DNA of 46,395 bases from Gracilaria domingensis. Taxonomy: Eukaryota > Rhodophyta > Florideophyceae > Gracilariales > Gracilariaceae. The stretch spans positions 1 through 46,395 of the forward strand of contig VCMS01000100.1 of the NCBI GenBank assembly GCA_022539475.1, in the 5' to 3' direction. The notes under the pieces were generated by a model. That model did not search any database, was not told the origin of the DNA, and saw nothing but the letters and a program-made list of their open reading frames with translations. Shown here piece by piece: positions 1-46,395 of this stretch. The stretch's first letter is position 1. Each line of letters opens with the position of its first letter. The position numbers were made by a program, and so were the translations under genes.

Positions 1-212
1 TGCCCACTGCAGTCCCACGCCCCAAACCACTCGGCCACACCCATTTTGCTCCCGCCACACCCTTCTTCTCACCCAACCAAGCGCTCTTTCCCCACATCTG
101 CGATGCCCTTGCACTCTTTTGAGACCTTCTTAGCACTCTCGCCCCCTCTTAATTCATCTCGCACGTCGTGAGGACGCCGGATGCGGAGCGTCCTCTCGTT
201 CGCGAAGATTCC
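1..212 (+). promoter_or_regulatory. Pyrimidine-rich upstream region of the chromodomain gene
   Basis: The stretch before the ATG at 213 is strongly C/T-rich on the plus strand. No TATA box is visible in the part inside the window. Similar pyrimidine-rich leaders precede other genes here (for example at 35700-35775). This is inference from composition only. Confidence 0.3.
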
Positions 213-1187
213 ATGGCAAGGCCGGAAGGTGATACTGAACAACTGAATTCTCAGCAGAGCAAGGCTACAGCGAAGCTGGATACTACCACACGGAGTATTT
301 CGGACGCGCAGTCGCCGCATTCTGTCGCTGACGACGGCCGCATACCGCCGTCGCAGGCGCGCGCTAAGGCAGTCACAGCAGATCCCGGTATCGTTGACAC
401 TGCAGAGCAGGAAGAAGAGAAGACGCTTGCCGAAGTGGAGGACACACACCGCGGAGCGGGTCTCGGCAGCCTGCCGTTGCACCTATCCGTAGGGAAGTCG
501 TTGAACGCACGTCATGACTGTTCGCTAAGTCATGACGGTGCACGCCTCAGCGGAGAGTCGGATTACAGTCCTGATTTAGGGAAAACGGACGCTGCCACCG
601 CAGGAGCGCTCGCACACCACGCGTCACGTGGCGCGCGAAGTTCACCACACAGTGCGCCATCCAGATCCGCCGGCAGTGCCACAGCCACGAACCGGCGTCC
701 GCAGTCACGTGAACCGGCACGCGCTGTGGCAAGCACTGCGCCTCCCTGTCCACCTTCACCGTCAGGACGGGAACTATCGCGTGAATTAGCCGTTCGCGAA
801 CCCGCTGAAGCGGCGAAGCTGCTTGAGGCAGCCCGAAAACGGGAAGCGAACACTCAACAGAGGACATGTCTACCGCCGAAGGCGTCAGGAGAAACTCAGA
901 GCACCGCTGGTGACGATGTGACGGCACCGCCGCCGCGCGCTGATGACCCTTCGTCCGAAGAGCTCGAGCGAGAAGTTTACTGGAAGGAGTTTGTTGTAGA
1001 CCACATAGTGCGACACAGCTGGAACCCGAAGGGGTATGTTCAGTACCAGGTACGCTGGTATGGCTATCCGCCGTCGCGGGACTCAGACGAACCCGTGGCG
1101 CATCTACCCCGATCGAAGATCGTGCAGTACCACCGTCGCACTAACACGCCGTTGCAGGCTAACTTACATCAAGCGATGGTCGGTTAA
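213..1187 (+). CDS. Protein with C-terminal chromodomain, retroelement type
   Basis: The ORF encodes 324 aa from the ATG at 213, whose context (ccATGg) is good; an in-frame GTG at 168 would add 15 residues. Residues 1 to ~245 are low-complexity, Ser/Ala/Arg-rich and probably disordered. The last ~70 residues form a chromodomain: an EFVVDHIVRH strand, then YVQYQVRWYGYP, then IVQYHRR. Chromodomains bind methylated histone tails, and this form (RWxGYP ... IVxYHRR) is the one typical of the tail of Ty3/Gypsy chromovirus integrases. No integrase zinc finger or DDE core precedes it, so the gene is either a rearranged remnant of a pol gene or a host protein that captured a chromodomain. The aromatic cage is only partly intact, with 'DSDEP' where WEP is usual. 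It converges on the Gag-like ORF chain to its right. Confidence 0.6.
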   Translation: MARPEGDTEQLNSQQSKATAKLDTTTRSISDAQSPHSVADDGRIPPSQARAKAVTADPGIVDTAEQEEEKTLAEVEDTHRGAGLGSLPLHLSVGKSLNARHDCSLSHDGARLSGESDYSPDLGKTDAATAGALAHHASRGARSSPHSAPSRSAGSATATNRRPQSREPARAVASTAPPCPPSPSGRELSRELAVREPAEAAKLLEAARKREANTQQRTCLPPKASGETQSTAGDDVTAPPPRADDPSSEELEREVYWKEFVVDHIVRHSWNPKGYVQYQVRWYGYPPSRDSDEPVAHLPRSKIVQYHRRTNTPLQANLHQAMVG

Positions 1188-1612
1188 AACACGTCGTTGG
1201 AGACGGAGGCTGATCGCGTACCGCGCTCGAATGGTTCTACGAACTGCAACACTCTTTGGAGGGACGCCGCGACAACCTCCAGAGGAGTACAGTACCGCTA
1301 CTCGCGTTGTGAGGAAACACTCTGTTAAGAGGACAGTTGAAGTGCAGATATGTTATGCCCTCAGGAAGAGGAGAAGTTAGATACACTCCAAAGAGAAAGA
1401 AGACTCTATGAAGAGGAAATGGAAACTTGTAAGAGGAAGGTTACCCCGGAAGGGAGAAGATTATGAAGTATATACCTTGAAAAATGGAAGAAGCCTTGAA
1501 GTTCAAGAGAAGATCACAGTTTTACTGGGTATCGTAACTATGTTGCAGCTCGCTATCCGAGCTCGCAACCGCCTAGCTATTGAGTATCACCCTATTGGAG
1601 GAGCTGCACGAG
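1188..1612. other. Intergenic region, nothing recognised
   Basis: The stretch lies between two convergent ORF blocks. Only short, overlapping, purine-rich ORFs are present (for example around 1036-1380 and 1408-1659). I see no motif, RNA gene or strong repeat. Confidence 0.4.
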
Positions 1613-3616
1613 TCACTCGGATTCCGGCTGGTTGCCCTTGTTCGCGAGTTGCGCAATGAGTGCATCGCGCATCTGCGCCACGTTACCCGACGCTGTGTCG
1701 GAGACCCCAGCCTCGTTGAGGAACTGAGCAATCACGGCAGCCCGCGCTTCGTCAGAGATCGCCGCGTTCGCGGCTTCGTTCGGTGTAACCGACGCCGCCA
1801 TCGCGGGCGGAGCAGCACCCTCCTCCGGAGCGGATACAGGAGCCCCAGCTGGACCTGCGGGTATCGGAGCCGCCACAGGCGTGAGAGGAACATACACCGG
1901 AGTCGGGATAGCAGCGTTCGCATCCCCCAAAGGGCCAGGCAGTGCTGGAGCAGGAGTTGCACCCGCCGCAGGGGGCATTGACGAGATGACGTCCCCGTAG
2001 GCATCTTTGTCATCGGGGGGCGTCATCCACCATGATGTTCTGGTCCCCCACGGAGTGGAAGAATTCATCCGTCATGATGAAGCCCGTTGGATGCCCCGGA
2101 GGGATAACTCGCTGGGCGTTCCGCAGTATTTCCGCCTCGGCATTGGTGATCGGTACGCGAGTCCACGGGTCATAGAAGATATAATCACCCGAAAGCGGGG
2201 ACCTACGACTCGGAGAGCGGTCCACAGCGAGGTCACCCTCGTCGCGCTGGCTCTTTGAGCGCGGAACCTGGTTCTAGTCGACAGTGTCCATCACTCGCAA
2301 GAGGTTGATAAACTCAGATAGGTTTCCATTACGGCCAAGCGGGATTGTAAGATCCAAGGTGTGTATGAGCTGCCGCAAACGCGGAGGAATGAACCAAGTC
2401 GATACTGGTCATAGACCTCGTTGAGGATGTATACGGCTGTGCGTGCCGCCCACTCCGTGAGCACGACGGCCCACCACCCCGTAAACGGGTTCGTTACCAG
2501 CCTGCGGCCCACTTAAGTGAGGCACGGCGGGAGTTCCACGTAACAACCACGGCAGACCTCCACTGACGCCCACACAAAGGGGAGAGGAACATATCTCCCA
2601 TGCATGTGGCGCGGACGAATCCGGTTTGACTCCGTGTTTTGATACGGGATAAGGTAACCCCATCGGGAGCGAGCACGTCGTTCAGGACGGATCATGTTCT
2701 GCAGAGAGTCAGACCGCGGTTGGCGGGGAAGGTAGCGTAATTCAGCATGCAGAAGCGGACGAGTCCAACACAGGAGATCTTGGTGTACGGGCGTGTTCTG
2801 ATAACGTTCCAAAACACCGGAAAGTCGGGCAAGGTTCTCTCCATATTGGAATTCGCCGAGAGTTCGGTAAAACGCTACATCAAACCAGAACTCCGTGGGG
2901 ATAGGGCCCTCCGGGTACGTTCGGTACATTCACATATGCGCTACGCGAATCATAGCCGCCCGAGCGGAGTTGTGCGACTGACCACGACCGTGGACGAGCG
3001 CTTGCATGGGGACGGTAGCCCGGAGATGTCAGCCAAACGTAACCGTCATCCAGACGTGAATTCCGCCTGGGGAGTGACCACTACCGTTAGCGTACGCCTC
3101 AAAGAGGGAGCGCAGTGTCATGCCTCGCGGCTGGAACCATGGCGCCCGCAAAAACGGGGAAGGATTGGACCGAGGGTCTACATCCGCGAGCTCGTCGTAG
3201 GACGCCCACGCCCCCGCGTTCGGGTTGAAAGCCGGTTGAACCGTAGGCACGGGAGCCATCCAGATCAACTGAGGCGCCTGCGTCGCAGCTTGCGCAGGCT
3301 GAACACCCGTCTGGGGAAGAGGAGCAGTATGAAAACCCGGATTGACCGGCGCAGGAGAGACTGTGGAAGCCGCAGAGGACGAGGGAGCACCGAATCCACC
3401 AAAGTATTGGTCTGACGGCCTGCTTTGCGGTTGATTGTTGCCCTGGTACGGATTGCTCATCGAAGTGATGGCGCGAGGGACCGAGGAGATGGGGAGAGAA
3501 GAAACGGGAAGACGATGACGAAGTATCGGAGGGGATAATACCGCGGAGGGCGTTGAGATCGATGGTTGGCTGTGTTCGCGTGGCGAAACAGGGGAAGAAG
3601 GATTGGAACCCAACAT
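1613..3616 (-). pseudogene. Decayed capsid/Gag-like ORF chain
   Basis: A long minus-strand coding track is broken into pieces. The likely start is the ATG at 3616 or the internal ATG of MSNPYQGNNQ at about 3460. The N-terminal ~100 residues are Pro/Gln/Ser-rich; a folded-looking region rich in Trp, Tyr and Phe follows; the last ~120 residues are Pro/Ala-rich. Breaks seen: in-frame TGA at 3029-3031, TGA at 2930-2932, TAA at 2513-2515 and TGA at 2291-2293, a frame change between about 2226 and 2290, and another at a run of six G (2015-2020). The composition (disordered Q/P-rich ends around an aromatic core) and the lack of any enzyme motif suggest a structural Gag or capsid protein, but I recognise no family. 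It lies beside an LTR-like repeat at 3697. It could also be an integrated viral coat gene. Confidence 0.45.
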
Positions 3617-3696
3617 CGGGAATTATACTTAAACCCTTGAGAAAGGAGAAGGGAACGCGCTTGCCGGTCGTGGTCGCGCATCAGGAGGGTGAGATG

Positions 3697-4525
3697 TAGT
3701 GCAACGCTAATCGCGCTACTATCCCGCTATTGCGGTTCATATAATATCGCGGTATCGCCGGAGGTGACGTTACACACTATGAAGTGGGGACGTGTCCAGC
3801 CCGGTCAACGGTGAATTGGATCTAATGTTGGATAGTTATGAAGTGCACAGCATTGCTGGTGAGTCACACACGTGTGTGAAGTTTGCACCCATTAGTTGAG
3901 GTATTTTACCTATTTATTTTAGATATTTTACTCTGCCACCTGACAGTGGGTCAGCGCCTCTACACTACTTAGTAGGTTGAGCTCAGCCCATTGTTGAGGA
4001 AGTAAACGAACAACCGAGTGTTCGGCTCTAACTTACCACCCTCAGTGTGTGATATCCTCCTTGCGGAGAGTCGCCACCATGTGTCGGGTTCGTTATCCGC
4101 CTCGCGGCATCATTAACAAAGTACCGCTTGCGCGTCTTCACTTTTCGTGTGTGTTCGTTGGTTTTTGTCCTTGTCTATACAGGTACCGCATATTTGCGTG
4201 CCGGTGACTACCGTTCACTTGTTTTCCCACTCGTGTGGCTCTGCACCGCTAACGCGTGTCGTTGCCACTCTCGCGAGTGCTACCGCTCGTTGCGCTGACG
4301 TCATCTGCCGACTTGTTTCGTGATCTCTACCGCTTCACGCGTCTTCTTGGTTCGTCACTACCTCTCTACACCCGTTGTGACGGTGGCTCCCGGAGTTACG
4401 CCCGGGTCGTGCAGCTACCTTGAGAGGGGCTCTATTGCTGTGCCTACCCCATCGAGGGGAGGGTTCCGAACGCCTTCGCGTCTACACCCGTCTCGGGGTT
4501 TGCACGACACATATCCCTGTAGTAG
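3697..4525 (+). mobile_element. Dispersed LTR-like repeat, copy 1
   Basis: About 0.8 kb matches 24371-25170 in the same orientation. Shared landmarks are TAGTGCAACGC at the left end, CACACGTGTG with 'gtttgcacccat', 'taggttgagct', 'gtgttcggctct', 'gatatcctcc' and 'gcctcgcggcatcattaac'. Homology fades in the right third. It resembles a solo LTR or non-autonomous element, but terminal repeats and a target duplication were not established. Its left end lies ~80 bp upstream of the Gag-like gene, so it could be that element's LTR; no polymerase gene is present to prove it. Confidence 0.55.
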
Positions 4526-5532
4526 CAATCAGCAGATCATTACGGGTAATTGGCTGTTTATTCGATGTCTAAAAGGTGCGGTGGCTGCCTTCTACGCGTC
4601 TACACGGTGCACGTTTTGCATGCAGATGCTGCGCACAACACAGTGGCTGCGCTCTACGTGTGCTCACGGTGCGGTGGCTGCTCAACATGCGTATACGCTA
4701 TGAAGCCGGCGTTTACCAGTCTACACGGTGCGCTACCTGTAGCTGCTTACCTCGTTTTTGCACAGCACAGCCGTTGCGGTACAAGCGTGCCCACGGCACG
4801 ATAGGCGCTTACCATGCGTCTATGCAGCGCTGCAACTCCCATCGTCTTGCCGATAGGAAGCTATATTAGCTGACTACACGCGTGTTCAGCCCAACGGTTT
4901 TGGCTTTGTACTACGCGTTTTTGCAGCACTGTCGTGGGTTTAATGCCCTCAATCTTGTGTAACTCAGTGGTAGCGGCTTGCGACTCTTCAAAACGTAGTG
5001 GATGCAACCCATGCGTATGCTTAGGGAAATGGTTTCCAATTGTGGGCCTATACCGGCTGGTTGTTTTGTACTTTGGTTTTTGAAAGCGCGATGTTTTTGG
5101 TTTATTTTTTAATGGCTAGCAACGGCAGGTTACTTCGCTTTTAAGCAGCTAGGTAATTGGCAAAATACGGTTTTAGCAAAAGCATACGAAATGATTTTTG
5201 CTTATGGGGCATATATCGAGCGGAGTGGTTGCACGTTAAATGTTTATGCAAAAATGCGATGCTGATTTTACATTTCGTGATTCTATTTTGGTAGTGAGCA
5301 ACACAATTTGTGGGAAGTTGCGCACCCGTTGACCATGGCAAAGATTTTTTGTAAAGATATAGGAATATATATCACTGGATAATAGGGCGTTATCGTGTTA
5401 TACTTTGATTTAAAGCCTTCAACACGCCTTCTGATAGCTCCATGTTCTTAAATGCGCTCTGTAAGCAATTTTGAAATAGGAAGATTTTAAAAATATGTGT
5501 GCCCTGTAAGGCGGCTCTAAAACCGGGGTAAT
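4526..5532. other. Gene-free region with degenerate short repeats
   Basis: Between about 4585 and 4830 a short motif like 'ctacacggtgc' or 'cacggtgcggtggctgc' recurs imperfectly several times (examples near 4605, 4665, 4720 and 4795). From ~5040 the sequence is AT-rich with no supportable gene. Confidence 0.4.
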
Positions 5533-6420
5533 TTAGTTTTTTGAAGTTGCCCGGGCGACTGTATCCATACCCAATGGGTACAGCGCCGAGGCTCGTTCAA
5601 ATACATCACGCAGGATGTTCGAAGTCCACAAATGGCGCATCAGCAAGTGAGTCCGACGGCGGTTTCGTTCCAACAGCGCGGACTCTACCAACTTGTCGCA
5701 CACATACCTCCCAAACAATCCACGACGAGAGGTTCAGAAATTGCGCTGTCGTCCCACTTAATCTGCTCCATGGCCGCTCCTCCGACAACTGGCATGTTTG
5801 CTACTGCCTACTTCCCGGGCAATCTGGGCGGTCACTGCGCGAAGTAAACGCTCATCGCTTCACAGAGCGCTGATTCATGGGCTAACACGCGCTCCGTCTA
5901 ATATTGCTCCTCTAGCACTGAACCATGCTTCTCATCATCGTCTCAGTACTTTCGCTCATGCTCCTGCTCTTCGCCCACCTGCTCGTCGTCACAGCACCAT
6001 ACCCGCCGCTGACAAACCCCTTCTTAACATCAAGATGCCTTCCAGCTCTGGCAAATCACGCACAGAACCCTGAATACAACAATAGTGCCAAAGCTGTTTC
6101 CGCTTTCTGTGAAGATATCATCCTCGCAATGTATCTTGGTACGTCCATTGCCAGCAGTTTCCTTTCATTGCGATCCTTAACCCTTCTTGGTACATCAAAT
6201 CGACGTTAAAAAGCCATTTGTGAGCTGCCCGTTCTTTGTTGTAGGGATTGATGAGCTGAGTGCGTCGTATTCGCTGGTGACAGCCAACGAGCTGTAAATC
6301 GTCTTCGTTTTGCCAGGAGCATTCACACCCTGCTACCTGGGGAATTAAAGAGAGGTTGTGGTTAAAAATGTATAACGAAGTTACCTTTGTATACCGCACA
6401 GGAATCGATACAAAGGGCTC
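5533..6420. other. Short unassigned ORFs, possible gene remnants
   Basis: Small ORFs occur on both strands, including 5533-5718 (minus, rich in Arg/Leu) and 6118-6399 (minus, 93 aa with Trp/Cys-rich composition). A possible splice donor (GTACGT near 6139) and acceptor (TTGTAG near 6242) lie in the same region on the plus strand. No domain is recognisable, and I cannot choose a strand or an exon model. Confidence 0.25.
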
Positions 6421-7504
6421 TTAGGATCATCGTAATGATCAGAAAGTCGGAAGAAATGAAGGGCAATATATACAGTACTTTTGTGCGTGTACTTAGTAGA
6501 CCTACCTAATTAAACATGATAATTTGGTTGAAATATTACTTTTCTATACATAACTTACCTGACACGACTTGGAATTTGCTGTTTTATAGCGATTCAAGAG
6601 TCCAAGATAAATGTATTTAGAATCTATCGATGCGTGTGCTGACAGTAGAGAAGGCAGTTTTTAATAGATTGATCTTTCTTCTAACAGTGTCAGCCAATTG
6701 GTAGAAGACTGCCTCTTTCGTAGATACTTGCCTATTTTATAGTTAAGTGCCTTTCATCATATTTCAGAACCTACATACACAGCATGTGCAGGAAGACGCC
6801 GTACAGTACGCGAGAGCTCAAAAGTCTGAATTGCTAGAAAATGTATGAAACGATAGTTTTGTATGAGTTCAGCGTGATCATCAGACAAAGTGTGTCCATT
6901 CCTAGAAACCAAAAAATGTCATCCTGGAGACTGGCACGCATCCTAGTTCCATGCTGCGTTTCATTGGAGTGGTGTCGATGAAAGCATAGTCTGGAACTAA
7001 GTTTTTTGAATAATTTTAGGACTTGGCCGCCTGCGAGCGCTGTACACGTATCTCGTCTGGTGTGGTTTCCGGCGAGGCTTTCTGGAGGCGTATCAGGATA
7101 TGGTGCGCCATGGCGCCAACACCATAACATGGTCACGTGTCACTCATTTCCAACGGCGCGTTTCTCGGTTCCTAGAACCACAGCCACTTATCCCGATGAT
7201 GACCACCTATCTACAGCAGACGGCAGGCACAGATCCACGAGGCTGAACGATGGCGCGTCGTCGAGAAGCGTGAACAAGCACTGAACCAAAGTGCCGTTCA
7301 CACGCTTCTGCGTTGCAGCCTGCTCGGCCTCTCAGAGGCGCATAACGACCTCAGACGAGATGGCAGTTCACGAACTGCTGGGGAGGCTTACCGACCACAG
7401 ACGCCAGTTGCGTCGCGCCAAGCCTGCGCTCTCCAGCAGGCGCGGACATGCAGACATACAGCGCACATACAGCGCACATACGGCCCTGTGGGCGCGCAGC
7501 CGCG
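6421..7504. other. Intergenic, nothing recognised
   Basis: The sequence is AT-rich to about 6860 and of mixed composition after that. ORFs are short and overlapping on both strands. No repeat or RNA gene stands out. Confidence 0.4.
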
Positions 7505-7545
7505 GAGCGCCCCTTTGGGGCGCAACTCAGTCTGAGTTATCTATA
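7505..7545. repeat. Two adjacent short hairpins downstream of the 425-aa gene
   Basis: The first hairpin is GCGCCCC-TTT-GGGGCGC and the second AACTCA-GTC-TGAGTT, directly adjacent. They lie ~120 bp beyond the stop codon of the minus-strand gene at 7666-8943, so they could form stem-loops in its 3' UTR or downstream region. Confidence 0.5.
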
Positions 7546-7665
7546 GTAGGGGCAGTCATCTACTAAAAACAGGATTTCTACCTTTACATATATCATCTAG
7601 AAAAGAATGTGTATTTTATACATAACTGTGCTTTTGAGCAGAAGGTCAATAATACTTACTTCGGT

Positions 7666-8943
7666 CTAGTGATCGCAATCAGAGGGTTCGCTATACACGT
7701 ACGCTTTCCTCCTCGAGTGCGAACTACCATTACTGTTAGAGTCCTTTGAAGCAGCTTCAACAAGACCTTCCTGGGGCGACCCCAAAATGATCTCGTATAT
7801 TCTCATGACTTTCCTCAATGCACGTGAGGCTTGAAGATGAAATATATCGAGCTCTAGAGGAATGCCAACTACATCCTCTACGCTGGTTTCTAATCCCTTG
7901 ACGACACGATCCATTATCTCCGTCAAGGGCTGCCGTAGCATAGACATATTGATCTTTTTCCGCCGCCGCCCATAACCTCTCTTGCGGCCATATCTCTTAC
8001 ACGCGGCTTTTGGTCCCTGAAGAACAGCTGCGTGTGCAATGAATAAGGCTTCCTCAAGGCATATAGATGCGTTTTCATCAGATAACTCTGTGAGTATGTC
8101 GCAAGGGTGAAAACTGACAACCTCCCTGTTGTTATGATCTTGATGTAGTTGAATCCGCTCTTCAATTAGAGACGGAAGTATGGAAGGGTCCCGTCGTTGC
8201 TTCGAGATAAACGCACATCGCAATATGTATTCTGACATAGCGGACATGTGAAACACAACTTTCTGCATTTTCACATGTGTGTCATCTTCAAACCATTCTT
8301 TCACTGACTTTCTGCTGTTTGTAGACGGGCTGAACATAGCAACTGCGTCCCTTCTCAAGGGTACCTGTTGCATTTGCTGGTTACCAATCGTCATGTACCT
8401 CCCAAAAACCGTCTTCAGACCCCAGTGGACCAAAGCGGATGACGGATATCTTCCCATTGCCTCGAAAATAACATGCGCTCCACCCCCAGATGGTAACCTC
8501 GCCGCTAAAGCGCATACGTTTTCCCAGAGGCGGACATCGCCTTTCCAATAAACACCTTCGTGCATGATAAGCCGAAAGTTATGCTCTTCATGCATGCCTC
8601 TGGCAAACTCCCTAGCGCTCAAGTTTTTCGAGTTATCATCTTCTTCCTCGGGTTGCATGTTATTCGTAAACGGACCGTGTTTATCCATCGCATTTCGTGT
8701 CCATTTTAACACAGATGGAATTGTGCCGCAGAGTACAACTTCAGGCAATGGACTCTCATGAATGTCCTTGTTCTTCTGAACGAAACCAGAGCTTTCTTTC
8801 GAAGCAACTTCCTTACGGCTACAAGGTTCGCTTCTGCGCACCCGGCAGTTGGGAGGCCTTATCTTTTTACTAATCCGATCTTTCACGCTTCTCCCAGCTC
8901 TGCGATGGGAACCGCACCCCAAATCGGCCGTTTCAGGGGACAT
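7666..8943 (-). CDS. Orphan protein, 425 aa
   Basis: A clean single-exon ORF from a true ATG (8941-8943) to a TGA-type end at 7666. The N-terminal ~65 residues are basic and Ser/Arg-rich, and an acidic patch (EEEDDN) lies near residue 98. Residues ~115-230 look folded (HEGVYWKGDVRLWENV, VFEAMGRYPSSALVHWGLK-type segments). A very basic run (KRYGRKRGYGRRRKK), like a nuclear-localisation or nucleic-acid-binding patch, sits near residue 325. The last ~100 residues are mostly helical. I do not recognise the family. It stands alone, with no partner gene within 2 kb on either side. Coding seems likely from length and the absence of a competing long ORF. Confidence 0.6.
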   Translation of the reverse strand: MSPETADLGCGSHRRAGRSVKDRISKKIRPPNCRVRRSEPCSRKEVASKESSGFVQKNKDIHESPLPEVVLCGTIPSVLKWTRNAMDKHGPFTNNMQPEEEDDNSKNLSAREFARGMHEEHNFRLIMHEGVYWKGDVRLWENVCALAARLPSGGGAHVIFEAMGRYPSSALVHWGLKTVFGRYMTIGNQQMQQVPLRRDAVAMFSPSTNSRKSVKEWFEDDTHVKMQKVVFHMSAMSEYILRCAFISKQRRDPSILPSLIEERIQLHQDHNNREVVSFHPCDILTELSDENASICLEEALFIAHAAVLQGPKAACKRYGRKRGYGRRRKKINMSMLRQPLTEIMDRVVKGLETSVEDVVGIPLELDIFHLQASRALRKVMRIYEIILGSPQEGLVEAASKDSNSNGSSHSRRKAYVYSEPSDCDH

Positions 8944-9600
8944 CTGTCAATGGGAGCCAAAAAAAAGAGTCACAACCCTTTGTCCAACGTTTGATATCGT
9001 ACGTCGTGCCGAACCAACTTCCACAACAGTTGAGAACCGTTTAAAAGCCTCGTTCGGAGTTGCACAAAAGGGCTTCGGGCCTGCTGTTGCGTGCTAATGT
9101 GAGGACAGTTTCGTCGTAGAGGACAAGCAGCGCCGGGCTTGCAGGAAAGAGATTATTTTGGCCATGACAAAAAGGACTGCTGGATCTCATAGAAAGCGGT
9201 ATACTGACGGTACCCGTCAGTGTACCGTTGGTACCATTGGTACCAACAATGATTTGAGCAAAATACGTACCTATGCGGTTCCCGCATGTCAACAATCAAG
9301 AGCCATTGAAAATTTTAGACTTTCACAGAATATCTGTGTTTTCTTACACTGAAAGGCTTCCTGTGGCGCTGTGCTGTTTTCTCGTTCTGAGAATTTCTCG
9401 CCGTTACACCTGAACGGCTCAATTTAATTACTGGCTTTACGTGCCATCACATCTGTGAGACGCACCTGGTGTGGCTCGCAGGTCCTGTGAATTTCACAGT
9501 GTAAAACAGCTCACGTTATCATCAGATACTGTAAGAACTTTAAACTCGTTCATCCAATCATCTTCAAGGAAAAGTGGAGTGATAGACCACGGCACGACTC
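8944..9600. other. Upstream region of the 425-aa gene; short palindromes
   Basis: No gene is supported. Between about 9198 and 9245 there is a cluster of GGTACC-centred palindromes (ACTGACGG-TAC-CCGTCAGT, then TTGGTACCATTGGTACCAA). Elsewhere I see nothing. Confidence 0.35.
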
Positions 9601-9617
9601 AGCTGGTGCATGCTTTC

Positions 9618-9763
9618 GAGCGAAGGCACGTGCCTTGCGCCGTCGTCCCTTCGCTCTATCATAGTGATGAGGAACAAGGAAGCTGCGCCCGAAAATGAGG
9701 TCAGACTGCGGTTTGCAGTCTGGCGAAGTGTTGTTCACGTCGCAGCTGCAAAATGCGACGTGA
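9618..9763. other. Cluster of consecutive hairpins, possible structured RNA
   Basis: Three strong stems follow one another. GAGCGAAGG (9618-9626) pairs with CCTTCGCTC (9648-9656) and encloses the palindrome AAGGCACGTGCCTT (9623-9636). CAGACTGC (9702-9709) pairs with GCAGTCTG (9715-9722). TCACGTCGCA (9735-9744) pairs with TGCGACGTGA (9754-9763), with one more G-U and one G-C pair outside. A weaker GCGC-ATT-GCGC follows near 9770. No long ORF explains the structure. Confidence 0.4.
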
Positions 9764-9789
9764 GCATGTCGCGCATTGCGCATGTAGTA

Positions 9790-10807
9790 ATATATAATAC
9801 GTAGAATGCCCCCTCGGGCATTGTATGATTTATTTGTAACATTAAGCCCACGGAGTAATACTATTACCGAATATATGACCGCAGTCCACTGCGAGTAACA
9901 GAATTATTTGGGCACCCGGAAATAAAATTCCCAATCGAAGTGCAATCACTGCGAATGCCTCGTTGGCTCGTTTCCCACTACGGGCATCCTCAGGACCACC
10001 GACAGCTGAGTTATAAGATACTACCCGTGTCTCTCTCGCTGCAGGTGTTTGCCAGAAAATGTGTACACATTGATTTTGAGGCCTCGGTGTCTTTGGTGGT
10101 GTGAGAAGCCGACTAGTTGATATCGCAATGGAACCCCAAACAAGCTGTGGATATTAAGAAGGTCTAATCAAGGCATTTGTCTCGTTAGCGAGTTGTTCTG
10201 CAGCATGCTCATTTGCATGCACGCATGGTTGCGAGAGAACTGGCTCCAATTCGCGAGAAGAGAGTCGAACTCATTCTTTGAACACAAACAAGTAGCAACG
10301 AAATCTTTTGAAAGCTTGAAGCTTCTTTTGGAGGCAGAGTGAAGTCAACATTATCACATCCAGGCCTGATCACATCTATAGAGCTGGTGTTGAATGTGAA
10401 ACAACGTTGTCTACATACCCTGAGAGCACCGTCGTAGCTGGTGAGCGTAAGATGTAATTCCACTGTACGACCGTCTTTCCAGTTAGCATGCAAGCAAGAA
10501 AAGCTCTTGAGTAGCAGAAGTCTCTGACGAGCTTGTGTCTCCAGAGATCTATATCCGGGACAGCTGTAGGCTTATACCGCGTGATCGCTAGCTATGGCGA
10601 TGGAGGCCGGTAGTGCGCAATCGCTGGTAAGATGCGACAGCAGGACGATAGTTGTAAGAAATCGCCGGTTCGTACGGCGCGAGCGCTGGGGCACCCACTC
10701 GGGCAAGATTTTCCGTAGGACTCAATCGCTTGTGGGCGCGATCCTTGATAGGACGCGATCGTTCGTAGGACGCAACGCAATCATCGTTGCGATCATTTCC
10801 GATAGAA
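9790..10807. other. Gene-free region
   Basis: No supportable gene. Between about 10,590 and 10,800 short motifs such as 'taggacgc' and 'cgatcgtt' recur imperfectly, giving a degenerate repeat field just outside the YR element. Confidence 0.35.
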
Positions 10808-10930
10808 GGCGACGGTTGACAGTTAGAGCTGTCAGCTGCAGTATGATGTGCTTGACTTGGAGTACCAGCTTATAGTCCTCCGTCGCGGGTCTCGTTCCCC
10901 TGATTCCGCTCGTGTATTCCGCGACCCGTC
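10808..10930 (+). repeat. ~123-bp segment duplicated inside and outside element A
   Basis: It begins GCGACGGTTGACAGTTAG and ends CGACCCGTCG. A close copy in the same orientation lies inside element A at 12,786-12,909, and an inverted copy in A' around 19,455-19,605. The ends carry a short inverted CGACGG/CCGTCG. This copy abuts the left terminal repeat of element A. Confidence 0.65.
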
Positions 10931-10982
10931 GATAGTGATCTGTTTATTTTGTGCTTGGCGCTCCGATAGTTTGATGACTGTC
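10931..10982 (-). repeat. Terminal inverted repeat T1 of element A (outer)
   Basis: Reads GATAGTGATCTG, then TTTATTTTGTGCTTGGCG, then CTCCGATAGTTTGATGACTG. It is the reverse complement of T4 (20,503-20,554) and, with small differences, of T2. Confidence 0.7.
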
Positions 10983-10995
10983 TATGTAAAAGCGA

Positions 10996-12378
10996 TTACG
11001 ATGTTTGGTTGTCACCGAGGGCAATACTCGTGCATTTAGTCCAGTAGTCCACTAGCAGACGGATATCTCTTGGGTTAAAGCAATCGTTGACGACATATGT
11101 TCGACGGAGCTGCTCAACAGATGTATTCATCTGGTGAGCCAAACGCTGTAGAAACTCATTCTCTGATAACCCCGGGAATACCTTTCCCTGGCGGTACAAT
11201 CTCATCATCATCGAAGCGTAGCTTGTTCTCAAGTTCATGGATGTTAGACTACAGAATTTACGATCATGACAGGAAAGCAAATTTTGAAGCATCTTAGTGA
11301 TCGCTGCGGGTTTGACGCCCTGTCCAGTCCCAGTATTTAACAGAAGCGGGCGTCCTAGATTTTTGCAGTAGTCCTTGGCGCCTCCTAGAACTATTGGTCT
11401 CACAACGGTAGTATGGAACTCTAAGTAAGGAATACAAGACGCGGGTAGAACGAGGTGTAGCAGATCAGGATATCTGAGTCGCTTCTCTCTCATTGTACGT
11501 AGCTCAATGAAAGATTCTCCCCTTCGCAACCTCTTCATTCTCCGAAGTTCATGGTGGAGCGGAACTTGAAGCTGGCTAAAAACTTGCGGTCGTTGACCTC
11601 CAGAGACCATCATTAGGAATCCAGTAAAGTTCTTGCACCAACTCTCAACAAACAAATCTACATCACACGTCTCTCGTCGACCTACACCGGCTTCATCCAC
11701 TCCATGTCTCCAGAAACGCTTCATTAAAAAGTTCAAGAACGCTTGGGTTCTCCGAACAGTATACATATACTCAGTAGGTCGAATGATTCTACCAGATAAG
11801 TCCCTTGGCTTTCTGGATTTCCTTGCTTGACATCGAATTCGATTTGATCGCTTGGCCGCACTGGCAATTTTGCGAAGAATTACGGACATCACGACGAGAC
11901 TTGCCCTTAATGACTTGTCGTCAACGCAAAGCAGAGCTGCTGTACATACTCTTGTCAAACATGTAGCCTTTATCCTTGTAGTGCCAGCAGAAAAATGCTC
12001 TCTGAAGTAATCAGTAAAGCTAAGTACCAGTTCCCGACTTCCAACGCTTTTGAACAGTGCAGCTTCTTTCCATACGTCCTCTTTTCGAATAACGGTGGAG
12101 GAAACAGCCCATCTCAAGAACTGCGAAATGGCCAAAGTCGTTTGCGTTAGTTCGGCTGTGCCACTCCGACCCCGAATTCTCGGCAGGTAGTATAGTTCGT
12201 ACACCCGTCGTAGGTCGAGACAATTCTCAATCGTTGCCCCAAGCCCTGCATAAAAGCATTGACCAGGCTCTAGATCGGCTTTCACCTCCAGTCGGGCTTC
12301 AAGGACAGCGAAGAAGTCCGGTTCCTTTGCTTCCAGCACATGTAGATCGTAGAGCCATTGTTTCCTGACGCTGTCCAT
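10996..12378 (-). CDS. Tyrosine recombinase A, apparently intact
   Basis: The 460-aa protein is a site-specific DNA recombinase/integrase that should cut and rejoin element ends through a covalent tyrosine link. Residues ~1-130 form an N-terminal domain (NCLDLRRVYELYY, ISQFLRW, VWKEAALFK) shared with copies B, C and D. The catalytic domain shows box I R263 (SGGQRPQ), K299 (TMREKR, the beta-hairpin lysine), R384 in MNLRTSYASMM, H415 (LAHQMNTS) and Y428 (RRTYV). The first residue of the usual HxxR box is Met381. The start ATG at 12,378 is conserved in copy A' (aaggATGGAC). There are no internal stops. It is Crypton-like in overall plan; the clade is not determined. Confidence 0.85.
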   Translation of the reverse strand: MDSVRKQWLYDLHVLEAKEPDFFAVLEARLEVKADLEPGQCFYAGLGATIENCLDLRRVYELYYLPRIRGRSGTAELTQTTLAISQFLRWAVSSTVIRKEDVWKEAALFKSVGSRELVLSFTDYFREHFSAGTTRIKATCLTRVCTAALLCVDDKSLRASLVVMSVILRKIASAAKRSNRIRCQARKSRKPRDLSGRIIRPTEYMYTVRRTQAFLNFLMKRFWRHGVDEAGVGRRETCDVDLFVESWCKNFTGFLMMVSGGQRPQVFSQLQVPLHHELRRMKRLRRGESFIELRTMREKRLRYPDLLHLVLPASCIPYLEFHTTVVRPIVLGGAKDYCKNLGRPLLLNTGTGQGVKPAAITKMLQNLLSCHDRKFCSLTSMNLRTSYASMMMRLYRQGKVFPGLSENEFLQRLAHQMNTSVEQLRRTYVVNDCFNPRDIRLLVDYWTKCTSIALGDNQTS

Positions 12379-12394
12379 CCTTACGACGCGAGCA

Positions 12395-12690
12395 GATGAC
12401 GAGGGTCTAGAAGCGGGAGCAGCACAGGGGGCGCGAGCAGTACACCAGATCTAGAGGCGGGAGCAGCACGGGAAGCAGCGGGTGAGGGTGGGGGGCAGGA
12501 GAAGCGAACGAAGGCGGGAGCTCCGAACATAGAGCGAGAACAAAGGCAGGAGCAGCACACGAGGTCTAGAGGCGGGAGCAGCACGGGTAGCAGCAGGTGA
12601 GGGTGGGAGGCAAGAGAAGCGGGCACGAGGCGAAGCGAGCACGACGGCGAGCAGCGGGCGAGGGTGGGAGGCAAGAGCAGTTACAATGTA
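12395..12690 (-). repeat. GC-rich imperfect tandem repeats upstream of recombinase A
   Basis: On the plus strand, 'gcgggagcagcac' and 'gagggtgggaggcaagag' recur several times. The counterpart in A' (19,690-20,010, inverted) has more copies near its gene-proximal end, so copy number has changed since duplication. It lies directly 5' of the recombinase start and probably forms its leader or promoter region. Confidence 0.55.
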
Positions 12691-12785
12691 GATAGAATGA
12701 ATGAATGAGGCCTTCACGCATTTTGTGCTAGACGCCCGCAGCTAGCGGGATGTCACGTTGTGCGCTGGAACAGATGCCAAGCGGC

Positions 12786-12909
12786 GACGGTTGACAGTTA
12801 GAGGTGTCAGCTGTAGTATGATGTGCTCGACTTGGAGTACCAGCTTATAGTACTCCGTCGCGGGTTTCGTTCCCCTGATTCCGCTCGTGTATTCCGCAAC
12901 CCGTCGGCA
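12786..12909 (+). repeat. Internal copy of the ~123-bp segment
   Basis: A close match to 10,808-10,930 in the same orientation, with scattered substitutions. The A' counterpart has a tandem 29-bp duplication at 19,460-19,517. Confidence 0.6.
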
Positions 12910-13023
12910 GAAGTGCTTTGAAGAAGAGTTTATGGCCGAGAAGTTACCGGAGAGCGGAGCGGCAATCAGATCATGAACTTATCGCTGCACTACTGTAACC
13001 AAGGGTAACCTCCAAGCGAAACC

Positions 13024-13082
13024 CGATATCGGATTGATCTGAGATCGATCTTTGAGATCGATCTCAGATCAATCCGATATCG
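13024..13082. repeat. Perfect palindrome, 28-bp arms and 3-nt loop (element A)
   Basis: The left arm (13,024-13,051) begins CGATATCGGATTGATC and is perfectly complementary to the right arm (13,055-13,082) around a TTG spacer. It is built from nested GATC/ATCGAT units. It is conserved base for base in A' (19,276-19,334). It may be a recombinase binding site, a cruciform-forming end or a structured RNA element. Confidence 0.85.
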
Positions 13083-14067
13083 ACAAGAAAAAGCGAGTAT
13101 TTTGGAATCCCAAATTGGGATTTCCGGTACTGCGTATCCTGAACGTTTTGCGCTCGAGCGGGTTTCTGAGGTCACTTGAACAACCTGCTGCACTGGATCG
13201 TTCACCGCTTCGCCGTCGGCATCCGTTGTCGTCGTCGTCGCCGTAGCTTGCGGCTTGTTTCGCTCTCGCATTGCGCGGACTGCACTCTCGTTTCAATTTT
13301 GTAGTGAGATGTAATCTAGAGACTTGATATCTCTCAAAATGGTTAACTCCCGAGATTTCGAGCTGGGCTTTGACGATGATGCACTTTTCCGGAACATTGG
13401 GATTTCGAGATCGCTCTTGTTTCGCTCTCGCATTGCGTGGCCGATCGCGACTTCACGCTCAATGCCTCGCCCATTTGCTGACTCTCTAGCTTGGCCACTG
13501 CTACTCCTCTCTATGCACAGTGAAAATAATCGTCCCCACCTCACTGCCGTATCGGTACGATACCCGATCTAGCGGCACCCCCGCCAGCGACTTGCGCAGC
13601 AGATTTCGCACTCCGTCCAGCTCTCTCTGATCTCCACACGTATCACCGCCAGCGTCTTACCTTCTTCCACCTTTGCCGCAGCCCATTCCACGACTTTCAC
13701 CTCTTCCGCCATGCACTCACCGACGTCTCTCACTCCAAATCCACCCTCCACTACGCTCCCAATCACGCTCTTCTTCGATCGTTCGCTGCTGCACTCTATC
13801 CCAATCGTCGTCGGCCATTCGTAACCCACCAGCACCTCCATCCCAACCATCGCCAGCCGAAAGAACAAAGTCAACGTCGCCACCGATCCCACCGTTTCAA
13901 CAGACATCCCAAATTCGACACCGATACTAACAGCACAACCAGGGCCTCTAGTCACACAGCTGTCCCCACCGTCACTACCGCAACCACCGTCCAGAACCTC
14001 CACGCCCGCACCACCACGAGGAACGAAAACGTGGTTTTATTTCGGCGCAGTGACGGGCGGAGCAATC

Positions 14068-14113
14068 GACAGTCATCAAACTATCGGAGCGTCAAGCACA
14101 AAATAAATAGATG
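14068..14113 (+). repeat. Terminal inverted repeat T2 of element A (inner)
   Basis: Reads GACAGTCATCAAACTATCGG, then AGCGTCAAGCACAAAATAAA, then TAGATG. It matches T3 exactly as an inverted copy and differs from T1/T4 in a few bases. Confidence 0.7.
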
Positions 14114-14306
14114 TCCCGCTGCACCTCACCGATCGCCGTCACCGCTCCCACTGCCCGCAGTCATTGCGAGCCGCTCGTCACATGGCCACTGCTGCCTACA
14201 AACTAGAGTAGAAACAACTGCGAGCTTCACTGCAAACTTCCGCAGTGTTTATCTTTACTTAACGTCTTGCACGTGTTGCGGGGTGCTCTGTACTAGACAT
14301 GTCTCC

Positions 14307-15704
14307 TCACATCTCACCTGTCGATACCCGAAACAGGAAGCGGGTCAGTTCGTTCGCCCTCGCCCCATGATCCGCAGAACCTCTATGCCCCAGATTCTTT
14401 CTGACTTGACCGTCGTATGTATTATAGTGCCGGGCAATAAGGTCTACAAGCTGAGCTTCGTTTAGATGATCCAACAGACTTCCATCCCGGAAGGCACTGA
14501 GAAAGATTTTCATGCAGCTGAGTCTCAGACGTGTGCAAGTAATATTTGCATATCTGCAGTCCAGCTTTCTCATAAACTTCTTAAGTTCGTAGGCAACCTT
14601 CTGAGATCTCATTGGCGCTCCGCTTTCCTGATTTACGAGCAACCGTATTGCGCTTTTCCTGTGCGGGCCCGGTTGCGTTACTGCATCGACAGGGGGTAGT
14701 ATTACAGAAACGTGGAACTGTAGAAATGTTGCACATGATACTGGAAGAATAACTTCTGGCGTACCCACCAACATTGTCCTCGAGCCTTTCATAGTTGGAA
14801 GAGAGATGAATCCGACTTTCCCGGCCCTCCTCAGAATATCTCTAAGGTCCCTGAGACGCGAAACCTGAATCTGAGCTAGCGACTGTAGACTCTGTCCCCC
14901 GCTAGAAAGGGCGAGGAGTGCTACAAAAGCTGGCGTCCAACGGGTGATAGAGACCTGGAAGTCCCGTTCTGCTGTATTTCGGTTGCGATACGATTCCATT
15001 TCCTCATGAAGCGTAGAGCTAGCTCTTTTTATGCATCTCCTTATGATACTAAGCGATACCCGATTCAAAGGTGGACATGTTTGATGTCCATTCGCGGATC
15101 TTTGAGCACTTAGACACGTCTTGATATATTGACAGACCCTTGTTAAACAGGACCTCTCATCTTCATTTGTCATGAATTCAAAACCCACCTGACCTATTTG
15201 CAGTAAATGGTTTGCCTTCCGTACCAGAGAGCGGAAAGAGCGACATTAAATGAGAAACGTAACGAAATGTTGCACCAAATCAGAGCGGGCCAGGCAGCGA
15301 AAAAGAACATGCTCCTTGTAAAGATTCTCTTTAGAGCACACTGTGCGTGCGGCAGCCAATCTCAAAAACTGAGACGTCGTTGAGTGAAGCCTTTGAAAGC
15401 CCTCATCGCTTTCTTTTTTTTGCTTCCTATTCGCTCTGAAGTGGATTTCGTATAGATTGCGTAGAGAAAGACAGTTCCGTCGCGAAACGGCTACTCCCTC
15501 ATGGCCCATTCGGCCTCTCCATATCCTCGAATTGGGCAGAAGCTTGGCGTCGTCGCTTGTAAAGAATCTGGGGTAGCCTTTTTGCAAGTCATCAAGATAC
15601 TCGTACCATACATTCTGCACCTTCTGAGACCATTTTCTCGCCTCATCTTGGTGTGGTTTAGGCCTCTTCATTTCTCTATCCATATCTTCTTCAGAAAAGT
15701 CCAT
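14307..15704 (-). pseudogene. Tyrosine recombinase B, inactivated
   Basis: The likely start is the ATG at 15,704 (MDFSEEDMDRE); the open frame extends upstream to 15,896. The N-terminal domain is recognisable (NCLSLRNLYEIHF, TTSQFLRLAAA, LYKEHVLFR). A TAA at 15,246-15,248 interrupts the frame at a position that aligns without gaps to an Arg in copy D (VNYFIRAASF), so it is nonsense and not an intron. The catalytic domain is also degraded: box I reads SGGQSLQ with the Arg replaced by Ser, box II reads TRLRLSC, and the C-terminal box (IARHYNTYDGQVRKNLG) has no Tyr at the nucleophile position. Otherwise the frame is open over ~465 codons, so inactivation may be recent. It points left, toward element A. 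Confidence 0.75.
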
Positions 15705-15896
15705 GACACACTGGATATTGCGTTTGAGCTTCCTGTCTGAGGAGCACCAAGCAATGATCCTCTGTTTTCTAGATCCAGATCCAGATCCAAATCCAACAGA
15801 TGGAAAGAACGAGAGAAGAAGAAGAAGATGAAAGAGAGCGAGTCTTTGCGTTCTGGATTGGGCCTTGTATAGTTCGGTCATGAACTCCTGTGGCAT

Positions 15897-16757
15897 GGCA
15901 GAAGAAAAGAAATAGAGGCCTTAAGAAAGATAACAGAAATACTTCTAGCAGAATCTGCTAAGCAGATGTTTCAGACGGGAAGGGACCGTTCTGTCCAGCA
16001 GTCGTCTAATATATCTGGTATGTGGATGTATCTGCATCCGACCATCGGATTCCGATGACAGCGTGGTTTCAAACCTGGAAAGGTACGTTTATTGTTCAGC
16101 TGTGGTCTGAAACATCTGGCGCCGCTTGTCAATTTGACAAGCGGCACCAACTCCATGCCACATGTGGAAGAAATGGGATTCATATCGCAAACACCTGTAC
16201 AGGCTGACGTGTCTCTCGCAACCGTTGCAACAAATAGGTGAACTTTGGCGAGCGCCGGAGCGCTCGCCCGCAGGGCGTTGCATTGTCTGACAAATGGCTC
16301 GCTAACAAGTGAGAGAGAGACGTTTGTTTACTTTGTGCTTGTGACAAGTGATGGAGCTATATGTACGCTGTTACCGCGTGGTTCCCAGAGTCTGAAACGG
16401 CTATAGAAACGGCGTCAGTTCCTGTGGAGTACTGTACACGAACGAACGAACGACCGGTATATACCCTTGTACAAAAATTAGCTCTTGTATGACCACCCGT
16501 GCATCTGATTAAACAAAATGAGGCATATTGTGTGTCGTTTGTGACGGTTGTCACGGAGTACTGCGGTTTATGACACGAGAAGTACCAAAGAGACGTAAAT
16601 GAGGGTAAAACGGTCTTTTTTCACCCCTGGATGTGCATTGCACACAGGCTCTAGGCTGTTTAGCACCCAATTCTTCCGGTAGCAAAGTACAAGGTGGATA
16701 GACGTTTCACTTCACAATGAGCCTGTGATACAGGCCCCTCCCTAGTTCGTGTGCGAT
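15897..16757. other. Divergent intergenic region between recombinases B and C
   Basis: It lies at the centre of the 9.6-kb inverted structure and holds a perfect palindrome at 16,121-16,145. No gene is supported. Confidence 0.5.
16121..16145. repeat. 25-bp perfect palindrome in the B/C intergenic region
   Basis: GCCGCTTGTCAA, a single T, then TTGACAAGCGGC. It could be an operator- or recombinase-type site between two divergent recombinase genes. Confidence 0.7.
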
Positions 16758-16765
16758 TATAAAAG
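16758..16765 (+). promoter_or_regulatory. TATA box of recombinase gene C
   Basis: TATAAAAG lies 62 bp upstream of the ATG at 16,820. A very similar spacing (TTTATAAAG to ATG, ~56 bp) is seen on the minus strand for the small ORF at 20,758-20,958. Confidence 0.6.
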
Positions 16766-16819
16766 GCCATCTCCTTGTTTGGATTGCATACACGCCGATG
16801 TCTGCACAAGGATCTCAAG

Positions 16820-18088
16820 ATGAAGAACGGCAAATATAGACGACAAACCGGGATGAAACGACGTTTGAGCTCCTCGTCAGAGGAAGACGTCATCAAGTTG
16901 CTAGCTCCTAAGAGAAGGAGATTAATTGACGACAACGCAGACCTGAGGCGACGTCGATCCGCACCAGACTCCGATTTCTCAGAGAGTGAACGAGTTGAAC
17001 ATTTTGGACCTGGACAGCGTCGTGGACATCTTGTTCCCTACAGACAGGGAGTCCGCAGCAGAGGAGGGGCTACTCGTGTTCGCCAGTCTGTGAAACGCGG
17101 ATCGTCGAACTTCGTCGAACTAGATTCCGATTGTGAGAGCAAAGATGTGTTCGAAACTGGAAGGGATCATGCGGGAAGTGCGTTCAGCAAATCATCAGCA
17201 TCGGACTTTGTGGTGGATGAGGACGTGAAGACCTTAGACTCAGTTGAAGAAGTTGATGCTGACCATGCCCGTAACCATAGGTCGTCCATCATTTTTGAGC
17301 TTGATTCCGATAGTGATAGCCTAGAGATTCTCGAGGTTGGATGTAATCATTCAACTGTTCGTGCTAAAAAGCGGAGTGGGGCTCCCCGTGTTCAGCATTT
17401 GGGAATGCAAGGTTCTGAAAGACCCGGGGCAACCGCACCAGCTACAGACGCAAAGAGGGCATGTAGGATAAAACTAAGGGGCCTGGAGAGAGTAAGAGCT
17501 GACGTTTTCGATGGCCCGGAGGCCCTGCTCGAGATTCGTACACGAGCCCGACTAGGAATTTCTGTGTACGAAGGAATTGGGGTAACCCCACAAAATTGTC
17601 TTGGTTTGGGAAAAGTGCTCGTCAAATATACTCTCTATCATAAATCGAGCTTCGGGAGACCCGAGAAGACGAAGAAGGAATTGATCACCACGGTCTCACA
17701 ATTTTTACGCTGGTGCATTGCGAGTTCATCTTGTGGGAAATTTGATGTCTGGAAGGAGGAAAGTTTGTTCCGGAACATCACAAACATCAAGGTTGTGGAA
17801 CCATTTATTGCGTATTTCGATAAACGTTGCGAAAGGCGAACGGTAAGGGAAAAAGCAACGCATCTCATCATAATTAGTGATTCGGCCCGTTCTTACGACG
17901 CCGAAAGGTGGGCGAAGAAAATCAGAGATGTTTCTATGATGCTTCAATGCTATGGCGGAAGAAAACGCTGTGAAACGAAGAATGGACGAAAGAGCAGTGT
18001 TGCTGCTTCTGATATTAATAGTGGAAGAATGTCTAACGTTACCGCTTCCAAATTGAACGATGGAAGAAAGGTGCGGACGACCCTTTAA
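16820..18088 (+). pseudogene. Tyrosine recombinase C, N-terminal half only
   Basis: The ORF from the ATG at 16,820 encodes 422 aa. The first ~220 residues are basic/acidic and Ser-rich with nuclear-localisation-like clusters (MKRR, PKRRRL). The recombinase N-terminal domain follows (TPQNCLGLGKVLVKYT, VSQFLRWCIASS, DVWKEESLFR). It ends in three degenerate 12-13-aa repeats (NGRKSSVAAS, NSGRMSNVTAS, NDGRKVRTTL). The whole catalytic domain is absent: the stop at 18,086-18,088 coincides with the start of the segment shared with element A (18,087). It could still make a DNA-binding-only protein, because it has a good TATA box and no internal stops. Confidence 0.65.
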
Positions 18089-18241
18089 GACGTTAAAAAA
18101 AGATAAACACTGCGGAAGTTTGCAGTGAAGCTCGCAGTTGTTTCTACTCTAGTTTGTAGGCAGCAGTAGCCATGTGACGAGCGGCTCGCAATGACTGCGG
18201 GCAGTGGGAGCGGTGACGGCGATCGGTGAGGTGCAGCGGGA
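18087..18241 (-). repeat. ~150-bp segment shared with 14,114-14,268 (inverted)
   Basis: AAGACGTT at the outer end, then GATAAACACTGCGGAAGTTT, continues without a break into the T3 terminal repeat. It extends the inverted homology beyond the terminal inverted repeats. It is either the true element end or a shared insertion context downstream of recombinases B and C. Confidence 0.65.
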
Positions 18242-18287
18242 CATCTATTTATTTTGTGCTTGACGCTCCGATAGTTTGATGACTGTC
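18242..18287 (-). repeat. Terminal inverted repeat T3 of element A'
   Basis: CATCTATTTATTTTGTGC, then TTGACGCTCCGATAG, then TTTGATGACTGTC. Exact inverted match of T2. Confidence 0.7.
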
Positions 18288-19275
18288 GATTGCTCCGCCC
18301 GTCACTGCGCCGAAATAAAACCACTTTTTCGTTCCTCGTGGTGGTGCGGGCGTGGAGGTTCTGGACGGTGGTTGCGGTAGTGACGGTGGGGACAGCTGTG
18401 TTACTAGAGGCCCTGGTTGTGCTGTTAGTATCGGTGTCGAATTTGGGATGTCTGTTGAAACGGTGGGATCGGTGGCGACGTTGACTTTGTTCTTTCGGCT
18501 GGCGATGGTTAGGATGGAGGTGCTGGTGAGTTGCGAATAGCTGGCGAAGATTGCGATAGAGTGCAGCAGCGAACGATCGAAGGAGAGCGTGATTGGGAGC
18601 GTGGTGGAGGGTGGATTTGGAGTGAGAGACGTCGGTGAGTGCATGGCGGAAGAGGTGAAAGTCGTGGAATGGGCTGCGGCAAAGGTGGAAGAAGGTAAGA
18701 CGCTGGCGGTGATACGTGTGGAGATCGGAGAGAGCTGGACGGAGTGCGAAATCTGCTGCGCAAGTCGCTGGCGGGGGTGCCGCTAGATCGGGTATCGTAC
18801 CGATACGACGGCAGTGAGGTGGGGACGATTATTTTCACTGTGCATAGAGAGGAGTAGCAGTGGCCAAGCTAGAGAGTCAGCAAATGGGCGAGGCATTGAG
18901 CGTGAAGTCGCGATCGGTCACGCAATGCGAGAGCGAAACAAGAGCGATCTCGAAATCCCAATGTTCCCGAAAAGTGCATCATCGTCAAAGCCCAGCTCAA
19001 AATCTCGGGAGTTAACCATTTTGAGAGATATCAAGTCTCTAGATTACATCGCACTACAAAATTGAAACGAGAGTGCAGTCCGCGCAATGCGAGAGCGAAA
19101 CAAGCCGCAAGCTACGGCGACGACGACGACGACGGATGCCGACGGCGAAGCGGTGAACGATCCAGTGCAGCAGGTTGTTCAAGTGACCTCAGAAACCCGC
19201 TCGAGCGCAAAACGTTCAGGATACGCAGTACCGGAAATCCCAATTTGGGATTCCAAAATACTCGCTTTTTCTTGT

Positions 19276-19334
19276 CGATATCGGATTGATCTGAGATCGA
19301 TCTCAAAGATCGATCTCAGATCAATCCGATATCG
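19276..19334. repeat. Perfect palindrome, 28-bp arms (element A')
   Basis: Identical to 13,024-13,082 apart from orientation (spacer CAA instead of TTG). Both 28-bp arms are unchanged. Confidence 0.85.
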
Positions 19335-20026
19335 GGTTTCGCTTGGAGGTTACCCTTGGTTACAGTAGTGCAGCGATAAGTTCATGATCTGATTGCCGCT
19401 CCGCTCTTCGGTAACTTCTCAGCGATAAACTCTTCTTCAAAGCACTTCTGCCGACGGGTCGCGGAATACACGAGCGGAATCAGGGAAACGCGGAATACAC
19501 GAGCGGAATCAGGGAAACGAAACCCGCGACGGAGTACTATAAGCTGGTACTCCAAGTCGAGCACATCATACTACAGCTGACACCTCTAACTGTCAACCGT
19601 CGCCGCTTGGCATCTGTTCCAGCGGACAACGCGACATCCCGCTAGCTGCGGGCGTCTAGCACAAAATGCTTGAAGGCCTCATTCATTCATTCTATCTACA
19701 TTGTAACTGCTCTTGCCTCCCACCCTCGCCCGCTGCTCGCCGTCGTGCTCGCTTCGCCTCGTGCCCGCTTCTCTTGCCTCCCACCCTCACCTGCTGCTAC
19801 CCGTGCTGCTCCCGCCTTTGTTCTCGCTCTCTGTTCGGAGCTCCCGCCTTCGTTCGCTTCTCCTGCCCCCCACCCTCACCCGCTGCTTCCCGTGCTGCTC
19901 CCGCCTCTAGATCTAGTGTACTGCTCGCGCCCCCTGTGCTGCTCCCGCCTCTAGATCTGGTGCACTGCTCGCGCCTCCCGTGCTGCTCCCGCTTCTAGAC
20001 CTTCGTCATCTGCTCGCGTCGTAAGG

Positions 20027-20489
20027 ATGGACTGCGTCAGGAAACAATGGCTCTACGATCTACATGTGCTGGAAGCAAAGGAACCGGACTTCTTCGCTGG
20101 CCTTGAAGCCCGACTGGATCTGAAAGCCGATCTAGAGCCTGGTCAATGCTTTTATGCAGGGCTTGGGGCAACGATTGAGAATTGTCTCGACCTACGACGG
20201 GTGTACGAACTATACTACCTGCCGAGAATTCGGGGTCGGAGTGGCACAGCCGAACTAACGCAAACGACTTTGGCCATTTCGCAGTTCTTGAGATGGGCTG
20301 TTTCCTCCACCGTTATTCGAAAAGAGGGCGTATGGAAAGAAGCTGCACTGTTCAAAAGCTACATCTGTTGAGCAGCTCCGTCGAACATATGTCGTCAACG
20401 ATTGCTTTAACCCAAGGGATATCCGTCTGCTTGTTGACTACTGGACTAAATGCACGAGTATTGCCCTCGGTGACAACCAAACATCGTAA
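20027..20489 (+). pseudogene. Recombinase A', deleted copy
   Basis: The first 110 codons match recombinase A (start MDCVRKQWLYDLHVLEAK) with few substitutions. After LFKS the sequence jumps to DNA encoding TSVEQLRRTYV and runs to the natural stop (20,487-20,489). The deletion removes roughly codons 111-418 (~0.92 kb, including R263, K299, R384 and H415) and shifts the frame, so translation ends at 20,371. The nucleophile region survives only as out-of-frame DNA. Confidence 0.85.
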
Positions 20490-20502
20490 TCGCTTTCACA
20501 TA

Positions 20503-20554
20503 GACAGTCATCAAACTATCGGAGCGCCAAGCACAAAATAAACAGATCACTATC
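20503..20554 (+). repeat. Terminal inverted repeat T4 of element A' (outer)
   Basis: GACAGTCATCAAACTATCGG, then AGCGCCAAGCACAAAATAAA, then CAGATCACTATC. It is the inverted match of T1, including the GATAGTGATCTG end. Confidence 0.7.
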
Positions 20555-20672
20555 AGAATAAAGCTCAAATATGCTGGACGACCTATGGTTGCGGGCATGG
20601 TCAGCATCAACTTCTTCAACTGAGTCAAAGGTCTTCACGTCCTCATCCACCACAAAGTCCGATGGCGCCGCC
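20555..20672 (-). pseudogene. Fragment of a recombinase C-type gene
   Basis: The minus strand encodes SDFVVDEDVKT and SVEEVDADHARNHRSS, nearly identical to gene C around 17,203-17,310. The fragment stops at the A' terminal repeat, at the bases GATAGTGAT, which gene C also has uninterrupted at about 17,310. Element A' has therefore inserted into, or recombined with, a C-like gene at that sequence. Confidence 0.75.
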
Positions 20673-20757
20673 TTCGCTGTGCAGTAGGGGTAAAGAGAAA
20701 TCACATGTTAGTAAGAGTAAGCTTGTTAATAAATACAATCCTTACGAAGACAACCTT

Positions 20758-20958
20758 CTAGTTTAGCGAAAGAGAGGCGAACATGAGGCAAAGATCCGGA
20801 ATGTCGTCATTCTCGGAGCGAAACACGATAGATGGTACAAGCTCCGCTATTAATTCCTCGCTTCCCTGTTCACTCGATCCACCTGTTTTGGCCTGCTTGG
20901 CCTCCATATTGGCTTCATTAGTCAGTTCGGTTTCTTCGTAAGAACGTTTCTTCGCCAT
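20758..20958 (-). CDS. Small nuclear-type protein or 5' exon, 66 aa
   Basis: The ORF begins MAKKRSYEETELTNEAN and is charged, like the N terminus of recombinase C. A TATA box (TTTATAAAG, 21,014-21,022) lies ~56 bp upstream of the ATG, the same layout as gene C. The C-like fragment 20,555-20,672 lies downstream on the same strand, so this may be the 5' end of that broken gene. No domain is seen. Confidence 0.4.
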   Translation of the reverse strand: MAKKRSYEETELTNEANMEAKQAKTGGSSEQGSEELIAELVPSIVFRSENDDIPDLCLMFASLSLN

Positions 20959-21300
20959 GATCTTCGTAGCACTACTTGCGTTCGCCCGACGCCGATCTGC
21001 ATCCCGGTTCCTTCTTTATAAAGTGGTGTAATGGCCCCTTTCGGACCCCCAGCACAAATTCCGTACAATACAGTCCTAAGAGAGTCAGTCATAACCTTTC
21101 CAGAGAGCAAGGTTGTACAAAAGTATACAGGATGGGAAGCAACCGATACGCTTTTGTATGAAAGAGTAACAACCCCGCAACGCCAATGGGAGATAGGCAC
21201 GCCGCACGTGCCAACCGTCGTGACGTCACCATTACGCACCTTTCTATACGTATCGTCTATCGGGCGACGTGAAGACAGGGTAAGGAATACGCATCTACGC

Positions 21301-21310
21301 TATATATAAG
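21301..21310 (+). promoter_or_regulatory. TATA box upstream of the coiled-coil gene
   Basis: TATATATAAG is followed ~50 bp later by a CT-rich tract (21,360-21,385) that may mark transcription start. A small hairpin (GGGCTTTAGCCC) lies between. The leader to the ATG is long (~390-450 bp). Confidence 0.5.
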
Positions 21311-21491
21311 TGCTTCTGAGGGCTTTAGCCCTGAAGGCCTTGACGAAGATCATTCTGTAGTCTCTCTCTTTCCCCCTACTTCTCCGAAGTGAACGCGCCC
21401 GCAGCTCGCCCAATCTCCACGCGCCGTGCGCGCAGCAGCTCCCACGAGTCGTCGCCGTCATCAGGGAAACATGTTTTGCTCCTTCGGCACT

Positions 21492-21543
21492 GCGCCATGG
21501 TGACGGGGAATAAACTCGTCTAGTGCCGACGTCACCATGGCGC
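21492..21543. repeat. 14-bp inverted repeat in the leader, with a third copy
   Basis: GCGCCATGGTGACG (21,492-21,505) is perfectly inverted at 21,530-21,543. The sequence GTCACCATGGCGCGCG recurs at about 21,670, just before the coding ORF. Confidence 0.6.
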
Positions 21544-21748
21544 GCGGGGTGCCCGCTCCGTCATGGAACTGTAAGAACCGTAAATCTCATCAGCTAATCA
21601 TATTCGAAGATTTTCCATAGCTTGACGATGTCATGGTTCCGTGGTTGCATGACGAGGGGTGAATGCATAGTCACCATGGCGCGCGTGCCGAATGGCAAAA
21701 AACTTGTTCCTGATGATCGTCCGCGCGAGAGCGCGTCCGTCTCCCGCA

Positions 21749-23638
21749 ATGCCGTTGCTCGCGTGTTTCTCATCCGCACTACCGTTTCGTCCCGCTTCAA
21801 CAACATCAACCGCCAAATGCACGCGAAAAGCTACCCGCATCGTCCGCGCGTGCGCGGAGCGTACCACCGATGCATCGTCGCCTCCTTCCACCAAGTTGAT
21901 CACTTCAGAACAGCAGCCGCTCATCAGAAAGAGCGATACGCCCGCCATTTTCAACGGTCCGGAGGCCGTGTTGGCTGTCTTGTTGGCGGCGGCTGCTTTA
22001 TTGGCTGATTTTGTGCAAAATGTGGCGAGATTGTCGGCCGCGGGCATACAGACGCTTGACTTGAGTGCGGCGGAGAGTGGCGTGGCTGATTTGAGGGAGG
22101 CTTTGAAGATTAGTAGGGAGGTTTTGGATGAGACTGAGAAGCGATTCAATGCCGTTTCTGAGCAACGTGCTGATGTGCAGAATGCGTTGGTGGATGCTGA
22201 TTGGTTGCAAGAGAAGATGAATAGCGCCAATCTTTATGCTCAGAGCGCGCAAGAACAACTGCAACGAGTGCAGAACGCTTTGAACAACGTGCAACAGAAG
22301 CGATTGCATGTTGCACAGGAGAAGGAGCGCGTCGATGAGGAGCGACAACGCGTGGAAACTCAGATCGCTGAGAAGCGATTATTGGTGGACAAACTCTCCG
22401 AGCAGATCGAGAGCGCCAAGAAAAAAGAGAAAGAGATCATGAAACAGGTCAAATATCAACAACAGCTGTTGAATAAACAGTTGGAACAGACCAGAAAGCA
22501 GCTGTCTGAGAATGTTGGGGATGCTGAGAAGAAAGAGCTTGAAGAGAAAGGTGGTGATTCTTCACGCTCGGAGATGAGTTTACAAGAGATTAGACGAAAT
22601 TTGCGCGCGGAGAAGCTGGCGTTGTCGGCTGAGATTCGAGAGGCTCGCGTTGCTACTGAGGCTTTGTCGGAAGAGGTTGATAAGTTGCAGTTGTTGAAGA
22701 GTGAGATGAAGGCGAAACGGGATGGTATGCGCGCTAGGTTGAAGAAAGCTCAGACTACTGTTAATCGCGAAGAGAAGGAAATTCAACGGCGTGAAGATGC
22801 TATCGGTGAGATCTTGGATTCTGTTGATAGTGATGACGAGGAAAATGTGGTGACGGAGGGCACTGCTGCCATTGAAAATACAGGCACGGTCAAGAAGCGT
22901 GTAAGGAAAGGCAGGAAGAAGGAAGTGGTTGAGAAGGATGTTTCCGCAGTCGAGGAGACTGAGGCGACCGCAAAGAAAAAGAAGGGGAGAAGGAGCGTTG
23001 CGAAGGATGAAGTAGTCGAAGAGACGCAGAGCGCAATGACAGAAGTAGGCGTGGACATGGGGGAGGATAGTTTAAAGAGCGAGGACGATAGCGTCAAAGC
23101 GGCGTCTACAAGGACCACGAAAGAAGTAGGCGTGGACACGGGTGAGGATAGTTCAAAGAGCGAAGACGACAGCGTCAAAGCGGCGTCTACAAGCACCACG
23201 AAAGAAGTAGGCGTGGACACGGGTGAGGATAGTTCAATGAGGGAGGACGACAGCGTCAAAGCGGCTTCTACAATCACCACGAAAGAAGTGAAGAAGCGAA
23301 CGCGAACAAGAAAGCGAGCTGACTCCGGTGAAAGCAGTAGCCCAAGCGCTGCCACCAGGACAAGGAAGAGTAAAGCTACGAGCAAAAAAAGCTCGGAGAT
23401 GAACGAGGACGAGCCGCTGACGGCCAAGGAGGCGATGGACGTTCGAAAGGCAATGCTGGATCTAGTGGGCGACGCCACGGATGTGGCCGATTTGCCAGAC
23501 GGCGGCGAGGGCGTTACGCCGGGGATTGTGGTGGATAAGAAGGAAAGCGCGCAGTTCGTTCATGACGAAATAAATTATGTTCAATTTCAGAACGTTTTGT
23601 TGGTTCCACAAAATAGGGGCAGACTTTCACTTTTTTGA
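21749..23638 (+). CDS. Coiled-coil protein with transit-peptide-like leader
   Basis: From the ATG at 21,749 the ORF encodes 629 aa; an in-frame ATG at 21,692 adds 19. The start at 21,749 gives MPLLACFSSALPFRPAST, a Ser/Arg/Ala-rich leader with an early Phe, like red-algal plastid transit peptides. One hydrophobic helix follows (AVLAVLLAAAALLADF), then ~250 residues of heptad-rich coiled coil (QEKERVDEERQRVETQIAEK and on). The C-terminal third is charged and disordered: Lys/Arg-rich blocks and three tandem 27-aa acidic repeats (EVGVDTGEDSSKSEDDSVKA). The likely role is a membrane-anchored structural or tethering protein, perhaps in the plastid; no enzyme motif is seen. The last residues (VPQNRGRLSLF) look unlike the rest and may be read-through into repeat sequence. 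It runs toward the satellite block. Confidence 0.65.
   Translation: MPLLACFSSALPFRPASTTSTAKCTRKATRIVRACAERTTDASSPPSTKLITSEQQPLIRKSDTPAIFNGPEAVLAVLLAAAALLADFVQNVARLSAAGIQTLDLSAAESGVADLREALKISREVLDETEKRFNAVSEQRADVQNALVDADWLQEKMNSANLYAQSAQEQLQRVQNALNNVQQKRLHVAQEKERVDEERQRVETQIAEKRLLVDKLSEQIESAKKKEKEIMKQVKYQQQLLNKQLEQTRKQLSENVGDAEKKELEEKGGDSSRSEMSLQEIRRNLRAEKLALSAEIREARVATEALSEEVDKLQLLKSEMKAKRDGMRARLKKAQTTVNREEKEIQRREDAIGEILDSVDSDDEENVVTEGTAAIENTGTVKKRVRKGRKKEVVEKDVSAVEETEATAKKKKGRRSVAKDEVVEETQSAMTEVGVDMGEDSLKSEDDSVKAASTRTTKEVGVDTGEDSSKSEDDSVKAASTSTTKEVGVDTGEDSSMREDDSVKAASTITTKEVKKRTRTRKRADSGESSSPSAATRTRKSKATSKKSSEMNEDEPLTAKEAMDVRKAMLDLVGDATDVADLPDGGEGVTPGIVVDKKESAQFVHDEINYVQFQNVLLVPQNRGRLSLF
23042..23284 (+). 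repeat. Three in-frame 81-bp coding repeats
   Basis: Unit starts at 23,042, 23,123 and 23,204 (GAAGTAGGCGTGGACA). The 81-bp period equals 27 codons. Units 2 and 3 are the most alike, so the amplification is recent. Confidence 0.85.
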
Positions 23639-23794
23639 TATTTTTTCCGCAGCATCAAAATCAGGCATGAAAATACAGTTTATTATCGCATCGAAATTTA
23701 CTTACCTTTCCCAAAAGTAGAAAGAAACACGTAAACAAAAAACCGTCAAAACTACCTGTACGATTACTATTAAAAGACTTTTTATACTAGAAAT

Positions 23795-26700
23795 TGTAAC
23801 TTACAACCGTACCCAGAACTGTGTCTTAGAAAGTATTTATGAAGCTGAAAACGCTTTAGAAATCCCCATTGTGTACGTGTAAAACTCCGTCCGTAGCAAG
23901 CTACATGACAATAGAACTAGCAAACTAAGATTCATGTCTTTATGTTACTGATTTCGTCGTTTAAACAGTACTCAGGGCTTTGTTATACATAAATTTTAGA
24001 GAGCTGTACCGCTTTAAAAACCTCCATTTTTTACTTGTCAAAGTCCATGTATAACACCAAACACGGCATTTAAGCCACCTGAACAACATACAGATCATTA
24101 CATTTCTGAATTTGTTCTCAAAACCGTACTCATTGGTGTGTCTTAGACAAATACCACAAAGCTGTAATAATTTAAAAACTCCCATTTTGCAGAGTTCAAC
24201 GTCCGCATGTAGCACTTGAAAAAACATTAAAGCAAGCTGACGAAGATTCAAGTCATTATGTGATTGCCTTCGTCTCTAAAACGGTACTCACAGCTGTATG
24301 TTAAGTACATTTTTGGGAGCTGTATCGCTGTGAAAACCCCCATTTTGTAGGTGTCATACTCCGTTTGTTCTAGTGCAACGCGATTGCGGGACTCATTCGC
24401 TGATGCGATTCATAATATGCACGGCGATGCCGGGAGGTGGTGGCACACAGTATAAGTATCTAGTGGGATCAGCCCATTCTTGGGTATACTTAATATTAGA
24501 ATTAGTGCTTTGATGTGCACGGCCTAGCCGGTGAGTCTCACACGTGTGGGAGGTTTGCACCCATTCATTGGGGTATTTGAAGTAGATATTTGTAGCATAT
24601 CTGCTGTACCACACGGACAGTGGACCAACCTACTGCAGTACTTGATAGGTTGAGCTGCACCCAGTGCTGGGGAAGTAAACAGAACAACCCAGTGTTCGGC
24701 TCTGATGTTTCACCCTTGGTGACCGATATCCTCCTCCCGGATAGTCGACACCTTGTGCAGGGTTCATCAACCGCCTCGCGGCATCATTAACACCACTACC
24801 GCTTTCGCGTGTTTACTTTGTGTGTGTTTTCTTTATTTCTGTCCCTGTTACACAGGTAGCACTACTTGGTGTACCGGTGCATACCGTTCGTGGCTCGACA
24901 CACTCGCGTGGGCTATTACCGCTCTCGCGTGTCATCGCCACCCTCGTAGGTACCGCGTGCTACGTACGTGACGCTATTGCCGACTTGCGTCGTGTGTTCT
25001 CTACCGCTAGACGCTTCTTCTTCGCCGCTTCGCTCCCTCCATTACTTGAGAAGGGTCGATCCCAGTCTTACACCCGGCATTGCCGTGTCGTACGTGTGGG
25101 AGCGCTCTACTGCTGTGCTCGCCTCTTGAGAGAGGGTCTGCACCGCCTTTGCGTGTCATATTACATCTATAGCAAGAGCATTTGAGCTGTCTGACAAAGA
25201 TTCAAGTCGTTATGTTACTGTTTTCGTCCTTTAATCCGTACTCAGAGGTTTTTCTTAGATAAGGTTCAAAGAGCTGTACCGCTTTTATAATCCCCCTTTT
25301 GTAATGGTCAAAGTCCGTCTATAGCAAGTCAGAGAACATAAGAGCAAGCTGACTAGATCCACCTCATTATGTTACTGACTTTGTCCTTAAAACCGTACTC
25401 ATAGCTGTGTTATGGATAGACTTTAGGGAGCTGTATCGCTTTGAAAACCCCCATTGTATAACTTTCAGCATCCGCTTCTAGCAGGTTACAAAAAGTAGAG
25501 CAAGCTAACGACGATTCAAGCGATTTTGTTACTGACTTCCTCCCTAAATCCGAGCTACAAGTTGAGGTGAGAATCGATTCAGATTATTAAATTTGAAGTC
25601 AAAACGTTTTTGTTTTCGGGTAAACGTGCCGTTTGTGGTAAAGAAGGGTCTTTGCAACGCTAGAGAAGCGCGCAGAAAGACCAAACGTCTTCACTTTGGT
25701 TTTTGGGCATAACTATGTGCTTCTGTTTTTAAGTGTGCCTCTTTTGTATTCAGGGTTTCGTACTTCGAGCTGTGTCTTTAGTATATTTGCATAAGCGGTA
25801 CTGCTGTGAAACCCCCATTTCGTAGGGGTCAGAATCCGACTATAGCAAGTTACATGAAAGTAAAGCTGGCTGACTAAGATTCAAGTCATTATGTTACTGA
25901 TTTCCTCCTTAAAACCGTACTCAGAGGTGTGTCTTAGATAGATTTTAGGGATCTGTACTGCTTTGAAATCTCCTATTGTGTAGGTATCAAATTCCGCCTA
26001 GAGCATGTTAGTGGACATTAGGGCTAGCTGACGAACATTCAATACATTATGTTACTGACTTCAACCTTAAAACCGTACTCAAACTTGTGTCTTCGATAGA
26101 TTTTAAGGAGCTGTACCGCTTTGAAAACCCCCATTGTGTAGGTGGCAAGTCCATTTATAGCACGTTGCAGGACATTAGAGCCAGCTAACGAATATCGAAG
26201 TCATTATGTTTCTGACTTCATCCTTAAAACCGTACTCACAGCTGTGTCTTAAATAGATTTCAAAGAGCTGTAGCGCTTTGAAAACCCGCCATTTGTAAGG
26301 TTCGAAGTCCGTCTATAGCAAGTTATAGAAGAGTAGAGCTGGCTAACCAAGATCCAAGTCATTCGGTTACTGAATTAATCTTTAAAATCGTACTCAAAGC
26401 TGGTTCTTATATAGCTTTTAGGGAGCTGTACCGCTTTTTAAACCCCATTTGGTAAGTGTCAAAGTCCATCTATAGCAACAGAGAGGCCATTGGAGCTAGC
26501 TGACGAGGATTCAAGTCATTATGTTGCTGACTTCGTCCTTAAAACCGTACGCAGAGCTGTGTCCTAGAGGTATTTTAGGGAGCTTTTCTGCTTTGAAAAC
26601 CCCCATTTTGTAGCTGTCAAAGTCCATCTATAGCAAGTTTGAGAACAATAGAGCTTGCAAACGAAGATTCAAGTCATTATGTCACTATCTTTGTCCGTAG

Positions 26701-26815
26701 AACCGAACTCAGGGCTGCGTCTTAGATAGATTTTGAGGAGCTGTAAGGCTTTGAAAATCCCCATTATGTAGGTATCAAAGTCCGTCTATAGCAAGTTGCA
26801 GGATCGATCTTAGTT
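23795..26815. repeat. ~158-bp tandem satellite block
   Basis: A unit containing AAAACCGTACTCA, then 'gctgtgtcttagatagattttagggagctgtaccgctttgaaaaccccca' in pieces, then 'gtccgtctatagcaagtt' and 'gattcaagtcattatgttactga', recurs throughout. The AAAACCGTACTCA-type anchor occurs near 24,117, 24,277, 25,388, 25,912, 26,067, 26,224, 26,380, 26,540 and 26,697, giving a spacing of 155-160 bp. The block is interrupted at 24,371-25,170 (LTR-like repeat) and about 25,556-25,755 (unrelated AT-rich DNA). No gene is present. Confidence 0.85.
24371..25170 (+). mobile_element. Dispersed LTR-like repeat, copy 2, inserted in the satellite
   Basis: Same orientation and order as 3697-4525. Satellite sequence is split cleanly around it: '...catactccgtttgttc' before and 'atctatagcaagagca...' after, both parts of one satellite unit. 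A TATA-like GTATAAG lies ~80 bp from its left end. It is ~0.8 kb with no ORF of note, so a solo LTR or non-autonomous element. Confidence 0.65.
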
Positions 26816-27996
26816 TGGATTGATTATTTTAAGCGGTGATGGCTCTTTATATTTTGACAGATCGCTCTGCGTGTGGTGGCTTAGTACCTGTGACGTTGAT
26901 TTAAGACCGCCCTCGTTGGTGACAACGGTTGCAAAGTGTGTCTACGTCGCTCTCGCTGACTTCAGTGGCCGTAACAAATGAAACAGATATTTGCACTGAT
27001 GATCAATAGAAGACTTAACATTAAAGCATACCATCTAGAGAGAGATCAAAATGGTTATCAGCAGATCATTGAATCTCCTGATCAAGAAGCCGCACTGCTG
27101 TTGACTATAGAAAGATTGACAAAAGTGATGGTTTGAACACCGTAATAGTCGTTGAGCACTTTTGAAAAGCAAGCAGATAATCTGACAATGTATTCCAGAC
27201 CGTTGTGCGATCTATGGCTACTGTGTAATCGTTTATGAATATTTTGACTAACGACATTGACAATGTCTTGGTCAGCCAGTCATGTCTACTTGAATTTATA
27301 CTCAAGTCAGCCAGTCAGATGTACGGGCCTGGTGTTTCCTTTTGCAGATGGGTACAGAGAAAAATCCATCGCAAAACTTGTCACTGACGGATTGGCACGC
27401 AGACGCGGCGTAGTGGAGGCTCGATGGACGTCATGGAGGCCCAAATGCATGCCTCTGAATCCGATCATAAGCGTGTTACACGAATTGGCAGCAAACCAAC
27501 ATGACTGGCAAACACGTGCTTTTGGCATTTCATGAGGGTTATGATATGGTGCAGGCTTCGTCTGTGTTCTGCAAAGTGGAATATAGTCTGTTCGCTTTGG
27601 AAACTAAGCTAGTTTTGGGGCTATTTGGGGCGCGCGAGGGGGTAGCAGAGGCTGGCACTCAAAAAATTAAGAAATTTTGGAATATTAAATTCCATCTCGC
27701 GCAGTTTAGTTCTTGGGTTCCCTAGTTTTTGTAGAGGTTCTACTTCGCCGCATGGTCCCATTCACTCTTTTCCGCGACCCTCTCTCAAAACTGCACTCGT
27801 GCTAGTTTGCGTTTCCATTTTCTCCCATGTTGCAATGCCAATCGCAACTCATCCCACCTCAATCATCCCATCACTTCTTCCCAGTCCACACCACCCCCGC
27901 TATTTACCCATTTCTCGCCCATCACGCGTTCATTTTGTAGAAGTCAGGTGCACAACTCTCCCCCTTCTCGTATACCTGCCTCGCCCGAAAACGGCT
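26816..27996. other. Gene-free region
   Basis: No supportable gene. A 92-aa plus-strand ORF (27,257-27,535) has no recognisable domain and overlaps a minus-strand ORF of similar size. Confidence 0.35.
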
Positions 27997-28926
27997 TCAA
28001 ATCCCTCCCATCCTTCTCTCCTCCTGTCCCCTCAGAATCCCCTTCGCAGTCCGCGCTACCTCCGCCGCACTCCTAAACCCAGTCACCACCGGAGCTCCCA
28101 CTCCCTCCCGCGGCACCTCCTCCACCACCTTCTTCATCTCCTTACGCCTCTTCTTCAGACGGCTCTTCCCATCCCCAACCCCACCACCCTTTGTCTTCGG
28201 TGTCACAGGAGACCCCTTCTGCACCGCCACCCTTCCCACACTTCCCTTCTCCGTCTTTCCCTCCACACCTCCTTTCACCCTCTCCTCTTCCACCAATCTT
28301 TGCCTCTTGCACAGCTCCTTCACCTCCTTCTCCAGCACGTCCAACCTCTCGTTCAGAACCCTATTCTCCTCCCGCAACTCTCCAACCTCCCTTCCCGCAC
28401 ACTCCACTATCCCATACACATGATTTCTCATCTCCACTCCCAATACCGACAATGAATTCCGCAGGCTCGAAATCGCCTCAACCGAAACACCACTACCACC
28501 CCCACTCAGCACCACACCGCCCATTTCCGTTACAATCTCCACAATTCCATCGTCCAGTTGCTCCTTCATCACCAACCCCAACATCCCCACCCTCGCCTTC
28601 ATCTCCCCCACAAACCGCATCTCCCTGTCACCCTCTCCGCCCCCACTCTCTATCTGGTCTCCAACCTCTAACTGACTCAGATGCACCGCACCCCTTCTCT
28701 CCATTGCGACCCCCTCCACCTCCAATTCTACCCCCTTCTCCACCTCATCACCATCCCCTCTCCTCGCCTCACACTTCTTTCCTTCATCGGCCACTTCCTT
28801 CTTCTGCGACATCCGACCAGCCGCCGTAATCACGTCCTCTTCCCGCTTTGGTGACGGCGTCTGCGGTACCTCCTTCCCCTCCAACAGCACCCACAGCTCC
28901 TCATCCTTCACGTATCCGTTCGACAT
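27997..28926 (-). CDS. Coiled-coil protein of unknown function, 309 aa
   Basis: The ORF starts at MSNGYVKDEELW (ATG at 28,926); an upstream in-frame ATG at 29,022 exists but adds an unlikely leader. The N-terminal ~120 residues are Glu/Lys/Gly-rich. A helical region (MKEQLDDGIVEIVTEMGG) and a leucine-heptad coiled coil (VGELREENRVLNERLDVLEK) follow near residues 190-220, then a basic Lys/Arg tail. It could be a nucleic-acid-binding ORF1-like protein of a transposon or a host gene. A TTAAATA box lies ~185 bp upstream on the minus strand. The opposite strand gives long proline-rich ORFs that are shadows of it. Confidence 0.5.
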   Translation of the reverse strand: MSNGYVKDEELWVLLEGKEVPQTPSPKREEDVITAAGRMSQKKEVADEGKKCEARRGDGDEVEKGVELEVEGVAMERRGAVHLSQLEVGDQIESGGGEGDREMRFVGEMKARVGMLGLVMKEQLDDGIVEIVTEMGGVVLSGGGSGVSVEAISSLRNSLSVLGVEMRNHVYGIVECAGREVGELREENRVLNERLDVLEKEVKELCKRQRLVEEERVKGGVEGKTEKGSVGRVAVQKGSPVTPKTKGGGVGDGKSRLKKRRKEMKKVVEEVPREGVGAPVVTGFRSAAEVARTAKGILRGQEERRMGGI

Positions 28927-29160
28927 CTTCAGAAAAAGAAGTAGTAGTTGGATCGAAGTTTCCGCTGCGATACAGTGCAATCGAGCTAAACTGTGCTGTC
29001 CACCCCCACTGTCCAACCACACGGGCTATATCCAGCACCATGATTGTCCCTGTTTCCCTCATCCCATTTCCCGCCAAAACATCTACTGTACACCTCCGCA
29101 CCTTCCACTATTTAAGCGCCATCTCTCTGTCCCCTCTTCACATAGTCCCCACCCACCTCG

Positions 29161-29241
29161 CCTCGACCGGCGATATTTTTCTCTTCCACCATAACCCCAC
29201 TCGATGGTTATAGCAAAACAGGAAGATATTGCCAGTGGAGG
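29161..29241. repeat. Imperfect hairpin 1 of 3
   Basis: The 5' arm begins CCTCGACCGGCGATATTT and the 3' arm ends GATATTGCCAGTGGAGG; the loop is near CCCACTCGAT. About 81 nt in total, with scattered mismatches. Confidence 0.65.
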
Positions 29242-29287
29242 CAAGCTAGGGACTAGTGATTGTACTTAGAGTTGCTCACCCTCTGTC

Positions 29288-29361
29288 TCGACTGGGGGCA
29301 TGTTCTTCTTCCGTCACATCCTTTGTGGGTTGTGACAAAAAAAGAATATGTCACCACTCGA
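29288..29361. repeat. Imperfect hairpin 2 of 3
   Basis: The 5' arm runs TCGACTGGGGGCATGTTCTT and ends GTCACATCC; the 3' arm runs GGTTGTGAC to GTCACCACTCGA. About 74 nt; homologous in sequence to hairpin 3. Confidence 0.65.
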
Positions 29362-29414
29362 CACCGGATGGGTAACAATGGTAGCACGTAGAGTAGTTCA
29401 TCCTCCCTCTCAGC

Positions 29415-29492
29415 GTCCACTGGGGATATATTTATGTTCTCTCACATCCTTTCCCGGTTGTGATACAAGAGAAATACATCTCCAATGGAGAC
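29415..29492. repeat. Imperfect hairpin 3 of 3
   Basis: The 5' arm runs GTCCACTGGGGATATATT to CTCACATCC; the 3' arm runs GGTTGTGAT to ATCTCCAATGGAGAC. About 78 nt. The linkers between units also match (GTAGCACGTAGAGTAGTTCA type), so the three hairpins are a tandem array of ~130-bp units. Confidence 0.65.
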
Positions 29493-29559
29493 GGAAAATA
29501 TAGTCGTGATAACACGTAAAGGTAACAATGTAATAAACAATAAATTTATGCTACTATCT

Positions 29560-29880
29560 CTAACCAACCTTTCGAAAACCAGCTATGACATGAGCTGGGT
29601 TACTCGAGCCAAAGATGGGAGATCCTGCAACTGAAATGTTTGCACCGGCCTTCACTACTGCTTTCACAGTACTCAGTCCAATACCCCCATCCACCTGTAT
29701 CCCTATTCTTGGGTACAACTCCCTTGCATGTCGCACCTTGTCAAGAACACCCTCCATAAACGCCTGTCCTCCAAACCCTGGCTCCACCGTCATCAACAAT
29801 AACATGTCTACAACTCCTTCCTTCATAAGTGCTTCTACGACCTTTATAGACGTATTCGGGCGCAATCCAACTCCATTCTT
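29560..29880 (-). pseudogene. rpe: Ribulose-phosphate 3-epimerase, C-terminal part only
   Basis: The encoded ~106 aa match the second half of ribulose-5-phosphate 3-epimerase, the TIM-barrel enzyme that interconverts ribulose-5-P and xylulose-5-P in the Calvin and pentose-phosphate cycles. Family motifs are clear: LRPNTS, the MTVEPGFGGQAF strand-loop, QVDGGIG (catalytic Asp and phosphate-binding Gly) and GANISVAGSPIFG (phosphate loop). The N-terminal half, with the metal-binding His and first catalytic Asp, is missing: a TAA precedes the codons KNGVG, and no matching upstream exon is visible on the minus strand up to 30,250. It is either a truncated pseudogene or the last exon of a split gene (an AG acceptor-like 'taaaag' sits at the boundary). 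Confidence 0.75.
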
Positions 29881-30277
29881 TTAATTATGGCAATCCGAGT
29901 GAAGCTATAAAACCCGTTCACCTCATTTATGAAGCCAAAATGGCTCCTTTCATCCTGTATTCAAGCTCCCCGTAACTCGTACTTTACAATTACTTTACAA
30001 CTCAGGTTCGAAATCAGTTTCATTCATTGCACACTTTCTACTCTTCCACCTACCTTTCATAAAACATCATCACACTTTGTGGCTTGTCGTCTCATACAAG
30101 CCCTATCATTCATTCAGTACAATCACATATCATACATTTCGCTCACTTTCACAAAGTGAACCATGTTCCCGTTCTGCGCTTCCCAACCGTTTGTACTTAC
30201 GTATCACTCTTTACCCCAGCAGTTCTCCGCCCCATCTTCCCTTTTTATCGTCACACAAAAACAATCGAACACTTGCA

Positions 30278-31186
30278 ATGAACTCCCAGTCTGACATGCC
30301 TCCGACTCCGCCTCCGAGTCCCAGATACTCTGACGTCCCTCAGGCCTCATTTCCCGCCCGAAGGACTCGGGCCGTTATTGTTGGAAGGGGGCGTATAGGT
30401 ACCATGCTGGCGAACGAAGAAGATACGGTCATTTCCGCACACGAATTCTGCAGCATGGCTGCTACCTCTCATCTTTCTGATGTACCGTTACTAGTTTGTG
30501 GAAGAACGAACACCCTGGAGACCGTAATTCAGGCTTGCCCTTATTCGCTCAGAGAGAATCTCGTTTTCTTCCAGAATGGAGACATCATACCATTGCTTTC
30601 GAAGCTCGGTGTGGACAAATGTTCAAAAGTTGTCCTATACGTTGGTGTCCCCTCAAGAAACGCAGCTCCGCAGGATGGTGTCACTCCTCAAAGTCCGGAT
30701 GGTCTCACTGTCGCAACAGGAAAGTGGGCCTCCAACGTTGCAGACAGGTTTAGGTCTATGGGTCTCACTTGCGGGGTTGTCGACGAAGACACATTTCTCG
30801 TAAGCTATTATGAGAAGCTCGTGTGGCTATCAGCGTTCAACATCGTCGGGGCCTCAAGAGGTCTCATTCCTATGGACGTAGTCGCTACGGAGTGCAGTAC
30901 GGTTGTGCTCACAATAATGAAAGAGCTGTTGAAGATAGTTTCGCTTAAGACAGGTACTACTTTCAACCTGGAAGAGACCGTTGGGCGACTTCTTGCATAT
31001 GGGAAAACTCTCGTTGGCTTCCCTACTTCTTTCTCCGACTTTCAGTTTAGGAACGCGTACTTCTACGACTTTTCCCGCCAAGAAAGAAACATTGTAGGCG
31101 GTGACCCCGCTCCTTTTCATACAAACTACGTCAACGTTGTTAAGGAAAAGTTATCCCCCTCCCCATTCCCCCAGCTTTCAGGTTAG
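30278..31186 (+). CDS. Ketopantoate-reductase-like NADPH dehydrogenase
   Basis: 302 aa from the ATG at 30,278, after a ~30-residue Pro/Ser-rich leader. A Rossmann nucleotide-binding motif (AVIVGRGRIGTML, residues 32-44) opens the domain. The middle has VFFQNGD (residues 97-102), the place of the conserved Asn loop of PanE/ApbA enzymes. The C-terminal domain begins with the family's helix (YYEKLVWLSAFNIVGA): the conserved Lys (K180) and the later Asn (N188) are present, but Leu184 replaces another usually conserved Asn. PanE reduces ketopantoate to pantoate in pantothenate/CoA synthesis; this copy is divergent, so its substrate may differ. The ORF is open and apparently complete. Confidence 0.7.
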   Translation: MNSQSDMPPTPPPSPRYSDVPQASFPARRTRAVIVGRGRIGTMLANEEDTVISAHEFCSMAATSHLSDVPLLVCGRTNTLETVIQACPYSLRENLVFFQNGDIIPLLSKLGVDKCSKVVLYVGVPSRNAAPQDGVTPQSPDGLTVATGKWASNVADRFRSMGLTCGVVDEDTFLVSYYEKLVWLSAFNIVGASRGLIPMDVVATECSTVVLTIMKELLKIVSLKTGTTFNLEETVGRLLAYGKTLVGFPTSFSDFQFRNAYFYDFSRQERNIVGGDPAPFHTNYVNVVKEKLSPSPFPQLSG

Positions 31187-31807
31187 AACACATGACTTTT
31201 CGGTGTTGTAAACCTTTTAGAGATAGTTAAACATAAAAGTTACTTTATCGAAATGACCTGTTCCTATTACATTACTTATATTGTTCGTCCTTCTGTGGTT
31301 CAAATATGCCCCTTTAAATCCTACATCCCTTATCACTAATACTTCGCTAAGATTTTGCTAGATAGAAAATGGTCATTCCATATCATTAAAGTGCACGATA
31401 CTAGTAACGAAACAAGTACAAAAATTGTGATATTTCTGAAGAACTAAGCGTTTGCATTACTTGGGGCACCCGTATAAAGTAAGGTAAACCTTTTATGGGT
31501 TTCAACCCGTAATGGAGGTTGTTTTACTCTTCTTGATTTCTAAGCTCATGTTAAAGATATTTACAGTTTTCTTTACCCACTTGAACCCGTACATATAATT
31601 TATGACTAAATCATCCTTTCTTTACTTCAAATCGATGCAAAAACTTCTCCTCCTAGTAACGTTTTAAAACAGTACTACAATACCCGTATATGGTCGTTCT
31701 TAGACTCTTTGTATACTACGAAACACCTTGTGAACATCAATCACATCCTTCTCATTCGTATACCCATACCCATTTGCAAAACGAACCCTTTCGAAAGCTT
31801 TCAAAAC
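31187..31807. other. AT-rich intergenic region
   Basis: It lies between two plus-strand genes. No repeat or RNA gene was recognised; it probably holds the 3' UTR of the first gene and the promoter of the second. Confidence 0.4.
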
Positions 31808-32701
31808 ATGTATAACTCAGAAGTTAGAGCCCAAGAAGTAACTCCTCAGCAGCTGGCTAACGAAATATTCGAAAATGGCTACGCCGTGATTAGTGATGTT
31901 GACGGTACTCTGAAAAGAGCTGGGGAGAACATTCCTGCCGAAACAGTCAAATGCATGAAGTACATCAACGCACGCGTTGGTTTCGGAATTGCTACTGGGC
32001 GAGATATAGAGGATGCCGAGAGTTTCATGGAGCACCTGGGTGGCTACACTTTTGGCATCTCTGGAAACCAAGGCGCACGGGTGAGATTATCCAATGGTAC
32101 CGAAATTGATCAGGACCTTGACAGGGAAGGTTACGAAAGATGTGCAGCCGAACTTGAGAGACTTGCACTCTCCTTAAATGAATCGCACGGACTTCACGAA
32201 GAGCGTCAACAAGCAGTGGTGAGCACTAGAAAAGACAGTGGACTCCCTAACTTCACGTACAATGGACTGTCGAAGTGGAAAACAGAAGTTAACTCCGGTA
32301 TTTCAAAAGTGTTGACATCCTTTCCGAACCTGGTTGCGTACCCTCAAGATGAAAACTGTGACATAGGGGACATTCGTTTCACGAAAAACAGTGGGGCGCT
32401 AGCCTTGGTTGAAAACGACCCCCAGTCACATTTAATCGTTGCTTTCGGGAATGCTTCCAATGATGGCCCTCTATATGAAATGGCATTTAGGGGTTCTAGT
32501 GACTATAGTATAGGGTTAAGGGATTCAAGAGATTTAGGATGTTGGAGATTAAGGGGAAATGGAGATTTAGGATTTAGGAAGGGGGTGGGGGATTTAAGGG
32601 TTAAGGGAGGGGGGGTGGGGGGGCGACGGTTTGGAGGATTTAGAGGATTTAGGGTGGAAGAAGGATTTAGAGGATTTAGAGGATTTAGAGGATTGAGATG
32701 A
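31808..32701 (+). CDS. HAD-superfamily sugar phosphatase, 3' end replaced by minisatellite
   Basis: From the ATG at 31,808 the ORF encodes 297 aa. HAD motif I is DVDGTL (nucleophile Asp and acid/base Asp), motif II GIATGR, and motif IV FGNASNDGPLYEMA, with GN in place of the common GD. The cap region with GNQGARV between them recalls the trehalose-6-phosphate phosphatase/Cof-type group; mannosylglycerate-phosphate phosphatase is another possibility and would suit a red alga. From about residue 240 (after SDYSIGL) the frame enters G-rich repeat DNA and reads GFRGFRGF, so the native C-terminal ~30-40 residues are missing or replaced. The core catalytic set is otherwise intact. Confidence 0.65.
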   Translation: MYNSEVRAQEVTPQQLANEIFENGYAVISDVDGTLKRAGENIPAETVKCMKYINARVGFGIATGRDIEDAESFMEHLGGYTFGISGNQGARVRLSNGTEIDQDLDREGYERCAAELERLALSLNESHGLHEERQQAVVSTRKDSGLPNFTYNGLSKWKTEVNSGISKVLTSFPNLVAYPQDENCDIGDIRFTKNSGALALVENDPQSHLIVAFGNASNDGPLYEMAFRGSSDYSIGLRDSRDLGCWRLRGNGDLGFRKGVGDLRVKGGGVGGRRFGGFRGFRVEEGFRGFRGFRGLR

Positions 32702-32975
32702 TTTAGAGGATTTAGAGGGTTTAGAAGATTCAGTGGATTCCGTGGATTCAGAGGTTTCAGAGGTTTCAGAGGATTCAGGGGATTCAGTGGATTCAGTAGA
32801 TTCAGTGGATTCAGAGGATTCAGTGGATTCAGAGGATTTAGAGGATTCAGTGGATTTAGAGAATTCAGTTGCTGCAGGAGATTTAGGGGATTTAGAGGAT
32901 TCACTGGACTCAGGAGATTCAGTAGATTCAGAGGATTCAGAGGATTCAAGGGATTTCGAGATTTAAGGAAATTTG
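32500..32975 (+). repeat. GATTYAGNG minisatellite, left copy
   Basis: Imperfect tandem units of 9-12 bp (GATTTAGAG, GATTCAGTG, GATTCAGAG), preceded by G-runs at 32,578-32,625 that could form G-quadruplexes. The left edge carries 'ctatagtatagggttaaggg', also found at the start of the right copy (about 42,420). Confidence 0.8.
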
Positions 32976-33009
32976 AATGTTTAAGGGGTTAAGTATACTG
33001 TAACGGATT

Positions 33010-33745
33010 TGGACAAAATGCAGGACAGCGTCCGGCATTCTTTCAAGAATGGGCTTCTTCGCTGGTAGTGTAAGCGGTGTTAGGATGCTGCACAGTGCGC
33101 TGCATTTTTGTACCCGATCGGCGGAAGACTGACAGTGTAAGCCGGGATAGAATGCAGGACAGCGTCCTGCATTCTGCTGGCCGGTTGGATAGACTGACAG
33201 TGTAAGTCGGGGTGCAGGAATGCAGGACAGCGTCCTGCATTCTGCTCGCCGGTTGGATGCACTGACAGTGTAAGCCGGGGTGCAGAATGCAGGACAGCGT
33301 CCTGCATTCAGCTGGCCGGTTGGATACACTGACAGTGTAAGCCGGTGCAGAATGCAGGACAGCGTCCTGCATTCTGCTCGCCGGTTGGATACACTGACAG
33401 TGTAAACCGGTGCAGAATGCAGGACAGCGTCCTGCATTCTGCTCGCCGGTTGGATACACTGACAGTGTAAGCCGGGGTGCAGAATGCAGGACAGCGTCCT
33501 GCATTCTGCTCGCCGGTTGGATACACTGACAGTGTAAGCCGGTGCAGAATGCAGGACAGCGTCCTGCATTCTGCTCGCCGGTTGGATACACTGACAGTGT
33601 AAGCCGGGGTGCAGAATGCAGGACAGCGTCCTGCATTCTGCTGGCCGGTTGGATACACTGACAGTGTAAGCCGGTGCAGAATGCAGGACAGCGTCCTGCA
33701 TTTCTGCTCGCCCTTTGGATACACTGACAGTGTAAGCCGGGGCAG
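33010..33745. repeat. Hairpin array, 65-67-bp period
   Basis: Ten copies of a unit with two palindromes: AGAATGCAGGAC-AGC-GTCCTGCATTCT-type (12-bp arms, 3-nt loop) and TACACTG-A-CAGTGTA (7-bp arms). CAGGAC starts at about 33,021, 33,155, 33,223, 33,290, 33,355, 33,420, 33,487, 33,552, 33,619 and 33,684; spacing alternates between 65 and 67-68. Between the palindromes is 'gctcgccggttgga'. Three minus-strand reading frames stay open through it, which is an artefact of repetition. Confidence 0.85.
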
Positions 33746-33959
33746 CATGACAGTGTGGTGCCGCTCCCAAACACGTGGGAGTTGGTGGAGACGTGTATGA
33801 CGGGCCAGGAACGTGTATGACATGGCAATTGGAACACGTGGCGGGGTCGGTCGTTATACCAATTTTGGGGCTGGAAGCGTCCTGGGAAACAGAATTTGTA
33901 CCCATTTGGGGGTCGAAAGCGTCCTGGATATAGGGTTTATTTTAGGATTAAATATGTTG

Positions 33960-34270
33960 GAGTGGCGATGATTGGCCAAGCGAAATCCGCTGGTGTAGCA
34001 CAGTTGGTAACGGCCATACTGGCTGTGCTACACCATCGGAGATCGTGGTTCGAATCCCACCCATGCACACTGCGCTGCGAGCTCTGGCCAAGCACGCTGC
34101 GCAGTATGCATGGGGGGGGCTCATCACTCCCCACATGGACGCTGCGCCGCTGGCCTTGGTCACGCCTGCTGCTCAGTGTGCATGATATCAATCTCCCTTT
34201 TGTCCCCCTTCCCTCCTTTTCCCTTTTCTTTTCTTTTTTCTCTCTGTTTCTTTTTCTTTTCAAAAGTTGT
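33960..34270 (+). mobile_element. tRNA-derived SINE, copy 1
   Basis: It has an RNA polymerase III A box (TAGCACAGTTGG, 33,996-34,007) and a perfect B box (GGTTCGAATCC, 34,047-34,057). A 12-bp stem (33,992-34,003 with 34,023-34,034) surrounds the A box. The body 'tgcacactgcgctgc...ctggcc' and a C/T-rich tail follow. Copy 2 is at 43,880-44,170. Confidence 0.75.
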
Positions 34271-35570
34271 TTACTTTCAAGTATGGGAGAGATTCAACGA
34301 TCGTTGCGCTTACATTATTCCTATCCTGCGTCCTTACGAAAGGGAAAGCGTTTTTTTTTTGTTTTGGGGGGCAGGCGGTGTGAAATGGAGATTAGATTGA
34401 GGGTGAGGTGAGAAAGAATGTAAAAGAAAGAACAATCCCTTCTCTCGCGGTGTGAGATCTCTACTCCAATTGGAGGCGAAGGGGAAGCTACGGGGTGGTT
34501 GTTTAAGCCGATTGAAGTGGCTGGAAGTAGGTAAACATGTGAACGTTACCATTGTGGCCTGGGCATGCTTCTCTTCTAGTTTGTACACACACACACACAT
34601 ATATATTAGGTTATACAGTGACATACAAGGGTGCTGCGCTGCAACGCACGCGGGCGATGAATTATTGTCCCCCGATTGCGGGGAAATGTGTGTACATGAC
34701 GTATGGGGATTACATTATTGAGAAGGGAGTGCCCTAGACAGTCGCCTGTATGCAATAGTGTTAATTGTGTAAGTAGTGTGTGGCAAGTGGTGTTTGCCTT
34801 GGAGTCAAGCGGCAACCAAATAAAATAAAATAAAATATGAGAGCACAAATTTCAAGAGAAGGAGAGAATGCCACGGGATTGGGGGATACAGTAAATAGTG
34901 TGGGCATGGCAAAAGACTGTAAGGGCCAAGCAAGTCACTGTGACGTATGCTTCACAGAAGTGATTGTGACGCCAAACAGCAATGGTGTCATGTTGATGTG
35001 GCCCGAGGAAAAAAATATAAACATACAATTACAATTATTATATGATACAAGAGGAAAGCACTGTAAAGCCTAGTGTGTGCGGTATGTATGGGAAGGGGCT
35101 TCCGGCACTTTTGTTGACGCCAAACTGCAACGACGCAGTCACGTCACGTCGCGTCATGGCATGTTTAATACGCGGAGGAGAAAGGAGAAAAGCTGTGTTG
35201 GAAAGCATGCGTAAGCATGGGAGCAAGTGTAAGTAATATAGGATATGGTATGAGTCAAGCGTGTTTTGTTTGAAACGGAGTTAGGTTGGTTAAAACGAAT
35301 AACAGAGGGTTAGGGCTAGGTGAAAGATGCGGCATGATCACACTGTATGTTTCGAGTGAAAAAGATACGGGGGATTGGTTGGTTGCGTGTATGAGATCAA
35401 ACGCTGAACACGATCATAGTACGGCTATAGGTTGCGTGTGTATGAGATGAAACGCTGAGCGGTGCAAATTCCGGTTCTTGCTATCGATAACAACAGAGCG
35501 GTGTGGTGTGGTGGGCCTTTGTGCGGTGCGGACACGTACGCGAAAGAAAGTTATTACTCATAGATGTGGT
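34271..35570. other. Left flank of the D/E element; no confident gene
   Basis: It contains a CA/TA microsatellite (34,585-34,607), an AATAAAATAAAATAAAAT tract near 34,820, and short ORFs (34,837-35,073; 35,042-35,236) without recognisable domains. Two copies of GGTTGCGTGTATGAGAT followed by AAACGCTGA lie at about 35,381 and 35,430, ~49 bp apart, upstream of gene D. Confidence 0.4.
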
Positions 35571-35575
35571 AGCCA

Positions 35576-35584
35576 GTATAAGAA
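35576..35584 (+). promoter_or_regulatory. TATA-like box of recombinase gene D
   Basis: GTATAAGAAG lies ~200 bp upstream of the ATG at 35,776, and the leader (35,690-35,770) is strongly pyrimidine-rich. Confidence 0.4.
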
Positions 35585-35775
35585 GGGGATCAAAAGTCGT
35601 GCGTGAATCCAGTTTCCTCTCGTTACGCAGCGACGAATCGTACAGGAGTTGGCGCATCATCATTGACGCATTCCAACACTTTGGCTTTTTCAGTCATACC
35701 GCTGTTGCTTGTTGCTTTTCCTCTCTTTTTCTCGTCGTGTTGCACCTTTTTCCCTGTTTTCCTCACTGCGCGACA

Positions 35776-38553
35776 ATGAGTGACCATATCGTCAACTTTC
35801 TTCTGGGGGAGGCCCAGTCCTCACCGCCGCGAATCTCTGATGTCATTGCGGCCAACAAGAACCCCACGCGGGGTGCAGAAGTTGGGAGGAAGAAACGTAT
35901 TGATCCGCGTGGAAATGCTCGCACCAGTCGCGTAGAGGTACGTGTTCATGGCAGGTGCGGAAACGGCCGCCGTGGCGGGGATACAGGTCCGAGCGGTGAG
36001 CTTGTTGCTGACACCATCAGGGGGTCTGAGGATGAGATAGTGCCAGCGAAAGATCGCAGCGAAGAGACAACTCCGTATACGAGTATCCACCCTTGGAATA
36101 TTACCGGAATGTTTGGCGAGTCGGACGACGAAGTCGATGGGGCGGCTTCCGACAGCACGCCGCCGCCCTCCTTCCCGGTGAGGAGAACGTTGCAATTTGC
36201 GCATGGTATCAATGTCTCGCCAGCAGGCGCGCTCAAGCGAAGCACGGGTGGCGGTAGCGGATCTGTGCGCAATCACAACCGCAAGGACATTTCCGCGGCT
36301 GAGGCCTGTGAGAGGAATCGTCACCGGGTTGAGAATAGAGGAAGACGAGGGGATTATCGAGCTGAGGTTGACGAACATGAGTTGGGGAGAGTTGGATTGG
36401 ATGGAGTGGTTGGAGATGGCGGGGACAGCGCTGGAGGAGTTTTGGGCAGCAACGGAGGGCCCAACGCTAATGTGTCGTCTAGCATCGGCGTCGGCGCTGG
36501 CGCTGGCACTGGCGCTGGCGCAGTAGTAGCAGCAGCAGCATCAGCAGCAGCAGCTGCAGCAGAAGTTGCGGCGGAAGTAGTGCCAGAAGGAGACGAAGCG
36601 GTCGATGCAGTTGGCGAAGCTGATCCTCCTGTTATCGACTTGGAGGCAATGCTGAATGATCAAGAAAAGGAGCATAGCGCCATCCACAACGCTCTGTACG
36701 AACGAAGGGAGGACATTTACTCTGGTCGATTTCGCTCCACATCGGGTCGGAAGAGGCGCCGAAACGGGTCTTGTAAGCTTACTGCAGAGCAGAGGCGGCT
36801 TCGACGTGAGAAGGAACGCAAGGCGGAGCTTGCAAGAAAGTCGCCGAAAGAGCTCTGGAACGAAATGTTGAGTGATCAGCTCCTCCGTTGTCCTGACTAC
36901 TTCACAAGCCGGAACGCGCTGCTGAAGGATAAGGAGAATATGGCCGCGAAGGGAAAGATTGTGTATCCCGGTTTGAAGTTGATCGCCGAGAACTGCCAGG
37001 ATTTGAAAGAGATTTATCTTATTCGGTACAAAACGAAGCAGCTTCTGCAGGCACGGGGTTCAACCGGAAGCTTTGATGTGTTCCGCTCCATTGTGGGCCA
37101 GTTCATGCGATGGGCCATTGCGAGTGGGGCGTTGAAGAAGAACGAAGGTTGGAAGCCGATGGCTCTGTTCAAGTTGATGTCCAATGAGAAGCTTGTGAGG
37201 ATATTCGTGAACTACTTCATCCGCGCGGCCTCCTTCTCAACGGTTGCCGGGAAGTGCAACGCTTTGCGTACGTTATGTAAGTATGCTGCACTGCGCATGG
37301 TCATCCCGGAGGAGAAGAACCGCGTTTTACGTGTGGAAATGATGTTGAACACGACCTTCAATGCTGCGAAGAGCCGAGCGCGAGAGCAGTATCGCGCAAA
37401 TCAGAGCGCGGATGATCGTATTCTGAAGCAGACGATCGTCACGAAGAAGCATCTTGAGCTCGGTATTCGAACAGCGAAAGCGAAACTCGAAGATATCCTT
37501 GAAGTGTTTAGGGAGACGGAAGGGAAGGAATCGAGGAAGCAAGCTTTGTCTGAATTCGCTGCAACGAAAGGATTGCTTGACAAGTGGTGTGTGAACTTTG
37601 TCGGACTGATCGCGCTCACTGGCGGCGGCCAACGGCCGCAAGCGTACGCTAGGCTGCAGTGCCCAAGCCGTCAGTCACTGAAGGATTTGTGGTCTGCAGA
37701 GATCCGAACTCCGAAAGGGATGTTCGAGATGAAGACGTTTCGGGAGAAGACGGCGAGGGCGCTGGACGTGCCGAACGTCAACTTTCCGAAGTTTATCCTG
37801 CCATTTGTTGCGTTCCATGTTGAAATCGTTCGACCGATAGTGATGAAGCGGAGGAAGATCCCAATGTCGCAAGAGTTTAAGCGCAACCGCCCGTTGCTGT
37901 TTCATACGCGAACCGGCTTGTATCTGACATCTTCGCATATCAGTCGCTCGATCAAGACTTTTATGCGCGGCATTGATTCCAGTTTGAAGTCCGTGACGGC
38001 CATGACTCTTCGCACGAGCTTCGCGACGGTCATGCTGCACGACTATCGCAACGGTAAGTTCACAAGGAAAGGAAAGAAATTGGAGGAGGACAAGTTTTTG
38101 GACCTCATGGCGAAGCAGATGAATACTTCGGTGGAGCAGCTACGAACGACATACATGTCCTGTCACAGTCAGGACTTTGTAGAAATCACAGCCCTGTTGA
38201 CGCGACACTTTTGCAGCCTGCTGGGGGAGGAGAGCGATGACGAAGATGACCTCAACGAGGAGTACGACGAGGGCAGTGGCGCGAGTAGTTGTAGAGATGA
38301 AGATGATGAGGAAGGCCGCGACTCTGCAGAGTACTCGGAAGACGACGACGAAGAGGTGTATAATGGAATGGCATTATTCCAGGACGAGGTGGAAGAGGAG
38401 GAGGTTGGAGAGGGAACCCATGAAGGACATGGTGGTCGCGGCGGCGGCGGCGGTCGCGATGCAGTGTGTGAAGGGGAAGAATTCGAAGAAGACAATGAGG
38501 AAGAAGACGAAGTGCAGCCGGTTCGCCGTCGCCGTCGCAGAAGAAAGAACTGA
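35776..38553 (+). CDS. Large tyrosine recombinase D, apparently intact
   Basis: 925 aa from the ATG at 35,776 (MSDHIVNFLLGEAQ); the open frame upstream lacks a better start. Residues 1-350 are disordered, with Gly/Ala tracts (GAGAGTGAGA, polyAla near 245-270) and a basic patch (SGRKRRRNGS). Residues ~355-520 are the shared N-terminal recombinase domain (AENCQDLKEIYLIRY, VGQFMRWAIAS, GWKPMALFK). The catalytic domain shows R620 (GGGQRPQ), K658 (FREKTAR), R746 (MTLRTSFATVM) and Y793 (RTTYM). Box II starts with Met743 in place of His, and Lys780 stands where copy A has His415. The C-terminal ~110 residues are very acidic and end in an Arg run (RRRRRRKN). It converges on gene E, 175 bp between stops. 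It probably mobilises the element. Confidence 0.85.
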   Translation: MSDHIVNFLLGEAQSSPPRISDVIAANKNPTRGAEVGRKKRIDPRGNARTSRVEVRVHGRCGNGRRGGDTGPSGELVADTIRGSEDEIVPAKDRSEETTPYTSIHPWNITGMFGESDDEVDGAASDSTPPPSFPVRRTLQFAHGINVSPAGALKRSTGGGSGSVRNHNRKDISAAEACERNRHRVENRGRRGDYRAEVDEHELGRVGLDGVVGDGGDSAGGVLGSNGGPNANVSSSIGVGAGAGTGAGAVVAAAASAAAAAAEVAAEVVPEGDEAVDAVGEADPPVIDLEAMLNDQEKEHSAIHNALYERREDIYSGRFRSTSGRKRRRNGSCKLTAEQRRLRREKERKAELARKSPKELWNEMLSDQLLRCPDYFTSRNALLKDKENMAAKGKIVYPGLKLIAENCQDLKEIYLIRYKTKQLLQARGSTGSFDVFRSIVGQFMRWAIASGALKKNEGWKPMALFKLMSNEKLVRIFVNYFIRAASFSTVAGKCNALRTLCKYAALRMVIPEEKNRVLRVEMMLNTTFNAAKSRAREQYRANQSADDRILKQTIVTKKHLELGIRTAKAKLEDILEVFRETEGKESRKQALSEFAATKGLLDKWCVNFVGLIALTGGGQRPQAYARLQCPSRQSLKDLWSAEIRTPKGMFEMKTFREKTARALDVPNVNFPKFILPFVAFHVEIVRPIVMKRRKIPMSQEFKRNRPLLFHTRTGLYLTSSHISRSIKTFMRGIDSSLKSVTAMTLRTSFATVMLHDYRNGKFTRKGKKLEEDKFLDLMAKQMNTSVEQLRTTYMSCHSQDFVEITALLTRHFCSLLGEESDDEDDLNEEYDEGSGASSCRDEDDEEGRDSAEYSEDDDEEVYNGMALFQDEVEEEEVGEGTHEGHGGRGGGGGRDAVCEGEEFEEDNEEEDEVQPVRRRRRRRKN

Positions 38554-38659
38554 ACAAGCATGTAAAAATCATAATTAGAAAGGTAGAAGTAGAGGTGACT
38601 GACAACCTGTGTCACACGCCCCATACACAACTAAGTAAAAAAACTGTTGTATGATTCCG

Positions 38660-38688
38660 TGTGTGTGTGTGTTTGTGTGTGTGTGTGA
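38660..38688. repeat. GT microsatellite between D and E
   Basis: (GT)n with a single TTT interruption, lying in the 175-bp gap between the two convergent stop codons. Confidence 0.9.
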
Positions 38689-38728
38689 GAACGTACAGAC
38701 TGGGTGAGAGCAACTCGTACCTCTCTCT

Positions 38729-41596
38729 CTAACGATTCTTCTGTCTCATCCTCTTAATTAAACTCTGCATTCTACGGAAGCATTCGTGCCATTCGGCCTT
38801 CAAATCTCCATCGTCCTCTCGTTGAACCAAAGAGTAACCTTCTTCAACCAAAGCCACGACCGCAACGCCTTCCTTTTTCTCCATGTCCTTTGACGTTGCT
38901 TGAGATAGATCCAAAGGCCTCGGTGCTGACGTGTTTGACTCGGGACGCCGCTGAACCGCCTGGGTCTTCACGGGCTGCGTTGAAGTCTGTGTGGAGGAGG
39001 GCTCACTAAGAGATCTGAATTTCGAGAGAATCATCGGCGTCATCTTGGTCATAGCGTCCTGTATAGCGTTGTGCGAACCAATTCCGTTCATCTCTGTTTT
39101 GATATCGCGGTCATCAAGGATCTTTGACGTCAGGTTGTGAATGTCCACCGTATCCGATGTGCTGTGCTCCATGACGATAAGTCCTTGGACCACTCCGACG
39201 ATCGCGTTACGAAGCACAGTGCAGGGGGTAACTAACTGGGTTTCGATCTCGTTCCCGTTCTGTTCGTTCTTCTGTTCGTTCTGCGCACTCTGGGTATTCT
39301 GTTTCCGGTTTGGCGGTAGTGTGTCTTCAGCGTCCTTCTTAGGGTGTGTCGCTTCAGAAAGTGGGGGAGTGCGTCCATTCGTAGCGCCAGAAGTTGATGG
39401 AGGTTGGCGCGTTGGTGCTGATTCCATGAAATCATTCGGACTCGTTGTCTTCAGCGACTTGGTGGTGCTCGGGAACTGAATTGGAAGCTTCGGAAGATCT
39501 GCGGCAGCCACCGTTTCTTCCCCTGACTCGGGGTTGGTCGCCTCCTCGTTGGTGTCATCGCCGTCCCAGAGGAATGGTGGTGACTGTACGTAAACATTTG
39601 GTTTCCGCTTGTATTTTTTCCGTGTCGTGCGAAGGCGCCGTAGAACTTGCGCCTTGTAAGATTGAAAAGTAAACATCTTGCGCATAACCGCCATGTGATG
39701 ATCGATAGCTTGGTAATCACGAGTCGGAAATAGGCTGTAGTCCTTCGAAAGCAGAGAAATGTAGTAGGAGACATAGAATCCACACTCCATACCCGTTTGG
39801 AGGTTCTTCTTGAGGGGATGAAAATGAATTGCACTCTTCAATACATCCATGGAAGGAGCGTCATCTCCAGGATAGGCCGCTTGGAGGTACTGCAGTACAT
39901 TGATACTAAAACCGCTGTGCGGGGAACCTGTCTGCATACTGTCCAGCCAGAACACACAAGCCGTGTCTTCCAAACGGAGTCCATTACTGTTCTTTTCGAG
40001 GTCTTCAAGGAGATTGGGAAAGTTTACCAACACCGCCAAACTCCAATGACCAGCCCCCACAATCGGCAGAAAGGTTAACTTTGATTGCCAGCAGCGATGA
40101 TGCAGTAGATACGTTTTCGATGTGCGCGACTTTGTATCTTTTCGAAGTGAAATCAGCGGCTCCTCGCCTTCCGTCAAAGTCCCCTTGAACCACGGCGAAA
40201 TAATTAGTGATTCGGGAACGAAAACGTCTTCCATCGAACGCGAGGACCAATTGCTGAGATAGGCCGAAGTGAAGTGGATAGAGGTATCCGTGCCATTTTG
40301 GAAGTTGAGGATCGGCTGGAAGTCCTTGTCATACAAGATGAACGCTTGGTTATAAAGTCCCCCCCTCACCATTAGGGAAATAGCCTTCGATTCATCCTTT
40401 CGATGTCGCGCCAGCGCGTCGTGCACCATCTGAGCCAAATCGAACTCGTGCCCATTAACACCTTGTTCCGTCGTCATGTAAACCTCTTCTCGAACTTTTC
40501 CAACAATTCGCTGTCTCAACATCAGATCCGCAAAAGCCTCCGCCTCAGGAGGGTCACGCGAGCTTTCCATCTCCTTCACTTCCGCCTCTACTTTCGTGTC
40601 CAGCTCCTCAAGAAGAGCTCGCGATCCAGGCTGCGCCCAATCCAAGTACTGCTCCCATCCCAAGGGGGGGCGTTTGAATTGTTTAGAGTTTGAAATGCTT
40701 CGCGATCTCTTGCGGCCTCGACGTCGGCCATCAACTTCGCTCCCAGTAGTGTCAGTGAACTTGTAGTCGCAGTGCAAACCGCCCTTGCGCCGATTGATCC
40801 AAAGGTCAACCCTGTCGCGTATCTTCTCCACCTTCCATGTCTTCACAACGTTTAGCGTTCGTCGAGGGAACGTCGCGATACCGGCGCACTCTAGCTCACA
40901 AAGATATTCCACCACCCCCGCCTGGAGCAGCCTCCTCGCTCCGGATATATAGCCCTGGCATGTTGACTCCTTTGGGGGAGACATGAACTCAATAGCATAT
41001 TTACTATTCTCCCCAGATTCCTCCTTCAGTGAATCATACAGAGCCATCAGCTTCGTTTGCGTCATAGCCGGCATGCGTTTAGGACGTTTACCGTCGGCCA
41101 CGTGCTTCTGTTCCTCGCACCAATTCCAGTACTCCATGAGCCGCTTGAATGACAGAACTTGCTCCATAAGACTGAAGGGTTCAGGCCTCGGTTCCGTGGC
41201 CTCCAGATGGTGGGATATTAGCGCGTCATGCGTCAGAACCGAAACCGGTCGTCCAAACTGCGTAAGTCCATCCAGGTTCAAAACCTGGTAAGGAAGAAGT
41301 AGAATTTGCATGATATGTGCAGCCGTCAATATCCGGTGACCTCCACCCACGACTACCAGACGCCCCTGTGGAAAGTTGACATCGGATTTCACAACGAGGA
41401 GAGGTTGGTGGCGACGGAAGCGGTGGGGTTCCCCGATCTCATGACAAACACGACGGAAGTTGGCCTTTGAGGAATGTCGCCCAATAAAAGGACCGAGAAA
41501 TAAGTCAGTGTGACCGTATAGCACAGGACCAATGCGTGCCATTTGAATCCGCTCCATAATCTGAGAGGACAACGTTGGCTTCTTGACTTTGATCAT
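38729..41596 (-). CDS. ParB-like / Ulp1-type cysteine protease fusion E
   Basis: 955 aa from the ATG at 41,594-41,596, no internal stop. Residues ~45-110 resemble a ParB/sulfiredoxin-type nuclease-ATPase fold: NFRRVCHEIGEP, then LLVVKSDVNF, then VVVGGGHRILTAAH (the GxxR/HR-AA motif) and LPYQVLNLDG. A helix like the one after ParB cores follows (SLMEQVLSFKRLMEYW). Residues ~170-270 are helical and basic, perhaps DNA-binding. Residues ~440-640 are a C48 (Ulp1/SENP) deSUMOylase-like protease: H517 (GAGHWSLAVLV), D552 (FWLDSM) and C605 (MECGFYVSYY), preceded by Gln600 or Asn599 as oxyanion-hole residue; the Gln is one residue closer to Cys than usual. The C terminus (~690-955) is disordered. It probably belongs to the same mobile element as D; Ulp1 domains are known in several eukaryotic DNA transposons. 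Confidence 0.8.
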   Translation of the reverse strand: MIKVKKPTLSSQIMERIQMARIGPVLYGHTDLFLGPFIGRHSSKANFRRVCHEIGEPHRFRRHQPLLVVKSDVNFPQGRLVVVGGGHRILTAAHIMQILLLPYQVLNLDGLTQFGRPVSVLTHDALISHHLEATEPRPEPFSLMEQVLSFKRLMEYWNWCEEQKHVADGKRPKRMPAMTQTKLMALYDSLKEESGENSKYAIEFMSPPKESTCQGYISGARRLLQAGVVEYLCELECAGIATFPRRTLNVVKTWKVEKIRDRVDLWINRRKGGLHCDYKFTDTTGSEVDGRRRGRKRSRSISNSKQFKRPPLGWEQYLDWAQPGSRALLEELDTKVEAEVKEMESSRDPPEAEAFADLMLRQRIVGKVREEVYMTTEQGVNGHEFDLAQMVHDALARHRKDESKAISLMVRGGLYNQAFILYDKDFQPILNFQNGTDTSIHFTSAYLSNWSSRSMEDVFVPESLIISPWFKGTLTEGEEPLISLRKDTKSRTSKTYLLHHRCWQSKLTFLPIVGAGHWSLAVLVNFPNLLEDLEKNSNGLRLEDTACVFWLDSMQTGSPHSGFSINVLQYLQAAYPGDDAPSMDVLKSAIHFHPLKKNLQTGMECGFYVSYYISLLSKDYSLFPTRDYQAIDHHMAVMRKMFTFQSYKAQVLRRLRTTRKKYKRKPNVYVQSPPFLWDGDDTNEEATNPESGEETVAAADLPKLPIQFPSTTKSLKTTSPNDFMESAPTRQPPSTSGATNGRTPPLSEATHPKKDAEDTLPPNRKQNTQSAQNEQKNEQNGNEIETQLVTPCTVLRNAIVGVVQGLIVMEHSTSDTVDIHNLTSKILDDRDIKTEMNGIGSHNAIQDAMTKMTPMILSKFRSLSEPSSTQTSTQPVKTQAVQRRPESNTSAPRPLDLSQATSKDMEKKEGVAVVALVEEGYSLVQREDDGDLKAEWHECFRRMQSLIKRMRQKNR

Positions 41597-41638
41597 CGTT
41601 GTAGTCCCCCCCAGTTTGTTACCAAGTTAGATATTCTC

Positions 41639-42035
41639 AGTAGTTCGGCCGACCGGAAAGCGCACGCAGAAAACCACACAAACGTTCCACGAATGTCCAC
41701 TGCAGCGACAAACCGGTTTCAAACAGCGCGCATGCAAGGAGGTACAAAGTAGTTCCGAGGAGATGGGCTGACCGCAGAGCGAACGCAGAATCTCAGACAA
41801 TCGTTGGCCAAAAGGTCCAGCGGTTTCGCGCAGCGCACGCAGTGAGTTGTTTCCAAGTAGTTAGATTGGTAGACCGCACAGCGCACGAACGATCTCCAGA
41901 CAAGCGTTCGAGAAAGGTCGACGGCAGACACTCCGTAAGTAGTTGGCATTCGAACGGGAGACGGCAGAACGCACGCAGAAACCCACACAACCGTTTCACA
42001 AATGCGAAATGCAGACACTCCGTTCTTGCGCAGCG
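41639..42035. repeat. Iteron-like repeats upstream of gene E
   Basis: Four imperfect units start AGTAGTT at about 41,640, 41,748, 41,858 and 41,938 (spacing ~109, 110, 80). Each contains a GACCG(C/G)A-type block, then (A/G)CGCACGCAG and a 'cacacaa(a/c)cg' block. They lie between ~45 and 440 bp upstream of the start of E, so they could be promoter or binding sites. Confidence 0.6.
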
Positions 42036-42424
42036 CCCGGTTTGGTTTACCAGCGGGAGGGGTTGGAAGCGGCGAGCGATAGGCCGTGGTGCAAAATGCG
42101 GGACGCTGTGCTGCATTCTGCACTCCCGACATTGGTGAAATTTGTACAAAAAAAATTGAAAAAAATAGGGGTGGAGGCCCGAAGGGAGTTGCCTGGAACT
42201 GAAGGGGAAGTTCCGCCCCGCAGTTGTTATAATGTGGGCGGTTTAGGGTTCTTGGGCCTATACTATAGGTTAAGGGATTTTTGTGTCTAATGGAAAAGAG
42301 CGTTTTATGAGAAATTAGGTGCAAGGTCTAAGGAGAAGAAAAGGGGATTTTGGGATTTGAAAGGGGCGTTTGAGGGGGGGAAAGAATGGAGGATTAGGTG
42401 GACTTGGTGGACTTGAAGGTTCTA
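42036..42424. other. Junction region right of the D/E element
   Basis: It holds one degenerate hairpin of the CAGGAC family (42,092-42,120) and 'ctatactataggttaaggg' near 42,258. No gene. Confidence 0.4.
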
Positions 42425-42795
42425 TAGTATAGAAGGTTTAAGGGGATTTAGGGGATCAGAGGATTCAGAGGTTTCAGCTGTTTCAAAGGATTCATCGGTT
42501 TTAGAGGATTCAGAGGTTTCAGAGGTTTCAGAGGTTCCAGAGGTTTCAGAGGTTCCAGAGGTTTCAGAGGTTCCAGAGGTTGCAGAAGTTCCAGAGGATT
42601 CAGCGGTTTCAATGGATTCAGCGGTTTCAATGGATTCAGCGGTTTCAGCGGTTTCAGCGGGTTCAGCGGGTTCAACGGGTTCAGTGGGTTTAGCGGGTTC
42701 AGCGGGTTCAGTGGGTTCAGCGGGTTCAGCGGGTTCAGCGGATTCAATAGATTCAAAGGATTCAAAGGAGTTTGCTGGATCGGAGGTTTTATAAG
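42425..42795 (+). repeat. GGTTTCAGNG minisatellite, right copy
   Basis: 9-bp-based units (GGTTTCAGA, GGTTCCAGA, GGATTCAGC, GGGTTCAGC) in imperfect tandem, related to the left minisatellite at 32,500-32,975 and likewise preceded by 'ctatagtatag'. Confidence 0.8.
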
Positions 42796-42902
42796 GCTCT
42801 TCAGCCTTTTAACGGATCCAAAGGTTTCATAGTTTACCTCTCCAGATTATAAAGACAATCGTTTTGCGTATATGCACAAGTTGGTTCGAGTTCAGGTAAG
42901 GA

Positions 42903-43575
42903 CCAAAATCCAGGACGTTGTCCTGCATTTACAACAATTCGGGGTGGAATTATGGTGATGAACGATATGCATGACGCTATCCTGGAATCGAAACATTGCG
43001 AGGTCGAAATGTGAAGAGTAACAAAATGCAGGACGCTGTCCTGATTCGGAACATTCGGAGTGGTGAGTTTAGTAATGGTCAAAATCTAAGACGCCATCCT
43101 GGATTCACCACATTCCGAGGTGCAGTTTTGGTGAGAATCAAAATCCAGGACGCTGTCCTGGATTCTGTCCTGGATTGTGTCCGGGGTTCTTGCACCTGAA
43201 AACTCGGGGAGTGTCTAAATCCGGGACGCTGTCCTGGATTCCGTCCTAGAAAGGTGTATTAGCTGTATACTTGTCACTGTCGAACACGTGTATACGCCAA
43301 GTGGCAACGTGTATTTGTTGTACACCACTTTGGCAACGTGTATTATCGCTCTGCCCAGTTGAAAACATTCCGAGGTGGTAGTATGATGAGTAACAAAATG
43401 CAAGACGCCGTCCTGAATTCATTACCTTCCGTGGGAGAAGATTAATGAGGGTTGCCACCTTCCGAGGGGCAAGTATGGAGAGTGTCAAAATCCAGGCCAC
43501 TGTCCAGGATTCCAACAACATTTCAAGGCAAAAATTTGGGGGCAATCAAAATCCAGGACGCTGTCCTGGAGAATC
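42903..43575. repeat. Second hairpin array, ~60-bp unit
   Basis: Consensus AAAATCCAGGACGCTGTCCTGGATT-type hairpins (10-11-bp arms, 3-nt GCT loop) at about 42,905, 42,967, 43,023, 43,081, 43,141, 43,217, 43,395, 43,486 and 43,548. They are separated by 'acattccgaggtg' plus 'tttggtgag'-type linkers. The hairpin core is that of the 33-kb array but the linker is different. Confidence 0.75.
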
Positions 43576-43879
43576 CGTCCTGGATTGGGTTGTTGGTTCT
43601 TGCATTTATTAGACAAGTTGGAATTGGAGCAATGCCGCAGACGGATAATGAAAGCGTCAAATCTGGAAAGGTGTATGAACTGTGTACTTGTCTATGTTGG
43701 CCACGTGTATGTGACAGTGGCCACGTGTGTTTGTTGTATACCACGATGGCAACGTGTATTATCTGGAAGTGGTTTATATACCAAGTTTCCCGTAAATTGT
43801 CCTAGATTCTAAAACGTCGAACAGTTTTAGGGTAAAATCGTCCTGGAAAAGGAATAAGGAATTGATATAAAAAGAACGG
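43576..43879. other. Gene-free region
   Basis: It contains imperfect direct repeats of 'ggccacgtgtatgtgacagtgg' pieces ('cacgtgtat', 'caacgtgtattat') that are also present near 43,285-43,345. No gene was recognised. Confidence 0.4.
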
Positions 43880-44170
43880 GGTGCCGCTGATTGGCCAAGC
43901 GAAATTCGCTGGAGCAGCACAGTTGGTAACGGCCATGCTGGCTGTGCTGCTCCGCCGGAGATCGTGGGTTCGAATCTTTCCGTGCACACTGCGTTGCATA
44001 TCCTGGCCCAATATGCTGCGCAGTGTGGACGAGAACGATGAAACCTGTGCGTGGACACCGGACCTTCCATACCTGCCCTGCTTGCTGGGCATTTTGTATT
44101 AAGATTCCTTCTCTCTCACCTCCATTTCTTCCCCCCTTTTTTCTTTTTTTCCTCAACACCCTTTTTGAAG
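43880..44170 (+). mobile_element. tRNA-derived SINE, copy 2
   Basis: Matches copy 1 from 'gattggccaagcgaaat' through the C/T-rich tail. A box region CAGCACAGTTGG; B box GGTTCGAATCT (43,967-43,977, one mismatch). The 12-bp stem is kept (43,911-43,922 with 43,942-43,953) although two of its base pairs differ from copy 1. Confidence 0.75.
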
Positions 44171-44535
44171 GTTTTAGTCGTTTTTGTTGATATAAGTAGT
44201 TGTTACCTGCGCCTGTTGTTTTACTGGCTAATGCTGTGTTGTAGGCTTCGTCGAAATGTCTACCAGAAGGTACGCAGCACCCATTTTACTTTATGAAAGA
44301 GGTAATGAGAGTTAACGGCTTTGTTCATGTCAAAAGTATTTGCGGCGCAATAACGCAATCTTGAGAGGGCGAAGAGTGTCTGATTTAGGTGAAAATCAGC
44401 AGTTAAATACAGTCATTGCGCTTCAATCTAGTAAGAGATCGGCGAAGTAAAGGATGGTAATCGTTCTGTGGCAGTGGGTTTCCATGAAAATTAAAGTAAG
44501 ACTGAGCAAACGCGAGGATATACCGCGCCGTGTAC
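44171..44535. other. Intergenic, nothing recognised
   Basis: Short ORFs only; no repeat or motif stands out. Confidence 0.4.
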
Positions 44536-44870
44536 TGGGGCTGCAGGAGAATGGCTGCACACAGTAAAAGAACGTTACATAAAATATAAACATATTAGGG
44601 GCAAGTACCCGGCCACGTCATGCGGTCGTGCCGTGTAATGACGCTGCAGGAGAATGGCTGCACACAGTAAAAGAACGTTACATAAAATATAAACATGTTG
44701 GGGGCAAGTACCCGGCCACGCCATGCGGTCGTGTCCACGTCATGCGGTCGTGCCGTGTAATGAGGCTGCAGGAGAATGGCTGCACACAGTAAAATAACGT
44801 TACATAAATTATAAACATAATGGAAGCAAGTACCCGGCACGTCATGCGGTCTTGGAGGGGAGACTGATCA
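44536..44870. repeat. ~103-bp tandem repeat, three copies
   Basis: CTGCAGGAGAATGGCTGCAC begins at 44,541, 44,644 and 44,766. Units continue with 'gtaaaagaacgttacataaa' and 'ggcaagtacccggccacg'. The second unit is longer by an internal ~19-bp duplication of 'cgtcatgcggtcgtg'. Confidence 0.85.
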
Positions 44871-44889
44871 CGGGAATGGATTGTTATCA

Positions 44890-46395
44890 ATGTTAAAAAT
44901 GAAATGGAAGGAAGTACCAGACGTCATCATGTCCCCGCGGAAGGATGGACTGAAACAGTGTGGAATGTTACGAATAGAATTTTACGGTTGATCATAATAT
45001 GTTCACATCCGTGTGGAATGAAGTATAATACAGTGACCAGTTATGTAATACTGTGTGCGTTGCGGCGAAGCCAAACTGCCGAGAATGATTTACAGAATAG
45101 AGCCTATATCCATCATTTCGCGGGATATTATTTCTATAATGGTGTCGTGAATTCGGGCTGTAAGTCAGCAAATGGTTGATGAGATTCTCTCCTCGGGAAG
45201 CATGTATTGGATTAGCTAATGTCATGCCATGCCGATGTCCTACAGTTTTGCGATGGAAGATTGGAAATCCTCGTGAACAGAGTTGGTTCTGTAATTGATG
45301 TGAAGTGCTGCATAAAATGCACGATCTGATGTATAAGATGAGTCAAGCGTGCCAATTGAGCGTCATGGGTACAATAAGCCTTACCTGTATAATCAATTTT
45401 AGAAGGTCGTCATACAAGGCACAATGAATGTAGCATGTTAAAGGCGTTCCCATGAAACTTTTGGAAGGCCATTTTGTGAGTAGTAGGCGTAAGCGCGGCC
45501 GTAAAATAATACAATCAAGTTTAGGGTAAAAAGGGAATCATCGTTGCATTGCGGAAAGCGATTATATATATGACCATAACCAAAACGATAACGCATCGGA
45601 AGCGTACTGTCATGGGCTCCCGATCGAAATTTGTGGTGCGCTCGGTGCCTTTTCATTATCCCAACAGTACAGTTACAGAGAGAAGCTATATTATACTATG
45701 TGAAGTTATGGGGAAGTCGAATTGCGGGGGGCAAATTACAGCACAGAACATTATGTTACGAAGATCATGTGGAGAGATTCATTTTCTATAATGATGCCGT
45801 AAACTTGGTGTGTAAGTCAGCAAACGTGTTTTGGTATTCTTTCTTTGAGAATCATGGATTGGAGCTGCTGATATCATGACATGACGATGTTGTGCACTTG
45901 GGCGACGGACGTTTCGAGTCATCGCGGAGAGTGGTAGCCCTCACAATTGGTGTGAACTGTTTCAAAAAGAGTCCAATCTGATGTATAAGATGATACGTCT
46001 ATAATGAGTGTCACGTGCATATTGAGCGTCATGCGTACAATGAGGCTCACTTGTATAATGGGCGTGGAAATGGCTTCATACATTTCAAAATAAATGGAGC
46101 ATGTTAGAAGTGTTCCCAATCTTTAGGAATGCTTCTTGTGAAGAGTAGGCGTATACGGGGCCCTAATATAATGCATTGATGGGGAATGATGTAACGGCGT
46201 GACATTGGGGAAAGCGATTATACATATGACCATAACCAAATAGGTAACGCATCGGAACCAAACTGTCATGTGTTGATCGATGAGGTGTGCTCGACGCGTT
46301 ATGACAAACATCTCCGAATGCACTTGTCCGACGGACGTTTGGAGTCATCGCGGCGAGTGGTAACCTTCACAATTGATGTGAACTGGCTTCATAAT
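44890..46395. repeat. ~650-bp tandem repeat running to the window end
   Basis: Anchors recur: ATCTGATGTATAAGATGA at about 45,324 and 45,977 (653 bp apart), and GCGATTATAYATATGACCAT at about 45,560 and 46,216 (656 bp apart). The last unit appears shortened, because 'gatgtgaactg' near 46,376 follows its partner at 45,951 by only ~425 bp. Small minus-strand ORFs are repeated with it and are not supported as genes. Confidence 0.7.

Follow-up and report, generated by a model that had tools for sequence, protein, structure and literature searches.

In oomycetes, CryptonF-2_PS and its relatives carry a gene for a C48 (Ulp1) peptidase besides that for the tyrosine recombinase (YR), as do some of the CryptonS elements (Kojima and Jurka 2011, PMC3212892, in the portions available), so that the pairing of the two is already known; the first-pass annotation of the locus described here, which knew of no YR element with a ParB-like-Ulp1 partner, is not supported in this respect. 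Ulp1 domains are also found in Mutator-like and Ginger1 transposons, where they have been suggested to act in transposition (PMC2836005, in the sections available). From red algae, no element of this kind appeared in the titles and abstract openings consulted on Crypton or YR transposons and red algae. Repbase held 1181 Chondrus crispus entries in 2015 and may include relatives (PMC4455052, available part).

Here, we describe a family of such elements in the red alga Gracilaria domingensis, starting from a stretch of 46,395 nucleotides at the beginning of contig C100 (the window). The two genes are convergently paired and spread in many copies, some nearly identical, with shared left ends and with conserved catalytic residues in both proteins. 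We consider it probable that the window contains a copy of a Crypton-like family of large YR DNA transposons that would integrate as circles at a short GGGGT core. Like CryptonF-2_PS and some CryptonS elements of oomycetes, as far as the accessible descriptions go, these elements combine a YR and a C48 peptidase in one eukaryotic DNA element and have a short candidate core at an end; unlike them, they have a third conserved gene and a red-algal host. The majority of CryptonS members have TATGG termini and CryptonF has a GCR1_C domain (same descriptions), whereas the Gracilaria left ends start with GGGGTT or a close variant and the Gracilaria YR has no GCR1_C match. The catalytic set of Cryptons is R-H-R-Y, whereas the Gracilaria YR lacks the HxxR histidine. 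Cryptons have a YR and no reverse transcriptase; the Gracilaria elements likewise have a YR, and Pfam showed no reverse transcriptase in their YR, protease and third protein. Short direct repeats (4–6 bp) flank Cryptons at both ends; in Gracilaria, a candidate left core, GGGGT, is shared with the empty target at two of four sites. In size, type C (at least 14.7 kb) and type B (at least 19 kb) of Gracilaria compare with the approximately 3.2 kb of Crypton6 from Phytophthora infestans (PMC3522703, in part). The elements are best called Crypton-like rather than established Cryptons, being set apart by descriptions of Cryptons and not by their sequences. Ginger1 shares the Ulp1 protease domain, as do Mutator-like transposons, and differs in having an integrase-type DDE transposase and terminal inverted repeats where the Gracilaria element has a YR (PMC2836005, same sections).

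The Starships of fungi, as portrayed in the excerpts available, are also large YR-driven DNA elements with further genes; unlike these, the Gracilaria elements keep a convergent Ulp1-type partner and a third gene. The captain YR family of Starships is DUF3435, and neither the Gracilaria YR nor its relatives gave such a match in Pfam.

The window and its two convergent genes

As read from the sequence, the window holds a type A copy with its start at about 32486, into which a second element, of type B, breaks at 42241. The features are as follows:

27559–32485, no strand: flanking high-copy host repeat, outside the element, whose left end lies in it; the repeat holds a HAD-hydrolase ORF (31709–32701)
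32486–32513, plus strand: left terminus of the type A element, TTTA and then, from 32490, GGGGTTCTAGTGACTATAGTATAG; the same end occurs at C251:29833(-) with a different flank
32521–33054, no strand: degenerate 9-bp minisatellite in the left arm (repeat search; TRF 32662–32948)
33021–33749, no strand: 65-bp tandem array (33128–33749) and a preceding unit, with 10 CAGGAC-NNN-GTCCTG palindromes (9 exact, 1 with one mismatch)
33959–34108, no strand: 150-bp stretch, 79% identical to 43878–44027 of the second element (repeat search)
35776–38553, plus strand: tyrosine recombinase (YR) gene, 925 aa, with R620, K658, R746 and Y793
38729–41596, minus strand: gene of Ulp1/C48-protease type, 955 aa, with H517, D552, Q600 and C605; convergent with the YR gene
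41597–42240, no strand: element sequence upstream of the protease gene, ending where the second element starts; gene 3 is absent here
42241–46395, plus strand: left arm of the type B element, starting GTTT-AGGGTTCTTGGGCCTATACTATAGG and cut off by an assembly gap (C100:46396–47696)
42911–43568, no strand: six palindromes of the CAGGAC-NNN-GTCCTG type within the second element's left arm, four of them exact and two with a single mismatch

Two of these features deserve a separate comment. The HAD-hydrolase ORF matches Hydrolase_3 (E 4.9e-11), and the repeat that contains it, the right edge of which recurs at no fewer than 38 other places, is possibly another mobile element with a hydrolase gene. 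The 150-bp stretch shared by the two left arms was considered as tRNA-like and rejected, since ARAGORN found no tRNA and Rfam gave no match at gathering score.

The two long, intact, convergent ORFs, 175 bp apart, that were first noted at this locus are confirmed. The YR frame is open from 35503 to 38553(+), and the likely Met start at 35776 yields the 925-aa protein (P0003); the longest open frame has 1020 codons, whereas 200 mononucleotide shuffles of this region never gave more than 264. The assignment of R620, K658, R746 and Y793 proved right, all four being invariant in a 9-sequence alignment. They are all retained in 9 of the 12 genomic YR copies compared; the frame of one copy (C333:29202–31343) stops ahead of the last two catalytic residues, and two further copies (C100:67646–68656 and C100:14310–15245) have lost some of them. 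The position of the HxxR histidine is occupied by Met in nine YR copies with an uninterrupted catalytic region and by Lys in the distant relative P0014. H681 is invariant, but does not lie at this position. The recombinase has no match in Pfam and weak XerD and XerA matches around R746 in NCBIfam, and two distant YR relatives matched Phage_integrase (Pfam) below the cut-off. An AlphaFold model (mean pLDDT 57.5, with 387 of 925 residues at 70 or above) is good in the core only; in Foldseek, the best hit was Cre (E 0.0058, probability 1.00), followed by XerH (E 0.19, probability 0.87), and nothing reached E ≤ 0.001. The Cre and XerH matches and the catalytic residues together identify P0003 as a tyrosine recombinase. 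The YR protein and its relatives gave no GCR1_C match (Pfam, E up to 1), and neither a reverse transcriptase nor a DDE match was obtained when the YR, the protease protein and the product of gene 3 were scanned against Pfam. Relatives of the YR elsewhere comprise eight proteins, five of which (P0010–P0014) are 29–50% identical.

Distant YR genes or fragments, approximately 25–35% identical to P0003, also occur in the window at 10999–12450 and 14310–15920 (both -) and at 16763–18085 and 20084–20356 (both +). They sit in and around an inverted duplication (12046–14268 and 18087–20359, 94%) and have no Ulp1-type match beside them.

The second predicted protein carries an Ulp1/C48 peptidase domain, as indicated by the catalytic H-D-(Q)-C residues and a profile match. 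The triad proposed initially (H517, D552 and C605) is correct and, with Q600, identical in all seven Ulp1-type proteins compared, which represent types A, B and C. Residues 420–680 scanned alone pass the Pfam cut-off for Peptidase_C48 (22.4 bits vs 20.7), and the whole protein falls just under it (19.1 bits). The full-length relatives P0005 and P0006, whose database names are papain-like cysteine peptidases, gave no C48 match in Pfam. The AlphaFold model is unusable (mean pLDDT 42.9).

The same protein had been read as a fusion with a ParB/sulfiredoxin-like segment, which proved unsupported. Its N-terminal 150 residues are conserved and include a GGH(R) motif, the Arg of which is replaced by Gly in two of seven proteins. 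ParB or sulfiredoxin was sought without a match in Pfam, NCBIfam, PHROGs and a PDB profile search; a tblastn search of plasmids gave four unconvincing hits (E 1–9), and Foldseek with the model, the fold of which is too poorly modelled (residues 1–141 below pLDDT 50), found nothing at E ≤ 0.001. After these profile, plasmid and structure searches, the ParB-like domain was dropped and the short GGH(R) motif alone remains. A partition function, for which this motif alone would speak, is likewise unsupported.

Copies, ends and insertion sites

Searches of the 77.9 Mb assembly returned at least 49 matches to the YR protein (45 of 156 candidates scored) and 34 to the protease protein, which we grouped into 17 loci. 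At 13 of these 17 loci, down to approximately 30% protease identity, a convergent YR homologue adjoins the protease gene (C100 twice, C251, C2, C405 three times, C454, C333 twice, C211, C12 and C184), although the 13 are not all independent insertions, two of the C405 loci being an inverted duplication, and the C184 pair includes a 131-residue protease fragment with three stops. C66, C301 and two loci on C275 have no listed YR neighbor. Many distant genomic YR genes (below approximately 40% identity) had no protease partner in these searches, and pairing therefore seems to mark one clade. Because 13 of the 17 protease loci have a convergent YR, we regard the pair as a mobile unit. Within the G. 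domingensis genome, homologues of the two genes thus do co-occur elsewhere, adjacent and convergent as the first-pass annotation supposed, and the genes are multi-copy and lie in repeats, which excludes single copies at syntenic positions. Its proposal that the two genes form one element stands in that they travel together; the pair is not the whole unit, which also includes a third gene and long arms shared between copies.

The copies on C100 and C251 are 99.8% identical over 9.1 kb, and those on C333 and C211 99.7% over 8.9 kb, in both cases at different places. Both genes are open in the window copy, C405:18–25 kb, C211 and C333:45–53 kb. The protease frame is broken in C251, and either the YR or the protease in C12, C454, C405:72–78 kb and the second C100 copy. 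In the latter, an insert of approximately 4.7 kb, perhaps an LTR retrotransposon, splits the copy and has a direct repeat of 271 bp on either side (98.9%; C100:62803–63073 and 67269–67539). On C405, a type B element is doubled as an inverted duplication (12748–31800 and 65836–46778, 99.9–100% in the stretches compared), which is either a real palindrome or an assembly artefact.

Beyond the protease gene and divergent from it lies gene 3, which encodes a 648-aa protein that has no match in Pfam. It has 20 matches in the genome. In our reading, most of them adjoin a protease gene, and 13 of the 17 protease loci have gene 3, whole or as a fragment, as a neighbor: C2, C405 (three), C454, C333 (two), C211, C66, C301, C275:57–59 kb, the second C100 copy and C12, where it is a weak fragment. 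It is not found beside the window copy, C251, C184 and C275:25 kb, and no protease match adjoins the gene 3 matches on C310, C329 and C12:555 kb. At the second C100 copy (57–69 kb), positions 59796–62779 match 42240–39249 of the window at 94.5% and are followed by gene 3 at C100:57555–59036. Position 42240 was therefore rejected as the right end of the type A element. What replaces the expected gene 3 continuation in the window is the type B left end at 42241, which argues that elements nest in or abut one another. The sequence from 42246 to 46395 is 99.9% identical to C12:560011–564159 and 98.8% to C405:12749–16889, both of which lead into YR genes, and an array resembling the 9-bp minisatellite also follows this second left end (42364 on). 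On C333, two type C left ends lie 16 kb apart in the same direction.

Type B elements share at least 4.6 kb of sequence beyond gene 3, throughout the stretches tested in two C405 copies, C454 and C12 and partly in C2. Type B thus extends over at least 19 kb (C405:12748–31800); for type C the extent is at least 14.7 kb (C333:42469 to approximately 57200). On the right side of type B, the final 3 kb that were read (C405:28801–31800) contain only four ORFs, of 106–161 aa. The 161-aa ORF (L051 1009–1494, minus strand) has DNA relatives at approximately 1.3-kb spacing on C179, and also on C43. The conserved order of the unit is very likely left end, non-coding arm of tandem repeats, YR, convergent protease, divergent gene 3 and right arm.

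Ten left ends were read (type A, two; B, four; C, three; D, one). Each opens with GGGGTT or a sequence close to it and continues with the pattern nnnnnCTATAnTATA, whereas the flanks differ; in types A, B and C, the YR frame begins approximately 2.7–5.3 kb from the end. The motif is found at 17 places in the genome vs none for the reversed pattern. The type D motif (C251:35212) is on the strand opposite to the nearby YR. At C251:35212(-) and C195:160638(-), a left-end-like motif and a distant YR are approximately 1.75 kb apart and on opposite strands, which represents a different organisation.

Insertion sites were compared with uninterrupted copies of the target at four places. The type B elements at C2 and C12 landed in a repeat of approximately 970–980 bp, arrays of whose units occur on C395, C344 and C35. 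At the C2 site, the uninterrupted copy (C12:559723) reads TTTTCGGGGGTT followed by TATACTG and the insertion TTTTCGGGGGTT followed by CTTGG; at the C12 site, the uninterrupted copy (C395) reads CTTCATAGGGG followed by TGCGG and the insertion CTTCATAGGGG followed by TTCTTGG. From these comparisons, GGGGT is common to target and element. For the left-end flank in the window (32380–32640), 38 among the best 40 of 308 candidates match the flank only, up to 32485, and C100:51364–56295 (98.8% to the flank repeat), read across the junction, has no element there. The uninterrupted copy at the 32486 site is GGCA/ACCC, without GGGGT, and in the insertion GGGG is preceded by four additional bases, TTTA; at the 42241 site, the uninterrupted copy likewise is without GGGGT, and GTTT precedes the left end. 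The GGGGT core thus fits two of the four sites compared. The alignment of loci suggested at the outset has accordingly yielded shared left ends and two empty sites with the core; a right end, sought by extending types B and C and with a junction pattern (0 hits), was not found.

The 15-bp palindrome CAGGAC-NNN-GTCCTG is present 63 times in the genome vs six for a control pattern. In the stretches examined, all copies with at most one mismatch lie inside type A or B elements, mostly in the left arm and in some cases in the right arm or between the protease gene and gene 3; the type C stretches examined have none. Among the matches listed, C106 and C382 have both the palindrome and the left-end motif, and C18, C37 and C154 have single palindromes on contigs without a known element. 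The arrays in types A and B probably serve one of the proteins of the element as binding sites. Other palindromes, of 13–15 bp, lie at the point where YR and protease sequences are exchanged in type B and were not seen in A or C.

Age, constraint and exchange of gene halves

Types A, B and C have diverged to saturation, or close to it, at synonymous sites, and the arrangement is therefore old. The dN/dS ratio of the YR is approximately 0.20 both for C2 vs C405 (432 codons, dS 0.16) and for the two C333 copies (714 codons, dS 0.74), a pattern that shows the predicted YR to be under constraint. For the protease, dN/dS is uninformative, as dS is saturated between subfamilies; the ratio is 0.66 against the decayed second C100 copy and 0.37 between near-identical copies at dS 0.005. 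C2 and C405 have the close YR genes just mentioned and protease genes with saturated synonymous sites, the switch point in C2 lying approximately 100 bp past the YR gene; in the two C333 copies, the protease is again saturated. Judged by these divergences, YR and protease halves recombine between subfamilies, and the gene order stays.

Transposition and competing readings

By analogy to Cryptons and other YR elements, the recombinase would bind the conserved end (GGGTTBTnnnnnCTATAnTATA) and cut the element out as a circle. The circle would then recombine into a target that shares a few bases with it, the putative GGGGT core, which the left ends support at two of the four places compared. The Ulp1-type protein would most likely act on the recombinase, or on host proteins at the donor and target, and strip off SUMO or a SUMO-like modifier, a role suggested by its catalytic residues and by the Ulp1 proteins of other transposons (PMC2836005, as available).

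A rather unlikely alternative is that the elements form a distinct, non-Crypton superfamily of large multi-gene YR elements. It would be defined by the lack of the HxxR histidine, a core of YR, Ulp1 protease with its N-terminal domain, and gene 3, palindromes bound by that N-terminal domain in a partition- or synapsis-like manner, nesting at or near ends, and exchange of YR and protease halves.

It is improbable that the YR and Ulp1 genes belong to the host and owe their copy number to segmental duplication and the expansion of satellites rather than to transposition of their own. The inverted duplication on C405 and the copies within repeats indicate that part of the copy number is passive, but the nine left ends read from types A, B and C start at the same element sequence within different flanks, the two insertions in the 970–980-bp repeat have empty counterparts, and subfamilies in which most synonymous sites are saturated still keep the gene order.

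Even less probable is a plasmid-like element, in which the N-terminal part of the protease protein would bind the palindromes as ParB binds parS and partition an episomal circle. The palindrome enrichment, its confinement to type A and B elements in the stretches examined and the conserved N-terminal residues with their GGH(R) motif would fit this reading, but the profile and plasmid searches found no ParB or sulfiredoxin, the Arg of the motif varies, and the type C stretches examined lack the palindrome.

In some DNA viruses, adenain-type proteases act in maturation, and the large size of the element together with its integrase-type enzyme and its cysteine protease might point to a provirus or something virus-like, with capsid and polymerase genes either present or lost. 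We consider this very improbable given that viral contigs, searched with two short peptide patterns per protein and hence with limited sensitivity, contained no relative of the YR or the protease, phages no relative of the YR, the third protein has no Pfam match and the last 3 kb read of type B hold only short ORFs.

The Crypton-like transposon family that we favor extends the pairing of YR and Ulp1/C48 peptidase, reported from oomycetes, to a red alga. The retention of the pair and gene 3 across saturated subfamilies suggests that the protease is part of the movement of the element and not a passenger. With near-identical copies, empty sites and a short candidate core, the family is a tractable system for studying SUMO-type proteases in transposition, and the swapped YR and protease halves provide natural combinations that are open to comparison.
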